From contig NZ_CP039121.1 in NCBI RefSeq assembly GCF_014131735.1, positions 682,001-746,000 of the forward strand: a DNA stretch of 64,000 bases, given 5' to 3'. The position numbers were made by a program, and so were the translations under genes. Positions 1 to 64,000 of this stretch are shown here, piece by piece (position 1 is the first letter of the stretch; each line of letters opens with the position of its first letter). A model generated the notes under the pieces. The model did no database searches. It saw only the letters and a list, made by a program, of their open reading frames with translations, and was not told the origin of the DNA. Source of the DNA: Lactiplantibacillus plantarum (lineage in GTDB: Bacteria > Bacillota > Bacilli > Lactobacillales > Lactobacillaceae).

Positions 1-2406
1 GTGGCTCGGGCTGATGATGGAACGACTGCAACGGGGACTGATACGGCATCAACCAGTTCAAGCACAACCAAATCAGTCACGGCTAAGACACAAACTTTGA
101 AGACTGCGGCCACAACTGAAGCGGATGTGACTAACCAAAATCAGCCGGTTTTAGATACCGATGGTTCGAATTCAAAGACTGCTGCTGGCACAGTGGCTGG
201 AACTAAGGCGGCAACGGATACTGATACAAACGCTACCACCAATTTGGATGAGACAACTAGTGCCAATACTGAAACTGGTTCAGATACGACAGCTGGTTCA
301 AAGACGGCAAAAGAGACGAATGCGACAACCGGTTCAGAGTCGACAAAAGAGACGTCGACCACAACTGATTCTGCCACTGCAACGGCTGCGCGGACAACAA
401 CCAGTTCTAATAAAGGTGCGACTACTGACTCAGCTACCAGCAATGATACCGCGGCAACGGCTGCTAAAACTACCGATGCTAGTGCTAAGATTGCCGGTAC
501 GACGACTAGTGATAGTGTAGCCCAGCAAACGACGACAACTAAAGACCAGTCGACGACAACTGCAACGCCCCAGACCGTCGCGGTGGCGCTTAGTCAAGCT
601 GTGACCCATGCAAACGATGCCGTTGCCGATGGTGGTAATGTGACGGACGATTATCCGGATCTACATAACATGCTCGGGGTTTCGTCCCAATTCCATATTT
701 TTGCACGGGAAGCGGAACTACATGCCCATACGAATGGGAACGTTGCGGTGCAAAACTTAGTGGGCAACGTTAACTTTGGTACGAACATTATTGAAGAATT
801 ATTAGATAAAGATATTTCGTATATTCAAAATATCAGTAATATTGCTGGGAGTTCGTTTGTTTCGGCTGGTGAGACGCGGAGCAATAAAGTTATCTTTGGC
901 GAAAATATTGAGATTGATGTTTCGAATCCTAATCGGCCGATGGTCAACGGGGTCTATATCGACCATTTACTTGCCTCTGAAGTTTATCAAGACAAAGATG
1001 GTAACGTCTATATTGATTTTGACAAAGAGTTTGCTAAGTTGGAAAAATTGAGCGCTAGTCTTAGCGAAGCGTCCGCGAACGCCACCTATACGAGTGACAG
1101 TTTTGAAGATATGAATCAGCGGGTCATCGATGTGACGGATATGCAACCTGATGCGGATGGACACATTGTGATCAATCTGTCAGCGGATGTTTTAAACACG
1201 AGTACGCCGCTGACAATCAAGGGACTATCGGCAGATGCGGATGGTAATACGGTCATTATTAATGTTGATACGGCAGGTGCGACCAACTATCAAGTTAACT
1301 CGCAGATCAAAATCATTTATGATGACGGTACGGAGCGGAATAATAAAGAAACTGAAGACTTTGGTGATAACCATTTGCTTTGGAACTTCTATGATTCAAC
1401 CGCGAGTGACAAGTTAGCAACTGGTGTCATTAGTGTCGACCGGCCATTTCAAGGCAGTATTTTAGCCCCAGCGGCGGAAATTGATGCAAATCAAAATATT
1501 GATGGCAACATCATTGCTAATAAAGTCAACGTGAAGGCGGAGACCCATCGTTGGGATTTACAGGATAATGTTGATAATGAAAATGATCCAGAACCAGTTC
1601 CGGACTATGAGAAACCGGTACATCCAAGTATTGATGCCGAATTACCAGATGGTGGCGAGGGCGAAGAGCCAGAATACGACAAACCGGTACATCCAAGTAT
1701 CGACATTGAAATGCCAGATGACGGCGAGGGGGAAGAACCAGAATACGACAAACCGGTACATCCAAGTATCGATATCGAGATGCCAGACGATGGCGAAGAA
1801 GAAGAACCAGAATACGACAAACCGGTACATCCAAGTATTGATATCGAAATGCCAGATAATGGCGAAGAAGAAGAAGAGTACGACAAACCAGTTCATCCAA
1901 GCATCGATGTTGAAATGCCTGACTTTGACGAGATTGAGGACGAAGAAGAAGCTGAAGACGCAGAAGAAGAATTTGAAGACGATATTGAGGATGAAATCGA
2001 AGCTGGTGTGACGCCAGACGAAGTTGTCGACCAAATCGAAGAAGAAGTCGACAATGAAATTACAGCTGACTGGGTCACGGACGAAACTGCGACTGAATTG
2101 GAAACGGCGTTTGAGGAAGTTCAAAAAGAAGCAGTGGTTGGCGATCAGATTAAGGATGAGGAAACACTGATCAACTTGATTGACCGGGCAATCGCACAAG
2201 CTAAAGCGCATCATAATACGGCGTTAGTAGCGCAATTACAAGCTCTACGAACTAAGGTGGCTAGCGCATTGGCAGTGGCTAAGGGGCAAGCATTACCACG
2301 GACTGATGAAGCGCCAAGTCAGATGATTAGTTTAGCGGGAATCGCATTAGCAAGTACATTAGTATTAGGTGCTGCAGCGGTTAGCCGGCGGAAGCGTCGG
2401 TATTAA
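1..2406 (+). CDS. Cell-wall-anchored adhesin-like protein, choice-of-anchor A domain (5' partial)
   Basis: Open from the window edge, so the signal peptide lies upstream and the first codon here (GTG) is probably internal. Residues 1 to about 200 are a Thr/Ser/Ala-rich stalk. About 215-520 match the choice-of-anchor A fold of surface adhesins (YPDLHNMLGV near its start, FQGSILAPAAEID near its end). About 530-640 hold five near-identical 22-23 residue repeats around the core YDKPVHPSID, followed by an acidic Glu/Asp-rich stretch. The C-terminus is a sortase signal: LPRTDE, a hydrophobic segment, then SRRKRRY. LPxTxE is the form usual in L. plantarum; Arg at position 3 is a variant. The protein should be covalently attached to peptidoglycan and display the anchor A domain; the ligand is unknown. 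Confidence 0.88.
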   Translation: MARADDGTTATGTDTASTSSSTTKSVTAKTQTLKTAATTEADVTNQNQPVLDTDGSNSKTAAGTVAGTKAATDTDTNATTNLDETTSANTETGSDTTAGSKTAKETNATTGSESTKETSTTTDSATATAARTTTSSNKGATTDSATSNDTAATAAKTTDASAKIAGTTTSDSVAQQTTTTKDQSTTTATPQTVAVALSQAVTHANDAVADGGNVTDDYPDLHNMLGVSSQFHIFAREAELHAHTNGNVAVQNLVGNVNFGTNIIEELLDKDISYIQNISNIAGSSFVSAGETRSNKVIFGENIEIDVSNPNRPMVNGVYIDHLLASEVYQDKDGNVYIDFDKEFAKLEKLSASLSEASANATYTSDSFEDMNQRVIDVTDMQPDADGHIVINLSADVLNTSTPLTIKGLSADADGNTVIINVDTAGATNYQVNSQIKIIYDDGTERNNKETEDFGDNHLLWNFYDSTASDKLATGVISVDRPFQGSILAPAAEIDANQNIDGNIIANKVNVKAETHRWDLQDNVDNENDPEPVPDYEKPVHPSIDAELPDGGEGEEPEYDKPVHPSIDIEMPDDGEGEEPEYDKPVHPSIDIEMPDDGEEEEPEYDKPVHPSIDIEMPDNGEEEEEYDKPVHPSIDVEMPDFDEIEDEEEAEDAEEEFEDDIEDEIEAGVTPDEVVDQIEEEVDNEITADWVTDETATELETAFEEVQKEAVVGDQIKDEETLINLIDRAIAQAKAHHNTALVAQLQALRTKVASALAVAKGQALPRTDEAPSQMISLAGIALASTLVLGAAAVSRRKRRY

Positions 2407-2428
2407 GCTTAAAATTGTATTTTGAAGC

Positions 2429-2474
2429 AACTGTTGATTCGGCAAGTTTAATCTTGCGAATCAACAGTTTTTTT
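2429..2474 (+). terminator. Rho-independent terminator after the adhesin gene
   Basis: AACTGTTGATTCG pairs with CGAATCAACAGTT, the stem continues inwards with GCAAG/CTTGC, and a T run follows. It lies 22 bases after the stop codon. Confidence 0.9.
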
Positions 2475-2477
2475 GCA

Positions 2478-2609
2478 TAAAAAAGTCACTAAACCAAATT
2501 GGTCTAGTGACGCTCAATTCTCTCTACTCCATGACCGACCTAATCTCTTGACCCCAAATGCGCCACTAGTGAAACGTGGTATAAATGCTAACCCCCATTA
2601 GCATTTATG
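2478..2609 (-). ncRNA. Candidate small RNA, about 130 nt, with its own promoter and terminator
   Basis: On the minus strand a near-consensus promoter (2616-2643) is followed by about 130 nt without a credible ORF and then by a terminator (2480-2512). The predicted 5' end folds into an 11-bp perfect hairpin (2581-2608) with a G-rich loop, TGGGGG. A second short stem (CCAC/GTGG) lies near 2564-2580. The only ORF in the right place is 12 codons and has no ribosome site. The strand and limits are inferred from the promoter and terminator; the function is unknown. Confidence 0.6.
2480..2512 (-). terminator. Terminator of the candidate small RNA
   Basis: Read on the minus strand: GTCACTAGACCA, a short loop, TGGTTTAGTGAC, then six T. 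The stem is almost perfect and no other minus-strand gene ends here. Confidence 0.75.
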
Positions 2610-2615
2610 ATATTT

Positions 2616-2643
2616 ATTATAAATAATTCAGCACATTAGTCAA
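2616..2643 (-). promoter_or_regulatory. Sigma-A promoter of the candidate small RNA
   Basis: Minus strand: -35 TTGACT (complement of 2638-2643), 16-base spacer, -10 TATAAT (complement of 2616-2621). A palindrome TATTCGAATA (2648-2657) sits just upstream of the -35. The same arrangement is seen before the hydrolase gene at 3685. Confidence 0.75.
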
Positions 2644-2736
2644 CTTTTATTCGAATATATTTTTAATTTATGTTGAAACTTATTCACAGATAAATTTAAT
2701 TCACCGACTGAATTGGTCTAAAGTAAGTAACCATAA

Positions 2737-2770
2737 TAAAAAGCTGGATGGTCCGGATGACCATTCAGCT
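2737..2770 (-). terminator. Terminator of the GntR regulator gene
   Basis: Minus strand: AGCTGAATGGTC, loop ATCCG, GACCATCCAGCT, then TTTTT. It lies 19 bases past the regulator's stop codon. Confidence 0.85.
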
Positions 2771-2788
2771 AAGTAATGTTGGTAAGGT

Positions 2789-3508
2789 TTAATTACGAAT
2801 TAATTCATTGAAGTTAAATTCGTTCGGAATAAAGTGGGATTCAGTGTATTCAACCTGGCGTCCTTCATCGTTAAATGCGATGCTAATCATATTACCGACG
2901 CAATTATTATCACCGAGCGCTAGCTGAGCTTTGTCGAGTTCGGTGGCGGATTCGACTCGTAGCATTCTTTTAACGACAGCAATTTTCAGACCATTTTTTT
3001 TGAAGTGTTGATAAATTGAGTGTTGGGCGATGGTCTTAGTCAGAGTGGGAGTGCGCTGGGCGTTAAAATAGTTAATGTCCAGCACTGCCCGAATACCGTC
3101 TACGATCCGAACCCGTTGAATAGCATACACTGGAATACCCACTTCAAAAGCGGTATGTGTGCTAAGCGGCTGGTCAACGATTCGTTGCTGAAAGGCCACG
3201 ACCTCGGTCTGATAATCGAGGTGGCGCTCCGCGTTGAGGCTCTGCAGACCGTTGAGATTATTTAAAGCCAGATTGAATTGCTGGGTTTGTGGCGTGTGCT
3301 CCAATAAGACCACCCCGCGCCCCTTAACGCTGTAAACTAGGCCGTCTTTGGCTAGTTGTGCGATTGCCTTACGAACAGCATAGCGACTGCTATCAAATTC
3401 TGTAATTAATTCGTCTTCAATGGGTAATCGCATCTTAACGCTGTAGTGTCCCGCGAGAATGCGGTCCTTTAAAACGTGATAGATGTCGCTGAATGTTTGT
3501 TTCCCCAT
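2789..3508 (-). CDS. GntR-family transcriptional regulator with UTRA domain
   Basis: 239 residues from the ATG at 3508, chosen because GGGGG stands 8 bases upstream; a longer frame reaches 3529 but has no ribosome site. Residues 1-70 form the GntR winged helix (KMRLPIEDELITEF, then SRYAVRKAIAQL, ending VYSVKGRGVVL). Residues 85-238 look like a UTRA effector domain, as in HutC/TreR/PhnF-type sugar or phosphonate regulators. It is transcribed divergently from the hydrolase at 3685, and a 24-bp palindrome lies between them, so it probably controls that gene and itself. The effector is unknown. Confidence 0.88.
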   Translation of the reverse strand: MGKQTFSDIYHVLKDRILAGHYSVKMRLPIEDELITEFDSSRYAVRKAIAQLAKDGLVYSVKGRGVVLLEHTPQTQQFNLALNNLNGLQSLNAERHLDYQTEVVAFQQRIVDQPLSTHTAFEVGIPVYAIQRVRIVDGIRAVLDINYFNAQRTPTLTKTIAQHSIYQHFKKNGLKIAVVKRMLRVESATELDKAQLALGDNNCVGNMISIAFNDEGRQVEYTESHFIPNEFNFNELIRN

Positions 3509-3577
3509 TTTAATACCCCCGCTCATCATATAATTAATTTAATTATAGCAAATAATAGTCATTAGCGAGTAAATAAG

Positions 3578-3607
3578 CGAATAAATATCGATATTTATTC
3601 GAATAAA
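3578..3607. promoter_or_regulatory. Overlapping palindromic operators between GntR gene and hydrolase
   Basis: 3578-3601 is a perfect 24-bp palindrome (CGAATAAATATC and its complement). Its right arm also forms a second palindrome, TTTATTCGAATAAA, at 3594-3607. Both end 2-8 bases before the -35 of the hydrolase promoter. The adjacent GntR regulator is the obvious ligand; that is inference. Confidence 0.7.
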
Positions 3608-3609
3608 AA

Positions 3610-3639
3610 TTGACAAGCAATCATGTGACCTTCTATAAT
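3610..3639 (+). promoter_or_regulatory. Promoter of the hydrolase gene
   Basis: -35 TTGACA at 3610-3615, 18-base spacer, -10 TATAAT at 3634-3639, both consensus. Confidence 0.85.
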
Positions 3640-3684
3640 GAAAGCGAAATCAAGTCGGTAATACGGGAGTAGGAGGGGGAACAT

Positions 3685-4515
3685 ATGCAAGTTGAACAGC
3701 GCACATTAAATACTGCGGCACACCCATTTCAGATCACGGCGTATTGGTTAGACCAAATTAGTGATTTTGAAACAGCTGTTGATTATCCAATCATGATTAT
3801 CTGCCCGGGAGGTGGCTTTACTTATCATTCTGGGCGGGAAGAAGCGCCAATTGCAACCCGGATGATGGCCGCCGGAATGCATACGGTGGTCTTGAATTAC
3901 CAATTAATTGTGGGAGATCAGTCCGTCTATCCTTGGGCGTTGCAGCAATTAGGTGCAACAATTGATTGGATTACGACCCAGGCGTCCGCGCACCATGTTG
4001 ATTGTCAGCGGATTATTCTTGCCGGGTTTTCGGCTGGCGGCCACGTGGTTGCGACTTATAATGGTGTTGCGACCCAACCAGAATTGCGCACACGGTATCA
4101 TTTGGATCATTATCAAGGCCAGCATGCTGCCATTATTTTAGGCTATCCAGTCATTGATTTGACAGCGGGGTTTCCCACGACTTCGGCGGCGCGTAATCAG
4201 ATTACCACGGATGCCCGGTTGTGGGCAGCCCAGCGCCTAGTCACACCAGCTAGTAAACCCGCTTTTGTCTGGCAAACGGCGACGGATGAGTTGGTCCCGC
4301 CAATCAATTCGTTAAAATATGTGCAGGCCATGCTACAACATCAGGTCGCAACTGCGTATCATTTATTTGGTAGTGGGATTCATGGGTTAGCGTTAGCCAA
4401 TCATGTGACGCAAAAACCTGGCAAGGACAAGTATTTGAATGACCAGGCTGCAATATGGCCACAATTAGCATTGCGGTGGTTACAAGAACAGGGATTGTTA
4501 GCTGGTAATTATTGA
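3685..4515 (+). CDS. Alpha/beta hydrolase, esterase/acetyl-xylan esterase-like
   Basis: 276 residues, ATG preceded by AGGAGGGG. An oxyanion-type PGGGF motif lies at 41-45. The nucleophile elbow GFSAGG gives Ser116, and likely partners are Asp201 (TDELVPP) and His233 (GSGIHG). This is the arrangement of the BD-FAE/acetyl esterase group of cytoplasmic carbohydrate esterases; no signal peptide is present. It is monocistronic, with its own promoter, the GntR operator and a terminator. The likely role is hydrolysis of small acyl or feruloyl esters released from plant material; the substrate is not determined by the sequence. Confidence 0.85.
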   Translation: MQVEQRTLNTAAHPFQITAYWLDQISDFETAVDYPIMIICPGGGFTYHSGREEAPIATRMMAAGMHTVVLNYQLIVGDQSVYPWALQQLGATIDWITTQASAHHVDCQRIILAGFSAGGHVVATYNGVATQPELRTRYHLDHYQGQHAAIILGYPVIDLTAGFPTTSAARNQITTDARLWAAQRLVTPASKPAFVWQTATDELVPPINSLKYVQAMLQHQVATAYHLFGSGIHGLALANHVTQKPGKDKYLNDQAAIWPQLALRWLQEQGLLAGNY

Positions 4516-4525
4516 AAATAAATCT

Positions 4526-4563
4526 GGGCGATCAGTCGTGCTTCACTGATCGCCCGTTTTTTG
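4526..4563 (+). terminator. Terminator after the hydrolase gene
   Basis: GGGCGATCAGT and ACTGATCGCCC form a perfect 11-bp stem with an 8-base loop, followed by G and a T run. Confidence 0.92.
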
Positions 4564-4572
4564 TCAACGATC

Positions 4573-4602
4573 CTGACACCAATTAATTTTCTGCGGTATA
4601 AT
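4573..4602 (+). promoter_or_regulatory. Promoter of the phosphodiesterase-like gene
   Basis: -35 CTGACA at 4573-4578, 18-base spacer, -10 TATAAT at 4597-4602, 39 bases before the start codon. Confidence 0.65.
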
Positions 4603-4641
4603 AATACGAATAAGCTTATTAAGTAAGAAGGAGCGATTGAG

Positions 4642-5937
4642 ATGGCAACAAATCAACACTTGGTCATTATTTCCTTAGATGCGTTAGGATTTCGTGATTT
4701 ACGCGAACATCAAGCAGAATTACCCGTTCTGAGTGGATTGATGACCGGTGGTACTTGGGTCAAGTCGGTGACGGGCATTTATCCAACACTGACATATCCG
4801 TCACATACCACGATTATTACGGGACAGTATCCCAGCGTGCATGGAATCGTTAATAATACTAAGTTACAACCGATACGCCGTTCACCAGATTGGTATTGGT
4901 ATCAAAAGGACGTTCAAGTACCAACACTATATGATTTGGCACGGCAAAAGAAGCTAACAACGGCGGCTTTTTTATGGCCAGTGACGGCTGGCAGCAAGAT
5001 TACATATAACCTTGCCGAGATCTTTCCTAACCGTATTTGGACGAACCAAGTTCTCGTCTCGTTGAAGGCGAGTTCACCGCTCTTCTTACTCGCGATGAAT
5101 CATAAGTATGGGCATCTTCGTAATGGGATTAAGCAGCCCCAACTAGATGAATTCATCACGGCTTGTGCAGTCGATACGTTAACGAATAAGAAGCCGAACC
5201 TAACGATGATTCACTTAGTCGACATGGATAGTATGCGCCATCGCTATGGTGTGCGATCCAGTGAGGCCATGGCAGCTTTACACCGGCTAGACCGGCACGT
5301 GGGCCAGTTGATTGACGCGACTAAAGCTGCGGGCACGTTTGCGGATACCAACTTTGTTATTTTAGGTGATCACTATCAAATCAATGTGGATCACATGATT
5401 CATTTAAATACGTTATTCGCTCAGCAGGGCTGGTTGACCGCACGTCAAGATCAGACGTTTGAAGATGACTGGTCCGTGATGGCGAAGACGGCGGACGGCT
5501 CAACGTACATTTATACGCGACCGGAATTTGACCAGTTGGATGAATTGAAGGCATTGGTTAGTCAGGTTGAAGGTGTTGAGACCATCATTACTGGAGAGGC
5601 GGCTGCACGTCGTGGTGCGGACCCCGCTTGTGCGTTGATGGTTGAAGCCCAGGAAGGTTATTATTTTACTGATGAAAGTCGACGGCCAACTGTGGTTGAA
5701 CCCGTCCATCCAGCGACACTCGGTCAACCAGACCGTTACCACGGGGTTCATGGATATGACCCGACGAAGCCTGACTATCAAACGACCCTGTTATTCAATG
5801 GACCAGCAGTTAAAGCTGGTGGGACGATTGAAGCAGCTAACTTAGTCGATGAAGCGCCGACATTTGCGCGGTTACTCGGATTGAGTTTCGATGGCCCCAT
5901 GCCGGGACATTGCCTCGATGGTATTTTCAAAGACTAG
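4642..5937 (+). CDS. Alkaline phosphatase superfamily protein (nucleotide pyrophosphatase/type I phosphodiesterase-like)
   Basis: 431 residues; ATG behind AAGAAGGAG. The N-terminal metal site reads LVIISLDALGF, and the nucleophile threonine lies in YPSHTTIITGQYPSVHGI, the signature of the NPP/autotaxin-type branch. Later metal ligands are visible as LVDMDSMRH, ILGDHYQINVDHM and the C-terminal YHGVHGYDP. No signal peptide is visible, so it is probably cytoplasmic. It would hydrolyse phosphodiester or pyrophosphate bonds, perhaps of nucleotides; the substrate is open. The transporter frame that follows is 107 bases downstream. Confidence 0.85.
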   Translation: MATNQHLVIISLDALGFRDLREHQAELPVLSGLMTGGTWVKSVTGIYPTLTYPSHTTIITGQYPSVHGIVNNTKLQPIRRSPDWYWYQKDVQVPTLYDLARQKKLTTAAFLWPVTAGSKITYNLAEIFPNRIWTNQVLVSLKASSPLFLLAMNHKYGHLRNGIKQPQLDEFITACAVDTLTNKKPNLTMIHLVDMDSMRHRYGVRSSEAMAALHRLDRHVGQLIDATKAAGTFADTNFVILGDHYQINVDHMIHLNTLFAQQGWLTARQDQTFEDDWSVMAKTADGSTYIYTRPEFDQLDELKALVSQVEGVETIITGEAAARRGADPACALMVEAQEGYYFTDESRRPTVVEPVHPATLGQPDRYHGVHGYDPTKPDYQTTLLFNGPAVKAGGTIEAANLVDEAPTFARLLGLSFDGPMPGHCLDGIFKD

Positions 5938-5962
5938 ACAAAAAAGAGAGAGAGGAAAAGCG

Positions 5963-6008
5963 GGCGGACATCAGCACCACTAATATTGTGGTTAATGCTC
6001 GTTCCGCC
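5963..6008 (+). other. Nested inverted repeat in the leader of the MFS gene
   Basis: GGCGGA (5963-5968) pairs with TCCGCC (6003-6008), and AGCACCAC pairs with GTGGT..TGCT inside it. It occupies most of the 107-base gap before the MFS start. There is no T run, so it is not a terminator. It may be an mRNA structure affecting translation of the MFS frame. Confidence 0.4.
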
Positions 6009-6044
6009 TCCGATTGCGATCAGAGGTTCCCGCGAAGTAACTTA

Positions 6045-7294
6045 ATGAAATTTAATAAACAGCAGTGGGGTTGGATCTTTTACGATTGGGCCAACTCGGG
6101 CTATGGCATTATTGTCACAACGGCGGTGCTACCCGTTTACTTTAAGGCAGTTGCCCAAAGTAGCGGTGTGACACCGGCTAATGCAACGGCTTACTGGGGT
6201 TATGCCAATAGTATTGGGACCTTACTAGTTTCGATTTTGGCGCCCGTCCTAGGTGCACTAGCAGACTATCCCCATGCCAAGAAACGAATGCTCAACATCT
6301 TTTCGATACTCGGAATGGTGATGACGCTAGGGCTGAGTGTTGCCCCGACTAGTGCCTGGAAGTGGCTATTAGGTATTTATATTTATCAATTATCGGTTAT
6401 TCCGGTGGTAATCTGTTTTATGACAGTTTTCTGACTGACGTGGCACCAAACGATCAGATGGATCGATTGTCGTCATATGGTTATGGGTTTGGCTATCTCG
6501 GTGGTGTCTTGGCGTTTATCTTATTCTTGGTCTTACAATTAACCAGTGGTTTTGGTCAATTATCAAGCTATGGGGTCGCGCGGTGGAGTTTTGTCTTAGC
6601 CGCTGCGTGGTGGATTATCTTTTACATTCCTTTGTTGAAAAACGTTCACCAAAAGTACGCGTTAGCACCCAGTGCGCATCCGGTGCGTTCAAGTTTCCAA
6701 CGGGTATGGTCGACTTTGAAACACATCCGGAATTATCGCGCTGCGGCGTGGTTCTTGGTGGCGTACTTCTTCTACATTGATGGAGTCGACACGATCTTTA
6801 CAATGGCAACTTCGATTGGGATGGATATGGGAATTACGACGACCACGTTGATGATTGTCTTGCTGGTTGTTCAGCTAGTCGCGTTTCCGTTTTCACTGCT
6901 TTACGGGTGGTTAGCGAATAAAACGTCGACCCGGACGGGCATCTTGCTTGGCATTATTATTTATTTAGGTATCTGCTTGTACGCGTTGCGGTTGAATAGT
7001 ACGACGGATTTTTGGATTTTAGCCATACTAGTTGGAACCAGTCAGGGTGGGATTCAAGCGCTTAGTCGGTCGTACTTCGGTCGTTTGATTCCTAAGACTA
7101 GTGGGAGTGAGTTTTTCGGCTTTTACAATATTCTCGGTAAGTTCTCAGCCGTGATGGGCCCCGTCCTAGTTGGAATCGTGACCCAAATGACGGGGAAGTC
7201 AACGATTGGTGCTGCTTCTTTAAGTATTTTATTTGTTGTTGGATTAGTGATTTTCTTGGCTCTACCGCATTTGAACCAGACAAAGTCGGTTTAA
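6045..7294 (+). pseudogene. MFS transporter, UMF1/Atg22-like, interrupted by a one-base frameshift
   Basis: The N-terminal half reads from ATG 6045 (MKFNKQQWGWIFYDWANSGYG, typical of the Atg22-like/UMF1 family) and runs out of frame near 6395, ending at a stop at 6434. The rest of the protein continues in another frame to 7294 (GYSGGNLFYDSFLTDVAP onward). Adding one T to the TTT at about 6391-6393 restores GIYILSIIGYSGG and a protein of about 416 residues with twelve membrane segments. So this is either a recent inactivation, a slippage-prone site or a base error in the assembly. The start has only a weak ribosome site. Family members are linked to amino acid or nucleobase efflux; the substrate here is unknown. 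Confidence 0.85.
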
Positions 7295-7320
7295 GCCAGG
7301 GTTTGTTTAATATCATGCAA

Positions 7321-7354
7321 AAAGAACTTCTTCTAATTTGGAGAAGTTCTTTTT
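7321..7354 (+). terminator. Terminator after the MFS frame (bidirectional shape)
   Basis: AAAGAACTTCTTC and GAGAAGTTCTTT form a 10-11 bp stem flanked by A and T runs, 27 bases after the stop. Confidence 0.85.
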
Positions 7355-7513
7355 ACGTTGATCAAGCTCAGACCATCATGAGTTATAAATTCATTTCCGT
7401 ATTCCGCTGTAATACATAATAAATGATAAACCAACACAATACGCGCTAATTATAACAATCTGAAAGGCGTAGCTATCAGTAAGCCTTAGGCCAGTTAATC
7501 AGTATGTGTGATT

Positions 7514-7568
7514 AAGAAAAAGCCTGTTCCTGTCCGGCGTAATTTATTGCCAGGCTAGAACAGGCTTT
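7514..7568 (-). terminator. Terminator of the Rgg-type regulator gene
   Basis: Minus strand: AAAGCCTGTTC and GAACAGGCTTT pair (7519-7529 with 7558-7568), with an inner stem CCTGGC/GCCGG and a trailing T run. It begins 6 bases past the regulator's stop. Confidence 0.85.
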
Positions 7569-7573
7569 CGGTG

Positions 7574-8485
7574 TTAAAGATGCTTGTGAGACTGATGCGA
7601 TTGGCGATAAGTCTGGGCTTGCTTAGTGCGAACGTTACGAATTGCAAATAACGTATTATCAATCCGGGGGTGATGATGTGTTTCTAAGACGCTGACTTCA
7701 TCAAGCAATTGGTTGCCAATTTGCCAGTCGCCAAAGTAGAGATTCCAGATGCCAAGCCAGAATTGTTGGCTCAACCGCCCATCCCAGTTTAACTGGTGAC
7801 TGTCGATGGCAGTGAACTTGGTTTTCAGATTTTGAGCGGATTGAAAATCATGAAAGTTCAATTTAGTTTGAAATAGTGATCCATAAAAATCGAGTAAGTC
7901 GTTGCTGACGTGAAAGGGATCGCCCCAACCCGTTTGATAACTGGCACAATTGGCGGCCATACGGGTTGTCAGTGGTGTTAGTGCGGCCAAGCCGTCGATG
8001 GATGCAATAATTGGAATTAGAACGGGCACTAATTTTAGTTCCTGCAGGGTCCAAGTCTTGGCTTGGAGCAGGTGATCAAAAGCGGGCTGGGTCGTGGTTG
8101 TCACGCCGACTGAACGATGGTCATAGGATAGCATCAAGATGCTGGCATAACTGGCGATGAGTTGTTCGTAGGCGTGGGGGCTGTGTCGATGTTCGCGAAT
8201 CCAAGTGGCTAGGGCGGGAAAATTTAGCGTTTCATAAGCGTGACGAATTGTCCAAAGGGCCTGGTCATATGCTGATGGCTGGTAGTTTTGGTGTATGAAT
8301 CGTAACTCGTCGGCTGAAATTGCTAAGTTATCCAGAATTGCAAAGAGTTTACTGGCGCCAATATCGTTGGCACCACTCTCAAAGCGTGAGGCGAATGAGC
8401 GCGAGATAATACCGCTATACACTTCTTGTTGAGTTAAGCCCTTACTTAATCGAATCTGATGAATAGTTTCTCCGATGTTTGTCAT
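7574..8485 (-). CDS. Rgg/GadR/MutR-family transcriptional regulator
   Basis: 303 residues; ATG at 8485 behind AGGAGT. Residues 5-60 form an XRE helix-turn-helix with the features of Rgg proteins (LSKGLTQQEVYSGIISRSFASRFESG). The rest is the long, helical, TPR-like domain that binds peptides in this family. Rgg proteins usually regulate the adjacent gene. Here that is the divergent MFS gene, with a 99-base shared region containing the palindrome GCATATATGC (8504-8513). I found no credible short hydrophobic signal peptide gene beside it. Confidence 0.87.
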   Translation of the reverse strand: MTNIGETIHQIRLSKGLTQQEVYSGIISRSFASRFESGANDIGASKLFAILDNLAISADELRFIHQNYQPSAYDQALWTIRHAYETLNFPALATWIREHRHSPHAYEQLIASYASILMLSYDHRSVGVTTTTQPAFDHLLQAKTWTLQELKLVPVLIPIIASIDGLAALTPLTTRMAANCASYQTGWGDPFHVSNDLLDFYGSLFQTKLNFHDFQSAQNLKTKFTAIDSHQLNWDGRLSQQFWLGIWNLYFGDWQIGNQLLDEVSVLETHHHPRIDNTLFAIRNVRTKQAQTYRQSHQSHKHL

Positions 8486-8503
8486 CTAGCACTCCTTAAT
8501 GTG

Positions 8504-8513
8504 GCATATATGC
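8504..8513. promoter_or_regulatory. Palindrome GCATATATGC in the Rgg/MFS divergent region
   Basis: A 10-bp perfect palindrome 18 bases upstream of the regulator start. It is a possible operator; no other support. Confidence 0.3.
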
Positions 8514-8584
8514 AACCTACTTGCTGATTGTACCACGGTAATGACGAGTAAGCTAAGTCCATTATCTTAATGGGAGATGGGTTA

Positions 8585-9799
8585 ATGCTGACTTTATTAA
8601 AAAATCGGACCCTCCAAACGATTGCTAGTGCAAATTTTTTTACGACGCTGGGGGTGAGTTTGTTCAATATCATTTTACTCACGTACGCAAAGAATTTTCC
8701 AAATCCACATTGGTTTGTTGCCATCGTTTCGGTGGTGACAGTTGTGCCGTACGTTTTCGGGGGATTAACGGGGCGACTCGCTGATCAGACGCGCCGAAAA
8801 ACTAACTGGCTGATTGGTACTAAGGTCGTTCAAGCGGGGTTATATCTCGTCTTGGCCCAAGTGATTACTCAGCAAACGGTGGTTGTTTTCTACGTGGTCG
8901 TTGCGATTAATTTTATTTCGGATCTACTAGGTCGATATGGTGGCAGTATTTTGACAATTGTTATTCAAGACCGGATTGATCCTGACGATCGCCAACAAGT
9001 GATGGGGCTTAATGCGAGCATAAGTACGCTTGTTGAGCCACTGGGTCAAACACTAGGGGTCTTGATTATCGCCCAGTGGCATGATTATGCGTTAGCTGGA
9101 ATAGTGAATGCGTTGACTTTTATTGGGGCCGCTAGCTGCTTGTTGGCCGGACGTTCAGCGATTCAGTCGACTCCCAAAGTTGCTGGACGACCACGACATA
9201 TTGAGGCCTGGCCCGTGATTCAGCGAGTGATGCTGACGACGACTAGAATGGGTGCAGTCAGTTATCTGGGTATTCTGATGATTTTAAACGTCGCAACGAT
9301 GAGCATTGATGCGATTTTGAACTTAATGTTTATTGACTTGGCGTCCCGCATGCCCGTGAGCTATTCGGTCGCAATTTTAATGTTCAACGTGGTCTTTGTT
9401 ACCGGAAGCGTATTGGGTGGCATTACTAAAAATACTTGGTTTGATCGGCTCTCATTGTTTCAATTGTTACTGGCAGCGATGCTAGCGCCGATGCTGACCT
9501 ATGTGATTTTACTAGTCGTTCCACAACTAATCTTGATTCTTGGGGGCATGTTTGCAGTGGGCTTCATGAGTGGCAAACTGGACCCGAAGATGTTCGCCAT
9601 CATGATGCCACAAATTGACCCGCACTTAACAGGGACGGTCTTTGGTACCATCAGTTCGATTGTGACGTTGGCGGCACCCGTTGGTAGCGTCGGCATCGTT
9701 TTATTATATAACTTAGTTGGTGCGACGGCGGCGTGTTCGGTGATGATTGGTGTGAGTGCGCTGGCGTTGATCTGGGCAGTGATGGCGCACCGGCAGTGA
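8585..9799 (+). CDS. MFS transporter (multidrug-efflux-like)
   Basis: 404 residues from the ATG at 8585, which has GGAGATGG 7 bases upstream; an earlier in-frame ATG at 8570 has no ribosome site. The sequence is about twelve membrane segments, with the MFS loop 2-3 signature as GGLTGRLADQTRRK near residue 60. It resembles the small efflux-type MFS proteins often paired with Rgg or TetR regulators. It is divergent from the Rgg gene and probably under its control. The substrate cannot be inferred. Confidence 0.85.
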   Translation: MLTLLKNRTLQTIASANFFTTLGVSLFNIILLTYAKNFPNPHWFVAIVSVVTVVPYVFGGLTGRLADQTRRKTNWLIGTKVVQAGLYLVLAQVITQQTVVVFYVVVAINFISDLLGRYGGSILTIVIQDRIDPDDRQQVMGLNASISTLVEPLGQTLGVLIIAQWHDYALAGIVNALTFIGAASCLLAGRSAIQSTPKVAGRPRHIEAWPVIQRVMLTTTRMGAVSYLGILMILNVATMSIDAILNLMFIDLASRMPVSYSVAILMFNVVFVTGSVLGGITKNTWFDRLSLFQLLLAAMLAPMLTYVILLVVPQLILILGGMFAVGFMSGKLDPKMFAIMMPQIDPHLTGTVFGTISSIVTLAAPVGSVGIVLLYNLVGATAACSVMIGVSALALIWAVMAHRQ

Positions 9800-10106
9800 T
9801 TAATTGTTAATCTTTTGTTATTGATATTTCAATTTGGCGTTAGGATGTGGCTATCAGCTTTGTGATGACTTACGAATGGATTTAGTGAAATGCAGTGCTC
9901 AAAAAGACATCTTGGGACGGCTGACTAACTGAAATGGTACATTAAGGAAAAGGACGTAAGTTTCGTCCGCTTCATTGGCACCATCGCAGCACAACAAAAG
10001 CGTGTCTAACCCCTAGCAAGTTAACTAGCTGGGGGTTAGACACGCTTTTGGATTAAATATTCGATAAGAGCGTTGTGATGAATGAGGTCGGTCAGCAGTT
10101 CATTGG
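9800..10106. other. Intergenic region without a gene
   Basis: About 300 bases between two converging genes. It holds a small hairpin (GGACG/CGTCC near 9952-9968) and the strong bidirectional terminator at 9996-10049. I see no ORF or promoter. Confidence 0.6.
9996..10049. terminator. Bidirectional terminator between the MFS and UvrA-like genes
   Basis: AAAAGCGTGTCTAACCCC pairs with GGGGTTAGACACGCTTTT, giving an 18-bp stem flanked by A and T runs. It serves both converging genes. Confidence 0.9.
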
Positions 10107-12614
10107 TTAAACGTGGAATAGGGCCAAATGCGTCTTCAAATATTGCCCTGTTACACTAGTTGGATTTTGACTAACGGCTAATGGGGTACCGGTGGCGACA
10201 ATGTTACCACCGTTGATACCGCCCGCGGGTCCCATATCGATAACGTAATCAGCGTTGGCGATTACGTCGAGATCGTGTTCGATGGCAATGACGGTTGCCC
10301 CTTGCTGAATCAGTTGGTCAAAGACTTTGACGAGTTGCTGAATGTCGAGCGGGTGCAAACCGACTGAAGGCTCATCGAAGACAAAGAGCGTTCCCGTTTG
10401 GCGTTTGCCAATGCGGGAGGTGAGCTTCAGGCGCTGAGCTTCGCCACCCGAGAGTGCCGGCGTACTTTCACCTAATAGTAAGTAGCCTAGTCCCATATCA
10501 TGCAGAATCTGGAGTGTATTAGCGATGGCGGATTGCGCTTTGAAAATTGGTAGTGCCTCGTCAACCGCGAGATCTAAAATATCCGCAATCGAATAGCCAT
10601 GCCATTTGACGGTCAGCGTCTGTTTATTGTAGCGCTTGCCGTGGCATTGGGGGCAGACTTCGGTGATGTCTGGCAGGTATTGCACATCTAAAGAGATTTG
10701 GCCCGTACCACCACAAGTTGGGCAAGCACCCGCAGCGACGTTATATGAAAATTGGCTAGCGGTCCAACCGTTTGCTTGTGCTGCTGGGGTGGCGGCGAAT
10801 AATTGGCGTAGATGGTCGAGAATGTTGGTATAAGTGGCGACCGTTGACCGTACATTCTTACCAACGGGCACTGAGTCGACGGTAACAACGTGCCGAATGT
10901 GACCATTGTCAAAGGCCTTAACGTGGGTTGGGAGTGGTCGCTTTTTAGCTGTGGCAATCAGTGCTGGAATCAAACTATCTAGTACCAGAGTCGTTTTACC
11001 AGCGCCGCTCATACCCGTGACGGTCGTGAAACGGTTTTTGGGAATGCGCGCCGTAATGTCTTGGATGTTAAAGTGATGAGCCACTTCAATAGCAAGGGCC
11101 CCCTTTTTCCAGAGCGCATCGTCGGTTAATACGGGGCGTTCACGCAGCGTGGCAGTACCGGTGAGAAATGGCGCAATTAAGGACTCTTTGTCCTGCTTGA
11201 TGGCTGCGACAGTGCCTTGTCCGACAACGGTACCGCCGTGCTTACCAGCCCCCGGACCAATCTCAATAACATCATCAGCTGCACTGATAATACTAGTGTC
11301 GTGGTCAACCACCACGACGGAATTTCCTTGGGCGACTAGCCCGCGGAAAGCTTTGATTAGGCCCGCCACGTTAGCTGGATGAAGTCCAACGGAAGGTTCA
11401 TCAAGGACATATAACACGCCAGTCGTGGCGCTACGCAAAGTGCGTCCAAGCTGAATGCGTTGTAATTCACCAGTTGACAGGGTCGCGCCGGGGCGACTGA
11501 GTGTGAGGTAGTCGAGTCCAAGTTCTTCCATGGGTTGCAGGCTGAGTAGCAATTCATCAACAAGGGATTGTCCAAGATGATGCATCTTAGTAGGTAGCCA
11601 CGGGACAATCGTGGCCGCAAAATCATGCAAGGCGGCGACAGTCATATCACTAACCGTCGCAATGTTTTGACCATTTAATTCGTAGTTAAACAACTGAGGA
11701 TTGAAGCGTGATCCGTGACAATCTGGACAAGTATCAAACTTGTAAAAGCGATTCAGCCGAGTAATTGCCCGTTCATTTTTGGTCGTCGCCATACTATCTT
11801 CAACGGCGGCAAAGGCGTTCTCGTAGACAGCGTTGTCCATGTGAAAGATTTTACCTTTAGCGCTTGGAATGTTGATGGCAACGGTTTGCTTAGGACCATG
11901 TAATACGCGTGCTTTATCGGCTTCACTAAGGTCTTTATATGGAATGTCGATGGGAATCCCAATTTCGCGCGCAACGATCGGCATAAAGTTACGTCCAGGT
12001 AGGTGCCAAGAAGCAACGGCCCCTTCTTCGATAGTTTGATTTTCATCCGCAATAATGAGTGCCGGGTCAATTTGGCGAACTTGGCCTAGGCCACCGCAAG
12101 TCGGACAGGCCCCACCTGAATTGAAGGCGAAATCTTCGGCGCCGGGCGCTCTGAATTTGGCGCCACAAGTCGGACAGGTGACGTAACCATCATTTTCAGC
12201 CACATCGAGCGTTGGTGGCATGCGGTGACCATTGGGGCAAACTGCTGAGCTGAGTCGTGAGAAGGCTAGCCTTAAGATATTTAAGCTTTCAGACATGGTG
12301 CCGACGGTTGAACGGACGCCGGGAACCTGGGGGCGTTGGCGTAGCGCTAATGCAGATGGTAAGTATTGTACTGAATCAACACTGGCTTTGCCGACCTGAT
12401 TGATTCGGCGGCGGGTAAAGGTTGACAGGGCGTTTAAGTAGCGGCGGGCCCCCTCAGCGTACAGGACGCCCATTGCGAGTGATGACTTACCGGACCCACT
12501 GCGACCAGTAATCGCAACAAATTCGTTGAGTGGAATGTCGATATCGATATTTTTTAAATTATTGACGTGTGCGCCTCGCACTTGAATGTGAGTCGGTAAC
12601 GTGGTTTGTGGCAT
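10107..12614 (-). CDS. UvrA-like ABC ATPase, short paralogue of excinuclease subunit A
   Basis: 835 residues, about 100 shorter than canonical UvrA. ATG at 12614 behind AAAGGGG. Two ABC modules are visible: Walker A GRSGSGKSS near residue 36 and GMSGAGKTT near 537, with signatures LSTGELQRIQLGR and LSGGEAQRLKLTSR. Two CxxC zinc modules (CPTCGAKF..CPTCGG and CPTCGGTG..CPQCHG) are kept. The shortening is in the first half, consistent with the class II UvrA paralogues that lack the UvrB-binding region and are linked to drug tolerance rather than classical repair. A canonical uvrA is expected elsewhere. Confidence 0.88.
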   Translation of the reverse strand: MPQTTLPTHIQVRGAHVNNLKNIDIDIPLNEFVAITGRSGSGKSSLAMGVLYAEGARRYLNALSTFTRRRINQVGKASVDSVQYLPSALALRQRPQVPGVRSTVGTMSESLNILRLAFSRLSSAVCPNGHRMPPTLDVAENDGYVTCPTCGAKFRAPGAEDFAFNSGGACPTCGGLGQVRQIDPALIIADENQTIEEGAVASWHLPGRNFMPIVAREIGIPIDIPYKDLSEADKARVLHGPKQTVAINIPSAKGKIFHMDNAVYENAFAAVEDSMATTKNERAITRLNRFYKFDTCPDCHGSRFNPQLFNYELNGQNIATVSDMTVAALHDFAATIVPWLPTKMHHLGQSLVDELLLSLQPMEELGLDYLTLSRPGATLSTGELQRIQLGRTLRSATTGVLYVLDEPSVGLHPANVAGLIKAFRGLVAQGNSVVVVDHDTSIISAADDVIEIGPGAGKHGGTVVGQGTVAAIKQDKESLIAPFLTGTATLRERPVLTDDALWKKGALAIEVAHHFNIQDITARIPKNRFTTVTGMSGAGKTTLVLDSLIPALIATAKKRPLPTHVKAFDNGHIRHVVTVDSVPVGKNVRSTVATYTNILDHLRQLFAATPAAQANGWTASQFSYNVAAGACPTCGGTGQISLDVQYLPDITEVCPQCHGKRYNKQTLTVKWHGYSIADILDLAVDEALPIFKAQSAIANTLQILHDMGLGYLLLGESTPALSGGEAQRLKLTSRIGKRQTGTLFVFDEPSVGLHPLDIQQLVKVFDQLIQQGATVIAIEHDLDVIANADYVIDMGPAGGINGGNIVATGTPLAVSQNPTSVTGQYLKTHLALFHV

Positions 12615-12757
12615 GACTAAAACCCCTTTCGTGTCACTTTATATGCTACAACAAAAGGACGGCTTTGCCTAAGAAAGCGGTGGCAGTATCTCGCGCCCCA
12701 CGACCGGGGGAGTATGATAAACTAGGGCTAACGATTATTGGAGGGGGCGATGGTGAG

Positions 12758-14590
12758 ATGTCGAAGAAGCGACGATTAAGTTGGCTGAGCGTGCTCGGAC
12801 TATTGGCAGGATTTTGTTGGTGGTTTAGCTTAGCAATGCGCGCGGCTGCGGATTATGATATTGACCAATATCAAGTCAATGTAGCCATTCAACGTGATGG
12901 TAGTGCGAATGTAACGCAAGCGATGACTTATCAATTTGATGATGATTATCACGGGGTATTTAATGTTCAAGATTTGAAAGGTATTCAGGGGGCCCAGTTG
13001 GAAGGGGTCACGACGCAACTGAATGGTGGGACCACGGTGACGGCGGCGCCAAGTGAAACGGGGGCCAACAACACGTATCAGTTGACCCAAAATGCTGACC
13101 GGATGCGTGTCAAGCTCTACCGGCAAGTTCAAGAAGATGATAAGTTACGGGTTGTCTATCGGTATCGGCTTAAAGGGGTCGTAACGAACTATGCAGACAC
13201 GGCCGAACTGAATTGGAAAGTGATTGGTAGTGGCTGGGATGTACCACTGAATAATGTCAAAATCGTGATTCAGTTACCTGCCAAGAATGTGAGCGCGTTA
13301 CAAGCCTGGACGCACGGACCGTTGAGTGGTCAGACAAAAGTTGAGCGCGCGGCAGGCCGGGTGACGATGACGTTGGGACATAATCCCGCGAACCAATTCG
13401 TTGAAAGTCACCTACTATTTCCAACCACGGTCACGGCGACGAATACGCGGACGAATACTGCCAAGCGAAAAGCGACGGTCCAAAAACAAGAAGCTAAGTT
13501 GGCACAGGAAGCTAATGAAAAACGGCGACGTAATCAGTTACTGCGTCGCGTTATCTTTGGTGCCGCGGTGGCTGGTTGGTTATTGGTCATGATTGGCTAT
13601 CTTTGGTGGCTGGCTCGTCATCCGGCTAAGCCACATCAGCAGCCGATTCCCATCAATCATTCATTTGACGTGCCACCAGTAACACCAGCAGTTGCTGAGT
13701 CATTGTGGGCACAGCGGTCGCCGAATACGGATGCTTTAACGGCTGAGATTTTGCGAGCAGCAGCTAATCAAGAAATAACGATTGAAACGGTTGCGGGTCA
13801 CCGAAAACCGGATGTGCGGTTAACGCAATTGAAACCAGTGACTAACTCATTTTTGGCTCACTGTTTTGATAAAATCGCGGTTGACGGGCAGTTCATGTTA
13901 ACGGATCTCAAAAAATACGGGAAGCGTGATAAAGCTGGTCGGTTGGGCAAATGGTTTAGCCGCTGGCAGACCGAAGTAGACCAAGACGTGGCGGTCTATC
14001 AAGACGAAACTAATTATCGGCTTCGTAATCAATGGCTGATGGCAGCAGTTGTCGTGAGTGTTATGGGGATGATTGCCACGGGTGCTGGGTTATTAGTTAG
14101 TCCGAAGGTCGTGACCCTGATGGTGATTCCAGCGGTAGTGGCCGCGGTGGCTTTCTGGATTGGCTGGATAATTCAACGGCGGCGGATTGCCATCAATACT
14201 GACGCAGGCTTGGAATTACGTAATCAAATCAATGGACTACGCCGCATGCTTAAGGATATTGGGCACTTTAATACGGCCCAAGTCGGTGATTTGATTTTGT
14301 GGGAACAAATCTTGCCATACGCCGCGGCTTTTGGACTAGCCAATCAAGTGACTAAGCAATTGGCGATTGATTTTGGTACGGAAGCATTGGCTACGGGGAT
14401 GCTCGTGTATTACCCACTCTTCTATGCGAATGGTGGGCTGGACTTCGATTTGTCCGGTGCAATCAACGATAGTTTTAGTGGCGCCTTAGATGCCTCTGGA
14501 AGCGCTAGTTCGGCGTCGGGTGGTTCAGGAGGCTTCTCCGGCGGTAGTTCTGGTGGCTTTGGCGGTGGCTCCGGTGGTGGTGCCTTCTAA
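12758..14590 (+). CDS. DUF2207-domain membrane protein with Gly/Ser-rich tail
   Basis: 610 residues from the ATG at 12758, with GGAGGGGG 10 bases upstream; the frame is open back to 12665 without a ribosome site. It has a signal or anchor segment (about 9-30), an extracellular DUF2207 beta domain starting DYDIDQYQVNVAIQRDG, a membrane segment near 265-285, and a paired membrane hairpin near 425-475. A cytoplasmic region follows, and the last 35 residues are almost all Gly, Ser and Phe (GGFSGGSSGGFGGG). This layout is standard for DUF2207 proteins of Gram-positive bacteria. The function is unknown. Confidence 0.85.
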   Translation: MSKKRRLSWLSVLGLLAGFCWWFSLAMRAAADYDIDQYQVNVAIQRDGSANVTQAMTYQFDDDYHGVFNVQDLKGIQGAQLEGVTTQLNGGTTVTAAPSETGANNTYQLTQNADRMRVKLYRQVQEDDKLRVVYRYRLKGVVTNYADTAELNWKVIGSGWDVPLNNVKIVIQLPAKNVSALQAWTHGPLSGQTKVERAAGRVTMTLGHNPANQFVESHLLFPTTVTATNTRTNTAKRKATVQKQEAKLAQEANEKRRRNQLLRRVIFGAAVAGWLLVMIGYLWWLARHPAKPHQQPIPINHSFDVPPVTPAVAESLWAQRSPNTDALTAEILRAAANQEITIETVAGHRKPDVRLTQLKPVTNSFLAHCFDKIAVDGQFMLTDLKKYGKRDKAGRLGKWFSRWQTEVDQDVAVYQDETNYRLRNQWLMAAVVVSVMGMIATGAGLLVSPKVVTLMVIPAVVAAVAFWIGWIIQRRRIAINTDAGLELRNQINGLRRMLKDIGHFNTAQVGDLILWEQILPYAAAFGLANQVTKQLAIDFGTEALATGMLVYYPLFYANGGLDFDLSGAINDSFSGALDASGSASSASGGSGGFSGGSSGGFGGGSGGGAF

Positions 14591-14676
14591 CAAAGTATCA
14601 GAAAAGACTTGTACTTTGCGGGCATAATCGGTAGGCTAAGGGGTAGAAAAGGCTTACATGAAATGGATGATTAGTA

Positions 14677-15471
14677 ATGACGATTAAATTAATAGCAACG
14701 GATATGGATGGGACGTTTTTAAATGATTATGGTGATTATGACCAGGAGCGGTTTGCCAACGACTATGCGGCGCTACAGCAGCGCGGTATTCAGTTTGTGA
14801 TTGCCAGTGGTCACCAAGCGTCGGAACTAGCCACGACCTTTAGTGCTTACCCTGAAATGTGGTTGATTGGTGGTAACGGCGCGGAACTGTGGCAACGAGA
14901 AGCGGGACTCAAAGCTGCGACGTTCAGTCCCCAAGCAACTCAGCAAGTGTTAGCGGCCCTGGCACCGTATCCTGAATTACAAGTGGCATTGTGTGGCACC
15001 CAAACGGTCCATGTGTTGGCGCACGCGAACCCGCAGTTTGTAGCTAATATGCGTGACTACTATTACCAATTAGAGACATGTGCGGATTTAACCACAGTTA
15101 CTGATCCGGTTGTGAAGTTCGACGTTATTTGTCCCGCGGCAATGACGGAGCAGTTAGTATATGAACTTACCCCTAAGCTCGCTGGCATTGCCGTACCCGC
15201 TTCAGGTGGTCAGGGCAGTATGGACTTGATTCAGCCGGGAATGCACAAAGGCCGCGCCCTCAAACAGCTTGGTGAACAGTTGGGTATTCTGCCGGATGAG
15301 ATGTTAGTTTTTGGCGACGGCACCAATGATCTTGAGATGTTTCACTATGCGACCCATGCGGTTGCCATGCAAAACGCGCCTGAAAATGTCCAAGCCAATG
15401 CGACAGCGGTGACAGGTACCAATGTGGACAATGGTGTATTGGATTATATTGAACAACATATTTTGAGTTAA
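14677..15471 (+). CDS. Cof-type HAD-IIB phosphatase
   Basis: 264 residues. Motif I is ATDMDGTFLND (nucleophile Asp9), motif II IASGH, motif III the Lys in MHKGRALKQL, and motif IV GDGTNDLEMF. The cap domain between about 85 and 185 is the Cof/YidA type. These cytoplasmic enzymes dephosphorylate sugar phosphates, flavin or pyridoxal phosphates; the substrate is not predictable. The ribosome site (GGATGA) is weak, and the gene lies 86 bases after DUF2207, possibly co-transcribed. Confidence 0.88.
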   Translation: MTIKLIATDMDGTFLNDYGDYDQERFANDYAALQQRGIQFVIASGHQASELATTFSAYPEMWLIGGNGAELWQREAGLKAATFSPQATQQVLAALAPYPELQVALCGTQTVHVLAHANPQFVANMRDYYYQLETCADLTTVTDPVVKFDVICPAAMTEQLVYELTPKLAGIAVPASGGQGSMDLIQPGMHKGRALKQLGEQLGILPDEMLVFGDGTNDLEMFHYATHAVAMQNAPENVQANATAVTGTNVDNGVLDYIEQHILS

Positions 15472-15783
15472 CTTTGTGAGACCAGTATTTTGCTAACTTG
15501 GGTTACTTGGTGTGCGTGATGATCGTCAGACGGGGCTTTGGTCGCGCAAGCCTGTTCACTAGACATGGTTAAAACTGGTGTTTACGGGTGGGGTTAATTT
15601 GGATTGTTTATGAAAATGATGAGATGCTTTCAGAAAATCACGTATGGTTTTGATTGCCAAACGAGCTGAAAGCATGCTAAAATTAAAGTTATATAATTAA
15701 CGACACAGAGGTCTGGAAGGTTTGTTTAATTCCGACCTCTTTTCTATCGGACAATTTCACTTTAAAAAAGAAGAGGTAATGGA
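15472..15783. other. Long leader/intergenic region before the ABC-F gene
   Basis: 312 bases without an ORF. It contains a -10 TATAAT at 15692-15697 and the attenuator-like hairpin at 15707-15743. No good -35 is visible at the right distance. Confidence 0.5.
15707..15743 (+). terminator. Attenuator-like terminator in the ABC-F leader
   Basis: AGAGGTC..GGAA pairs with TTCC..GACCTCT and is followed by TTTT. It begins about 10 bases after the TATAAT box and ends 41 bases before the start codon, so it would form in the leader of the ABC-F transcript. Alternatively it ends a short upstream RNA. Confidence 0.6.
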
Positions 15784-17406
15784 ATGCTCACCGTAAATAA
15801 TGTTAGTATGCAGTTTTCAACACGTAAGCTTTATGAAGATGTCAATTTAAAATTCACGCCGGGAAACTGCTACGGCGTTATTGGTGCCAATGGTGCTGGT
15901 AAGTCGACGTTCTTAAAAATCTTGGAAGGTAAATTACAACCGACTACTGGGACGGTCTCGATGGGGCCTAACGAGCGGATGTCTAGCTTGAATCAAAATC
16001 ACTTTGCTTTTGAAGATGAAGAAGTGTTAGCAACTGTTATTCGTGGTCACGAAAAGTTATACGAAATCATGACTGAAAAAGATGCGTTGTATGCCAAGCC
16101 TGATTTTAGCGATGAAGATGGGATTCGGGCTGCTGAATTAGAAGGCGAATTTGCCGAAATGGATGGCTGGAACGCAGAGTCGGAAGCGGACCAGTTGTTA
16201 CAAAACCTTGGTATCGATGAATCGATGCAACACTTGAAGATGAGCGAGTTAACTGAACCGCAAAAGGTGAAAGTCTTATTAGGTCAAGCGCTGTTTGGAA
16301 GCCCCGACGTGCTATTACTGGATGAACCGACGAACGGGTTGGACGTCCAATCAATTAGCTGGTTGGAAGACTTTTTGGCTGGTTACGAAAAGACGGTCAT
16401 TGTCGTTTCTCATGACCGGCATTTTCTAAATCAAGTTTGTACCCACATGTGTGACGTCGACTTTGGCAAGATCACACTATTTGTTGGGAATTATGATTTT
16501 TGGGTGGAATCTAGCCAGTTAGCGGCCAAGTTGCAAGCGAATGCCAATGCCAAGAAAGCTGACCAAATTAAAGAGTTGCAAGAATTCGTGGCGCGATTCA
16601 GTGCCAATGCTTCGAAATCTAAGCAAGCCACCTCACGGAAGAAACAATTGGAGAAAATTACGTTGGATGATATCAAACCATCATCACGTAAATATCCGTT
16701 CATTAAGTTCACGCCAGACCGTGAAATCGGTAATGACCTTGTGAAGGTCGAGAATGTCTCCAAGTCGATTGAAGGCGTTAAGATTCTTGATAACATTAGC
16801 TTCACGCTCCGTCCCAATGAAAAAACGGCGTTGATCAGCCGCAACGATTTGGCAACGACAACACTGATGCAAATTATTGCTGGGTCGATGGCACCAGATA
16901 GTGGCACGGTGACCTGGGGACAAACGACTTCGCGGACTTATTTGCCTAAAGATATTAATGAAGAATACGCGGGTAGTGAATTGCCAATTATTGATTGGTT
17001 ACGCCAGTTTGCATCGAAAGAAGAAAGTGACAATACTTTCTTGCGAGGTTTCCTGGGTAAAATGTTGTTCTCTGGTAGCGATGTTGAACGACCAGTGAAC
17101 GTGCTATCTGGTGGTGAAAAAGTACGGGGAATGTTATCAAAGATGATGCTTAGTCGGGCTAACGTCTTATTATTAGATGATCCGACCAACCATTTGGACC
17201 TGGAATCCATTACCGCACTGAATGATAGTCTGATTGATTTTAAAGGCGCCATCGTCTTTACTTCTCATGACCATGAATTTATTCAAACGATTGCCGACCA
17301 CATTGTCGAAGTGAGTGCGAAAGGCGTTGTTGATCGTGGTGATACGACTTATGATGAATACTTGGCCCATGAAGCAACACAGGGCCGGGTGCAAGATCTT
17401 TATTAG
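15784..17406 (+). CDS. ABC-F family ATPase, YkpA/YbiT-like
   Basis: 540 residues with two ABC modules and no membrane segments. The first P-loop is GANGAGKST near residue 35, with Walker B DVLLLDEPTN; its signature is degenerate (MSELTEPQKVK). The second module has a good signature (LSGGEKVRG) and Walker B (VLLLDDPTNHLDLES), but its P-loop reads SRNDLATTT, without the Gly-Lys. The lysine-rich linker (about 245-305) is the ribosome-binding type. ABC-F proteins act on the ribosomal E site; this subgroup is mostly housekeeping or translation-modulating rather than proven resistance. AAGAAGAGG precedes the ATG. Confidence 0.85.
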   Translation: MLTVNNVSMQFSTRKLYEDVNLKFTPGNCYGVIGANGAGKSTFLKILEGKLQPTTGTVSMGPNERMSSLNQNHFAFEDEEVLATVIRGHEKLYEIMTEKDALYAKPDFSDEDGIRAAELEGEFAEMDGWNAESEADQLLQNLGIDESMQHLKMSELTEPQKVKVLLGQALFGSPDVLLLDEPTNGLDVQSISWLEDFLAGYEKTVIVVSHDRHFLNQVCTHMCDVDFGKITLFVGNYDFWVESSQLAAKLQANANAKKADQIKELQEFVARFSANASKSKQATSRKKQLEKITLDDIKPSSRKYPFIKFTPDREIGNDLVKVENVSKSIEGVKILDNISFTLRPNEKTALISRNDLATTTLMQIIAGSMAPDSGTVTWGQTTSRTYLPKDINEEYAGSELPIIDWLRQFASKEESDNTFLRGFLGKMLFSGSDVERPVNVLSGGEKVRGMLSKMMLSRANVLLLDDPTNHLDLESITALNDSLIDFKGAIVFTSHDHEFIQTIADHIVEVSAKGVVDRGDTTYDEYLAHEATQGRVQDLY

Positions 17407-17452
17407 TTAGTCGTGGAATCCGATAAATCTAAACAAAATCACGTGTGAGCGT

Positions 17453-17499
17453 CCCCCAATCTGGTATGATTAATGCATATCAGATTGGGGGATTTTTTT
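17453..17499 (+). terminator. Terminator after ABC-F, overlapping the next promoter
   Basis: CCCCCAATCTG (17453-17463) pairs with CAGATTGGGGG (17481-17491), then ATTTTTTT. The loop contains TATGAT (17465-17470), a plausible -10 for the next gene. The 3' arm supplies the GGGGG ribosome site for ATG 17500. Confidence 0.85.
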
Positions 17500-18705
17500 A
17501 TGACGCCGGAAACCGAACAATTATTACGACGCTGGTACATGGGGCAGCTCATCGTGTTATTTGGCGCGGCCTTTATTCAACTATTTACGTTTGATGGTGG
17601 TGTGTTTTTCCCAGTTGGTGGTATGCAGTTGCTGATATGGGGACTGTTAGCCTGGTGGCCAGCTGCCGAGGAGGACCAAGCACAGTGGCGGCGTTTGCGA
17701 CATGTTAATTATTATGTCCAAACAGTACTGCAGTTCACACTCTTGCCGATTTTACTGGCGAACCTCGTGGCTTGGTTAAGTCAGCTGTCATGGTTAGACG
17801 AGCAGGGATTGATTGCTGTGGGGATGGCTTATTTAATGGTCGCATTCGTACCGGTGGCAGTGGTGGTCACTAAACCGATCGAATCTGTGATTGGCCGGAT
17901 TGCGGTCCTAATTACGGCTATTTTTAGTGGTGTCGTCAGTGCGCAGCAGACTTTTTTGATTTTACCGAATCTGCAAGCACCATCAGTATTCGAGATGGTC
18001 AGTGATACTGGTATTTTAGGCGCCCTGGGCTTTGTGATTGCTGTTGGGGTCTTACTGCGGGGATGGGGATTGACGGGCCCATCGTGGCGGTTTAATCGTC
18101 AGGCTCAAACTAGTTTAGTGGTTGGGCTGATCGTGGTGGGAACGGCTTTTAGTCTATGGAATGCCTTTAGTGCAGGTGGTTCATGGGCGACGACATTCAC
18201 ACATTGGGACTTCCAGCTACGGTCAGCGACTTGGAAAATGTTTTTGAGTGGGTTAGAACCGGGAATCGCGGAGGAATGGTTGTATCGTTTTGCCGTTTTA
18301 ACCTTGTTATTACAAGCTTTTCGGCATCGGCGTTACCAGATCGACTGGGCAGTGTGGCTAAGCGGTGGCCTATTTGGAATGTGGCATATTACAAACGTTT
18401 TTGCGGGCCAACCCTTGTCAGCCACGGTTGAGCAAATCATTTTTGCAGCGACACTAGGCTGGTTTTTAGCCTCGACGTACCTATACTCAGGTAGTATCTT
18501 GCTGCCGATGGTGATCCATGCTGCTATTGATATTTTGAGCATGATGGCATCAGGTAGCCAGACAATGGTTAAGCCGGATGTGTTCGAATGGCAAACAATC
18601 GGTGCTACCGTCATTATTTTTGTTGGCATAACGATTTATTTCTTGACCGGTTCTCGGCGACAAGTTATTCAAGTACATGTCAATCAACGGCTTTCAGCTC
18701 AATAA
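17500..18705 (+). CDS. CPBP-family intramembrane metalloprotease
   Basis: 401 residues; ATG 17500 with GGGGG 8 bases upstream. An earlier in-frame ATG at 17473 lies inside the terminator loop and is unlikely. About eight to ten membrane segments. The CPBP (Abi/CAAX) motifs are EEWLYR near residue 260, GMWHITN near 296 and a later HAAIDIL near 346, giving the usual Glu, His and His set. In lactobacilli such proteins act in bacteriocin immunity or membrane protein processing; the target is unknown here. Confidence 0.87.
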   Translation: MTPETEQLLRRWYMGQLIVLFGAAFIQLFTFDGGVFFPVGGMQLLIWGLLAWWPAAEEDQAQWRRLRHVNYYVQTVLQFTLLPILLANLVAWLSQLSWLDEQGLIAVGMAYLMVAFVPVAVVVTKPIESVIGRIAVLITAIFSGVVSAQQTFLILPNLQAPSVFEMVSDTGILGALGFVIAVGVLLRGWGLTGPSWRFNRQAQTSLVVGLIVVGTAFSLWNAFSAGGSWATTFTHWDFQLRSATWKMFLSGLEPGIAEEWLYRFAVLTLLLQAFRHRRYQIDWAVWLSGGLFGMWHITNVFAGQPLSATVEQIIFAATLGWFLASTYLYSGSILLPMVIHAAIDILSMMASGSQTMVKPDVFEWQTIGATVIIFVGITIYFLTGSRRQVIQVHVNQRLSAQ

Positions 18706-18819
18706 AGGCCGACTGTTAAGACCATAGTGGGCGACTTTGTTCGTTAAAGATAAACTGGGTGTCCGTAGCCAGAGACGATTAAGCAATACCAGGCTAACTT
18801 TTAGTTGGTTTAGACCAGT

Positions 18820-18874
18820 TGTAACATTTTTGTAATCTTCGTGTTATCTAAACGCAATGCTGGCTCGCTATACT
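18820..18874 (+). promoter_or_regulatory. WalR-type direct repeat and promoter
   Basis: TGTAAC-ATTTT-TGTAAT (18820-18836) fits the WalR/YycF consensus TGTWAH-N5-TGTWAH exactly. A -10 TATACT follows at 18869-18874, at a distance that suits an upstream activator site. The regulatory assignment is inference from the published consensus. Confidence 0.5.
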
Positions 18875-18880
18875 AAAGAC

Positions 18881-19131
18881 AAAGTTATGAAGCAATACAT
18901 ACGCTTTGTCAGCGGATTTAGGTTGGGAGCCGGATCGATTTACTTTGTCAGGACATTGTTAATAAGCAATTATTGATAGTGATAAGTAGCTCAGTTAGCT
19001 GAATCATAACGTTTGACAAGCATTTATACCTCTCGGGATGGGCTGGGTCCATGACGAGGCACATACACAATGGCAAGCTTGGGGTTTGCAAGTCGATCAG
19101 AGAAAGGGACGGTTGGTTACCGGCCCTTTTA
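18881..19131 (+). ncRNA. Candidate RNA of about 250 nt behind the WalR-type box
   Basis: The region starts about 7 bases after the -10 and opens with a hairpin GACAAAG/CTTTGTC. It ends at the terminator AAAGGG..CCCTTTT (19103-19130). No ORF with a ribosome site is present. It does not look like tmRNA, RNase P RNA, 6S RNA or a T-box leader to me. Boundaries are inferred. Confidence 0.4.
19103..19131 (+). terminator. Terminator of the candidate RNA
   Basis: AAAGGG..CGGT, loop, ACCG.GCCCTTTT, followed by A. Confidence 0.65.
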
Positions 19132-19245
19132 TTGTGGTTAAAATTTGCGAGAATTGGATTTAGAACTGCGCCCGATTTGAAGCGGTAGGAACTGCGATGC
19201 TGGCACAGGTGACTTTGCCAAATCATTGAGAGTGGAACGAAATAA

Positions 19246-19273
19246 TTTACATTTGCCAGTAGATTATTATAAT
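19246..19273 (+). promoter_or_regulatory. Promoter of the first GNAT gene
   Basis: -35 TTTACA (19246-19251), 16-base spacer, -10 TATAAT (19268-19273). Confidence 0.7.
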
Positions 19274-19305
19274 TAACGAATCAATAATAATTTGGAGATG
19301 GCAAT

Positions 19306-19833
19306 TTGACTCAGTTTGAAACGGAACGGTTGATATTACGACCAATGACAGCGGCGGATCATGATGCGTTAGCGGACATGATTTTTGATCCGCAGGTTGT
19401 CGCTTATTTACGTTACCGACGGGTTCAGAGTCCGGCCGCGTTCGAGCAACTGTTTACGACGCACTTTTTGGCAGACACGACCACTGTTTTTGGCATTGAA
19501 CGTCGCCGTGATCATCAACTGATTGGGTTTTATGAGTTTCATGGTAGTGGTGCGACTGGTGAATTGACGTACGCTTTAAGCCCAGCTGCGTGGGGGCACG
19601 GTTATGTTGCGGAAGCCGGCAATTGTTTGATGCATTATGGGTTTGAAACGCTGAACTATGAGACCATCGAGGCTCACTATGCGAGTGCCAACCCTAATTC
19701 TGGCCGAGTGATGGCTAAGATGGGCATGCAAGCGGCTGGAGAACTGCACACGTTTACCAGTGATAAAGGTGAAGTGATCCACGTCATGCGGTACTTACTG
19801 ACCAAAGCAACCTGGCGCCAACTTAGTGCTTGA
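19306..19833 (+). CDS. GNAT acetyltransferase, RimJ/RimL-like
   Basis: 175 residues, TTG start with GGAG 8 bases upstream. The N-terminus, FETERLILRPMTAADHDAL, is typical of RimJ/RimL-type N-acetyltransferases. The acetyl-CoA loop is in the WGHGYVAEAG segment near residue 100, followed by SANPNSGRVMAKMGM. It would transfer acetyl from acetyl-CoA to an amine of a protein N-terminus or small molecule; the substrate is unknown. Confidence 0.85.
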   Translation: MTQFETERLILRPMTAADHDALADMIFDPQVVAYLRYRRVQSPAAFEQLFTTHFLADTTTVFGIERRRDHQLIGFYEFHGSGATGELTYALSPAAWGHGYVAEAGNCLMHYGFETLNYETIEAHYASANPNSGRVMAKMGMQAAGELHTFTSDKGEVIHVMRYLLTKATWRQLSA

Positions 19834-19860
19834 CCTGAAACGCGTTTCAGCAGCTATACT
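19830..19860 (+). promoter_or_regulatory. Palindrome between -35 and -10 boxes after the GNAT gene
   Basis: CTGAAACGCGTTTCAG (19835-19850) is a perfect 16-bp palindrome set between TTGACC (19830-19835) and TATACT (19855-19860). The spacer is 19, slightly long. The palindrome resembles a LacI-type operator but does not fit the cre consensus at its centre. A terminator follows 43 bases later, so only a short RNA could be made. Confidence 0.4.
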
Positions 19861-19902
19861 AAAATTGTTGCGACAGCTTGCAACACACGCTTAAGACTTA
19901 TG

Positions 19903-19937
19903 ACCACCATTCTTTCAGCCAGAATGGTGGTTTTTTT
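19903..19937 (+). terminator. Terminator downstream of the GNAT gene
   Basis: ACCACCATTCT and AGAATGGTGGT form an 11-bp perfect stem with a 7-base loop and seven T. Confidence 0.9.
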
Positions 19938-20095
19938 AGCTGTCGTTGTCCCTAAGTGAGCTAAAGTCAAGGACGGCCAGCTTCGGTTCGCTGGAAAAGG
20001 GGCCGTTTAATGTAAGTTTATATGTCCACGAATGTGATTGTTGTTAGGGTGGTTTTTCGATATAGTAGACCTATGAATTGAGAGGGCGTGATCAA

Positions 20096-20641
20096 ATGAC
20101 GGCAACAATTACAATTCGACCGCTTCAGCGCGCAGAATTAACGACGCTATGGCAACTAGGTTTTAGTGATCCAAATGCGGAGTGGACGCGCTGGAATGGA
20201 CCGTATTTTCATGACCAACTACCGACTCAAACAGACTTTGAGACAATTATTGGCCCCCGTGATTGGTTGATTCGACCGCGTAACTGGGTCATCACACGGG
20301 ATGGTGTGATTGTCGGCAGTGTTAATTGGCACTTTGTGGATGGTTCCCTCAAACGCTGGTTAGAGGTAGGCATCATTATCTATAATCAGGAGCATTGGGG
20401 TGAGCATATTGGGCGCACCGCGTTGACTAAATGGTTGACCCACTTATTCCAAGAGGAGACGACTTTGCCGCACATTGGATTGACAACGTGGTCGGGGAAT
20501 ATGCGGATGATGCAGTTAGCGGAAGCCGTGGGATTAAAGCAGGAGGCCTGGATTCCACAAGTTCGTTATTGGCAAGGGCAGTATTATGACTCGGTCAAGT
20601 ATGGGATTCTAAGGAACGACTGGCAAGTACAAAAAGATTAA
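20096..20641 (+). CDS. GNAT acetyltransferase
   Basis: 181 residues from ATG 20096 (GAGAGGG upstream); the frame is open to 20078. IRPLQRAELTTLWQLGF begins the fold. EVGIIIYNQEHWGEHIGRTAL covers the beta-4 strand and CoA loop, and TWSGNMRMMQLAEAVGL the C-terminal part. It resembles RimJ/RimL proteins that modify small substrates. Its nearest neighbour is the nuclease gene; no operon link is visible. Confidence 0.82.
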   Translation: MTATITIRPLQRAELTTLWQLGFSDPNAEWTRWNGPYFHDQLPTQTDFETIIGPRDWLIRPRNWVITRDGVIVGSVNWHFVDGSLKRWLEVGIIIYNQEHWGEHIGRTALTKWLTHLFQEETTLPHIGLTTWSGNMRMMQLAEAVGLKQEAWIPQVRYWQGQYYDSVKYGILRNDWQVQKD

Positions 20642-20651
20642 AAGAAAACGT

Positions 20652-20690
20652 TTGTTCCCCTTGTAAAAGTACGGTATGATAGAACCGTAC
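20652..20690 (+). promoter_or_regulatory. Promoter of the nuclease gene with an overlapping inverted repeat
   Basis: -35 TTGTTC (20652-20657), 17-base spacer, -10 TATGAT (20675-20680). AGTACGGT and ACCGTACT (about 20668-20691) flank the -10, an arrangement that suits a repressor site. Confidence 0.5.
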
Positions 20691-20717
20691 TTAAAAAAGA
20701 TGGGGTGGAAGAGAATC

Positions 20718-21662
20718 ATGGTGAAATTAATGCGACGCGTTGGCATAGCGGGTCTCTTGAGTTTGAGCTTGCTGTTGGGTGGTTGTAGCTTGTTAACGTC
20801 TGGTACGGATACGACGAGTTCGACGACTAGTCAGCAGTCTGAATCCAGTCGTAATCAAACGACCAGTGCGACTGGTAATACGCAACAAACTTACAAACAA
20901 CTGGCAAAAATGACTTATCAATCGGGCAGTGCTGCGGCCATCAAAGTTAATAGCGGTAAGAGTACGCTGGCAGCGAGTCAGTGGAAAAATTCTAAGATTG
21001 ATTACGGTAATTTAGATTCATTGAATCGGACAACCACGGACACGGCTTACTTGAGCAAGGCCAATTTAGGACGGTCTGAAGGACGGACGGCGCAAACGTG
21101 GAGCCCAACTGGCTGGCATAATCAACCGCTTACCGTTAATGGTAAGCGGGTCTATCCGCAAAATCGTGGGCACTTGATTGCTTACACGTTATCCTTTAAC
21201 TTGACGTCTAATGGGCAGTATCGCGCTGGTGAAGATGGTAGCTTAGATAACCCGAAAAACTTGGCAACTCAGACGGCCTACTCGAATCAAAAAACGATGC
21301 AGATTTATGAAGATCAGGTGCGTACGGCGTTAGAACAAGGTAAAAAAGTCATTTATCGTGTGACAACGGTTTTCCGTGGCAACGAATTGATGCCTCGTGG
21401 TTACTGGTCGCAAGCAGTCTCAACCGATGGCAGTGTCAATTTCAACGTCTATATTTGGAACGTTGAACCTGGCGTTAGTTTCGACTATGCTACTGGTCGT
21501 GGGAAAGCGGATTCGACGATGCAGGTTGCTGGGGCTGACAAAGTCAGCAGTAGTCAGAATACGAGTGCGAGTCGCTCGTCTCAATCGACGACCACTAGTA
21601 AGCAAGTCGAGCGCGAGTTGGTTAAGTATGGTTACAAATATGTGAAGAAGGCGTTGAATTAA
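20718..21662 (+). CDS. DNA/RNA non-specific endonuclease, lipoprotein (EndA/NucA-like)
   Basis: 314 residues from ATG 20718 (GGAAGAG upstream). Signal peptide with lipobox LLGGC puts the lipid-modified Cys at residue 23, so the enzyme is tethered outside the membrane. A Ser/Thr-rich linker follows. The nuclease domain (about 80-255) has QNRGHLIAY, the NRGH variant of the DRGH catalytic motif, and NPKNLATQTAYSNQ with the metal-binding Asn. The tail is again Ser/Thr-rich. The role would be degradation of extracellular DNA or DNA entry; competence linkage is not shown by neighbours. Confidence 0.88.
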   Translation: MVKLMRRVGIAGLLSLSLLLGGCSLLTSGTDTTSSTTSQQSESSRNQTTSATGNTQQTYKQLAKMTYQSGSAAAIKVNSGKSTLAASQWKNSKIDYGNLDSLNRTTTDTAYLSKANLGRSEGRTAQTWSPTGWHNQPLTVNGKRVYPQNRGHLIAYTLSFNLTSNGQYRAGEDGSLDNPKNLATQTAYSNQKTMQIYEDQVRTALEQGKKVIYRVTTVFRGNELMPRGYWSQAVSTDGSVNFNVYIWNVEPGVSFDYATGRGKADSTMQVAGADKVSSSQNTSASRSSQSTTTSKQVERELVKYGYKYVKKALN

Positions 21663-21990
21663 GCGGCAAGACAGTCATCTAGGTCAGCATAATGGGCACG
21701 GTCGGCTGTTAAATGTCGTTGTTTCATACAACAATTTAATCTAAATGTCCTGTTTTACGACAAAAGGTTCAAAGTAGGACTAGCAAAGTTTCACTGAGCG
21801 ATTATACTGTAGTTATTCGAGTTACTTAACCGCCGTTAATTTGCTGATGTTTCTGTCATTATTAACAAGTAACGCGATGTCTTAGATCATGGGGCCTTCC
21901 CAAACACCTATGATTTTCCATACAACGGCTCCGGCTCCCAACCGGACGTTGCTATCAATCGTTTTGATTGCTAGTACTAATTACCCTTGG

Positions 21991-22024
21991 AGACGTCTGA
22001 CTGCGTGGTCAGGCGTCTTTTTTT
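21991..22024 (+). terminator. Orphan terminator upstream of the ArsR gene
   Basis: AGACG.CTGAC and GTCAGGCGTCT pair, followed by seven T. It lies 330 bases past the nuclease stop, too far to be its main terminator. Confidence 0.85.
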
Positions 22025-22118
22025 GCGTCAAATGCGACAAAAATAATAATTTGTCGCGTTTGCCGACAAAGTGGATTTAGGTGTTGCAAACGGATTCAAA
22101 AAGCTTTATCATTGATAC

Positions 22119-22142
22119 ATTCGAACATTAGAATATAAGAAT
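22119..22142. promoter_or_regulatory. Operator-like AT-rich repeat before the ArsR gene
   Basis: ATTCGAACATTAGAAT followed by ATAAGAAT. GAATATAAGAAT (22131-22142) recurs exactly before the TetR gene (22560-22571). It lies 17 bases before the ArsR start and overlaps the promoter region. Confidence 0.5.
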
Positions 22143-22158
22143 ATAGGAGGCTAATCGC

Positions 22159-22488
22159 ATGGTCAGTAGTGAAGAAGCACTGCAAGAATTTCGAGAAACA
22201 ATTCCGATCTTTGAAGTCTTAGCCGATGAACGGCGTCAACAAATCATGATTGAACTTTCGCAACACGCGCAGGGCATGACTGTTGGTGAATTAACTGAAC
22301 GGATGCATATTTCGCAACCGGCCGTTTCGCATCAATTGAAGACGTTAAAGGAACGACACTTTGTCGCAGTTGAACATCAGGGGACCCGTAACTATTATCG
22401 GGTGACGTTTGACGCGCCACTAACGCAAGTTGAGCATTTGATTCACACGCTTAAGGCGGACTTGGAATTGAAACCGTACTTGCACTAA
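22159..22488 (+). CDS. ArsR/SmtB-family transcriptional regulator
   Basis: 109 residues; AGGAGG stands 8 bases before the ATG. Winged helix: FEVLADERRQQIMIEL, MTVGELTERMHISQPAVSHQLKTLKERHFV, then the wing VEHQGTRNYYRV. No Cys is present, so it lacks the usual thiol metal site of ArsR and CadC. It may sense a metal through His/Asp/Glu or another signal. It has its own promoter and terminator and probably binds the nearby AT-rich operators. Confidence 0.87.
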   Translation: MVSSEEALQEFRETIPIFEVLADERRQQIMIELSQHAQGMTVGELTERMHISQPAVSHQLKTLKERHFVAVEHQGTRNYYRVTFDAPLTQVEHLIHTLKADLELKPYLH

Positions 22489-22496
22489 ACTGCATG

Positions 22497-22536
22497 AACA
22501 CCAGCAATCGTTGCACGGGGATGCAGCGGTGTTTTT
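22497..22536 (+). terminator. Terminator after the ArsR gene
   Basis: AACACC..GC and GC..GGTGTT pair around a 20-base inner region, then a T run. The stem is modest. Confidence 0.65.
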
Positions 22537-22547
22537 ATGGCAAATAT

Positions 22548-22571
22548 ATTCTTCTATTCGAATATAAGAAT
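22548..22571. promoter_or_regulatory. 24-bp imperfect palindrome before the TetR gene
   Basis: ATTCTT-N-TATTCGAATA-N-AAGAAT, symmetrical except at the two N positions. It ends 11 bases before the regulator's start. Likely an autoregulatory operator of the TetR or ArsR protein. Confidence 0.6.
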
Positions 22572-22582
22572 TTAAAAACGGG

Positions 22583-23140
22583 GTGATGGTAATTTCAATT
22601 CGTACGGAGCTGGATTTACAGCGGGCGATGTACCAATTGTTGGAGCAACGTTCAATCTCACAAATTACGGTTGAGCAGATCTGTAAGCAAGCATTTATAC
22701 ATCGCAGTAGTTTTTATCGTTATTATACGGATAAATTTGATTTGCTCAGGCAGATGGTGATGCACACGTTAGATGAACTATTGGCTGCTGAGCGAACTGA
22801 TACGGTTGGTTCGGCAATTATGTCGACGTTTATCGGGGCGCACACGCAAGTTTTACGACATTTATTAGTGACGAACAATGAGGGTGACAATACCCGTTCT
22901 CAACAAGTGATCAATGACTGTTTTGTCACGGTCGCCGAGACGGGGGCGGATGATCGGGTTTTTGCGATGATTCGCCAGTCGCAGCATCCCGATTTGACGG
23001 CGTACTTAGTCAGTGGGGTCGTCACAAGTATTGTCCAGTGGCTCAATAACGGTCATCGTGATGGTCAGGCGGCCAGCACGCAGGTGATGATTCAGGGGAC
23101 GCTTGCGACGGTGTTTTCACTTGAGCAACACACAGTTTAA
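22583..23140 (+). CDS. TetR-family transcriptional regulator
   Basis: 185 residues. The start is uncertain: GTG 22583 and ATG 22586 sit in a GGGGTGATGG context that is itself the likely ribosome site. The DNA-binding domain is ISQITVEQICKQAFIHRSSFYRYYTDKFDLL (two parts, residues 23-55), characteristic of TetR. The C-terminal region is the short type found in regulators beside YhgE/Pip genes. The next gene starts 24 bases later, so the two form an operon and this protein probably controls it. Confidence 0.85.
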   Translation: MMVISIRTELDLQRAMYQLLEQRSISQITVEQICKQAFIHRSSFYRYYTDKFDLLRQMVMHTLDELLAAERTDTVGSAIMSTFIGAHTQVLRHLLVTNNEGDNTRSQQVINDCFVTVAETGADDRVFAMIRQSQHPDLTAYLVSGVVTSIVQWLNNGHRDGQAASTQVMIQGTLATVFSLEQHTV

Positions 23141-23164
23141 TTATTTGAAGGAAGGTTTCAGGTT

Positions 23165-26100
23165 GTGAAAATGATACGCGACGAATGGCGGTCAATTCGT
23201 CATAGCAAAATACTATGGATTTCAGTTTCAGTCATGATTTTGATCCCGTTTTTATACAGCATCTTCTTCTTGAAGTCGGTGTGGGATCCATACGGGGATA
23301 CGCAAAACTTACCAGTGGCTGTCGTTAATGAAGATAAGTCAGTGAACTATCAAGGCGAAAAGTTTGCAGTTGGTAAGCAAGTCGTGACGAATTTAAAGAA
23401 AAATAACGATTTGGATTGGCACTTTGTGTCGGCTAAAAAAGCCAAGCAGGGATTGAAAGACCGGAAATATTACACGGTCGTCACGATTCCTAGCAATTTC
23501 TCAAAAAATGCCACAACGATGACGGATACCAATCCGAAAAAGATGAACTTGCATTATGAGACCAACGAATCGTTGAATTATATTGCTAAGGTCATTACCG
23601 ATACTGGTGTTTCACGAGTTAATAAGAGTATTCGGGCGCAAGTCACTAAGGCCTACGCATTAGCAATCTTCAAGCAGATTCGGACTGCCGGTAAGGGCTA
23701 TCAAAAAGCCGCCGATGGGGCTACCAAGCTTAAAGATGGTGGCGTCGAACTGCAGGATGGCTTGACGACGTATACGACGGGTGTTCATACGTTGAAGAAC
23801 GGGACGGTCGAGCTTAAAACCAGTGTGACACCGTTATCAAATGGTGTTTCCAAGTTAGCGGATGGTTCCAATAAAGTAACGAATGGTCTTGGACAATTGA
23901 ATAGCAAAACGGGGACACTTTCCAGTGGTGTTTCACAACTGGAAAATGGGTCAGGACAGGTTACAAATGGCTTAGTGACATTAGATAATCAAATTCCGGC
24001 GCTCAGCGGTGCTGTTACTCAGCTGTTCAGTGGTTCAGGTCAAGTGACTTCTGGCTCAAGTCAAGTAACTACTGGCTTAGGGACGCTCGCGGGCAATAGT
24101 ACTAAATTAGCAAGTGGTGTCAATCAATTAGCGAATGGCTCTGAAACATTGAGAGTGGGGGTAGCCCAGTATACTGGTGGCGTTTATACTGTGACCAATT
24201 ATTTGAAACAGTTGAATCAAGGTGCTAAGCAGTTCAGTGGTGTTGGTGAATTAGCCACCGGAGCAGATACGCTTCAAAAAGGTATCAGTGGCTATACTAA
24301 TGGTGTCGCTACCGTTAATGGCTATGCCTCTCAAGCAAATACTGTTGCGACAGAATTAAAAAAGAGTACAAAAGACTTGCCAACACAGGCTGCTGAGTTA
24401 GCTGATGGAGCAAGGAAAATTGATGGTGCTGTTGGTCAGTTTTCTACAGCAAGTGGCAGTATGACGTCAGAAATTAGTGAAAAAGGACAAGCATTGAAAG
24501 ATCCTGCCAATCAACAAAAGATTGCTAATTTACAGCAAGGCATGGCAGATATGAAATTAGCTTTACAGAGCTTTCAAAAGCAACTTTCGACTCAGCAAAG
24601 TCAATCTAATAATAGTGATATTGCAACTGTTGTTAGCGATATGCAAACGAATATCTCTAAGATTTCTAGCTCAACGACAACTAATAATACCGACTTAACA
24701 GCTAAAATTAATAGCCGAATCAAGGAAGTTCAAAGTTCGAATGGATTAACAGATGAACAAGTTGCCGCTTTGGAAGCGAAACTAAGTGATGTTGGCGCAA
24801 CTACAAGTACAGCCTCAAATGAAAGTACTAAGACAGCATTAGCTAGTGATGCTTCGAAATTACAATCGATGCTGAAAAGTAATGCGGCTGCAACCTCACA
24901 ACAAACGGATTTAGTTACTAAATTTAGTGATTTGCAAGATGGTGTTGACAGCCTGATAAGTGACCTCAGTAGTATGAGTGATTCGGTTTCCGAGCTAGAA
25001 ACATCTTCGACAAACTTTACGTCTGAGTTAAACCAATTGAAGACAAAAACATCCAAATTGAGTGCGGGACTCACAAGTCTCAATGAAAATGTTCCCACAC
25101 TAGTAGCTGGAATTAATGGTGAGTCACAGCTTGCTGCTGGAATTTCAGGAGGGACGAACAAATTAATACAAAATAATGATAGTTTAAATGGCGGTTCTGC
25201 GCTTATCAATGAAAAACTTGGCGTAATTAGTTCGGCCGTGCCAACACTTGTATCTTCAATTGATCAAATAACTAATGGTAGCGAACAAATTGCTGCCAAG
25301 TCTGGACAATTGAATGCTGGTGCAAGTCAAGTGGCAGACGGAAATGCACAACTGAATAGCCAGATACCAGTGCTTGTTTCTGGTGTGGATGCGCTATTTA
25401 AAGGTTCAAGTCAAGTTACAAGTGGTTCATCTAAAGTAACTAATGGACTAGGTCAATTGAACAGTAAGACTGGCGAATTAGCAACTGGAGTTACGAAACT
25501 CAAGAATGGTTCTGCACAGGTTACAAATGGCTTATCAACACTTAATGGGCAGATTCCCGTTCTGGTTAGTGCTGTACAACAACTATTTAGTGGCTCGAGG
25601 CAAGTTACTAGTGGGCTGAACACACTAAATGGACAAGTGCCGGCCTTAATGGCTGGTGTCAGTCAATTAAATGACGGGGCCACCCAGCTTGACAACAACT
25701 CTGCCAAACTCCTATCCGGGACAAAGCAGATCAAGAACGGTAACAAGACACTCGCGACTTCCTTACAAGAAGGTGCGGATCAAGTTAACGCGACACCATT
25801 AAAGAACGCGAATGCGAAAATGATGGCGGCGCCAACTAAGACGTCCTATAAAGACTACACGCACGTGCCAAACTATGGTCATGCGTTAGCACCTTACGTC
25901 TTGTCACTGGCTTTGTATGTTGGGGCAATCGTCTTCAACTTCGCTTATCCAATTCGACGGATTGCGGATGACGACGGCACGCCAACACAATGGTTCTGGA
26001 GTAAAGTTGCTGTTGGTGGTCCCGTAGCACTTGCGATGGCGGTCATCGAAGCGACAGTGTTATTAGTTGCTGGTTTGAAACCAATCAGTGTACCTGAATA

Positions 26101-26485
26101 CTACTTGACGGCAATCATGATTGCCTTAGCGTCAATGTTCCTAGTCATGTTCTTATCGATGCTATTCGATAACCCAGGACGGTTCGTCGCAATGGTTATC
26201 TTGATGCTACAACTTGGTGGTTCTGGTGGGACCTTCCCAATGGAAATTACCAACAAGTTCTTCAACGCTATTCACCCGTATTTGCCATTAACGTACTCGA
26301 TTCAAGCGTTCCGGCAAGCCTTAACTGGTGGTTGGGGTAGTGGTATTTTCTGGTCATCAATCGTTGTCTTAGCAGGAATTACGATTGTGTCGCTGGGATT
26401 ACTGTGGGCTTCCATGGTCTTCCTCAAGCAACACGATATGCAAGTTCCAGCCGAGGCTGAAATTCAGATGAAAGCTGGTAAGTAA
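23165..26485 (+). CDS. YhgE/Pip-family membrane protein, enlarged by internal repeats
   Basis: 1106 residues; GTG start with AAGGAAGG 9 bases upstream. One membrane segment at 15-37, a very long extracellular region, then about five membrane segments from about 905 to the end (ABC-2/Pip type). The extracellular part has two repeat blocks (about 180-380 and 700-890) of the pattern L-x-x-G-x-x-Q-V-T-x-G, separated by a Ser/Thr-rich coiled-coil section. The block at nt 23880-24070 is repeated with divergence at 25440-25620, so an internal duplication explains the length. The family includes the lactococcal phage infection protein and EsaA. Role: cell envelope; partners unknown. Confidence 0.88.
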   Translation: MKMIRDEWRSIRHSKILWISVSVMILIPFLYSIFFLKSVWDPYGDTQNLPVAVVNEDKSVNYQGEKFAVGKQVVTNLKKNNDLDWHFVSAKKAKQGLKDRKYYTVVTIPSNFSKNATTMTDTNPKKMNLHYETNESLNYIAKVITDTGVSRVNKSIRAQVTKAYALAIFKQIRTAGKGYQKAADGATKLKDGGVELQDGLTTYTTGVHTLKNGTVELKTSVTPLSNGVSKLADGSNKVTNGLGQLNSKTGTLSSGVSQLENGSGQVTNGLVTLDNQIPALSGAVTQLFSGSGQVTSGSSQVTTGLGTLAGNSTKLASGVNQLANGSETLRVGVAQYTGGVYTVTNYLKQLNQGAKQFSGVGELATGADTLQKGISGYTNGVATVNGYASQANTVATELKKSTKDLPTQAAELADGARKIDGAVGQFSTASGSMTSEISEKGQALKDPANQQKIANLQQGMADMKLALQSFQKQLSTQQSQSNNSDIATVVSDMQTNISKISSSTTTNNTDLTAKINSRIKEVQSSNGLTDEQVAALEAKLSDVGATTSTASNESTKTALASDASKLQSMLKSNAAATSQQTDLVTKFSDLQDGVDSLISDLSSMSDSVSELETSSTNFTSELNQLKTKTSKLSAGLTSLNENVPTLVAGINGESQLAAGISGGTNKLIQNNDSLNGGSALINEKLGVISSAVPTLVSSIDQITNGSEQIAAKSGQLNAGASQVADGNAQLNSQIPVLVSGVDALFKGSSQVTSGSSKVTNGLGQLNSKTGELATGVTKLKNGSAQVTNGLSTLNGQIPVLVSAVQQLFSGSRQVTSGLNTLNGQVPALMAGVSQLNDGATQLDNNSAKLLSGTKQIKNGNKTLATSLQEGADQVNATPLKNANAKMMAAPTKTSYKDYTHVPNYGHALAPYVLSLALYVGAIVFNFAYPIRRIADDDGTPTQWFWSKVAVGGPVALAMAVIEATVLLVAGLKPISVPEYYLTAIMIALASMFLVMFLSMLFDNPGRFVAMVILMLQLGGSGGTFPMEITNKFFNAIHPYLPLTYSIQAFRQALTGGWGSGIFWSSIVVLAGITIVSLGLLWASMVFLKQHDMQVPAEAEIQMKAGK

Positions 26486-26511
26486 TTACTGGTAATCATA
26501 TTATCGCGCTT

Positions 26512-26550
26512 CCAAGACGAAAAACCGCGTCTTGGGGGCGCGGTTTTTTT
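26512..26550 (+). terminator. Terminator after YhgE/Pip with a competing hairpin
   Basis: AACCGCG (26523-26529) and CGCGGTT (26539-26545) plus seven T form the terminator. CCAAGACG (26512-26519) can instead pair with CGTCTTGG (26528-26535), which would disrupt it. Confidence 0.75.
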
Positions 26551-26636
26551 CTCGAAAAGGGTTAAATTTTAATTTTACTGATACCATAATTCGAAGACAT
26601 TACTTTTTTCTACGAGTGAGCGCAACTAATGAATAA

Positions 26637-27161
26637 CTAGGCACATCTAATCGCGTACCAGGCCAATTGTGCGGCGATAAACCCGACTCCGATGCCATCT
26701 CCAAGGTATCTGATTAGTAATTTAGCCGCTGCCTTCCACGTCTTTCTTTGGATTAATCCTTGAATGCCTCCGCGTAATAATGCTTGGAAAGTTTGATAGC
26801 CAATCATGTCCAATAATTGATTTTTCATACAGGACCAAAAACTTCTAGTTTGAATACTATTTAGCTTGTATTCATATTTCATTATCTCGTTGATATGCTG
26901 CAATTGGTTCTGGTTATTGGAACCGTATTTTGATACTAAAGTGTTCACATCTAAGTTTGTTGCTAATCCAGTCTGGGGATCATACTGAATGCTATTTGAT
27001 ACATCTGCTAATTCTTGAGAGATACAATCTATGGCTTGTTGTGACGATGATGTTGTATTGGCAGAAATTTCCAAAGTTATGGTAGTAGATATTAGGATAC
27101 TGCTCAATAAAATAATGACCAAAGTAAATTTGTGAATGTTAGCTTGACTGGTATAATTCAT
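26637..27161 (-). CDS. Unknown secreted protein with hydrophobic C-terminus
   Basis: 174 residues; ATG behind AGGAGG. Residues 10-34 are a strong signal peptide or anchor with a likely cleavage near the ISANT segment. The mature part has three Cys (IDCIS, FWSCM and the C-terminal RCA). The last 45 residues are basic then hydrophobic: Gly-rich GIQGLIQ, KTWKAAAKLLIRYLGDG, then GVGFIAAQLAWYA. This tail has the look of a membrane-active amphipathic or pore-forming segment. I do not recognise the family. It is divergent from a small membrane protein gene; composition is more AT-rich than the neighbours. Confidence 0.7.
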   Translation of the reverse strand: MNYTSQANIHKFTLVIILLSSILISTTITLEISANTTSSSQQAIDCISQELADVSNSIQYDPQTGLATNLDVNTLVSKYGSNNQNQLQHINEIMKYEYKLNSIQTRSFWSCMKNQLLDMIGYQTFQALLRGGIQGLIQRKTWKAAAKLLIRYLGDGIGVGFIAAQLAWYAIRCA

Positions 27162-27254
27162 TGAACTTCCTCCTTATTCCGGTAGTGTACATTTTTGAAT
27201 TGCGTATGTATAATAAGACAAAACGAAACCGGTTTCAATAGATGGGAGTAGGAT

Positions 27255-27482
27255 ATGATGGCTGTTTTTAAATCAAGTTTCAAACAAAGCATGATTGTTT
27301 TTGGAATATCAGTTATTTATTTTTTTGTTTTACATGGTGGATATGATTTTCTCACACAATACAAATATTGGTTTACAGAATACTGTGCTAATGTTTTGGG
27401 TATTTCCATTATTTATTTTGTAATGTCACTAGCTTTCAATTATGTCATCATAATATGGAAACTCTATTTGAGAAAGCATTGA
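27255..27482 (+). CDS. Small two-helix membrane protein of unknown function
   Basis: 75 residues; tandem ATG codons at 27255/27258 behind GGGAG. Two membrane helices (about 12-30 and 45-68), basic at both ends. Divergent from the unknown secreted protein, with 93 bases between the starts. The pairing of a secreted amphipathic protein with a small membrane protein resembles a toxin and immunity arrangement, but there is no homology evidence. Confidence 0.65.
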   Translation: MMAVFKSSFKQSMIVFGISVIYFFVLHGGYDFLTQYKYWFTEYCANVLGISIIYFVMSLAFNYVIIIWKLYLRKH

Positions 27483-27526
27483 GATAGTAATTTGCTTAAT
27501 AGTGTGTTTATTGACGCTAGAGTACG

Positions 27527-27564
27527 CGAAAAGGCCCAGGTCAAAGAAAACCTGAGCCTTTTCG
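27527..27564. terminator. Bidirectional terminator
   Basis: CGAAAAGGC.CAGGT pairs with ACCTG.GCCTTTTCG. It serves the small membrane protein gene and the converging MFS gene. Confidence 0.85.
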
Positions 27565-27650
27565 ATGTAGATTTAAAGCATTTAAATAATTAATCTCCAA
27601 AAATGCAGCAATCAATCCACTTTCAAGACTAACGATGCTATCAGTCAATC

Positions 27651-29045
27651 CTAGTTTTGCCCCGCTTCAAGTCGTTTAACATGCAGAACATTAATCAAAA
27701 TGGCGATCGCCAACACGAATAATAGCAAGAAATCCAACTTGCTTCCCATAATTGTTCCAGTTACGGTCGGGTGATGAATTTCATAGCCGGCAATTACAGC
27801 GGACATAATACTGGTCCCGATTGAACCGGCGTACTGTTGCATCATACTGAACATCGAGTTTTGATCGGATTTTTGAGGCAGAGGGACGCGGGTGCTACCA
27901 TCCGAAATCGCAGTCCCAAAACCAGTATTAAAGCCGACGCGTAGTAGCGCGTAAATGACAGCCATGATGATGACTGTGAAGTAATCGGTTGTCAGCCAGA
28001 ATAATAGTAAGGCGGCGCTCGCCATGATGGCACTAAATGTTAATAAGGTCGTTGGGCCTTGTTTATCGTAAATTCGACCGGCGATTGGCCCAGTGATGGC
28101 GCCGACGATTGCGCCGGGAAGCATCATGAGCCCCGCCGTCATGGCCGAAGCCCCAAGGACGGTTTGGGCGAAAAGTGGCAGAACGAACGACAACCCGATA
28201 TTAATGAATTGTAAACCAAAGTAATTAAATAGCCGAAGTCGCAAGATTGGCAATTTGAGAATTGAATAATCAATCAGTTGGCGACGCCCCTTGATGGCGT
28301 ACGTCACCATTGCACCAATCATCACGATGCTCCATAGACACCAGAGGCCGAAGTTCGGCGACAGCCAGCCGTGAGTTCCCGCGTTGTTAAACGTGAACAA
28401 CAGACTAGTGAAGGTGATGGCTAAAAGGATTGCGCCCAGATAGTCGAATTTTTTATCGCCAACACCTAAGGCCTTCCCCGAAATGTTGAACGCCCCTAAG
28501 ATTGCCAGTAATGCCAATAACGGTACGATACCAACGAAAATTGCCCGCCATGACCAGACGCTAGTTAAAATCCCGCCATAAGTTGGTCCGAGAGCCGGGG
28601 CTAGAGACACGATGACACTAGCTAAACCGGTATAAGTTCCTAGTTGATTGCGAGGGACGTAAGTGAAAATCAACTGGAACATCAGTGGAATCGAAATCCC
28701 AGTGGCTACGGCCTGTAAAAGGCGGCCAGTTAATAATACGGAGAAATTCGGCGCTAACCAACAAAGAATGCCCCCAAGCAGACACACGAGGGCGGCAAAT
28801 AAGAATAAGGGCTTGGGGTTAAACCGCTTTAGAACATAGGCCGTGGTACTCATGACAATGGTTGTCAGTAATAGGTAACCGGTCGTCAGCCACTGGACGG
28901 TATCTAGTGAAACCCTCATTGTTTTAATCAGCGTGGGGAACGTCACATTCATCGATGTTTCCACGAGAATCCCGACAAATGAGAGTAAACCAACGGATAA
29001 GATTGCCAGTTTGGTTTTTAAAGTGACGGTACTTGGTTGGGACAC
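27651..29045 (-). CDS. MFS drug-efflux protein, DHA2 (14-helix) family
   Basis: 464 residues from GTG 29045, chosen because AAGGAG lies 8 bases upstream; a GTG three codons earlier overlaps the ribosome site. The EmrB/QacA features are the VETSMNVTFPTL start, the helix 4 region LLTGRLLQAVATGISIP, and motif C as ALGPTYGGILTSVWSWRAIF. Fourteen membrane segments can be traced. It exports drugs or metabolites by proton antiport. It is divergent from the ABC exporter pair at 29315. Confidence 0.88.
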   Translation of the reverse strand: MSQPSTVTLKTKLAILSVGLLSFVGILVETSMNVTFPTLIKTMRVSLDTVQWLTTGYLLLTTIVMSTTAYVLKRFNPKPLFLFAALVCLLGGILCWLAPNFSVLLTGRLLQAVATGISIPLMFQLIFTYVPRNQLGTYTGLASVIVSLAPALGPTYGGILTSVWSWRAIFVGIVPLLALLAILGAFNISGKALGVGDKKFDYLGAILLAITFTSLLFTFNNAGTHGWLSPNFGLWCLWSIVMIGAMVTYAIKGRRQLIDYSILKLPILRLRLFNYFGLQFINIGLSFVLPLFAQTVLGASAMTAGLMMLPGAIVGAITGPIAGRIYDKQGPTTLLTFSAIMASAALLLFWLTTDYFTVIIMAVIYALLRVGFNTGFGTAISDGSTRVPLPQKSDQNSMFSMMQQYAGSIGTSIMSAVIAGYEIHHPTVTGTIMGSKLDFLLLFVLAIAILINVLHVKRLEAGQN

Positions 29046-29314
29046 AATCAACACTCCTTATAAAAATAATTGGCGTATTTTGGACAGCTCACCAAGCCCA
29101 ATAGTCGGTGGTAAAAATCAGTAATCTGAATTTTTACGATTGAAAGGGACGATCGTAATGACCGTCCCACTAACGTCCCCAGTTTAAGCTTATTTTCAAT
29201 CTGGTGCAATCACTTTGCATTCGGGATGGAACTTATCATTAAGGGGTTTGCGCGAGGTATGGTATTATAAAAAGTTGTCTAATTAAATTTTAATCAAATT
29301 ATTGGAGGTGCGCT

Positions 29315-31066
29315 GTGAGTATATTTTTGAAATTAGGCTGGTATTTTCGGCGTGAATGGAAGTTGTACCTCGCGGGGGTGCTTGGACTAGTTTTGACTGC
29401 CATTATCGGCATTGTGCCACCCCGGATTATTGGGGACGTCGTTGATGGGATTAATCAGCACAGCTTGACGGCGCACACGCTGACGGTCTATTTAGTTATT
29501 ATTGGTGTGGCCGCCGTTGGTCAGTACCTGGCGCGTTATTTATGGCGGAATGCCATCTGGGGTGGTGCAGCCGGCCTTGAACGAACGCTGCGGGAACGAC
29601 TCTTTTGGCATTTTATGAAGATGGATGCGACGTTTTATCAGCAATACCGTACCGGGGACTTGATGGCCCATGCGACCAATGATCTCACGGCGGTTGAACG
29701 GGTCGCTGGTGGTGGCATTCTCCAATTTGCGGATTCCATTATTACTGGTGGGACAACGCTGATTGCGATGATGACACTAATCGACTGGCGACTGACGCTG
29801 ATTGCGGTGGTGCCTTTCCCATTATTAGCGATCGTGTCACGGTATTTGGGTAAAAAAATTCACGTCGCGTTTCGTGCCTCCCAAGCCGCCTTTTCGCGAC
29901 TGAATAATAAGGCGCAGGAGAGTATCAGTGGAATCAAAGTGATCAAAGCGCTAGGTCAGGAAAAGGCCGATGTTGCTGATTTTAATCAACAGATTGATCA
30001 GACGATTAAGATCAATCGGCATGTCAACGTACTCGACTCGCTATTTGATCCCGCGATTACCATGATTATTGCGTTATCTTACGGCGCCACAATTATTTTG
30101 GGCGGGTTGTACGTGACCCACGGTGTCATTACAATCGGTAACTTGGTCTCGTTCGTCACTTATTTGGGAATGATGGTCTGGCCGATGTTTGCGGTCGGGA
30201 TGTTATTCAACACGATGGAACGGGGAAACGCCTCGTATGATCGGGTCATGGAATTATTGAATCAGCAAAGTGCCATTATTGATGCCAAACGGGGCATTGA
30301 ACAGCGCCCGCATGGTGATATTCAGTATCAAATCAAGCAGTTCAATTATCCCAACGATGCAGGAACCAGTCTGAGTAACGTGGACTTTACTTTGAAGGCG
30401 GGACAGACGCTCGGAATTGTCGGGCGGGTTGGTGCTGGTAAATCAACGATTATGAAACTGATTTTGCGTGAATTTGATCAGTACGAGGGCCACATTACTT
30501 ATGGTGGTCACGATATTAAGCAGTATGCGCTTGATAGTTACTTACCAGCCCTTGGTTATGTGCCCCAAGATAGTTTTCTGTTCTCGAATACGATTCGTGA
30601 AAATATTCGTTTTGCCGATCCGACTGTGAGTCAAGCCGTTGTGGAAGCGGTCGCCACCAAGAGTGATTTGAGTGGTCAGATTGCCAGCATGCCCGCTGGT
30701 TACGATACCCAAGTTGGTGAGGAAGGTATCTCGCTATCTGGAGGGCAACGCCAACGACTAGCCATTGCGCGGGCCTTACTCATCAATCCTGAATTGCTGA
30801 TCTTAGATGATGCGTTATCCGCGGTTGATGCCGAAACTGAGGCAGAAATTTTAGCTAATCTAAAGGCAGAACGAGCAGACAAAACGACGATTATCGCGGC
30901 CCACCGGTTAAGTTCGGTGATGAACGCTGATGAAATCATTGTGTTGGATGCCGGTCACGTTGTTGAACGAGGGACCCACGCGCAATTAATGACGCAACAC
31001 GGGTGGTATCAGAAGATGTTTACGCGCCAACAATTGGAGACCAAAGTGGAAGGAGCGGTGCAATAA
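29315..31066 (+). CDS. ABC exporter half-transporter (first of a heterodimer)
   Basis: 583 residues; GTG start behind GGAGGTG. Six membrane segments in 1-310, then an ATPase domain: Walker A GRVGAGKST near 371, LSGGQRQRLAIARALL and Walker B LLILDDALSAVD. In Walker B the residue after the conserved Asp is Asp instead of the catalytic Glu, the sign of a degenerate site in BmrCD/LmrCD-type heterodimers. The stop codon overlaps the next start by one base, so the two are translationally coupled. Probable multidrug export. Confidence 0.9.
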   Translation: MSIFLKLGWYFRREWKLYLAGVLGLVLTAIIGIVPPRIIGDVVDGINQHSLTAHTLTVYLVIIGVAAVGQYLARYLWRNAIWGGAAGLERTLRERLFWHFMKMDATFYQQYRTGDLMAHATNDLTAVERVAGGGILQFADSIITGGTTLIAMMTLIDWRLTLIAVVPFPLLAIVSRYLGKKIHVAFRASQAAFSRLNNKAQESISGIKVIKALGQEKADVADFNQQIDQTIKINRHVNVLDSLFDPAITMIIALSYGATIILGGLYVTHGVITIGNLVSFVTYLGMMVWPMFAVGMLFNTMERGNASYDRVMELLNQQSAIIDAKRGIEQRPHGDIQYQIKQFNYPNDAGTSLSNVDFTLKAGQTLGIVGRVGAGKSTIMKLILREFDQYEGHITYGGHDIKQYALDSYLPALGYVPQDSFLFSNTIRENIRFADPTVSQAVVEAVATKSDLSGQIASMPAGYDTQVGEEGISLSGGQRQRLAIARALLINPELLILDDALSAVDAETEAEILANLKAERADKTTIIAAHRLSSVMNADEIIVLDAGHVVERGTHAQLMTQHGWYQKMFTRQQLETKVEGAVQ

Positions 31067-32853
31067 TGGCAGCACGTCAATCGGTATGGGCACGTTCCAT
31101 GCCTGTTAAGGAACAACTCACGGTTATTCGGCGACTATTGCCGTATGCGAAACCGTTCAAATGTTTTTTTATTGCGGCCATCGTTTTTTCCGGTCTGATT
31201 AGTGTGGTTAATATCTATCTACCGCGTGTATTACAGACCTTTATTGATCATTATCTCAAAACAGGACACGCCACGGTACCGGTCATGTGGTACTTTGCGG
31301 GCCTCTATTTCTTCGGCATGGTTGTGCGCGCGTTGATGCAGTTCGTACAGAACTTCAGTAGTACGATGGGGGCAGAATATATGCTTGAAAATGTCCGCCG
31401 ACAAATGTTCGCCAAGTTGCATCGGATGGGCATGCGCTACTTTGATCAAGTCCCTGGTGGCTCAATTTTGTCACGCCTGACTAACGATACGATGTCGTTT
31501 TCCAATTTTTGGGCGTTGTTTAATACATTATTTACCGCCTTTTTTGCGGTGATTTCGTCGTTTGTCGCGATGTATCTCACCGATGCGCAGATTGCCTTGT
31601 GGTTATTGGTTTTCATGCCTTTTTTGGCTGTAACGATTTGGTATTATCAACGGTATAGCTCACGGGTTTACCGGCGAATGCGGGAACGGCTCAGTGAGTT
31701 GAATACCAAGTTAAGTGAAGCAATCACTGGAATTAGTGTAATTCAGCAATTTCGACAAGAACACCGTATCAATGGTGAATTTGATCATACCAATGATGCC
31801 TATTTTAAGACCCGCCAAGCGATGATCCGGACGAACTCATTATTATTAAGTCCACTGATCGACTTGTTTTATGCGTTAGGGACGGTCATGGTTCTGGGAA
31901 TCTTCGGGGTTCGTGGACTCAATGGTTATGTGGCTGCCGGGGTCGTTTATGCGTTCATCACGTACCTGAATAACTTCTATAATCCGATGACGTCGATGAT
32001 GGATAATTTGTCAGACTTTCAAGATGGCGTCGTCGCCGGATCACGGGTTTTACGGGTCATGGATGATCCAACGATTGCCCCGGCCCAACACGTCGATCCT
32101 ACGGCTAAGATTACGCGCGGTAAGATTGAATTTCGGCACGTCACCTTTGCCTATGACGGCCAGCATCCGGTCTTAAAAGACGTTTCATTCGTGGCTGAAC
32201 CAGGCCAAACGGTGGCACTAGTTGGTCAGACGGGGAGTGGAAAAACGTCGACGATTAATGTTTTGATGCGGTTTTATGAGTTTCAGTCAGGAGAAGTTTT
32301 AATTGATGATCGCGACATTCGTGAGTATCCGGCTGAGGAATTGCGACAGAAGATGGGGTTGGTCTTGCAAGAACCGTTTATGTTTTATGGTGATATTAAT
32401 TCCAACATCCGAATGTTTAACGATCAGATTTCAGATGAACAAGTTCAAGCAGCGGCACGGTTTGTAAAGGCCGATGACTTCATCAACGATTTACCTGAGA
32501 ATTATCAGTCACGCGTCATTGAGCGCGGGGCCAGTTATTCTTCAGGACAGCGGCAATTGATTTCATTTGCGCGGACGATTGTGACTGACCCTAAGATTTT
32601 AATCTTGGACGAAGCCACGGCGAACGTCGATACTGAGACCGAAGAGATGATTCAGACTGGTTTGGATCGGATTCAGGAGAACCGCACGACGATTGCGATT
32701 GCCCACCGCTTGTCCACGATTCAAAATGCTGATTTGATCCTGGTCTTAAATCAGGGGCAAATCGTTGAACGCGGGTCCAACGACGAGCTATTGCAACAGC
32801 ATGGTTACTACTATGATATGATTCAGTTGCAAAATTCCGCTCACGTCGATTAA
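31066..32853 (+). CDS. ABC exporter half-transporter (second of a heterodimer)
   Basis: 595 residues from ATG 31066, with GGAGCGG upstream; a frame extension to 31003 lies inside the preceding gene. Membrane domain 1-330; Walker A GQTGSGKTS near 387; Walker B LILDEATANVDTE with the catalytic Glu. Its signature reads YSSGQRQLISFAR, without the usual LSGG. This matches the consensus partner with canonical Glu of a BmrD/LmrD-like pair. Together with the preceding gene it forms one exporter. Confidence 0.9.
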   Translation: MAARQSVWARSMPVKEQLTVIRRLLPYAKPFKCFFIAAIVFSGLISVVNIYLPRVLQTFIDHYLKTGHATVPVMWYFAGLYFFGMVVRALMQFVQNFSSTMGAEYMLENVRRQMFAKLHRMGMRYFDQVPGGSILSRLTNDTMSFSNFWALFNTLFTAFFAVISSFVAMYLTDAQIALWLLVFMPFLAVTIWYYQRYSSRVYRRMRERLSELNTKLSEAITGISVIQQFRQEHRINGEFDHTNDAYFKTRQAMIRTNSLLLSPLIDLFYALGTVMVLGIFGVRGLNGYVAAGVVYAFITYLNNFYNPMTSMMDNLSDFQDGVVAGSRVLRVMDDPTIAPAQHVDPTAKITRGKIEFRHVTFAYDGQHPVLKDVSFVAEPGQTVALVGQTGSGKTSTINVLMRFYEFQSGEVLIDDRDIREYPAEELRQKMGLVLQEPFMFYGDINSNIRMFNDQISDEQVQAAARFVKADDFINDLPENYQSRVIERGASYSSGQRQLISFARTIVTDPKILILDEATANVDTETEEMIQTGLDRIQENRTTIAIAHRLSTIQNADLILVLNQGQIVERGSNDELLQQHGYYYDMIQLQNSAHVD

Positions 32854-32894
32854 AGTGTGGTATGCTCGATTTAAATTAATTGAGGTGATGCCGA

Positions 32895-33023
32895 ATGCGT
32901 CGAAAATTATCGTTAATGGTCGTGATGACTGTTATTAGTACGCTGGTTAAAGTGGGCTGGCAATTAATCTTAGCGCGCCATCAAGCGCCTAAAAAGTTAA
33001 AAATTAAGGTAAAACTGAAATAA
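32895..33023 (+). CDS. 42-residue basic membrane peptide
   Basis: ATG behind GAGGTGA. Residues 6-26 (SLMVVMTVISTLVKVGWQLI) can span the membrane, and the tail is Lys-rich (APKKLKIKVKLK). It is 41 bases after the ABC exporter, with a terminator 54 bases after its stop. Possibly in the same operon; function unknown. Support is the ribosome site and layout only. Confidence 0.6.
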   Translation: MRRKLSLMVVMTVISTLVKVGWQLILARHQAPKKLKIKVKLK

Positions 33024-33076
33024 ACATTGTCGTCGTGTCGGTAGCGATGCTTACGGCGATTCAATCAGTTGTCATG

Positions 33077-33121
33077 ACCGACCGTTCTGGAAAAGGTGTA
33101 ACTTCCAGAATGGTCGGTTTT
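33077..33121 (+). terminator. Terminator after the small peptide gene
   Basis: ACCGACC.TTCTGGAA pairs with TTCCAGAA.GGTCGGT, followed by TTTT. Confidence 0.88.
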
Positions 33122-33490
33122 GTGTTGGAAAATTGAGTTGGCGGAGGTGGTCACGGTGAGTTGTGGTGGTGCCCACAAAACCGGTTTATCAGTGGTTCGA
33201 CCTTAAAATCGGTCGGTGACACTCACTGCAGGATGTGGCCTGGTATGGTTGCAAACGTGCTGTTCATTTTTGGCCCAACACCTGGAGTACGGTGCCACGC
33301 TTGGATGTCGCCAGGCACATTGAAAATAATGATTGGTGACTAATAACGGTCATTAATTCCTAAAACGACTGGATGACGGATAACTATACGGAATGGTTAT
33401 AATTGATTATTTGAACTAGGTATTTTACTCTGCCAACGGATCGCGTTTTAATAAAGAGGGTAATGAGTTAACGAAGGGAGTTGTGATGCA
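33122..33490. other. Intergenic region without a recognised gene
   Basis: G+C-rich first half (33130-33340) with several short complementary segments but no clear riboswitch core and no ribosome site for its 60-codon ORF. The second half has TTATAATT near 33396, a likely -10 for the reductase gene. Confidence 0.4.
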
Positions 33491-34519
33491 ATGCAATATC
33501 GACAGTTAGGAACATCCGATTTAAAAGTCTCGTCGATCGCACTTGGGTGTATGGGCTTTGGTGCGGGGACTGGAACGGCACTTAATCAGCGCTCGTGGGC
33601 AGTTGGTCAAATGCAGGCGAACCAGGTACTTGATCGCGCGATATCACTGGGGATTAACTTTTTTGATACGGCGCCGGTCTATCAAGCGGGTGCGAGTGAA
33701 CGTGTCTTGGGACAAGGACTAAAGAAATTTCAGCGAGATCAATTGGTACTGGCAACCAAGTTTACGAATCGGACAACCCAAGAAATCGAAAATCATGTCA
33801 GTGGGCGTGAACACGTCTTGCGGTCCCTCGACCAGAGTCTACAGAATTTACAGACAGACTATGTTGATTTATATATTTATCATATCTGGGACTGGTTAAC
33901 ACCAATGGCTGAAATCATGGCTGGACTTAATGAAGCTGTTCAGGCCGGTAAGGTTCGTTACATTGGGATTTCTAACGCCTATTCCTGGCAGATTGCGCAG
34001 ATCAATGCGCTAGCGGTTCGTTATGGTTACCCACAATTTGTCTCGATCCAGAGTCATTATAATTTGGTCTATCGCGAGGATGAACGGGAACTGTTCAGTT
34101 ATGCTCATGAGAACGGTTTGGCAACGACGCCGTATAGTCCATTAGCTAGTGGCCGGTTGGCACATCCTTTTGGCACCCAGACTACTCGGCGACAACAAGA
34201 TACGTTTGCTGATACCAAATACCAAGCTACCAGCGAGATGGATAAACCAATTATTGATCGCGTTGAGGAACTGGCCCACCAACATCATGTTTCAATGGCG
34301 GCCATTAATTTGGCCTGGCTACAACAACGAGTAACGGCGCCGATTATTGGGGCAACTAAGCCGCATCATTTAGATGCAGTGGCTGAGGCAGCGGGGTTGG
34401 CGTTAACCGCTTCGGAAATACAGTACTTGGAAACCCCTTACCAACCCCATGACTTGGAGGGCGTGATGGCACTTAACCGGTCACGAACTAATAATTGGAA
34501 TCAGTATTCCGGACAGTAA
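33491..34519 (+). CDS. Aldo/keto reductase (AKR, tim-barrel oxidoreductase)
   Basis: 342 residues; GAAGGGAG upstream. N-terminus YRQLGTSDLKVSSIALGCMGFG is the YajO/Tas-like AKR type. The catalytic tetrad is visible as Asp and Tyr in FFDTAPVYQAGASE, Lys in LATKFTN and His in YIYHIWDW. The NADPH site contains IGATKPHHLDA. It would reduce aldehydes or ketones with NADPH. Different subgroup from the island reductases at 43.5-54.8 kb. Confidence 0.88.
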   Translation: MQYRQLGTSDLKVSSIALGCMGFGAGTGTALNQRSWAVGQMQANQVLDRAISLGINFFDTAPVYQAGASERVLGQGLKKFQRDQLVLATKFTNRTTQEIENHVSGREHVLRSLDQSLQNLQTDYVDLYIYHIWDWLTPMAEIMAGLNEAVQAGKVRYIGISNAYSWQIAQINALAVRYGYPQFVSIQSHYNLVYREDERELFSYAHENGLATTPYSPLASGRLAHPFGTQTTRRQQDTFADTKYQATSEMDKPIIDRVEELAHQHHVSMAAINLAWLQQRVTAPIIGATKPHHLDAVAEAAGLALTASEIQYLETPYQPHDLEGVMALNRSRTNNWNQYSGQ

Positions 34520-34621
34520 GCGAACAAGTTAGTTGACTTAACGTGCAGTTGAAGTAATACACTGATCCTATCGTGCGACTAAAGGTCCACGTTTCAGTAT
34601 AAAGGAGTTATTGAGATTAAA

Positions 34622-35488
34622 TTGAAAACAATCACACAACAGTATTTAACGGGCGAGCGGGCACTCTTTAAAGCTCACGACCTTGAAATCGACACTACAA
34701 CGTTTGCTGATGGTGAATCACCACTGAAGGAAAGTCGCAATGTCACGTTGAAGCAGCCAATCTTTAAGTGGAAATATCCCTTGTGGTACAGTCAACATGT
34801 GACTGTGGATCAAGGCTTGTTTGAGACAATGTCTCGCTCTGGCATCTGGTACACCAAGGATATTACAATTACGAATAGTACGCTACAGGCACCTAAGCTA
34901 TTTCGGCGGGCCAGCCAAGTTAAGTTAGCGCACGTTCACTTTTCAGATGCGGAAGAAACGTTATGGAACTGCCAAGATATTACGTTGAATGATGTTCAAG
35001 CAGCTGGTGATTATTTTGGAATGAATAGCCAGAATATTCGCATTGATGGCTTCAGCCTCGTCGGTAATTACGCCTTTGACGGTGCTAAGAACGTTGAAAT
35101 TCATCATGCAACGCTGATGACCAAGGATGCGCTATGGAATTGTGAAAATGTTACCGTTTATGATTCACAAATCATTGGTGAGTACCTGGGCTGGAATTCG
35201 AAGAATATTCGGTTCGTCAACTGTACGATTGAGAGCGATCAGGGCCTGTGTTACATGGATAATGTTAAGTTGGAAAACTGTACATTACTCAATACGGACT
35301 TAGCTTTTGAATATTGTCGTAACATTGACGCTGACGTGGTTTCAACGATTGATAGCGTTAAAAATCCGCTTAGTGGTCGGATTCATGCGCAAGCCATTGG
35401 TGAAATCATCATGGATGATCCTGAAGTAGATCCTCATCAGACCCTGATTAGTGTTGACCATGAAAGCCGTGCACCCCATGCCGTTTGA
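34622..35488 (+). CDS. DUF3737 family beta-helix protein
   Basis: 288 residues from a TTG start; GGAG lies 14 bases upstream, a long gap, so the start is not certain. The whole protein is a right-handed beta-helix made of repeats such as NVTLKQ, DITITNSTL, NIRIDGFSL, NVEIHHATL and NIRFVNCTI, typical of DUF3737. Cytoplasmic, no signal. Its end overlaps the MalY/PatB gene, and in many lactobacilli these two are adjacent. Function unknown; a link to sulfur amino acid or surface polysaccharide chemistry is conjecture. Confidence 0.85.
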   Translation: MKTITQQYLTGERALFKAHDLEIDTTTFADGESPLKESRNVTLKQPIFKWKYPLWYSQHVTVDQGLFETMSRSGIWYTKDITITNSTLQAPKLFRRASQVKLAHVHFSDAEETLWNCQDITLNDVQAAGDYFGMNSQNIRIDGFSLVGNYAFDGAKNVEIHHATLMTKDALWNCENVTVYDSQIIGEYLGWNSKNIRFVNCTIESDQGLCYMDNVKLENCTLLNTDLAFEYCRNIDADVVSTIDSVKNPLSGRIHAQAIGEIIMDDPEVDPHQTLISVDHESRAPHAV

Positions 35489-36650
35489 TTTTGAGACCGT
35501 GCTTAATCGGCGGCACACAAATGCCGTTAAGTGGGACGTCGCGGATGATGAGTTGCCGATGTGGGTCGCTGACATGGACTTTGAAACGGCACCAGTTATC
35601 AAGCAAGCGTTGATAAAACGCGCCCAGTTTGGCGTCTTCGGTTACGAAGAAGTCCCCATGGCTTACTATGAAGCCGTGGCAGACTGGTGGGCAACGGAAC
35701 ACAACTTCCGTCCGCAAATTGAGTGGTTGATGTTCTGCACCGGCGTCGTTCCGGCGATTTCATCAATTGTTCGTAAAATGACAGCGGCTGGCGATAACGT
35801 GTTAGTTCAGGCTCCGGTTTATAATATCTTCTATCATTCAATTGAAAACAATGGCCGGCATACCTTGAGTAGTGACTTAGTGGCACGTGACGCGTCGTAC
35901 GCGATTGATTGGGACGATTTGACGACGAAACTAGCTGATCCGTTGACCACGATGATGATTTTATGCAATCCGCAGAATCCGATCGGCATCGTCTGGTCGC
36001 GTGCGACGTTGCAACGCCTTGGCGAGCTGTGCTTGAAATACCATGTGCTAGTCGTTGCCGATGAGATTCATTGTGACTTGACCCTTAACGGTCACACGTA
36101 CACCCCATTTTCATCATTGACTGCGCCAGTAGCACATAACAGTATCAGCTGTATCTCGCCAAGCAAGACTTTCAACGTGGCAGCCTTACACGCGGCAACG
36201 TTGATTATTCCCGATGCACACGTCCGCGCATTAGTGAGCCGGGGCATCAACAATGATGAATTGGCTGAGCCCAATTCGTTTGCGATTCCAGCCAGCATTG
36301 CGGCCTATACTGAAGGCCATGACTGGGTAGCTGCATTGCGAACCAAACTAGCTGCCAATCAACGTCAAGTTCAGACTTACTTGACTGCTGAGTTGCCGCA
36401 AGTCAAGTTGGTGGAAGCCCAAGCGACTTATCTATTATGGTTGGATGTGCGTCAAGTGACAACCGACAGTGCGGCTTTGGCTGCTTTTATTCGCCAACGA
36501 ACCGGGTTGTTTTTATCAGCGGGAGATGCTTACCGTGGTGATGGCAACCGCTTCTTGCGACTGAATGTGGCTTGTCCAACGACTACCCTGACGGATGGAT
36601 TGGCACGATTAAAAGCTGGTATTACGGCTTACCAACAAGTTCAAGCATAG
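35478..36650 (+). CDS. MalY/PatB-type PLP aminotransferase, cystathionine beta-lyase-like
   Basis: 390 residues if ATG 35478 is used, which gives the family's normal N-terminus (FDFETVLNRRHTNAVKWD). GTG 35451 and ATG 35460 are alternatives and no start has a good ribosome site, so coupling to the overlapping DUF3737 gene is likely. PLP-binding features: LCNPQNPIG, VADEIHCDL and the Schiff-base Lys in SPSKTFNVAAL. MalY/PatB enzymes cleave cystathionine or cysteine S-conjugates to homocysteine or thiols, ammonia and pyruvate. Confidence 0.88.
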   Translation: MPFDFETVLNRRHTNAVKWDVADDELPMWVADMDFETAPVIKQALIKRAQFGVFGYEEVPMAYYEAVADWWATEHNFRPQIEWLMFCTGVVPAISSIVRKMTAAGDNVLVQAPVYNIFYHSIENNGRHTLSSDLVARDASYAIDWDDLTTKLADPLTTMMILCNPQNPIGIVWSRATLQRLGELCLKYHVLVVADEIHCDLTLNGHTYTPFSSLTAPVAHNSISCISPSKTFNVAALHAATLIIPDAHVRALVSRGINNDELAEPNSFAIPASIAAYTEGHDWVAALRTKLAANQRQVQTYLTAELPQVKLVEAQATYLLWLDVRQVTTDSAALAAFIRQRTGLFLSAGDAYRGDGNRFLRLNVACPTTTLTDGLARLKAGITAYQQVQA

Positions 36651-36798
36651 TTGACGCGTATGAGGTGCAATTCCATAATGATTTCGCTATCATTAAGATA
36701 AGCTGGTTTGGTCTAGATGACCGCTGACAGTCCGTGATAACGGACCAGATAAGTCGGTTAATTCAAACCATTATTAAAAGATGAGGTGGAGGATAGTT

Positions 36799-37392
36799 AT
36801 GAAAATTGGAATTATTGGTGCCGGTACGGTCGGCACAGTATTAGCCAAGACCTTTGCGCGCGGTGATCATCAAATCAAATTAAGTCGGCACAGTGGTGCG
36901 GCTAGTTTAGCAACACGGCGCGCCGAGTTTGCTGCCAATGTGGCTTTTGTAGAAGTTGCTGAAGCCTTACAACAGCCGTTAGTCATTCTTGCAGTGCCGT
37001 TTGAACAGGCGCCGGCAGTATTAGCGCAGGTCGCCGATTATAAGCAACGGATCGTGGTGGACGTGACGAACCAGTTTACGGCTGACTTTAAGAAAATTAA
37101 GACGGCCCCGTTGACTGGAAGTGAAGTCATTGCTCGTGCAGCTAACAATGCCCGGGTCATTAAAGCCTTCAATACGATTCCACCGGAGTTTATGGATGGG
37201 CACGTTGATGGGCCTGGAAAGCGGGTCTTGTTCTATGCGGGCGATGACGTTGCTGCCAAGAAAGAATTCGCTGCGCTCGTCCGGCCGTTGAATTTCCGCC
37301 CCGTTAACTTGGGCAAGCTTCGGCATGGCGGCAGTGTCATGCAAGTTGGCGGTGGACTAGGTAATACACACTTTGTTCAGATTGAAGAATAG
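36799..37392 (+). CDS. NAD(P)-binding oxidoreductase, F420-dependent NADP reductase-like
   Basis: 197 residues from ATG 36799 (GGAGG 6 bases upstream). The Rossmann motif is IGIIGAGTVGTVLA. The pattern SRHSGAASL for NADP binding, VVDVTNQF and AFNTIPPEFM matches the FNO-like/6-phosphogluconate-type group (COG2085). In bacteria without F420 such proteins act as NADP-dependent reductases of unknown substrate. Confidence 0.82.
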   Translation: MKIGIIGAGTVGTVLAKTFARGDHQIKLSRHSGAASLATRRAEFAANVAFVEVAEALQQPLVILAVPFEQAPAVLAQVADYKQRIVVDVTNQFTADFKKIKTAPLTGSEVIARAANNARVIKAFNTIPPEFMDGHVDGPGKRVLFYAGDDVAAKKEFAALVRPLNFRPVNLGKLRHGGSVMQVGGGLGNTHFVQIEE

Positions 37393-37561
37393 TGGATTGT
37401 AAAAAGGGGTTCACTTTTGGACCAAAATAGCTAGTGCTGACCTTGTAAGAAAAGGTGTGGCTAGTGTCACTTTGATTGGGCCGTGCGGTGGGCATCAATT
37501 GACAGGTGTTCCTGCCAATCGTCGCCGCGTGGTTAAATTTGAATCGTGTTATGGGTCATGA

Positions 37562-37615
37562 AGCCTAATTCTTACTGTGTCGTAACTGTAAGAATGGGGC
37601 TGCATGGCTTTTTTT
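37562..37615 (+). terminator. Terminator after the NAD(P)-binding reductase
   Basis: AGCC..ATTCTTAC pairs with GTAAGAAT..GGCT, then GCATGGC and a T run. It lies 170 bases past the stop. Confidence 0.7.
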
Positions 37616-38113
37616 AATTGAGGTTAATTATTGTTTATACGGTTTGATGAGGACAATGGTATTGATACGAGTCTAGTCAATCAACTCCGCCCACTTAGCT
37701 ACGGAAATATCCGATAGGCACAATAAGAGGAACGTGAAAATTCTTATGTCTTTACGCTATTTTGGTTAAATAAAAGTGTGAACATTACCTGCTTTATATC
37801 GTATGAGATGCAGTGTGCCCATTCAATAGGCTTTGCAGATTATGTTAATGAATTTCGACTATACGCACAATACATATTATTATATTTAGCCACGGGTGTT
37901 CTTAGTTCCCAGCTATCTATATACTAGATCATGCAATGATACTTTCAACTATTATCGAAATTTATTGGAATAATGCAGGTTTTCCACTTACAGCGCCTGA
38001 ATTTAATCTCCGCTGTCAAAGTAGGTGCATGGGCAATGACCCTTGTCTGACCTGATGAATCATAATAGTGTTATTCTTCATGCGTATAATCATTTATTTT
38101 TTAATACCAAAAG

Positions 38114-38157
38114 CGTTGTGCTTCATTTCAATGAGAAATCTAGACACAACGTTTTTT
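38114..38157 (+). terminator. Terminator in the AT-rich region
   Basis: CGTTGTG pairs with CACAACG, with ATTTC/GAGAAAT nested inside, then six T. Confidence 0.75.
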
Positions 38158-38218
38158 ATTAAATACTGCTATCTAAGCTAAAATACTTAGGTAATTTTAG
38201 AAAGGACTATCTAAATTA

Positions 38219-38758
38219 ATGTCTTCATATTCGAATGAGCTTCTCATGCTGATTTTCCAATCGACGCTATGCAAACAAGTGCTCATATTTTTTGCCTACA
38301 GTGGTTTGTACTATTTGGTAACGTACTTTATGGATAAGAAAATCCAGCATCAAAAACAATTCTTATTGAAATTAGGTCTAGTTAAGCTCAAAAAAAGAAA
38401 TAAGACAAGGTGGGAAAAAATACGATTGATAATGCAACTGTTCCTAATAGTATCAATACTGGTCTTAGTTGTTAGTACATTTGTTCTAAATCCTGATGAT
38501 CAGTACATACTTTTGGTTATTTATGTTATGAAGCTTGCTACTTTCACTTCTTTTGCAATCGCGTTTGTGGATAGTTTAGGTCCAATAAAGGAGATACAGC
38601 AGTTGATTGTCGGCGCACAAAGCAGTGATACTTTAGACAGTGATAAAAAGGTATTAACGGTGACAATCTTTAAAAAAATTAGATGGATGCTGATATTATA
38701 TCAAGTATTAAAAGTACCCGCGCTTATAATTCTTTTAAATTTAAGCGTCGACTATTAG
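38219..38758 (+). CDS. Unknown four-helix membrane protein
   Basis: 179 residues. Membrane segments near 18-37, 70-90, 97-120 and 155-175, with a Lys/Arg-rich cytoplasmic loop (QLKK..KKRNKTRWEK) between the first two. AGAAAGGA lies 12 bases upstream, a wide gap. Strongly AT-rich and isolated in an accessory patch, so probably acquired. I do not recognise the family. Confidence 0.65.
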   Translation: MSSYSNELLMLIFQSTLCKQVLIFFAYSGLYYLVTYFMDKKIQHQKQFLLKLGLVKLKKRNKTRWEKIRLIMQLFLIVSILVLVVSTFVLNPDDQYILLVIYVMKLATFTSFAIAFVDSLGPIKEIQQLIVGAQSSDTLDSDKKVLTVTIFKKIRWMLILYQVLKVPALIILLNLSVDY

Positions 38759-39165
38759 CGCAACGGTGTTTTCATTTTATGAGAATTTGCATCTAACTTG
38801 TTTTTTAGTCCGTTCCTTTAGCTATTCTTCTCGCACGTTAATTGATAGCAAGCGTCAAGTGGATTAAATCTGCAAATCTTATCACCTGAGAAGAAAGGGC
38901 ACGTTTTGACAGCTTACCCAGATGAACTGTTATTAGCATTGTTTCACGGCCGAATCTTGAATTAAGCAACGACGACTGTTTTATATAAATTGCTTTTCTT
39001 GCTGATTCGTCAATTGGTCTTTTTGTTGATTGGAAATCAAGGTAAGCAGGTTATTGAGTTAAAAGCCGTCGATACAACTACTCCGCATAATACCTAATAT
39101 GTTAAATAGTTCAGTTTTTAAGATACGTTAGGCCTGCGCGCAGAGTTTGCTGATTATTTTTGCGT
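38759..39165. other. 407-base region, probable gene debris
   Basis: Around 38907-38966 a short open frame reads LTAYPDELLLALFHG before a stop, and the rest gives no coherent frame. It may be the remains of a degraded gene. No promoter or terminator is clear. Confidence 0.3.
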
Positions 39166-39849
39166 TTAAACTGTTAATAACAGTTTTTGCAGTTGCTTAA
39201 AGTTATCCACAGTGTAAGTTGGGGCAATTGTTGTGTCGTTATGCACATGCTGTGGATTGTACCAGATACTAGGTAAATGGGCGGTGGTCGCTCCCACGAT
39301 GTCTGAACGCAGGCTATCACCAATCATGACGGTATTCGTGGCATTCATGTCTGGGTATTGGTCATGAATAGCGCTGAAAAAGTGTGGGTTCGGCTTGGCA
39401 TAACCGATACTTTCAGAGATGAAGATATGATCAAAATAGGGCGTCATATGGGCACCTGCCAAGCGACTGAGCTGGGTGTGTTTGATACCGTTAGTGCCGA
39501 CGAGTAAGGTCAGCCCAGCGTTGGTCAGCGTGCGCAAAAGTTCGTGGGCGCCGGGAATTACCTGATAACTGTGCGCTAATAATTGGTCGTATTCTTGTTG
39601 AACCGCAGGACCGTCAACGGTGATGCCCAGTGTGCCTAGAAAGACTTGAAATCGTTGGTCTAACAAGCTATCACGATCGGCACCTTGTTCGATTTGTTGC
39701 CAAACAGTTTCGTTATAGGCCTGATACTCATTTTCTGCACGGCGAATATCAGTGACGCCATGATGCTGAAAGACGGCTGCGAGGTTAGCCGCTTCAGCGC
39801 GGTCAAAGTCAAGGATGGTATTATCGAGATCAAAAATTGCGTATTGCAT
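39166..39849 (-). CDS. HAD-family hydrolase, YjjG-like pyrimidine nucleotidase
   Basis: 227 residues from ATG 39849 (MQYAIFDLDNT, the normal N-terminus; the frame is open to 39894 without a ribosome site). Motif I FDLDNTILDF, motif II LLVGTNG, motif III Lys in GYAKPNPHFF, motif IV MIGDSLRSDI. The helical cap fits the YjjG/YfnB group, which dephosphorylates non-canonical nucleoside monophosphates or sugar phosphates. A TTATCCACA sequence (DnaA-box type) overlaps its 3' end at 39203-39211. Confidence 0.85.
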   Translation of the reverse strand: MQYAIFDLDNTILDFDRAEAANLAAVFQHHGVTDIRRAENEYQAYNETVWQQIEQGADRDSLLDQRFQVFLGTLGITVDGPAVQQEYDQLLAHSYQVIPGAHELLRTLTNAGLTLLVGTNGIKHTQLSRLAGAHMTPYFDHIFISESIGYAKPNPHFFSAIHDQYPDMNATNTVMIGDSLRSDIVGATTAHLPSIWYNPQHVHNDTTIAPTYTVDNFKQLQKLLLTV

Positions 39850-39945
39850 GGAACCACTACTTTCAATAGGTTTATTTAAACCATCATACAGCAATTTTGA
39901 ATGGTGTGGTATGCTTAAAGTATCATACTTAAAAGGAAGTTAAAC

Positions 39946-40515
39946 ATGGAAATCGATAATGACCCAGCGTATCAACAAATGATTAATGGTGAATTGTACT
40001 TAGAATCACCAATCCTACAGCAACGTCGGCGAGACGTGCGGACGAAGTTAATGCAATATAATCAGATTGCTGATAATGATGAACGGAATACTAAGATGAA
40101 AAGTCTCTTACGTTCAGCCGGTGACCGGTTCTTCGTTGAACCGACCTTTGAATTTAGTTATGGCGTCAATATTCGTATCGGCAATCATTTTTATGCTAAC
40201 CATGGGGTCACGTTATGTGATGAAGGACTTATTACGATTGGTAATGATTGCAAATTTGGTCCTAAAGTTGGCTTGTACACGCCTGCTCATCCATTAGACC
40301 CAACTGTGCGGCGGACTGAAGCGGAACGGACTGCACCGATTACGATTGGTAATGATGTTTGGATTGGTGGTAGTGCCGTGATCTTACCCGGGGTGACGTT
40401 GGGCAACAACGTGATTGTTGGTGCCGGTGCTGTCGTAACACATTCATTTCCAGATAACGTCATCGTAGTCGGTAATCCGGCGCGTGTCTTGAAACAAAAT
40501 GCACCGCAGTCATAA
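39946..40515 (+). CDS. Maltose/galactoside O-acetyltransferase-like (left-handed beta-helix)
   Basis: 189 residues; AAGGAAG upstream. N-terminal Mac domain (YQQMINGELYLESPILQQRR), then hexapeptide repeats of the left-handed beta-helix. The active-site His is in YTPAHPLD, and VIGNPARVLK is the C-terminal family motif. It transfers acetyl from acetyl-CoA to a sugar hydroxyl. A second member lies at 63014. Confidence 0.9.
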   Translation: MEIDNDPAYQQMINGELYLESPILQQRRRDVRTKLMQYNQIADNDERNTKMKSLLRSAGDRFFVEPTFEFSYGVNIRIGNHFYANHGVTLCDEGLITIGNDCKFGPKVGLYTPAHPLDPTVRRTEAERTAPITIGNDVWIGGSAVILPGVTLGNNVIVGAGAVVTHSFPDNVIVVGNPARVLKQNAPQS

Positions 40516-40586
40516 TTGACAATTACGCCTAAATTGATGAAAATAAGGGTGTAGTCAGATTATCAGAGAATGGGGAGTGGAGCCAT

Positions 40587-41030
40587 ATGTCAGAGATGAG
40601 TCCTAAGGAATTTAAGCACATCTTAGTCGGGGTTGATGATTCGGATGACGCGCAGTTAGCGTTTCGGTACGCCATTAACCGGGCCAAGAGTGACGGTGCT
40701 AAGTTAACCATCGTCTCGATTTTGGAACAGGATAATATGAATGTGTATGAAGCGATGAGCAAGGACTTTGTTCATGGTCAACGCAAGGATTTGGAAGAAC
40801 ACGTTCAGCAGTATCAGAAGTTGGCCCGTGACTTCGGGGTGACGGATGTTAACGCGGTCGTTGATGAAGGTGACCCTGGTGAAACCATCGTGAAGACGGT
40901 GATTCCAGCGTTAAAGCCCGACTTACTAGTCATTGGCTCAGTTGCCAAGCATGGTGTTCGTAAGTACTTCGGTTCGCAAGCCGCATATATGGCAAAACAT
41001 GCACCGATTTCAGTACTGGTGATTCGATAG
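40587..41030 (+). CDS. Universal stress protein, UspA family
   Basis: 147 residues; GGGGAGTGG upstream. The fold starts HILVGVDDSDDAQLAFRYAI. The ATP-binding signature G-x2-G-x9-G is present as GSVAKHGVRKYFGSQAA near residue 116, so this is the nucleotide-binding class. Cytoplasmic, stress-linked; monocistronic with a terminator. Confidence 0.9.
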   Translation: MSEMSPKEFKHILVGVDDSDDAQLAFRYAINRAKSDGAKLTIVSILEQDNMNVYEAMSKDFVHGQRKDLEEHVQQYQKLARDFGVTDVNAVVDEGDPGETIVKTVIPALKPDLLVIGSVAKHGVRKYFGSQAAYMAKHAPISVLVIR

Positions 41031-41054
41031 TGATAAGATGAATTTTGATTAATC

Positions 41055-41083
41055 AGGCCTTCCGGTTATGGAGGGCTTTTTTT
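41055..41083 (+). terminator. Terminator after the universal stress gene
   Basis: GGCC.TCC and GGA.GGGC pair over a 6-base loop, followed by seven T. Confidence 0.8.
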
Positions 41084-41237
41084 GTTGTGTCTTGAGGAAT
41101 ACCAAATACCAGTGGTAGGGGCTTTATAGTTAGACAAATATATTTAAGTTATGGCTGAAAGTTGTCTTTTCATTCAGCTTTAAGAGGTGTTTCAGGGTGA
41201 CGGTATAAGTATGCCATAGGTAATCGAGTGAAATACT

Positions 41238-41302
41238 ATACGAAAAACGTATGGTAGCATGTTTATTCGGTATTTTTCAGTGAATAAGAATCGGTTTATG
41301 AT
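41238..41302 (+). promoter_or_regulatory. LysR-type operator and promoter, copy A
   Basis: Dyad ATACG-AAAAA-CGTAT (41238-41252) has the T-N11-A form. GTAGCATG follows, then -35 TTTTCA (41274-41279), 17-base spacer and -10 TATGAT (41297-41302). It drives the NmrA-like gene at 41390. The 22 bases from the -10 onward are identical to copy C. Confidence 0.8.
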
Positions 41303-41389
41303 AGTGTCATTCAATCAGTTGGACAAGTAGGTTACATAAGCTCATTAGACTGATTAGAGAAATATTTAATAATCACGGAGGATTTATTT

Positions 41390-42028
41390 ATGAAAGTCTT
41401 GATTTTAGGCGCAGCAGGTCAAATTGGTCAAATGGTAACTGGTGATTTGTTGGCACAAACAGATGACAACTTAGTGCTATTCGGTCATAACGTCTCACAA
41501 CGGTTGGCGGAACTTGATTCAGCACGAGTGACGTTTGTTGATGGTGATTTTTTGGAATTTGACAAGGTACGACAAGCTGCCGAAGGTGTTGATGCGGTAT
41601 ATTTAAGTTTTGTTGCTAAGCCAGCTATTATTACGGGAGTCATTGACGCATTAGATAAGGCCGGGGTAAAGAGGTTTATCGTAGCTAATGTTCCTGATTT
41701 GTATCAAGAAGTTAGTGGGCCATTCCAAACATGGTATCGGCAAAATACTGGGCTGACATGGCAAACTGATCTCAAAAAGTCGGCCGACTTAGTGGAAAAT
41801 AGTGATTTGGATTACGTTATTTTACGTATTACTTGGCTGTACAACCAAGTAAATAATACTAAGATTCATGTTTCCGAGAAAGGTGAACCTTTAACGGAAG
41901 CCCAAGTCACACGTCAAGCGGTCGCTCAATTTGTTGTTGATCTTTTGACCGGCAAAGCTGATTATCATCAAGCCAACTTAGGATTGGGTGAACCTGATAC
42001 TCAATTCACTAAGCCGAGCTTTATGTAA
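41390..42028 (+). CDS. NmrA-like NAD(P)-binding protein (atypical SDR), paralogue 1
   Basis: 212 residues; CGGAGG upstream. The N-terminal dinucleotide motif is GAAGQIGQMV, and a conserved DLYQEVSGPFQTWY region follows. No YxxxK catalytic pair is evident, as in NmrA/NAD(P)H-binding atypical SDRs that act as redox sensors or reductases. Closely related along its full length to the protein at 49686 (shared GAAGQIGQMV, FVDGDFLEFDKV, LRITWLYNQ, TRQAVAQFVV). It has its own terminator and is controlled by operator copy A. Confidence 0.85.
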   Translation: MKVLILGAAGQIGQMVTGDLLAQTDDNLVLFGHNVSQRLAELDSARVTFVDGDFLEFDKVRQAAEGVDAVYLSFVAKPAIITGVIDALDKAGVKRFIVANVPDLYQEVSGPFQTWYRQNTGLTWQTDLKKSADLVENSDLDYVILRITWLYNQVNNTKIHVSEKGEPLTEAQVTRQAVAQFVVDLLTGKADYHQANLGLGEPDTQFTKPSFM

Positions 42029-42030
42029 GA

Positions 42031-42075
42031 GACAAACCTGTGAATGCTCAGAAAGCATTTGCAGGTTTGTCTTTT
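42031..42075 (+). terminator. Terminator after NmrA-like gene 1
   Basis: GACAAACCTG and CAGGTTTGTC form a perfect 10-bp stem with a nested TGAATGCT/AAGCATTTG stem, then TTTT. Confidence 0.88.
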
Positions 42076-42108
42076 ACCAAATTAGTACTTTAAAGTTAGG
42101 AGTTTGTA

Positions 42109-43443
42109 ATGAGTAAGAGCAAAGAAAAATTTGGCATTGTATTGCCAATTATTTTATTAAGTTATTTCATGATTTTATTAGATAATTCCATTATCTTTAC
42201 TAGTACGGTAAAGATTGCGCAAGAGCTACATTTAAATTCTCAGACGTTAGCGTGGGTAAGCAGTGCTTATACGTTAACATTTGGCGGCTTTCAGTTATTT
42301 GGTGGCCGTATCGGTGATGTTTTTGGTCGTAAGCGAGTGTTCTTGATTGGTTTGGTTTTATTCTCATTTGGTTCATTAATGGTGGGGCTATCGACCAACG
42401 CCGCCATGATTATCTCAATGAGGGCATTTCAAGGCATCGGCTCAGCCATTTTAGCACCAACTACTTTGGCACTGTTATTGGATAGCTATCAAGGCACAAT
42501 GCGCACGCGAGCAATTGCGGCATACGGTGCAACTGCTGGCTTGGGTGCTAGCTTTGGTCTGATTTTGGGTGGCATCATCACCAGCGTGTTCTCATGGCGG
42601 TACGGTTTTTTCTTGAATGTGCCAGTGGGAATTCTGATGTTTGTCTTGACGATATTCTTTGTACATGACAGTAAGACTGAAGGTTCACGACATCTAGACT
42701 TTGTGGGGACGCTGTTATCAGTTATCGGTTTATCCGCTTTGGTATACAGCATTGATGGTACCAGTCATCAAATTTTGGCCTTGATCGTTGCGATTGTTGC
42801 TTTGATTCTGTTTGTTTATGCGGAGAAGCGCATCAAGAATCCAATTATGCCATTGAAATTATTTATGGATAGAGAACGTAGCAGTGCTTACATCGCACGT
42901 TTCTTCTTCATCGGTGCGGCATTTGCCTACTTCTTTGTGACACCACAAGCTTTGCAGCGAGTGTATGGATTTACACCATTGATGGCTGGACTAGCCTTTT
43001 TACCAGCGACATTACCACAATTCTTCAGTGCAACCCAGGTTTCTAGAGTTTCAATGAAGATTGGCAATGATCGTTTGATTCTAGTTTCTATCATATCAGG
43101 AATTATTGGTGTCCTACTTTCAGCCGTGCTTGGTCTTAGTCATGGATACTGGCTAGCAGTTGGTATTCCAATGATTTTCTTTGGTGTTGGACAAGGGCTT
43201 GGATTAAGCCCGCTGACTATCGCGGGAGTTGCCAATACGGATGCTGATATTGCGGGCGCCGCTTCGGGTGTCGTCAATACAGTTCATCAATTTGGACAAT
43301 CGGTTGGAATGTCAATTGTTGTCGCCATGACTAGCGGCTTCAATAATCCAGCGACAAGCTATCACTATCAATTGTTGATTATTGCTGTGATTTTTATTTT
43401 GAGCTTCATTGCATCGCTTGGAATTCAGAGGAAAAAGCAATAA
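42109..43443 (+). CDS. MFS exporter of the DHA2 (14-helix) family
   Basis: 444 residues; TAGGAG upstream. LLDNSIIFTSTVKIA starts the first helix, GGRIGDVFGRKRVF is the loop 2-3 signature, and GLGASFGLILGGIITSVFSWRYGFFLNVP is motif C of drug antiporters. It lies between NmrA-like 1 and operator B; no promoter of its own is clear, so it may depend on read-through. Probable efflux of a toxic compound handled by the island enzymes. Confidence 0.88.
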   Translation: MSKSKEKFGIVLPIILLSYFMILLDNSIIFTSTVKIAQELHLNSQTLAWVSSAYTLTFGGFQLFGGRIGDVFGRKRVFLIGLVLFSFGSLMVGLSTNAAMIISMRAFQGIGSAILAPTTLALLLDSYQGTMRTRAIAAYGATAGLGASFGLILGGIITSVFSWRYGFFLNVPVGILMFVLTIFFVHDSKTEGSRHLDFVGTLLSVIGLSALVYSIDGTSHQILALIVAIVALILFVYAEKRIKNPIMPLKLFMDRERSSAYIARFFFIGAAFAYFFVTPQALQRVYGFTPLMAGLAFLPATLPQFFSATQVSRVSMKIGNDRLILVSIISGIIGVLLSAVLGLSHGYWLAVGIPMIFFGVGQGLGLSPLTIAGVANTDADIAGAASGVVNTVHQFGQSVGMSIVVAMTSGFNNPATSYHYQLLIIAVIFILSFIASLGIQRKKQ

Positions 43444-43454
43444 AAAGCATTACC

Positions 43455-43519
43455 ATACGTCTGACGTATGCTGGCATGCTTAGATAGTAATTTTCAGCGA
43501 GTTAAATCGACCTTATAAT
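43455..43519 (+). promoter_or_regulatory. LysR-type operator and promoter, copy B
   Basis: Dyad ATACG-TCTGA-CGTAT (43455-43469), then GCATGC, -35 TTTTCA (43491-43496), 17-base spacer and -10 TATAAT (43514-43519). It drives the reductase operon from 43554. Confidence 0.8.
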
Positions 43520-43538
43520 GAATTCATCAATTAAATAA

Positions 43539-44411
<873 letters not shown>

Positions 44412-44428
44412 TAAAGGGGTAGATAAAT

Positions 44429-45280
44429 ATGTCAGAAGCAACTTTTAAACTAAATAATGGTGTGAAGATTCCAGAAATGGGTATTGGTACTTTTCAAATG
44501 TCAGTTGATGATGCTGAGCAAGCTGTAGTTGACGCTTTGAAAGCTGGTTATCGCTTGGTGGACACTGCTAATGCTTATATGAACGAAACTGGTGTGGGGC
44601 GTGGTATTAAACGTTCCGGCGTTAGTCGTTCAGATGTATTCTTGAGTACGAAGCTTTGGCCATCTGTCTATACAGACAATAATGCGGTTGATGATACGCT
44701 GCAACGCTTAGGAACTGACTATGTTGATTTGATGTTTTTACACCAACCAGCTGGTGACTTTCTCACTGGATACCATCAACTTGAAAAAGCTTATAAAGAT
44801 GGCAAGGTCAAGGCAATTGGTATCTCAAATTTTCAAGGCGAAAAATTACAACAGTTATTGGATAATGTTGAAATTAAACCGCATGTGATTCAAGCCGAAG
44901 CACATCCATACTTTACTGAAGATGAAGTTAGAACAATTTTGAAACCGTTTGGGACAAGATTGATGGCTTGGTTCCCATTAGGTCATGGCGACAAGAGTCT
45001 GATTCAAGAACCCATTTTTGCTGAGCTGGGTCGGAAGTATCATAAAACGAGTGCGCAAGTTATTTTACGTTGGCACACACAGATGGGATTCATTGTGATT
45101 CCTGGATCAACTAATCCGGATCATATTCGTGATAATCATGACATCTTTGACTTTACACTGACTGATGAAGAAATGGCTCAAATTGCTGCTGTAAAGAAGA
45201 ATATTCGGTATTACACACCGTCAGCTGAAAATGAAGAAAAATATGCCACGATGGCGTTAGACTTTAGTACTGAAAAGTAG
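44429..45280 (+). CDS. Aldo/keto reductase, paralogue 2
   Basis: 283 residues; AAAGGGG upstream; 17 bases after the previous gene. Tetrad in LVDTANAYMNE, LSTKLWP and FLHQPAGDF; NADPH site VIPGSTNPDHI. Its C-terminus RYYTPSAENEEKYATMAL is found, degraded, at 59245-59349. It belongs to a different branch from the other island AKRs and has the 2,5-diketo-D-gluconate reductase-like layout. Confidence 0.88.
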   Translation: MSEATFKLNNGVKIPEMGIGTFQMSVDDAEQAVVDALKAGYRLVDTANAYMNETGVGRGIKRSGVSRSDVFLSTKLWPSVYTDNNAVDDTLQRLGTDYVDLMFLHQPAGDFLTGYHQLEKAYKDGKVKAIGISNFQGEKLQQLLDNVEIKPHVIQAEAHPYFTEDEVRTILKPFGTRLMAWFPLGHGDKSLIQEPIFAELGRKYHKTSAQVILRWHTQMGFIVIPGSTNPDHIRDNHDIFDFTLTDEEMAQIAAVKKNIRYYTPSAENEEKYATMALDFSTEK

Positions 45281-45298
45281 ACTAGGAGTGTTTTATTA

Positions 45299-46042
45299 AT
45301 GAGTGAATCGAAAGTAATCGTTATTACCGGTGCGTCAAGTGGTATTGGGGAAGCGACAGCTAAATTAGTGGCTAAAGATGGTGCAAAGGTTATCTTGGGA
45401 GCTCGGCGCGAGAATAAGTTAAAGAAAATTGCTGATGGGATTGAGAAGTTAGGTGGCGAAGCTGCTTATCAAGCAACCGATGTTACTGATGATAATCAGG
45501 TTGAAGCACTCGCTAAATTAGCGATAGATAAATTTGGTCGGATTGACGTTTGGCTGAATAATGCTGGTATTATGCCTCAATCGATCCTTTCTGAAAAGAA
45601 AATCAATGATTGGAACAATATGATTGATATCAATATCAAGGGAACGCTTTACGGTATTGGTGCAGCGATTCCGTATATGGATAAACAAAAGGCAGGACAC
45701 ATTATCAACGTTTCTTCTGTTGCTGGACACACTGCTCATTCAGGTAGTGCCGTCTATTCAGCAACCAAATATGCAGTCTGCGCTATCAGTGAATCGCTCC
45801 GTCAAGAAATGGTAGAAGCCAAGAATAATGTTCGGGTAACGGTTATCTCACCGGGTGCTATCAACACTGACTTGCTTTCTTCTGTAACTGATCCTGAGGT
45901 TAAAGCTGGTATGGAGAAGTTTTATGAATCGTTTGGTATTTCAGTTGATCGAGTAGCGTTAACAATTAAAGAAGCTATTGATATGCCCGCCGATGCTGCT
46001 TGGAATGAAGTTATTATTCGACCAACAAACCAAATGGGCTAG
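45299..46042 (+). CDS. Short-chain dehydrogenase/reductase (classical SDR)
   Basis: 247 residues; AGGAGTG upstream. Cofactor motif TGASSGIGEA, NNAGIM, the catalytic Ser in INVSSVAGH and YSATK as the YxxxK pair. It is the YdfG/Sdr family type acting on 3-hydroxy acids or carbonyls with NADP. Third gene of the operon driven by operator B; a terminator follows 76 bases later. Confidence 0.9.
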   Translation: MSESKVIVITGASSGIGEATAKLVAKDGAKVILGARRENKLKKIADGIEKLGGEAAYQATDVTDDNQVEALAKLAIDKFGRIDVWLNNAGIMPQSILSEKKINDWNNMIDINIKGTLYGIGAAIPYMDKQKAGHIINVSSVAGHTAHSGSAVYSATKYAVCAISESLRQEMVEAKNNVRVTVISPGAINTDLLSSVTDPEVKAGMEKFYESFGISVDRVALTIKEAIDMPADAAWNEVIIRPTNQMG

Positions 46043-46428
46043 TCCAAAAAGACTGGAAAATTTGAGCGTACTGCTTAGGTAGCTAACTCCTAGTTACCTA
46101 GTTTGTTAAGTGATAAATAGCCCCTGAACCAATCGTTTTTGGACTGGTTTCAGGGGCTGTTTATATTGATTGTCGGATTTGTGACAACTTACTTTTCGGT
46201 TGCCAACTGTTATTTTGCTGCAAGAAAATAAAACTTTAGGCCGCTTTAACATTTTGGGGGCCATTCGAACACGATTCAGATTGAGCGTGGCTATGTGGAA
46301 ATCGCTGGTGGTGTCAAGTTGAGAATTTAAGAGTTAGCCATTTGGCAGTTAGTTCGAATGAGACTTTTCTCTTGCCTTGGAGTTCACACCAGGGTTTAAC
46401 ATGATGTTTGTTAAAAATCAAGAAAGGT
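46043..46428. other. Region after the reductase operon, with gene debris
   Basis: Contains the terminator at 46119-46162. From about 46260 to 46330 a frame reads TIQIERGYVEIAGGVKLRI before a stop, without a start or ribosome site, so it may be the remains of another gene. No complete gene. Confidence 0.35.
46119..46162 (+). terminator. Terminator after the reductase operon
   Basis: AGCCCCTGAACCA and TGGTTTCAGGGGCT pair with one bulge, then GTTTAT. The T run is weak. Confidence 0.75.
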
Positions 46429-46497
46429 ATGATTAAGTTGAAAAGATGGGGAATTGGTATTGTCGTTGCAATCGTGATTATTGTGAGCGTGATTTGA
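46429..46497 (+). pseudogene. Truncated 5' end of a membrane or exported protein gene
   Basis: ATG behind AGAAAGG; 22 codons reading MIKLKRWGIGIVVAIVIIV then a stop. This is a typical N-terminal signal anchor with nothing following it in frame. From 46446 the overlapping frame becomes a MerR C-terminus. Probably the surviving end of a gene joined to MerR debris. Confidence 0.5.
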
Positions 46498-46790
46498 ATT
46501 GGATCTACTATGTCCGGTCATTACGCCAGGCCGGAATGTTGATTGAATCATTGATTGAGTATATGAAACTACTTCATCAACCGGATACTTCACCAGAAGT
46601 ACGACGAGACTTACTGATCGATCAACGTGATGAATTAGTGCAACAGTTGAGAGAGACACGACAAACAATTGCATATTTGTCCTATAAAATCGATCATTTC
46701 CAAGAACATATTTTAAGCAGTGAGGCAGCACAACTATTTCCACAACAAAGCAACAAAATTATTGATGATAGTCACAACGCTGAGGACTGA
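46446..46790 (+). pseudogene. MerR-family regulator, C-terminal fragment without the DNA-binding domain
   Basis: About 100 residues match the dimer helix and tail of MerR regulators: DLNWIYYVRSLRQAGMLIE, YMKLLHQP, RRDLLIDQRDELVQQL and YLSYKIDHFQEHI. The whole N-terminal helix-turn-helix, about 50 residues, is missing. Upstream of the fragment is the start of an unrelated membrane ORF, so a deletion has joined the two. MerR regulators are common next to AKR genes in lactobacilli. The fragment should be inactive. Confidence 0.8.
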
Positions 46791-46871
46791 TCTATTGCAG
46801 TACCATAATGATTTAAGATAATCCAATATATCCTGAATGGTAGGAAATTTTTGGATGAGAGGAGTGATTGA

Positions 46872-47342
46872 ATGAAAAATTCAAGTAACGCATTAGTGTT
46901 GTATTTTTCACTCACGGATAATACTAAACGGGCTGCTAATACGGTTGCTGAGATAACGGGCGCTGATATTGAGATACTTCGTTTAGAAGAACCTTATTCA
47001 GACGATTATACTGAAGCTGCTAAACGTGCGGAGCAGGAAAAAGACCAGCAAATAATACCAGAATTAAGACCACTTAACCATCAATTGAATGATTATGAGA
47101 CGATTTATTTAGGCTTTCCGACTTGGTGGTATCAGCCACCAATGGTGATTCATACTTTTTTTGCTGAATATCAATTTTCTGGACAAACGATTGTACCGTT
47201 CACTACCAGTGCTAGTAGTTCAATTACGGCAAGTGCCAAAGTATTAGCTTCATTGACCGAACGAAAAAACGTTGATTTAAAAGCAGGGTTTACTGCTAAT
47301 CAAACTAACGTGATTAAACAGTATTTTAAAGACCTGTTATAA
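46872..47342 (+). CDS. Flavodoxin
   Basis: 156 residues; AGAGGAGTG upstream. FMN phosphate loop LYFSLTDNTKRAA, then YETIYLGFPTWWYQPPM and TSASSSITAS at the isoalloxazine site. Long-chain flavodoxin-like or NAD(P)H-reductase-type fold, as seen beside AKR genes. Acts as a one- or two-electron carrier. Adjacent to the MerR fragment and a truncated membrane ORF. Confidence 0.87.
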   Translation: MKNSSNALVLYFSLTDNTKRAANTVAEITGADIEILRLEEPYSDDYTEAAKRAEQEKDQQIIPELRPLNHQLNDYETIYLGFPTWWYQPPMVIHTFFAEYQFSGQTIVPFTTSASSSITASAKVLASLTERKNVDLKAGFTANQTNVIKQYFKDLL

Positions 47343-47380
47343 GTTGAGTATTAATGGATAAGCTTTGATTTAAGGGGATG

Positions 47381-47569
47381 ATGAAAATAAAAAAGGTCGG
47401 GCTAGGATTAATTGGTATTGGTAGTTTGATGTTAATTGGCATCTGGTTAGTACTCAAAGCTGAGCCGAAGAACGGGGCATGGGCAAATCAACAAACCGTT
47501 GTCGCCGTTACTCATGACAACATTAGGGATAGTGGCAATAGTGTTGCTGAATGTGTAACTTCTAATTGA
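47381..47569 (+). pseudogene. Short membrane-anchored ORF, probably a truncated gene
   Basis: 62 codons from ATG 47381 (AAGGGG upstream; ATG 47378 is possible). A single signal anchor (KKVGLGLIGIGSLMLIGIWL) followed by about 35 residues of polar sequence that ends abruptly. In size and position it looks like the N-terminal remnant of an exported protein. Function unknown; it could still be a small functional protein. Confidence 0.45.
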
Positions 47570-47667
47570 TGTTTATGAGGTTAGTGTGTGTCGTAGCAAA
47601 CATTAGCGGATTGCTAGGTTGCGTCGCTGGTATGACATGCGTATCGGTAGGATTGAATAATTAATTT

Positions 47668-47718
47668 ACAGAAACCTAGCGTGATGGTTGAATGTTTACC
47701 ATCACGCTAGGTTTCTGT
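47668..47718. terminator. Long hairpin terminator after the LysR gene
   Basis: Stem of 21 perfect base pairs (47668-47688 with 47698-47718), 9-base loop. It starts 6 bases past the LysR stop and could also stop transcription from the left. The minus-strand T run is weak. Confidence 0.75.
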
Positions 47719-47723
47719 AATAG

Positions 47724-48614
47724 TTACTTACTTTGTAGTGCCTTGGGCCACTGTTGTTGGATTTCGCTAAGCATGGGAGCTAGGTGTTTCTTTTGGGCAA
47801 TCAAGTAGTTAGCATATACGACCATTTTGGCGCTGTCATCACTGATTGGAACAGTTACCCGGTCCTTATCGTTTTTAACCTGCTCATTAAAGAACGGGTC
47901 GCTTTGCGATAGGTTAGTCGTGAAGAATGGAAAACGTGAGTATTTAGTGATTTCAGCAAAAGCGTCACGGTCATCTTGATACATAAACTTCGCCTCTGGA
48001 ATATTATCTTGAATAATTGCACTCCATGGGCCAATGGCACGCATCACAATGAAACTCATACCTTGCAGTTCCTCAAAGGTTACGGTTGGTTGATTGGCTA
48101 AGTAAGTAAATTGATCCAAGTTAACTTGTAGTCGTTCTTCACCAATGTATTGAGATTCAATCTCATCCGTAAAAATCTCCTGATCAGAAAAAATCACGGT
48201 GTATTGGTTATTATTGAGTGCGTCAGTAATTTGCTGATTGGAAATGGCATTAGTGTCAATTTGGATATGCCTGCTAAGCGTGGGCTGTAGCTCACCAAGG
48301 AGGATTAATGGACCTGGAACAGTCGCTGCAATCGCAGTTAAGTGTTGACCTTGATCATAGTTCTGCACCTTCGTAATCATGGCCGTGTTGAGCTTCAGTA
48401 GTTTTGTCGCTTCTTCAGCTGCAAGAACGCCTGTGGGGGTAAGCTGAATGTGATTGGCCTGGCGCTCAAATAACTGAACCCCAAACTCGTCTTCCAATTT
48501 TTGCATACCACGAGTGACGGAAGGCTGAGTCACATTCAACTGTGTTGCAGTTTTTGTTAGTGTCCCGGTTTGCGCGAAGACGCTAAGTTCTTCTAATAAA
48601 TAGCTTTCAATCAT
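47724..48614 (-). CDS. LysR-family regulator, likely controller of the four-operator regulon
   Basis: 296 residues from ATG 48614, with AGGAGTG 8 bases upstream; a GTG three codons earlier overlaps it. N-terminal helix-turn-helix TLTKTATQLNVTQPSVTRGMQKLEDEFGVQLFER. The C-terminal domain is a periplasmic-binding-like effector domain. It is divergent from the reductase at 48729, and operator copy C lies in the 114-base gap. The dyads fit the T-N11-A rule for LysR proteins. The shared operators elsewhere in the island suggest it acts on all four; that is inference. Confidence 0.88.
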   Translation of the reverse strand: MIESYLLEELSVFAQTGTLTKTATQLNVTQPSVTRGMQKLEDEFGVQLFERQANHIQLTPTGVLAAEEATKLLKLNTAMITKVQNYDQGQHLTAIAATVPGPLILLGELQPTLSRHIQIDTNAISNQQITDALNNNQYTVIFSDQEIFTDEIESQYIGEERLQVNLDQFTYLANQPTVTFEELQGMSFIVMRAIGPWSAIIQDNIPEAKFMYQDDRDAFAEITKYSRFPFFTTNLSQSDPFFNEQVKNDKDRVTVPISDDSAKMVVYANYLIAQKKHLAPMLSEIQQQWPKALQSK

Positions 48615-48631
48615 ATAATTCACTCCTAAGC

Positions 48632-48696
48632 ATACATTAAACGTATGGTAGCATGTTTATCTAGTAATTTTCAAACAATCCATCTCGCCTTATGAT
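48632..48696 (+). promoter_or_regulatory. LysR-type operator and promoter, copy C (divergent with LysR gene)
   Basis: Dyad ATACA-TTAAA-CGTAT (48632-48646), then GTAGCATG, -35 TTTTCA (48668-48673), 17-base spacer and -10 TATGAT (48691-48696). It lies 18 bases from the LysR start, so it could serve for autoregulation too. Confidence 0.82.
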
Positions 48697-48728
48697 AGTG
48701 TCATTCAATCAGAAAGGTGTGAAACAAA

Positions 48729-49613
48729 ATGGTCATGACGCAAACGGTCCGACTAAGTAGTGGGATTGAAATGCCGCAAGTTGGTTTCGGCGTTTTCCAA
48801 ATTGTAGATGAACAACAATGTGAACGTGCGGTAACGCAGGCGTTACATGCGGGTTATCTTTCAATTGACACCGCGACGGCTTATCAGAATGAAGTTGCAG
48901 TCGGGCGTGCGATAAAAAATAGTGGGATTCGACGTGAATCACTCTTTGTTACTTCTAAACTGTGGGTGGCGGATGCGTCATACGAACGTGCTAAAGCAGG
49001 CATTCAGGCTTCGCTTCAGCACTTGGGACTAGATTACTTGGACTTATATTTATTACACCAACCTTATGGTGACGTTGTGGGTGCTTGGCGAGCGTTGGAA
49101 GAAGCTAATCAAGCAGGATTAATTCGGGCTATCGGGGTATCGAACTTTTCTGCTGATCAACTTAAAAATCTGGAATTAACGACGACAATCAAACCGGTGG
49201 TCAACCAGATTGAAGTCAATCCATGGTATCAACAACAAGAAGCCATTGATTTTGCACAGTCTGAAGGTATTCAAGTTGAAACGTGGGCACCATTTGCGGA
49301 AGGTAAACAAGCGATTTTTGAAAATTCAGTATTAGTCGCCATTGGTCAACGATATGGCAAGACTGCTAGTCAGGTTATTTTACGTTGGTTATTACAACGT
49401 GATATTGTGGTAATTTCCAAGACGATTCATGTGGAACGGATGGTTGCGAATCTAAATGTTTGTGATTTTGAACTTACTGACGAAGATATGCAACGGATTA
49501 CCCAACTTGATCAACATCGTAGTCAGTTCTTTGATCATCATGATCCGTTAACAATTGATCAGATTTTTGGCACCAGTATTCAGAAGAGTCGCATGCCATC
49601 AGGGCTTGATTAG
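48729..49613 (+). CDS. Aldo/keto reductase, AKR5-like, paralogue 3
   Basis: 294 residues; AGAAAGGTG upstream. Tetrad: Asp/Tyr in SIDTATAYQNE, Lys in VTSKLW, His in YLLHQPYGD. It is clearly the sister of the 43554 protein (shared [11 protein letters not shown] and VNPWYQQ). One change from it is ISKTIHVERM where the sister has [10 protein letters not shown]. First gene of an operon with an NmrA-like protein and a glucose-uptake protein, under operator C and probably the divergent LysR. Confidence 0.9.
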   Translation: MVMTQTVRLSSGIEMPQVGFGVFQIVDEQQCERAVTQALHAGYLSIDTATAYQNEVAVGRAIKNSGIRRESLFVTSKLWVADASYERAKAGIQASLQHLGLDYLDLYLLHQPYGDVVGAWRALEEANQAGLIRAIGVSNFSADQLKNLELTTTIKPVVNQIEVNPWYQQQEAIDFAQSEGIQVETWAPFAEGKQAIFENSVLVAIGQRYGKTASQVILRWLLQRDIVVISKTIHVERMVANLNVCDFELTDEDMQRITQLDQHRSQFFDHHDPLTIDQIFGTSIQKSRMPSGLD

Positions 49614-49685
49614 TATCGTTTAGCAGGATAGTTGTTAAGAAACAAATTGATAAAGTTTATTTTGAATTGAACGGAGGAATTATTA

Positions 49686-50324
49686 ATGAAAGTGATGATT
49701 TTAGGTGCAGCGGGCCAAATTGGTCAAATGGTCACACAGCAGCTGTTGGCGCAAACCGATGATCAGTTGGTATTGTATGGACATAATGTATCACAACGAT
49801 TGACAGCGTTTGATTCGATACGAGTGACATTTGTGGACGGAGATTTTCTTGAATTTGATAAGGTTCAAACCGCATTAAACGGAGTAGACGCGGTCTATCT
49901 GAGCTTTGTTGCTGGCCCGGATATTATTGCCGGTTTGATTAAGGTTTTGGATGCGACGGGGGTTAAACGACTCATTGTTGCCAGTATTCCAGATCTTTAT
50001 CAAGAAGTCAGTGGCCCGTTTCAGCAATGGTATCGTGAACATACCGGTATCGTTTGGCAGTCAGACCGTAAACAGGCAGCTGATTTGATTGAAGCAAGTG
50101 ACCTCGACTATGTGTTGTTACGGATTACGTGGCTGTATAACCAAACTGGTAATACGGCAGTTGCGGTAACTAAGAAGGGTGAACCATTTACTTCGGCCCA
50201 AGTGACGCGGCAAGCTGTGGCACAATTCGTCGTTAATTTGTTGGCTGGTAAAGGTGACTATCATCGTGAAAGCCTAGGCTTAGGAGAACCGCAGACTGAA
50301 TTTTCAAAACCAAGTTTTTATTAA
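49686..50324 (+). CDS. NmrA-like NAD(P)-binding protein, paralogue 2
   Basis: 212 residues, the same length as the 41390 protein; CGGAGG upstream. Cofactor motif GAAGQIGQMV, core DLYQEVSGPFQQWY, LRITWLYNQTGNTA. The two proteins share most residues, so an operator-plus-NmrA unit was duplicated; here it follows the reductase instead of standing alone. 72 bases separate it from the reductase gene. Confidence 0.85.
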   Translation: MKVMILGAAGQIGQMVTQQLLAQTDDQLVLYGHNVSQRLTAFDSIRVTFVDGDFLEFDKVQTALNGVDAVYLSFVAGPDIIAGLIKVLDATGVKRLIVASIPDLYQEVSGPFQQWYREHTGIVWQSDRKQAADLIEASDLDYVLLRITWLYNQTGNTAVAVTKKGEPFTSAQVTRQAVAQFVVNLLAGKGDYHRESLGLGEPQTEFSKPSFY

Positions 50325-50391
50325 TTAATTGGTGAACATTGCTTGCAATCAGTGCGCACCACAAAATTTTAAAGGAATGAAGGAAAGCATA

Positions 50392-51246
50392 ATGAATATT
50401 GTTTGGATGTTATTACCTGCGATTGCGTGGGGCGTGTTACCACTAATTGTGAGCCAATTAGGCGGGCGACCAGTTAATCAAATTTTTGGTACGGCCGTTG
50501 GAACATTAATTGCTAGTTTAGTCGTTCAGCTAATCGTTCACCCAGCCATTAACGTGATTTCATTTATTATGGCCATGATTGCTGGTGCCTTTTGGATTAT
50601 TGGTCAGTTGGGACAATATACGGGATACGCCAATGTAGGTGTTTCTAAGACGATGCCGATTTCAACTGGATTACAGTTAGTTGGGACATCGTTAGTTGGT
50701 GTTTTCTTGTTTGGTGAATGGTCAACGACAATTGCAAAACTTGTGGGCGGCTTAGGGGTCTTGTTACTTGTGATTGGTGTCATCATGACTTCAATTCAAG
50801 ATCGCCAAGAAGTGACTGGCAGTAATCAGCGACGAACGATTGTGATGTTGATTGTGACGACCATTGGATTTATTGTCTTTAATGCGATTCCAAAGGCGTT
50901 ATCTGCGTCTGGTATTGCGATCTTTTTACCAGAATCAGTGGGAATGATGGTAGCCGTTATTGTTTATATGTTAGTAAGTGGTCAAGGTCGAATTGTGGCA
51001 GAACGGGCTAGTTGGTTGAACATTATTGGTGGGTTAGTTTTTTCAGTAGCTTCGTTGACATACATTGTTTCAGTTAGCCAGAATGGGGTCAATACGGCCT
51101 TTGTGGTTTCGCAGTTATCCGTTGTGTTGTCAACATTAGGTGGCATGGTATTTTTACACGAGCGTAAATCCAAACGTGAATTAGTTTTAACTTTGAGTGG
51201 CTTAGTCTTGATTGTGATCGGTGCAGTCGTCACTACTTTAATTTAA
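50392..51246 (+). CDS. GlcU/RbsU-type sugar uptake protein (GRP family)
   Basis: 284 residues from ATG 50392 (GAAGGAAAG upstream); the frame is open to 50329 without a ribosome site. Ten membrane segments. The LPAIAWGVLPLIVSQLGGRP start and GAFWIIGQLGQYTGYANVGVS motif are those of the glucose/ribose porter family. In Bacillus glcU is paired with a glucose dehydrogenase gene, and a glucose dehydrogenase gene also follows here, at 51757 under operator D. Likely uptake of glucose or a related sugar by proton symport. Confidence 0.87.
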   Translation: MNIVWMLLPAIAWGVLPLIVSQLGGRPVNQIFGTAVGTLIASLVVQLIVHPAINVISFIMAMIAGAFWIIGQLGQYTGYANVGVSKTMPISTGLQLVGTSLVGVFLFGEWSTTIAKLVGGLGVLLLVIGVIMTSIQDRQEVTGSNQRRTIVMLIVTTIGFIVFNAIPKALSASGIAIFLPESVGMMVAVIVYMLVSGQGRIVAERASWLNIIGGLVFSVASLTYIVSVSQNGVNTAFVVSQLSVVLSTLGGMVFLHERKSKRELVLTLSGLVLIVIGAVVTTLI

Positions 51247-51386
51247 ACTGAAACGTCATATGATCAACTTGCGACGGAATAATTGAGCTGGTTTCTTTAC
51301 AAAAGACGAACTAATGAAAAATTAGCCATAAAATGAGCGGCGCTAATGCAATTTTAGTCCCGTTAGTATTATGATGTCTGATCAGT

Positions 51387-51434
51387 AATCAGCGGTGTTC
51401 AAGAATACCTTTATTCTTAAGTACCGCTGATTTT
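51387..51434 (+). terminator. Terminator after the GlcU-like gene
   Basis: AATCAGCGGT and ACCGCTGATT form a 10-bp stem with nested AAGAAT/ATTCTT, then TTTT. It lies 140 bases past the stop. Confidence 0.8.
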
Positions 51435-51617
51435 GGTTAGTCGTGCTAGTGGCATTGATTGACTTCAAGTTAGTATGTTGAATGAGCAAGTTATACTTTT
51501 AGGAATGATTGTGGAGTTGTACCTGTGTTTAGAAACGACTAATCATCAGTGATATATCACTGGTGTAGCAATGTTGGCGTGTGTCACTGACCGAGCTAAA
51601 GGTCACACAGTTATGCC

Positions 51618-51682
51618 ATACGTTAAACGAATGCTAGCATGTTTATCAAGTAATTTTCAAAGTGTCTTTTTAGCATTAATAT
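51618..51682 (+). promoter_or_regulatory. LysR-type operator and promoter, copy D
   Basis: Dyad ATACG-TTAAA-CGAAT (51618-51632), then CTAGCATG, -35 TTTTCA (51654-51659), 17-base spacer and -10 TAATAT (51677-51682). It drives the glucose dehydrogenase gene. One base of the dyad is off compared with the perfect form. Confidence 0.78.
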
Positions 51683-51741
51683 ATAGACATTCAATCGGAG
51701 CGATAAATAGCGGCGCTTCGTAAACAAATAGTTATTGTTAA

Positions 51742-52542
<801 letters not shown>

Positions 52543-52616
52543 TTATCACTAGTGAATAAGTAGTAATGGTGACGTTACATCGGCAGTACTTTGATTTAAT
52601 TGGAGGTAAGTAGTTA

Positions 52617-53306
52617 ATGGCGCTTAAAGAACGTATGGACGTTAAGTTAGCATCAGCAGTAATGGACAATCAAATCAGTGATCAGCCAGTAGTGGCTTAT
52701 CAGTTAGGGAAAACGGCCAGTGTCTGGCAACATGGTGCGGGAACTAAATCTGATGGAATGGATACGAATGCTAGCAATCAGCCTACTAGACGATTAACAA
52801 AGCAGGCTCGAAGCATCATTATTTATTTTTCACGGTCCGGAAGCACTGAATTGCTTGCTAGCCAAATTGCTAAAGAGACTCAGGCTGATATTTTGGAGAT
52901 TGTGGTCAAATCACCTTATGACCGTAATTATCAGCAAACGTTAGCGCGTGCTAATTCGGAGCGCGAAACTGCTAATTATCCGGAATTGAATATGCAGGTT
53001 CCTGATTTGAGCCAGTATCAAACTATCTATCTGGGTTATCCTGTATGGGCGATGACTTTATCGCATCCGATGACTGCTTTTTTAATCCAGTATGGTAGTC
53101 AACTTCAGCATAAGCAGATTGCACCGTTTATGACAGAGGGTGGTTATGGTCAGGGGGATAGCGTGGAACGTCTCAAAGGCATGTTAAAAGTCGACGGTTC
53201 GAGTACTAACCGATATGAGACAGCTCTAGTCATTGACGGTAATAAAGTTGATCGTGAAGTTAAACAGATCAATCAATGGATACACCGTGTTACGCAACGT
53301 GACTGA
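52617..53306 (+). CDS. Flavodoxin with an N-terminal extension
   Basis: 229 residues; TTGGAGG 9 bases upstream of the ATG. The flavodoxin domain begins near residue 67 (IIIYFSRSGSTELLA phosphate loop; YQTIYLGYPVWAMTLSH; TEGGYGQGDS). Residues 1-65 are a polar extension with no clear motif and a repeated DVKLASAV/DNQISDQP type composition; no signal peptide is evident. The strong ribosome site shows it is meant to be translated. It is 74 bases after the glucose dehydrogenase. Confidence 0.85.
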   Translation: MALKERMDVKLASAVMDNQISDQPVVAYQLGKTASVWQHGAGTKSDGMDTNASNQPTRRLTKQARSIIIYFSRSGSTELLASQIAKETQADILEIVVKSPYDRNYQQTLARANSERETANYPELNMQVPDLSQYQTIYLGYPVWAMTLSHPMTAFLIQYGSQLQHKQIAPFMTEGGYGQGDSVERLKGMLKVDGSSTNRYETALVIDGNKVDREVKQINQWIHRVTQRD

Positions 53307-53399
53307 CAGTCATTGGCGTGACTTGGTAAGTCACTTTTAGTTAGCTTAATGTAATGCTGAATTATAATTAAGTTAATTAATAAATTGGAGGATCTTTTA

Positions 53400-53978
53400 A
53401 TGAATAATGAACGACTGACCGCATTTGAAGATGCGATTCTAGCTATTATTATGACAATTTTGGTTCTTGACTTGAGTAAACCAAATCCCGTTAGTTGGAC
53501 CGGATTATGGGCATTGCATGCGAGCTTTTTCGCCTATGCGCTGTCGTTTTTCTGGATTGGATTAATGTGGATGTCACATCATAATAGTTGGCAAGCAGTT
53601 CGGACAATTAATATGACAACCGTGCTCTTAACGCTAGTGTTGTTGTTTTTCGCATCGTTATTCCCATACACAACGAGCCTGGTTGCGAACAGTTTTGATA
53701 ATGCGACTGCCCAAGCGCTTTATGGGATTATTATTATTGCGATTTCGTTATTGAACGTTGGTCTATCGCTGAATCTAGGTCGTCTCAATCCACGCGCCAA
53801 ATTTGGATTGTTATATAAGACGCCAACGTGGGTCGTATTGCTCGATCTAGGAATTAAATTGATTGGGCTAATTTTAGCAATCACTATTTATCCACAAGCG
53901 ATGATCTATTCCATTTTTATTGCGGGTTTGGTGCTGAGCATTAGCATGACGACTAATCGCCAAGTTAAATTAAACTAA
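53400..53978 (+). CDS. TMEM175-like (DUF1211) membrane protein
   Basis: 192 residues from ATG 53400 (GGAGG upstream). First helix RLTAFEDAILAIIMTILVLDL is the TMEM175/DUF1211 signature, where the usual motif has FSD and this has FED. About five to six membrane segments. Bacterial members are low-selectivity potassium channels. Follows the flavodoxin gene by 93 bases and the next reductase starts 12 bases later. Confidence 0.84.
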   Translation: MNNERLTAFEDAILAIIMTILVLDLSKPNPVSWTGLWALHASFFAYALSFFWIGLMWMSHHNSWQAVRTINMTTVLLTLVLLFFASLFPYTTSLVANSFDNATAQALYGIIIIAISLLNVGLSLNLGRLNPRAKFGLLYKTPTWVVLLDLGIKLIGLILAITIYPQAMIYSIFIAGLVLSISMTTNRQVKLN

Positions 53979-53990
53979 GGGGCGCTATTA

Positions 53991-54842
53991 ATGAAAACAA
54001 TTAAGTTAAACAATGGTGTTGAAGTACCGATATTAGGATTTGGGACATTCCAAATTACTGATCCTGAAGAAGCTGAAGATGCGGTGCGTGATGCGATTCA
54101 AGCCGGTTATCGGCATATTGATACGGCACAAAGTTATGAAAATGAAGGGGCCGTGGGTCGTGGTATTGCAACCTCGGGTGTTGACCGCAAGGAATTGTTT
54201 GTGACGACTAAGATTTGGGTTGAAAATACTAGTTATAAAGGTGTCATGAGCTCGTTTCAACGTTCACTTGATCGGTTAGGCTTAAAGTACGTGGATTTAT
54301 TACTGTTGCATCAACCATACAACGATACCTTTGGGGCTTGGCGTGCATTGGAAGAATTACAAAAACAGGGTAAAGTTCGTGCAATCGGTATTTCTAACTT
54401 TAGTGTTGAACAGGCGGTGAACTTGGCTGAATTTAATGACGTTACACCACAAATTAATCAAATCGAAATCAATCCGTTCCAACAACAGACGAATAATATT
54501 CAAGCTTTACGTGATGAAGGCATTTCCTTGGAAGCTTGGGCCCCATTCGCAGAAGGTAAGAATGATATTTTCAACAATCCGGTATTAACTAAGATTGGGG
54601 ACAAATATGGTAAATCCGTTGCGCAAGTTATTCTACGCTGGCTGATTGAACAAGATATTGTTGTCTTAGCTAAGTCGGTTAAACCAGAACGGATGCGTCA
54701 AAATTTGGACGTCTTTGATTTTGAATTAACCGATGACGACAAAGCACAAATTGCGACTCTTAATGATGGCGAAAGCCAGTTCTTCTCACATGCTGATCCT
54801 AAAATGATCAAGTGGATGGCAGGTCGCCGTTTGGAAGTGTAA
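53991..54842 (+). CDS. Aldo/keto reductase, AKR5-like, paralogue 4
   Basis: 283 residues; AAGGGG upstream; 12 bases after the TMEM175-like gene. Tetrad: Asp/Tyr in HIDTAQSYENE, Lys in VTTKIWV, His in LLHQPYNDT; NADPH site VLAKSVKPERM. Same family as 43554 and 48729 but more distant. It ends with a terminator 50 bases on. Confidence 0.88.
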   Translation: MKTIKLNNGVEVPILGFGTFQITDPEEAEDAVRDAIQAGYRHIDTAQSYENEGAVGRGIATSGVDRKELFVTTKIWVENTSYKGVMSSFQRSLDRLGLKYVDLLLLHQPYNDTFGAWRALEELQKQGKVRAIGISNFSVEQAVNLAEFNDVTPQINQIEINPFQQQTNNIQALRDEGISLEAWAPFAEGKNDIFNNPVLTKIGDKYGKSVAQVILRWLIEQDIVVLAKSVKPERMRQNLDVFDFELTDDDKAQIATLNDGESQFFSHADPKMIKWMAGRRLEV

Positions 54843-54892
54843 TGATTAATACATTGACCGATAATTGACTACAGTTTAGAAAACATTAAACC

Positions 54893-54931
54893 AAAACACC
54901 CGTCCCTTGTTTTTGAGTGACGGGTGTTTTC
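54893..54931 (+). terminator. Terminator after the last reductase
   Basis: AAAACACCCGTC pairs with GACGGGTGTTTT, 12 bp, 14-base loop; TT runs on. Could work in both directions. Confidence 0.9.
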
Positions 54932-54990
54932 ATTGATAAGTAAAACTTATCAATGTGGGCTGAATTTGAAATTGGTCTAAAAGACGTTTG

Positions 54991-55012
54991 CTTGTAAGAT
55001 ATGACTTGTAAG
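54991..55012. repeat. Direct repeat CTTGTAAG upstream of the SDR operon
   Basis: CTTGTAAG at 54991-54998 and again at 55005-55012, 6 bases between. It lies 38 bases before the SDR start and could be a regulator site. The LysR-type dyad of the island is not present here. Confidence 0.4.
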
Positions 55013-55049
55013 TTAAGGTGAATCAAAACAAGTAAAGAGGTCAATGAAT

Positions 55050-55901
55050 ATGAATAACGAAGTAATTGTGCTTTTCGGTGCCGGCTCAATTGGTAAAGCA
55101 ATTGTTCGACGTGTTGCTGCCGGTAGAAATTTATTGTTGGCAGACTATAATGAAGCAAAATTAGTTGAAATGAAACAACACTTGACGGAAGCTGGATTTA
55201 ACGTTGAGACCATCCAAGCGGATCTTTCATCACGGGAATCTATTAAGACAGTGGTTTCTAAGGCACAATCGCTTGGTAAGATTATGGGATTGGTCAACGC
55301 GGCTGGCGTTTCACCATCCCAAGCGAGCCCAGAACAAGTGCTCAAAGTGGACCTTTACGGGACTGCCGTATTGTTAGAAGAATTTGGTCAAGTCATGGCT
55401 CCCGGTAGTGCGGGAATCGTAATTTCGTCGCAATCGGGACACCGATTACCCGCCTTATCACAAGCAGATAATCAAGCCCTAGCCATGACACCGACTGAAG
55501 AATTATTGGATTTACCAATTTTACAACCGGATGTGATCAAGGATTCATTAGCGGCTTATCAATATGCGAAAAGAACCAATGTTTTACGGGTCGCTGCTGA
55601 ATCGGTTAAGTGGCAAGCTCGCAGTGCACGGATCAACACGATCAGTCCCGGTATTATCATGACACCATTAGCCGTTGACGAATTGAACGGGCCTCGTGGT
55701 GCGGGATACAAAAAGATGTTCGAGTCAATGGTTACGAAACGTCCAGGAACACCTGATGAAATTGCCAATTTGGCGGAACTCTTAATGGATCGCCGTGGTG
55801 CCTTTATCACAGGGAGTGATTTCTTGGTTGATGGCGGAATTACCGCACAATATTGGTATGGTAATGTTTCAGAAGTTCGTAACAATGGCGTCCAGAAATA
55901 G
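55050..55901 (+). CDS. Short-chain dehydrogenase/reductase
   Basis: 283 residues from ATG 55050 (AGAGG 9 bases upstream; an ATG at 55044 is too close). N-terminal VLFGAGSIGKAIVRRVAAG is a variant of the SDR cofactor motif. NAAGVSPS replaces NNAG, the catalytic pair is YQYAK, and FLVDGGITAQYWYG ends the fold. A 27-residue insertion around the substrate loop (LAMTPTEELLDLP) makes it longer than most SDRs. First gene of a four-gene run with ADH and NmrA-like genes. Confidence 0.85.
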   Translation: MNNEVIVLFGAGSIGKAIVRRVAAGRNLLLADYNEAKLVEMKQHLTEAGFNVETIQADLSSRESIKTVVSKAQSLGKIMGLVNAAGVSPSQASPEQVLKVDLYGTAVLLEEFGQVMAPGSAGIVISSQSGHRLPALSQADNQALAMTPTEELLDLPILQPDVIKDSLAAYQYAKRTNVLRVAAESVKWQARSARINTISPGIIMTPLAVDELNGPRGAGYKKMFESMVTKRPGTPDEIANLAELLMDRRGAFITGSDFLVDGGITAQYWYGNVSEVRNNGVQK

Positions 55902-55921
55902 AATTTTAAGGAGAGTTTATT

Positions 55922-56962
55922 ATGAAAGCAGCAACTTTTATTGAACCAGGAAAAGTCGAAGTTAAAGAATACGACAAACCAACTATTCAAAAGCCAACCG
56001 ATGCAATTATTCGGGTGCTCCGGGCCTGTGTATGTGGGTCGGATTTGTGGTGGTTCCGCGGGATTTCACAACGCCAAGCAGGTTCAACCGTTGGTCATGA
56101 AGCAATTGGAATTGTTGAATCTGTTGGTTCAGCCGTTAAAGATGTACAAGCAGGCGATTTCGTGATTGCACCGTTCACCCATGGTTGTGGGCACTGTGCC
56201 GCTTGTTTAGCCGGTTTTGATGGGGATTGCTTAAACCAAGAAGCCGGCGGTAACGGTGGCTATCAAGGTGAATACTTACGCTTTACCAATGCAAACTGGG
56301 CGTTAGTTAAGATTCCTGGACAACCCGAAGATTATTCTGACGACATGCTGAACAACTTTTTAGCCTTAGCTGACGTGATGGCAACGGGTTTCCACGCCGC
56401 AACTAGCGCAGAAGTCAAAAAAGATGATACCGTTGTTGTGATGGGTGATGGTGCCGTTGGTTTGAGCGGGGTGCTTTCCGCAAAATTGCTTGGCGCTAAG
56501 CGGATCATCGCAATGAGTCGCCATGAAGATCGGCAAAAGTTAGCAAAAGCATTTGGCGCCACGGACATTATCGCTGAACGTGGTGATGAAGCAGTTGCCA
56601 AAGTGATGGCTTTGACCGAAACTGGGGCTGACGCGGTACTTGAATGTGTAGGTACTGAACAATCCGTTGACACAGCAGTTAAAGTCGGCCGTCCTGGTGC
56701 GGTTGTTGGTCGCGTTGGGGTCCCACAAAAGGCTGAAATGAATACTAATAATCTTTTTTGGAAGAACATTGGCTTACGTGGTGGGATTGCTGCTGTAACG
56801 ACGGATGACAAGCAAGTTTTGTTAGATGCTGTTTTGACGGGGAAAATTCAGCCCGGCCAAGTCTTTACGAAACGGTTTATGTTAGATGATATTCAAGCTG
56901 CGTACGAAGCAATGGACCAACGGAATGCGATTAAGTCATTGGTCATTGTCAGTGATAAATAG
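55922..56962 (+). CDS. Zinc-dependent alcohol dehydrogenase (MDR family)
   Basis: 346 residues; AAGGAG upstream; 20 bases after the SDR. Catalytic zinc ligands: Cys in ACVCGSD and GHE; structural zinc cysteines in CGHCAACLAGFDGDC; Rossmann motif GDGAVGL. It is the glutathione-independent, threonine/sorbitol dehydrogenase-like MDR type acting on alcohols or aldehydes. The next gene starts 9 bases later, so they form an operon. Confidence 0.9.
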   Translation: MKAATFIEPGKVEVKEYDKPTIQKPTDAIIRVLRACVCGSDLWWFRGISQRQAGSTVGHEAIGIVESVGSAVKDVQAGDFVIAPFTHGCGHCAACLAGFDGDCLNQEAGGNGGYQGEYLRFTNANWALVKIPGQPEDYSDDMLNNFLALADVMATGFHAATSAEVKKDDTVVVMGDGAVGLSGVLSAKLLGAKRIIAMSRHEDRQKLAKAFGATDIIAERGDEAVAKVMALTETGADAVLECVGTEQSVDTAVKVGRPGAVVGRVGVPQKAEMNTNNLFWKNIGLRGGIAAVTTDDKQVLLDAVLTGKIQPGQVFTKRFMLDDIQAAYEAMDQRNAIKSLVIVSDK

Positions 56963-56971
56963 GAGGGAAAC

Positions 56972-57568
56972 ATGAAGAAAGTTTTAATTGTTGGTGCAAC
57001 GGGGACTATTGGCGGTGCAGTTCGACAAACGCTTTTGAATGAAACCGATAATCAGTTAACGTTGTTTGCTAGAAGTGCCAATCGATTAAAGACTAGTGAG
57101 CGTGAAAGTGTTATCGCTGGCGATGTTACTAAAGATAGTGACTTAGACAAGGCGATTGCAGGACAAGACGTTGTTTTTGTTGCCTTGAGTGGTTCTTTAG
57201 GTCGCTTTGCCCAAAAAATTGTTGCGGCAATGGACCGGAATAAGGTTTCACGATTGCTGTTTATTACTTCAATGGGTATTTATGATGAAATTCCCGCTTC
57301 GGTTGGTGCTAGTGGAAATTTAAGTAATAATCCAGTGCTACGCACTTATCGGGAAGCCGCCGATGTTGTTGAAGCTTCTGATTTGAACTACACCCTGATT
57401 CGTCCGGGCTGGTTTACTGGTGGTCCTGTTGATTATGAAATCACGAAAAAAGGCGAACCATTTGGTGGGCATGATGTCTCAATCAATTCAATTGCGGATT
57501 TTGTCAAGAATGCGATTGTCGATAATGATTATTATGCACATGATAGTGTTGGACTAAATGCAAAATAA
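56972..57568 (+). CDS. NmrA-like NAD(P)-binding protein, paralogue 3
   Basis: 198 residues; AGGAGGG upstream. Cofactor motif VGATGTIGGAV, ITSMGIYDEIP and LIRPGWFTGG. It is a more distant relative of the 41390 and 49686 proteins and closer to the YbjT/azoreductase-like group. Last gene of the operon, followed by a terminator. Confidence 0.85.
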   Translation: MKKVLIVGATGTIGGAVRQTLLNETDNQLTLFARSANRLKTSERESVIAGDVTKDSDLDKAIAGQDVVFVALSGSLGRFAQKIVAAMDRNKVSRLLFITSMGIYDEIPASVGASGNLSNNPVLRTYREAADVVEASDLNYTLIRPGWFTGGPVDYEITKKGEPFGGHDVSINSIADFVKNAIVDNDYYAHDSVGLNAK

Positions 57569-57573
57569 TATTC

Positions 57574-57608
57574 AAAAGGTCATTAGCTAGATAGCTAGTG
57601 ACTTTTTT
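57574..57608 (+). terminator. Terminator after the SDR-ADH-NmrA operon
   Basis: AAAGGTCA.TAGCTA and TAGCTA.TGACTTTTTT pair, with a 2-base loop; strong T run. Confidence 0.88.
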
Positions 57609-57748
57609 CGTTTATAAGCATGGCAGGGAATCGGTTCAGGTTCTGCTGCAAAACATTTCTCAAATTGTTGATTAAGGTTATACTAATTAAAATAATATGA
57701 CAAATTTGAACATTCAAAGATAATTTTGTAAAGGTTGAGGTGCCGGTA

Positions 57749-58627
57749 ATGTTTCAACAGATGCAGTATTTTATCGCAATCGTTAATAATCATAGTTTTA
57801 CTCAAGCGGCCGTGGACTGCCACATTTCGCAGTCAGCGATTTCTCAGCAAATGAAGGAGTTGGAAAGTCAACTTGGTGTGAAGTTATTGAATCGGAAAGG
57901 ACGCAGCTTTGAAGTTACTGAAGCGGGTCAGTACTTTTATATTCATAGTCAGGATATTTTGGCGGATGTGGACCAACTTATAAAGAAAACCATCAAAATT
58001 GAAAAGAATGATGAGGTCGAGTTGCGGGTTGGCTATTTAAGAAGTTTTGGGACTGCTGAGTTTTTACAAACTGTTTCGAAGTTTACTCAGGAGTTTCCTA
58101 AAGTGAAAATCAAAATTAGTAGTGGCACGCACGAAGAACTCTATGAATTATTACAGACAGGAAAAATTGATTTGAATTTTTCTGATCAACGGCGGGCCTT
58201 ATCCAATGAATATCAAAATGAATTTTTGACTGCTAGTGAGTTTATGGTTGCCGTTAACAATTCGTTGCCAGTTGAGACACAAAAAATCGATGTTGCCGAC
58301 TTAGTGGATATTCCTTGTATTTTGATTATTGATGGCAATCAGCAAGTCTCAGAAGAGGAGTATTATCGCAATGTTTTAGGTGTCAAAAGTGAGTTTGTGA
58401 TTGCTAAAAGCTATGACGAGGCACAAATGTTGATCGCGTCTAATCAGGGGTATTTGATCATCAATCAGCGGATGAGAACACAATTAGATAAAGATATTGT
58501 TAAAATGATTTCCTTGGTTAAAGGAAACCGAAAATTGGTTCAGAACTATTACGCTTATTGGCAAGCTAATAATTCAGGTTATTATATCGAAACTTTTGCT
58601 GAATTATTGAAACAAACCTTTGCATAA
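57749..58627 (+). CDS. LysR-family transcriptional regulator
   Basis: 292 residues from ATG 57749 (GAGG 8 bases upstream; GTG 57740 overlaps it). Helix-turn-helix HSFTQAAVDCHISQSAISQQMKELESQLGVKLLNR; effector domain with YLRSFGTAEFLQ and DLNFSDQRRALS. It stands in the same direction as the SDR-ADH-NmrA operon, so it may regulate that operon or a distant target. Related to but clearly different from the LysR at 47724. Confidence 0.87.
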   Translation: MFQQMQYFIAIVNNHSFTQAAVDCHISQSAISQQMKELESQLGVKLLNRKGRSFEVTEAGQYFYIHSQDILADVDQLIKKTIKIEKNDEVELRVGYLRSFGTAEFLQTVSKFTQEFPKVKIKISSGTHEELYELLQTGKIDLNFSDQRRALSNEYQNEFLTASEFMVAVNNSLPVETQKIDVADLVDIPCILIIDGNQQVSEEEYYRNVLGVKSEFVIAKSYDEAQMLIASNQGYLIINQRMRTQLDKDIVKMISLVKGNRKLVQNYYAYWQANNSGYYIETFAELLKQTFA

Positions 58628-58719
58628 TTTTTACTTATGAATGACCCTTGATTTCTGAATGGTTTTGGCATAGAAAAGTTGGTATCATGCTTGATGTAAG
58701 TAAAGAAAGCGTGGTAAGA

Positions 58720-59091
58720 ATGACGGATAAAGAAATGATTATTAAATTGTATCGTGATGAAAATATTGCTATGGTTCAGAAAAACCTCAGTCGGTTAAAT
58801 GAAATTTTGGCACCAACTATGAAGTTAACCCACATGACGGGGTATGTGCAGTCTAAATTGGAGTGGATTGACCAAATTCAAAATGAAGAAATGCAATATT
58901 TTGCTTCAAAAGAAGATACCATCAAAGCTATTCAGATTGAAGGTAACCGGGCAAGCTTAATTGGTCAGAACCAAGTTCAAGCAAGAATTTGGGGTGGTGG
59001 TACGCATACTTGGCGGTTGCAGATGCAGATGTTTTATGAGAAGAAGAATGGTGATTGGGTCATTAGTGCGCAGAAAGCCAGTACCTACTAA
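58720..59091 (+). CDS. SnoaL-like/NTF2-fold protein
   Basis: 123 residues from ATG 58720; the upstream frame is open to 58648, and the ribosome site (AAAGAAAG) is poor. MTDKEMIIKLYRDENIAMVQKNL, then THMTGYVQSKLEWIDQI, QARIWGGGTHTWRLQMQMFYEKKNGDWVISAQKA match the NTF2-like SnoaL/DUF4440 fold. The function may be an isomerase, a hydrolase or a stress-related protein. Start uncertain. Confidence 0.78.
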   Translation: MTDKEMIIKLYRDENIAMVQKNLSRLNEILAPTMKLTHMTGYVQSKLEWIDQIQNEEMQYFASKEDTIKAIQIEGNRASLIGQNQVQARIWGGGTHTWRLQMQMFYEKKNGDWVISAQKASTY

Positions 59092-59244
59092 AGCGACTAG
59101 TGATTAGTGGTCAGTAAAACGGTCGCATTAGGAAAATAGTATTTGTTGGCTTGGCTAGACTGTCAACTAAAGGCAACACGCCCGTGCTTTGTGACAATTT
59201 CTGAATAGAATATATTAAGCGAACTATAATACCTTTAATTTCTG

Positions 59245-59349
59245 ATGACTGTGGCATATAACAATGTTCGATATTATACATTTAATGCTACTAATGAAGA
59301 GAAATACACAATGATGGTGTTAAGCTTACCATCAAAAGACGTGTCGTGA
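59245..59349 (+). pseudogene. Remnant of an aldo/keto reductase C-terminus
   Basis: The 34-codon frame reads NNVRYYTFNATNEEKYTMM near its middle, aligning with KNIRYYTPSAENEEKYATM at the end of the 44429 reductase. About half of the residues agree over 30 positions. Nothing upstream continues the match, so the rest of that gene has been lost. There is no ribosome site. Confidence 0.8.
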
Positions 59350-59432
59350 CTTGATGAGTATTTGGCATGGCGATTTTTCGCTAATTCTCGGTTAGCCAAA
59401 ATGAACGAGCTGTTGCCGCACAATAATTAAAG

Positions 59433-59473
59433 TCAGGATAAGGATGCACATCTGATTCTTATCCTGATTTTTT
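59433..59473 (+). terminator. Terminator after the remnant
   Basis: TCAGGATAAG and CTTATCCTGA, 10 bp perfect, 15-base loop, six T. Confidence 0.88.
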
Positions 59474-59563
59474 GTTTGCCAGCTGTATGTTTTAAAATGA
59501 GAGTTGTTTCATGCTTGATGACAATTCTACTCAAATTCATATTAAACAAGTCCTAGAGTCCGT

Positions 59564-59591
59564 TTGTCCGGCCAAGTTTTTATGCTAAAAT
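59564..59591 (+). promoter_or_regulatory. Promoter of the histidine-phosphatase-like gene
   Basis: -35 TTGTCC (59564-59569), 16-base spacer, -10 TAAAAT (59586-59591). Confidence 0.6.
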
Positions 59592-59628
59592 AGTTGAATA
59601 ATCTAAAAAAACTAACGGAGAATTAACC

Positions 59629-60267
59629 ATGAAATCAATCACCTTACACTTAGTCGTTGCTGGAGCAACGTACTTTAATCAACTTGACCGGTTCCAGGGT
59701 TGGAGCGGCACGCCGTTGACGGCGACTGGCGAACAGGCGACGGCCAAGGTTGCGCAGCAGTTGGCGTCGACAACGTTTGATACCGCCTTCGCTAGTGATA
59801 CGAGTCGGGCGATTCAGACTGCGCGCATTATCTTAGACTCACGAGCACAACCCGTTAAGTTGCGAACGGTAGTCGCGTTACGTGCGCCATTCTATGGCGG
59901 CTTTGAAGGCACTGAACGCGCGGCGGTTTGGTCAGGATTTGCGACTAAGCTAGGTTATCAGAGTGTGGCCGCTTTTGCCGCAGATCAGACCCCCAGTGAG
60001 CTACAGACATTGTTGCACGATCACGATGCGGATGGATTGGCGGAAAGTGGGCAGGAGTTCTGGGATCGCTATCAAAAGGGGTTACAACAGGTTATGGCGG
60101 CAACGCCTGATCATGGTCAGGTCTTGTTGATTGTGGACGGCGCAACGTTGCGAATGATGCATTACGTCGCAACTGGTCGTGCGGCAACGAGACAAGAATT
60201 GGCACCAAGTGTGGTGACAACGATGGTTTACACTGGGGATAAGTTGACTGTACCGGTCACGGAATAA
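59629..60267 (+). CDS. Phosphoglycerate-mutase-like protein lacking the catalytic histidines
   Basis: 212 residues; CGGAGAA upstream. The fold is that of the histidine phosphatase superfamily: FQGWSGTPLTATGEQ, SDTSRAIQTARI and FYGGFEGTER. The RHG motif that carries the phosphorylated His reads VAG (LVVAGATYFN), and the second catalytic His, normally in SHG, is missing in LIVDGATLRMM. The Arg in SDTSRA and Glu in the GGFEG segment remain. So the protein probably is not a phosphatase but a pseudoenzyme, perhaps binding or regulatory. Confidence 0.85.
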   Translation: MKSITLHLVVAGATYFNQLDRFQGWSGTPLTATGEQATAKVAQQLASTTFDTAFASDTSRAIQTARIILDSRAQPVKLRTVVALRAPFYGGFEGTERAAVWSGFATKLGYQSVAAFAADQTPSELQTLLHDHDADGLAESGQEFWDRYQKGLQQVMAATPDHGQVLLIVDGATLRMMHYVATGRAATRQELAPSVVTTMVYTGDKLTVPVTE

Positions 60268-60361
60268 GTTATCCACTGTGGACAACTAGTGGCTTGCGGT
60301 TTATACAAAAGTGCGCTACTGTGAAAATTGAGTTTAAAAATTTTAACGAGGAGCTTTTAAA

Positions 60362-60667
60362 ATGCAAGTTAATGTTATTACGAGTACGGTGGCCGGCCAA
60401 GAGACGGTCGCAACTGCGGATGTGCAAGCTTTCATGGCCGCCATGGAAAAACAATTGGGTGCAGATTTCAACTTCACGTTAGATACAGATTATGGTCAGA
60501 GTTTGACGGACCACAGCGCGGACGTTTACCTAGTTTATTTTGGCTCCCAAGCGAACTTATCCCCAGAACAACGGTCCCAAATGATCATCTTCTATTCTGA
60601 TGAAGATGTGGCTAACTTAACAATCGGACGTTTTGTGGATATGCTACAACAGTTAAACAAGCAGTAG
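60362..60667 (+). CDS. Conserved-looking small protein of unknown function
   Basis: 101 residues; CGAGGAG upstream. Mixed alpha/beta: VNVITSTVAGQET, a helix VQAFMAAMEKQL, then DVYLVYFGSQANLS and a closing helix DMLQQLNKQ. It could belong to an EIIB-like or small cytosolic fold, but it has no phosphorylated Cys and I cannot name it. Grouped with two short genes downstream. Confidence 0.7.
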   Translation: MQVNVITSTVAGQETVATADVQAFMAAMEKQLGADFNFTLDTDYGQSLTDHSADVYLVYFGSQANLSPEQRSQMIIFYSDEDVANLTIGRFVDMLQQLNKQ

Positions 60668-60701
60668 GCACTGCGTTAATCACAAGTTAGGAAGTGGCAT
60701 T

Positions 60702-60953
60702 ATGCAATTACTAATTTTAGGTGTTATTGCAATTGTTATCTTTATCTTAGAAGAGTACCTGTTTACGGCCAGTCGCTACTTTTGGGTCGGCGGTATCGTT
60801 CCGGTTTTATGGACGGCTTTTTTGGCGTACCTTGTCGTGGTCAATGCCATGAACTTAACGGTGCGCGAGTATGCTTTAGCAATTATTGCGGTCATCATTC
60901 CTTATGTTTGTTGGGGTAACGGCTATCAACGGCATCAGAGGCGACAGTCATGA
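60702..60953 (+). CDS. Small membrane protein of unknown function
   Basis: 83 residues; AGGAAGTGG upstream. Three hydrophobic segments (about 2-18, 24-45, 52-70). The stop overlaps the next gene's start (ATGA), so the two are translationally coupled. Unknown family. Confidence 0.7.
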   Translation: MQLLILGVIAIVIFILEEYLFTASRYFWVGGIVPVLWTAFLAYLVVVNAMNLTVREYALAIIAVIIPYVCWGNGYQRHQRRQS

Positions 60954-61447
60954 AAATCCAACCGATAGCGGCAGCTCAAATTCCACGGGATTTACTGTTA
61001 TTAGCTGATCCATCTTGGGCACAGGTCACAGCGTACTTATCGACAGGCCAATGTTATGGTTATCAACAAGATGGACAAGTGGTGGGTGTTGTCGTGTTGA
61101 CAACGTTCAAAACAGGGGTGTGGGAAGTTAAAAATATTGCGGTGGCGCCCGCCTATCAACATCGCGGCATTGCTAAGGCCTTACTAGCAACGGCAATTGC
61201 AGTCTGCCAAGCAGCGCCAACCTGTGATGAACTGCAAATTGGCACTGGTAATTCATCGTTGCGGCAACTAGCGATTTATCAACACGCTGGTTTTGAGATG
61301 ATTGAAGTGTGGGTCAACTTTTTTGTGGATAACTATCCAGACCCGATCTATGAAGCTGGCTTGCAGTGTAAAAGTATGGTGCGATTGAGTATGTCAACAA
61401 CCGGGGAGGTGGCACAACGTGTGGAAAACGAGTCATTTAATAATTAG
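60950..61447 (+). CDS. GNAT acetyltransferase
   Basis: 165 residues; AGAGG lies 8 bases upstream of the ATG. Acetyl-CoA site VKNIAVAPAYQHRGIAKALL, then IGTGNSSLRQLAIYQHAGF. This is a general small-molecule GNAT. Coupled to the small membrane protein upstream and overlapping the next gene by 29 bases. Confidence 0.86.
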   Translation: MKIQPIAAAQIPRDLLLLADPSWAQVTAYLSTGQCYGYQQDGQVVGVVVLTTFKTGVWEVKNIAVAPAYQHRGIAKALLATAIAVCQAAPTCDELQIGTGNSSLRQLAIYQHAGFEMIEVWVNFFVDNYPDPIYEAGLQCKSMVRLSMSTTGEVAQRVENESFNN

Positions 61448-61886
61448 TTGGTTTTACGGTGCAATCGCCGTCTTCATTATCATGTTTTTTACGGCCCGTC
61501 AGGAAGTCAATCGGATCGTGTTAGAATTTAATCCGTTCGTCATTTACAGTATTATTTGTGCGCTCGTGCTGTTTCCAATTGTGAAGTATCGTTGGCCGCG
61601 GGTGTTTCAAGTCTGGCGTAAACAACCCAAGGAAACACTGTCAACGCGACCAGACGATGAGCAAATCATTCAGGACTCTGGCCGACCATGGTCAGTAGCA
61701 GCCAAGCGGACAAAGCCCAAACCTGTTCCAACCGCATTAACGCCGCAAGTCGAGGCTAAGAGTGACTTCATGGATGGCTTTATCAACTTCTTTAAGAATA
61801 TTTTGATGGCAGTGATTTTGGTTCCTTTAAGCCCAATTATTTGTGGGTATTTTGGGGTCCAGGATTGGCGTCAGCGCCAAAAATAG
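61419..61886 (+). CDS. Membrane protein of unknown function
   Basis: 155 residues; GTG start with GGGAGG 10 bases upstream, overlapping the end of the GNAT gene. Membrane helices near 5-25, 36-55 and 125-145, with a Lys/Pro-rich cytoplasmic section between (KRTKPKPVPTAL). Unknown family; the overlap suggests co-translation with the GNAT. Confidence 0.7.
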   Translation: MWKTSHLIISWFYGAIAVFIIMFFTARQEVNRIVLEFNPFVIYSIICALVLFPIVKYRWPRVFQVWRKQPKETLSTRPDDEQIIQDSGRPWSVAAKRTKPKPVPTALTPQVEAKSDFMDGFINFFKNILMAVILVPLSPIICGYFGVQDWRQRQK

Positions 61887-61945
61887 TCGGAGCTGATAAT
61901 CTGTTCAGAAAACTGATCAAATCAATTGAAGACTTATGCAGATAC

Positions 61946-61981
61946 TGTGGATAACGGCATTAAGTTATTAACTGTGGATAA
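61946..61981 (+). repeat. Two perfect DnaA-box-type sequences
   Basis: TGTGGATAA at 61946-61954 and again at 61973-61981, same orientation, 27 bases apart. They match the DnaA box TTATCCACA on the other strand. Too few and without an AT-rich unwinding element to be an origin. Confidence 0.5.
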
Positions 61982-61992
61982 AAGTCTGGTTA

Positions 61993-62045
61993 ACAAATAA
62001 ACGAATCAACAAGTTGTTCATAACTTTGTTGATTCGTTTATTTGT
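61993..62045. terminator. Long perfect hairpin, bidirectional terminator shape
   Basis: 61993-62012 pairs perfectly with 62026-62045, 20 bp, 13-base loop. AT-rich flanks allow termination of the membrane-protein operon and possibly of the opposite strand. Confidence 0.7.
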
Positions 62046-62131
62046 TAGTTTTGAAAATGATTGATGTATTGTTGCCGGTTCTGTCTAATGACGCCAATGA
62101 CTTTGCATCGGCCATAAATGAGGACAATGCA
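62045..62131 (-). pseudogene. Remnant of a second signal peptidase I C-terminus
   Basis: On the minus strand a frame reads CKVIGVIRQNRQQYINHFQ and then a stop. This aligns with SKMIGVV-KAWPW-QNRKQYINNYQ at the end of the intact signal peptidase at 62204, with KAWPW deleted. The part upstream does not continue the fold and meets a stop at 62139. It is a small left-over of a duplicated gene. Confidence 0.7.
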
Positions 62132-62155
62132 AATACAGACGAGTCATCTGTATAA

Positions 62156-62186
62156 CAAAAAAGCAAGTCGCAGTTAACGACTTGCT
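62156..62186 (-). terminator. Terminator of the signal peptidase gene
   Basis: Minus strand: AGCAAGTCG, loop TTAACTG, CGACTTGCT, then TTTTT. Confidence 0.9.
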
Positions 62187-62203
62187 GATAAGGTGTTCAA
62201 ATC

Positions 62204-62821
62204 TTAAGGTTGGTAGTTATTAATATATTGTTTGCGGTTCTGCCATGGCCATGCTTTGACGACCCCAATCATCTTGCTCTTAGGAACGAGCCCCCAGTAA
62301 CGGCCATCGTTAGAGACGCTCCGGTGATCACCAAGGACAAAGTAGTAACCCTTCGGCACCGTATTGTTGGTCACGGACTTGGCCCAGCCTTGATCATGGC
62401 TCAAACTATTGAGTGTCCAACCAGTGAACTTACTGTGACTATTAGCCATGAAGGACCCAGTCGTTTGTTGATACTTATTTTTGAGGTAGGTTTGCTTGAC
62501 TAATTTGTTGTTCACGTAAAGTTTACCGGAACTTGTGTAGCGGACCGTATCCCCAGGCATCCCAATGACCCGCTTAACATAAACGGCGTTTTTGTCGGTC
62601 TGGTTCGGATCGAGTCCGTAGGCGTTGAAGACGACGACGGAACCTGCTTTGATTTTGCTAGTCTTAAAAGCTACGACGCGTTCGTTATTTTGTAAATTCG
62701 GTTGCATCGAAGTCCCATCGACTTTGACCATAGTAAACCAGAACTGACGAATCAGTAGGGCGATGATCAAGCCAATCGCAATCGGAACCACCCAGCTCAT
62801 AATGCTTTTAAATGTTTTCAA
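62204..62821 (-). CDS. lepB: Signal peptidase I
   Basis: 205 residues; TTG start at 62821 with GGGAG 10 bases upstream. N-terminal anchor (IMSWVVPIAIGLIIALLI). Catalytic Ser in VDGTSMQPNL, catalytic Lys in YVKRVIGMPGDTV, and the box E motif GDHRSVSNDGRYWGLVPKSKMIG. A type I signal peptidase of the SipS size that cleaves Sec and Tat signal peptides outside the membrane. A remnant of another copy lies just downstream. Confidence 0.92.
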   Translation of the reverse strand: MKTFKSIMSWVVPIAIGLIIALLIRQFWFTMVKVDGTSMQPNLQNNERVVAFKTSKIKAGSVVVFNAYGLDPNQTDKNAVYVKRVIGMPGDTVRYTSSGKLYVNNKLVKQTYLKNKYQQTTGSFMANSHSKFTGWTLNSLSHDQGWAKSVTNNTVPKGYYFVLGDHRSVSNDGRYWGLVPKSKMIGVVKAWPWQNRKQYINNYQP

Positions 62822-63013
62822 TGGTTAAAACTCCCTTAATTGTGTGTATACCTCTCATTATAAACGATAATGATTTTTTCGCAGTATAAAAAAGCTTAAA
62901 AGTTCAACGATACTCAAAATGGGGGCGGTTGCTTTCGAGAATGCGTGTTCATGGTGATAATTGCGTGCTATGCTGGTGAAAGTGAAATGCGATTGATGGG
63001 AGGAACTGGGAGT

Positions 63014-63634
63014 ATGAAAACACAGAAAGAACGAATGCTGGCGGGTGAGTTGTACGTTGCTGATGATCCAGAATTAGGACGTGAAAATCATCGTGCCAAA
63101 CGGTTAGTACGGGAATTTAATCAAACAACCGAAGCCCAACCAGAAGAACGGCAACGATTGTTAACGGCAATGTTCAACAAAATTGGTGACGGGGGCTATA
63201 TCGAACCGCCATTTCATACCGACTATGGAAGTAACACGACAATTGGCAAGCACTTTTACGCCAATTACGATGCGATTTTTATTGATGTGGGTCGGATTAC
63301 GATTGGGGACAACGTCTTTATGGGGCCGCGGGTCGGCTTATATACGGCGGGTCACCCCATTGACGCCGCCATTCGTGCTGAACAACTCGAATATGGTTGG
63401 CCAATTACGATTGGACACGATGTTTGGTTTGGGGGCAACGTGGTCGTTAATCCGGGTGTCACGATTGGGAGTAACGTCGTGATTGGGTCTGGTTCCGTGG
63501 TTACTCATGATATCCCGGATAACGTGGTTGCGGTCGGCAATCCTTGCCATGTCTTACGAGAAATCACCACCGCCGACCATGAATATTGGGCTCGGCAACG
63601 GGCCGCCTATTTTGCTGATCGTGATGATGATTGA
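63014..63634 (+). CDS. Maltose/galactoside O-acetyltransferase-like, paralogue 2
   Basis: 206 residues from ATG 63014 (GGGAGGA and GGGAG upstream); the frame is open to 62945 without a ribosome site. Mac domain ERMLAGELYVADDPELGREN, hexapeptide repeats and the His in YTAGHPID. Similar in layout to the 39946 protein but with a longer C-terminus (HEYWARQRAAYFADRDDD). Acetylates a sugar or related hydroxyl compound. Confidence 0.88.
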   Translation: MKTQKERMLAGELYVADDPELGRENHRAKRLVREFNQTTEAQPEERQRLLTAMFNKIGDGGYIEPPFHTDYGSNTTIGKHFYANYDAIFIDVGRITIGDNVFMGPRVGLYTAGHPIDAAIRAEQLEYGWPITIGHDVWFGGNVVVNPGVTIGSNVVIGSGSVVTHDIPDNVVAVGNPCHVLREITTADHEYWARQRAAYFADRDDD

Positions 63635-63772
63635 TAGAAATTAATGGTACTGTGTTCATGTCATTAGAGTTTGGATTAGAAATAAGGCCGCGATATTTTT
63701 AATAATAGACATTACACCCCCTCAGCCTTAAAATTAACTTAGAAACAGGATAAGAAAGAGGCGGTAAGCGCA

Positions 63773-64000
63773 ATGCTAAAAGATGATCAGATCGTGTGGG
63801 CAATTCACCAAATGGAAGCAGACATCGGACCAGTGGGGCCTTCCCTGGACTCGCGGACGCCGTTTCAGTATTTGATTTCAGTAATTCTGAGCGCTCAGGC
63901 GACCGACGTCTCGGTTAACAAGGTGACGCCGGTGCTGTTTGAGAAGTATCCAGAACCAAAGGACTTGATGGCTGCCGATGTTGCGGATGTGGAAGCAATT
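63773..64000 (+). CDS. nth: Endonuclease III (3' partial)
   Basis: 76 codons to the window edge; ATG behind AAGAGGCGG. RTPFQYLISVILSAQATDVSVNKVTPVLF is the helix and interface region of endonuclease III, and EPKDLMAADVADVEAI follows. The helix-hairpin-helix, catalytic Lys and iron-sulfur cluster lie beyond the window. Base-excision repair glycosylase/lyase for oxidised pyrimidines. Confidence 0.93.
   Translation, partial: MLKDDQIVWAIHQMEADIGPVGPSLDSRTPFQYLISVILSAQATDVSVNKVTPVLFEKYPEPKDLMAADVADVEAI

Follow-up and report, generated by a model that had tools for sequence, protein, structure and literature searches.

A candidate LysR-type regulon of reductase genes with four highly similar operator copies in a 14-kb cluster of Lactiplantibacillus plantarum

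Introduction

LysR-type regulators (LTTRs) of the CbnR, BenM and CatR kind act at a T-N11-A dyad near −65 with the second half of the site at −35, are divergent from their target and repress their own synthesis. A dyad near −65 with the second half at −35 is the LTTR activation layout; some LTTRs repress. In Escherichia coli, YqhC, an AraC-family activator of yqhD and dkgA (the latter encoding a DkgA-like aldo-keto reductase, AKR), responds to aldehydes.

In L. plantarum, the LysR regulator LpLttR (LP_RS00230), which is linked to cla-dh/cla-dc, has a small regulon, uses a TAC-n7 type box and binds its own promoter; most of the sites behind its motif come from other bacteria (PMC9019972). By description, the genes of Tables 1 and 2 of that paper (11 and 70 genes) include no aldo-keto reductase, NmrA, glucose dehydrogenase or GlcU (PMC9019972). 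A regulon reconstruction for lactic acid bacteria, a comparative inference in the same group, lists three LysR regulons for cysteine/methionine plus MleR, and the words "aldo" and "oxidoreductase" are absent from its main text (PMC3616900). Passages from a transcriptome study of L. plantarum and butanol offered nothing of use here (PMC7911632). The earlier note on this DNA knew of no description of the regulon, and none appeared among the matches listed in the literature searched, which covered titles and starts of abstracts, with subscription papers mostly outside.

The window is the whole stretch analysed, 64,000 nucleotides of an L. plantarum genome. We propose, with a probability of about 0.8 and on the strength of sequence comparisons, that four copies of a 46-column block in it (A to D) would be operators of one LysR-type activator (LysR 47724) controlling a small regulon whose genes cluster within 14 kb (Table 1). 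This A–D network would be an LTTR regulon, and it resembles those of the CbnR/BenM/CatR kind in the dyad and its place, the divergent target and the expected autorepression, in a helix-turn-helix (HTH) with a probable effector domain and in the fold relation seen by structure search; it differs in its targets, which are AKR, SDR, NmrA, GDH, GlcU and MFS genes in lactobacilli, and in having extra operator copies away from lysR. LpLttR shares with LysR 47724 the genus, a small regulon and the box type, and its listed targets differ in description from those proposed here. YqhC is a possible functional parallel that differs in its AraC-type family and in having no GDH/GlcU arm.

Table 1. Coordinates of the regulator, operator copies, promoters, target genes and hairpins in the window.
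Feature	Position	Strand	Details
Operator copy A (46-column block)	41236..41281	+	dyad 41238-41252; TTTTCA 41274-41279; −10 TATGAT 41297-41302
NmrA-like protein behind copy A	41390..42028	+	
DHA2-family MFS exporter, likely regulon member	42109..43443	+	
Operator copy B	43453..43498	+	dyad 43455-43469; TTTTCA 43491-43496; −10 TATAAT 43514-43519
Operon B	43554..46042	+	AKR 43554-44411, AKR 44429-45280, SDR 45299-46042
Terminator-like hairpin after operon B	46075-46101		
LysR-type regulator (type I), 296 aa, no cysteine	47724..48614	−	PF00126; model pLDDT 90.6
Operator copy C, between lysR and AKR	48630..48675	+	dyad 48632-48646; TTTTCA 48668-48673; −10 TATGAT 48691-48696
Predicted lysR promoter inside copy C	48645..48674	−	TTGAAA 48674-48669, N18 ending in TGC, TACCAT 48650-48645
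Copy C target promoter, predicted transcription start A	48703	+	
AKR (DkgA-like aldo-keto reductase), operon C first gene	48729..49613	+	PF00248
NmrA-like NAD(P)H-binding protein, operon C	49686..50324	+	
GlcU/RhaT-type sugar transporter, operon C	50392..51246	+	PF06800; TIGR00776 below its cut-off
Operator copy D	51616..51661	+	dyad 51618-51632; TTTTCA 51654-51659; −10 TAATAT 51677-51682
Glucose 1-dehydrogenase, operon D	51757..52542	+	NF006493 above cut-off; GDH structures such as 1gee
Flavodoxin-domain protein, probably operon D	52617..53306	+	PF12682
Terminator-like hairpin ahead of TMEM175-like/AKR pair	53318-53334		
TMEM175-like protein and AKR, possible end of operon D (uncertain)	53400..54842	+	

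Results and Discussion

Build of the four operator copies

All four dyads lie where the earlier note had placed them. It had called the copies near-identical, for which "highly similar" is fairer because 28 of the 46 columns are invariant and pairwise identity runs from 32 to 41 of 46. T-N11-A, centred near −64, is present in every copy; the longer dyad ATACG-N5-CGTAT is exact in A and B, while C has the left arm ATACA and D the right arm CGAAT. A GCATG element starts 4 bases past each dyad, TTTTCA is followed after exactly 17 bases by the −10 of each promoter, and copies A and C are identical over 22 bases counted from the −10. It is improbable that LysR 47724 represses these targets until an inducer relieves it. 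The block does extend into the −35, as such a mode would suggest, but a dyad near −64 with its second half touching a weak −35 ahead of a near-consensus −10 is the activation layout, and the exact dyad to −10 spacing is not needed by a repressor.

Copy C lies between lysR and its divergent AKR gene, as had been stated before, which is the LTTR layout of a regulator divergent from its target with the operator between them. The block can be read from both sides, with the CAA at its end and the GCATG element also forming the predicted −35 and extended −10 of lysR; this reverse promoter was found in 51 of 60 lysR-adjacent sites from the genome comparison below versus 11 of 45 other sites (p = 4e-10). 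TTTTCA, earlier read as the −35, is more than the −35 of the targets: the CAA that closes it is kept mainly at sites with lysR on the opposite flank. With the lysR promoter lying within the operator, autorepression is therefore predicted at copy C.

Specificity of the motif in the window and the genome

Matrices built with one copy left out gave the omitted copy scores of 42.7-55.6, and any other place in the window at most 13.7. When the matrix was built from 58 lysR-adjacent sites found in other genomes, copies A to D scored 37.1-65.8; the next place in the window reached −14.4, and the highest score among 20 Markov windows was 4.1. No further operator site was found in the window down to a score of 8.

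Over all 3.25 Mb of the genome, copies A to D were the only perfect matches to the core pattern, and allowing up to 3 mismatches gave 31 matches versus 16 for a reversed control. The match with 1 mismatch (L005) and the one with 2 (L006) were rejected as sites, both being inside coding sequence without the GTAATTTTCA block. A model search returned exactly five sites at E ≤ 1.4e-9, all of which belonged to the 36 training sites of the model, and the next match had E = 0.07, which gives no sign of a wider regulon in this genome. The fifth site adjoins a 51%-identical LysR paralogue, likewise divergent from an AKR gene. The earlier note would have abandoned its proposal had the motif been common genome-wide and unrelated to LysR; the genome holds five sites, and the site tracks LysR as described next.

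Co-occurrence of LysR and the site across genomes

Among 301 family genomes, where LysR scoring took up to 7 candidates per genome and may have missed some LysRs, the block was present in 74 of 78 with LysR versus 6 of 223 scored as having none. One of these six (G181) does carry a LysR (49%) at its site, and five (G008, G037, G192, G210 and G257) have a site but no LysR at threshold. A divergent site was found at 77 of 91 LysR genes, 74 of them at 12-41 bp; the 14 genes with no site at threshold include close ones (G010, 56%; G140, 46%; G004, 44%). A matrix trained on copies A, B and D but not on C placed a site next to lysR at 28 of the 29 loci, the exception (L056) scoring −2.2.

The 105 distinct sites collected (60 lysR-adjacent and 45 other, the latter including our own A, B and D and L090, score 25.8, an echo of a reverse-strand dyad) were chosen with a matrix including our own copies, so conservation inside the 46 columns, with T-N11-A in 105 of 105, is partly by construction. 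Two signals fall outside the columns used for site finding. TAnnnT stands exactly 17 bases past the TTTTCA position in 57 of the 60 lysR-adjacent and 41 of the 45 other sites, and CAT, a likely start, lies exactly 5 bases past the −10 in 46 of 105, whereas none of 11 other offsets has it more than 4 times. Sites away from lysR have a relaxed −35 (TTTTCA in 27 of 45). The 17-base spacing is kept across sites and the letters of the spacer are not, a constancy that may arise because LysR touches RNA polymerase at a fixed place.

Sites away from lysR in other genomes precede the same kinds of genes, namely AKR, GDH, GlcU, DHA2 MFS, Zn-ADH, flavodoxin and NmrA, the gene named at each site being the first of a known kind and not always the first gene. 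Counterparts of copy D precede gdh orthologues elsewhere: among 21 genus genomes a GDH orthologue (at least 90%) occurs in G000, G193 and G227, each time preceded by the site, and these are 3 of the 4 genus genomes with a type I LysR. The single LysR regulon proposed at the outset is well supported by the co-occurrence of LysR and site, the detection of lysR sites by the A/B/D matrix, the recurring targets and the constant spacing, as is the block as an operator tied to this LysR family.

Target genes

The promoters lead the operons that the earlier note listed, an NmrA-like gene (A), AKR-AKR-SDR (B), AKR-NmrA-GlcU (C) and a GDH-led operon (D). The MFS exporter gene behind copy A is a likely member because its homologues elsewhere have the site directly upstream. 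The DkgA model scored best on the first AKR of operon C, yet under its own cut-off. The gdh-flavodoxin order of operon D recurs in other genomes.

The NmrA proteins of A and C are similar to each other, as are the AKRs of B and C, and together with the 22 bases shared by promoters A and C these paralogues could mean that the likeness of the four copies is a leftover of duplicated promoters and genes with no working regulon. Copying probably did spread the site. A mere leftover is nevertheless very improbable, as the block occurs in 17 of 40 sampled genera, stands before unrelated genes (GDH, GlcU, MFS and Zn-ADH), keeps its 17-base spacing though spacer letters vary, and tracks LysR presence; on genus spread, unrelated targets and LysR tracking, simple promoter duplication was rejected as a full account.

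The LysR protein and its signal

The N-terminal HTH_1 domain of LysR 47724 (PF00126) scored 60.4 bits (cut-off 26.6) and the substrate-binding domain (PF03466) 25.8 bits, just below its cut-off of 28. In a fold search with the model, every one of the 50 matches listed was an LTTR; the best E was 4.5e-19, TM-scores over the whole chain (by query length) ran from 0.40 to 0.64, and full-length LTTR structures were the nearest folds. These 50 listed matches were LTTRs of many kinds and gave no hint of the inducer.

The regulon had been called a redox regulon, in which the type of signal was only a guess. Sensing of oxidative stress by thiols of the regulator itself, as in OxyR, would suit oxidoreductase targets, and the nearest folds do include OxyR structures, as they would for any LTTR. 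LysR 47724 has no cysteine, however, and neither do 87 of 115 full-length homologues (24 have one and 4 have two); it therefore lacks the redox-active cysteine pair of an OxyR-type peroxide sensor and is not a thiol redox switch, and a peroxide response would require another sensor. Thiol sensing can hardly be entertained for this protein. Since the regulator and most homologues are cysteine-free, a bound small molecule appears the likelier signal.

The paralogous LysR

The second LysR with a similar site in the genome (C1:798753) means that cross-talk must be considered. This paralogue might control some or all of copies A, B and D, or the two proteins might share sites: its own site has the same layout as A to D, and the HTH sequences are nearly the same (TQPSVTRGMQKLE in LysR 47724 and TQPTITRGMQKLE in the paralogue). 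Moreover, sites away from lysR also occur in genus genomes with no type I LysR: G211, G258 and G306 together contain four, of which two precede an MFS gene, one precedes an AKR fragment and one lies at a contig end. Such control is unlikely on the operator scores, in which copies A to D favour the type I operator by +7.6 to +18.6 log2 (A +18.6, B +7.6 and D +9.5), whereas the paralogue's site favours type II (−20.9); the type I matrix came from a small training set (4 sites, of which 3 are distinct), and copies A and C outscore B and D. G292, with one LysR of each kind, has a type I gdh site (+16.9) and a type II MFS site (−11.3), a split that points to paralogue-specific operator variants.

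Proposed mechanism and meaning

For control of copies A to D by LysR 47724, we infer binding as a tetramer, two subunits of which would occupy the T-N11-A dyad (centre about −64) and the other two GCATG...GTAATTTT as far as the weak −35. With a small inducer bound, LysR would touch RNA polymerase at a set position and raise target transcription. Copy C read backwards would serve as the lysR promoter TTGAAA-N15-TGC-TACCAT, where bound LysR could limit its own synthesis.

The targets appear to be carbonyl/quinone-type reductases (AKR, SDR, NmrA-like and flavodoxin), an exporter, and a glucose importer and a glucose dehydrogenase that together could provide NAD(P)H. Judged from gene content, the regulon is probably a reductive detoxification programme that reduces toxic carbonyl-type compounds with its own reducing power. 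A broader reading can be offered tentatively: a detoxification regulon widespread in lactobacilli, in which one LysR binds a reactive carbonyl- or quinone-like compound and induces reductases and an exporter along with uptake of free glucose (GlcU) and its direct oxidation (GDH), which pay for the NAD(P)H, and in which two such LysRs, diverged in operator code, operate side by side in this species.

For many lactobacillus AKR, SDR, NmrA, GDH and GlcU genes annotated by family only, a candidate regulator and operator and a list of targets are now at hand, and two paralogous LysRs with two operator variants per cell make operator specificity directly testable. The cofactor reading, if true, would explain direct glucose oxidation beside carbonyl reductases in a fermentative bacterium. 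In L. pentosus, gdh and glcU are reported to share one expression cluster (PMC10556671).

The four window promoters and their operator

The window comes from a genome of 3.25 Mb, where it spans positions 682001-746000 of contig 1. Its four predicted operators (copies A-D) lie in a 46-base block common to the four promoters, with 28 invariant columns. An earlier note had proposed their dyad coordinates, the GCATG element, TTTTCA and a distance of exactly 17 bases to the -10, and all of these were borne out in every copy. When leave-one-out matrices were used, the left-out copy scored 42.7-55.6, versus at most 13.7 for any other place in the window. A matrix built from 58 lysR-adjacent sites of other genomes only gave copies A-D scores of 37.1-65.8; the next-best window place scored -14.4 and the maximum in 20 Markov windows was 4.1. 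The core pattern with 0 mismatches occurred 4 times in the whole genome, and its matches with 1 and 2 mismatches fell within genes. A sequence model of 46 columns, whose 36 training sites included all five from the own genome, recovered these five with E values between 3e-14 and 1.4e-9; no sixth site fell under E = 0.07 in the whole genome. The four-promoter observation is real.

Features of the window and of loci in this and other genomes (L, fetched locus; G, comparison genome; C1, contig 1)
Feature	Location	Strand	Content
Copy A, dyad start	window 41238		operon A: NmrA, then MFS
Copy B, dyad start	window 43455		operon B: AKR-AKR-SDR
Open frames between operon B and lysR	window 46190-46870, 47343-47600		short/partial; perhaps gene remnants
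lysR (type I)	window 47724-48614	-	296 aa
Copy C, dyad start	window 48632		operon C: AKR-NmrA-GlcU
Copy D, dyad start	window 51618		operon D: GDH-flavodoxin, perhaps also TMEM175-like and AKR
Terminator-like hairpin	window 53318		
TMEM175-like gene	window 53400-53978		potassium channel family protein
Second module, own genome	L048 6732-9501 (C1:798732-801501)		LysR/AKR-AKR
Fifth site	L048:7650 (C1:799650)		own operator variant
lysR, seemingly broken	L150 (G227) 4765-5626		two frames
lysR, seemingly broken	L183 (G045) 6662-9243		two ORFs of unknown kind between parts, perhaps an inserted element
LysR cluster	L174-L176 (G171:C1:750000-795000)		several LysR homologues
Site in L186	L186 (G071:C1:1877000-1890000), 4760		

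Operator shape was analyzed in 105 distinct sites from the fetched loci, 60 lysR-adjacent and 45 elsewhere (A, B and D included; one of the 45, which scored 25.8 in L090, echoes a reverse-strand dyad). T-N11-A was present in 105/105, partly by construction. Two further features lie outside the columns used for site finding. TAnnnT stood exactly 17 bases after the TTTTCA position in 57/60 lysR-adjacent sites and 41/45 others, and at 16 or 18 bases in 0/60 and, for each distance, 1/45. CAT was found exactly 5 bases past the -10 in 46 of the 105 sites, versus at most 4 at each of 11 other offsets tried. The CAT position fits a predicted transcription start at its A, from which the dyad centre lies at about -64, the usual position of an LTTR recognition site.

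Read backwards, the block contains TTGAAA, then 18 bases with TGC at their end, and then TACCAT; together these form a predicted lysR promoter. The full reverse promoter was present in 51/60 lysR-adjacent sites versus 11/45 others (p = 4e-10), and GTAATTTT was conserved in both groups. The TTTTCA region had previously been read as the target -35. The final CAA carried 2.05, 1.72 and 1.60 bits beside lysR versus 0.78, 0.87 and 0.51 elsewhere, indicating that part of this presumed target -35 is conserved for lysR. Since the predicted lysR start falls within the dyad, a bound regulator would block it, and we infer autorepression of lysR.

The site accompanies one LysR subfamily

Among 301 family genomes, LysR (E <= 1e-40) was counted in 78 and the site (E <= 0.001) in 80; 74 had both, 4 LysR only, 6 the site only and 217 neither (Fisher p = 9e-58, relatives not being independent). 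One of the six scored as site-only, G181, does carry LysR at its site. A divergent site was found at 77/91 LysR genes; the distance was 12-41 bp for 74 of them and 145-510 bp for the other three. By our row count, homologues of at least 41% identity had the site in 76/81 cases versus 1/10 at 40% or less, so the link largely ends at the subfamily limit. As a guard against circularity, a matrix was built from copies A, B and D only, none of which touches lysR; its top match was the lysR flank in 28/29 LysR-centred loci of other genomes (exception, L056). A strict pattern search gave 62 matches in 51/301 genomes, and the reversed pattern, as a control, gave 0. On sequence evidence, the site belongs to the window LysR's family.

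Two types of LysR and operator

The fifth own-genome site lies between a paralogous LysR (C1:798753) and another AKR pair. This LysR is 51% identical to the window LysR and 90% to L. plantarum protein P0094; going by the latter value, the window's species is probably closely related to L. plantarum but distinct from it. On the protein tree, the supported clade that holds the window LysR (type I) also contains proteins of Latilactobacillus and of a Levilactobacillus and some of those of Lactiplantibacillus, and is separate from the paralogue's clade; type II denotes the remaining LysRs of the genus, which form more than one group. With matrices built from sites that flank lysR in other genomes (for type I 4 sites, of which 3 are distinct; for type II 11), copies A (+18.6), B (+7.6), C (+16.4) and D (+9.5) were assigned to type I, and a score of -20.9 put the paralogue's site in type II. 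G292 carries one LysR of either type; there the gdh site scored +16.9, hence type I, and the MFS site -11.3, hence type II.

LysR and site were present in 21/21 genus genomes, and type I LysR in 4 (G000, the own genome; G071; G193; G227). Orthologues of the window GDH at 90% were found only in G193 and G227 among the other 20, with the site upstream in both. G071 retained lysR and site and has a GDH of the 79% kind; no AKR, GlcU or GDH genes of the relative G227 locus (L151) were found beside them in L186, which looks like target loss leaving an operator without targets. Genomes without type I (G211, G258, G306) had four sites away from lysR, two before MFS, one before an AKR fragment and one at a contig end, indicating that other LysRs also have small regulons and that cross-talk between LysRs is possible.

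Relation to known systems

LTTRs that have a divergent target are a well-known kind. Literature searches returned nothing on this regulon among the matches listed, and in the part available, a survey of regulons across lactic acid bacteria mentions only other LysR regulons (PMC3616900). Unlike the window LysR, LpLttR is encoded elsewhere and tied to cla genes; no AKR, NmrA, GDH or GlcU is named among the 70 genes listed for it, so the two differ by description in the accessible part of PMC9019972. The window regulon, like its operator and its distribution, appears not to have been described before.

Target genes and candidate signal

Genes behind sites away from lysR encode AKR, DHA2 MFS, GDH, GlcU, Zn-ADH, flavodoxin and NmrA proteins, with SDR genes further downstream in some operons. 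The MFS gene is likely a member of operon A, because the site stands directly upstream of its homologues elsewhere; the end of operon D is uncertain because of the hairpin. The operon C AKR is DkgA-like (nearest solved structures 4mhb, 1vp5 and YvgN), and the operon D GDH matches solved glucose dehydrogenases, e.g. 1gee.

The LysR structure model, a confident one (pLDDT 90.6), matched full-length LTTRs in a fold search, with no special inducer-naming neighbour among its matches. Thiol oxidation is not a likely signal, since cysteines are absent from the window LysR and from 87/115 full-length homologues (from 120 listed of 358). As the targets are carbonyl/quinone-type reductases and an exporter, the inducer may be a reactive carbonyl or quinone-like compound, and the NAD(P)H may come from GlcU and GDH. 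In L. pentosus from olive fermentation, gdh and glcU fall in one expression cluster, according to the available part of PMC10556671, whose main text does not contain 'LysR'.

The LysR homologues clustered in G171 share 38-46% identity with the window LysR, and NmrA, AKR, flavodoxin, MFS and Zn-ADH genes there have weak sites in front of them; the cluster reads as an expanded form of the regulon that has diverged. The TMEM175-like gene lies inside the oxidoreductase cluster, and its homologues also occur near lysR in G193 and G292 (L152, L159).
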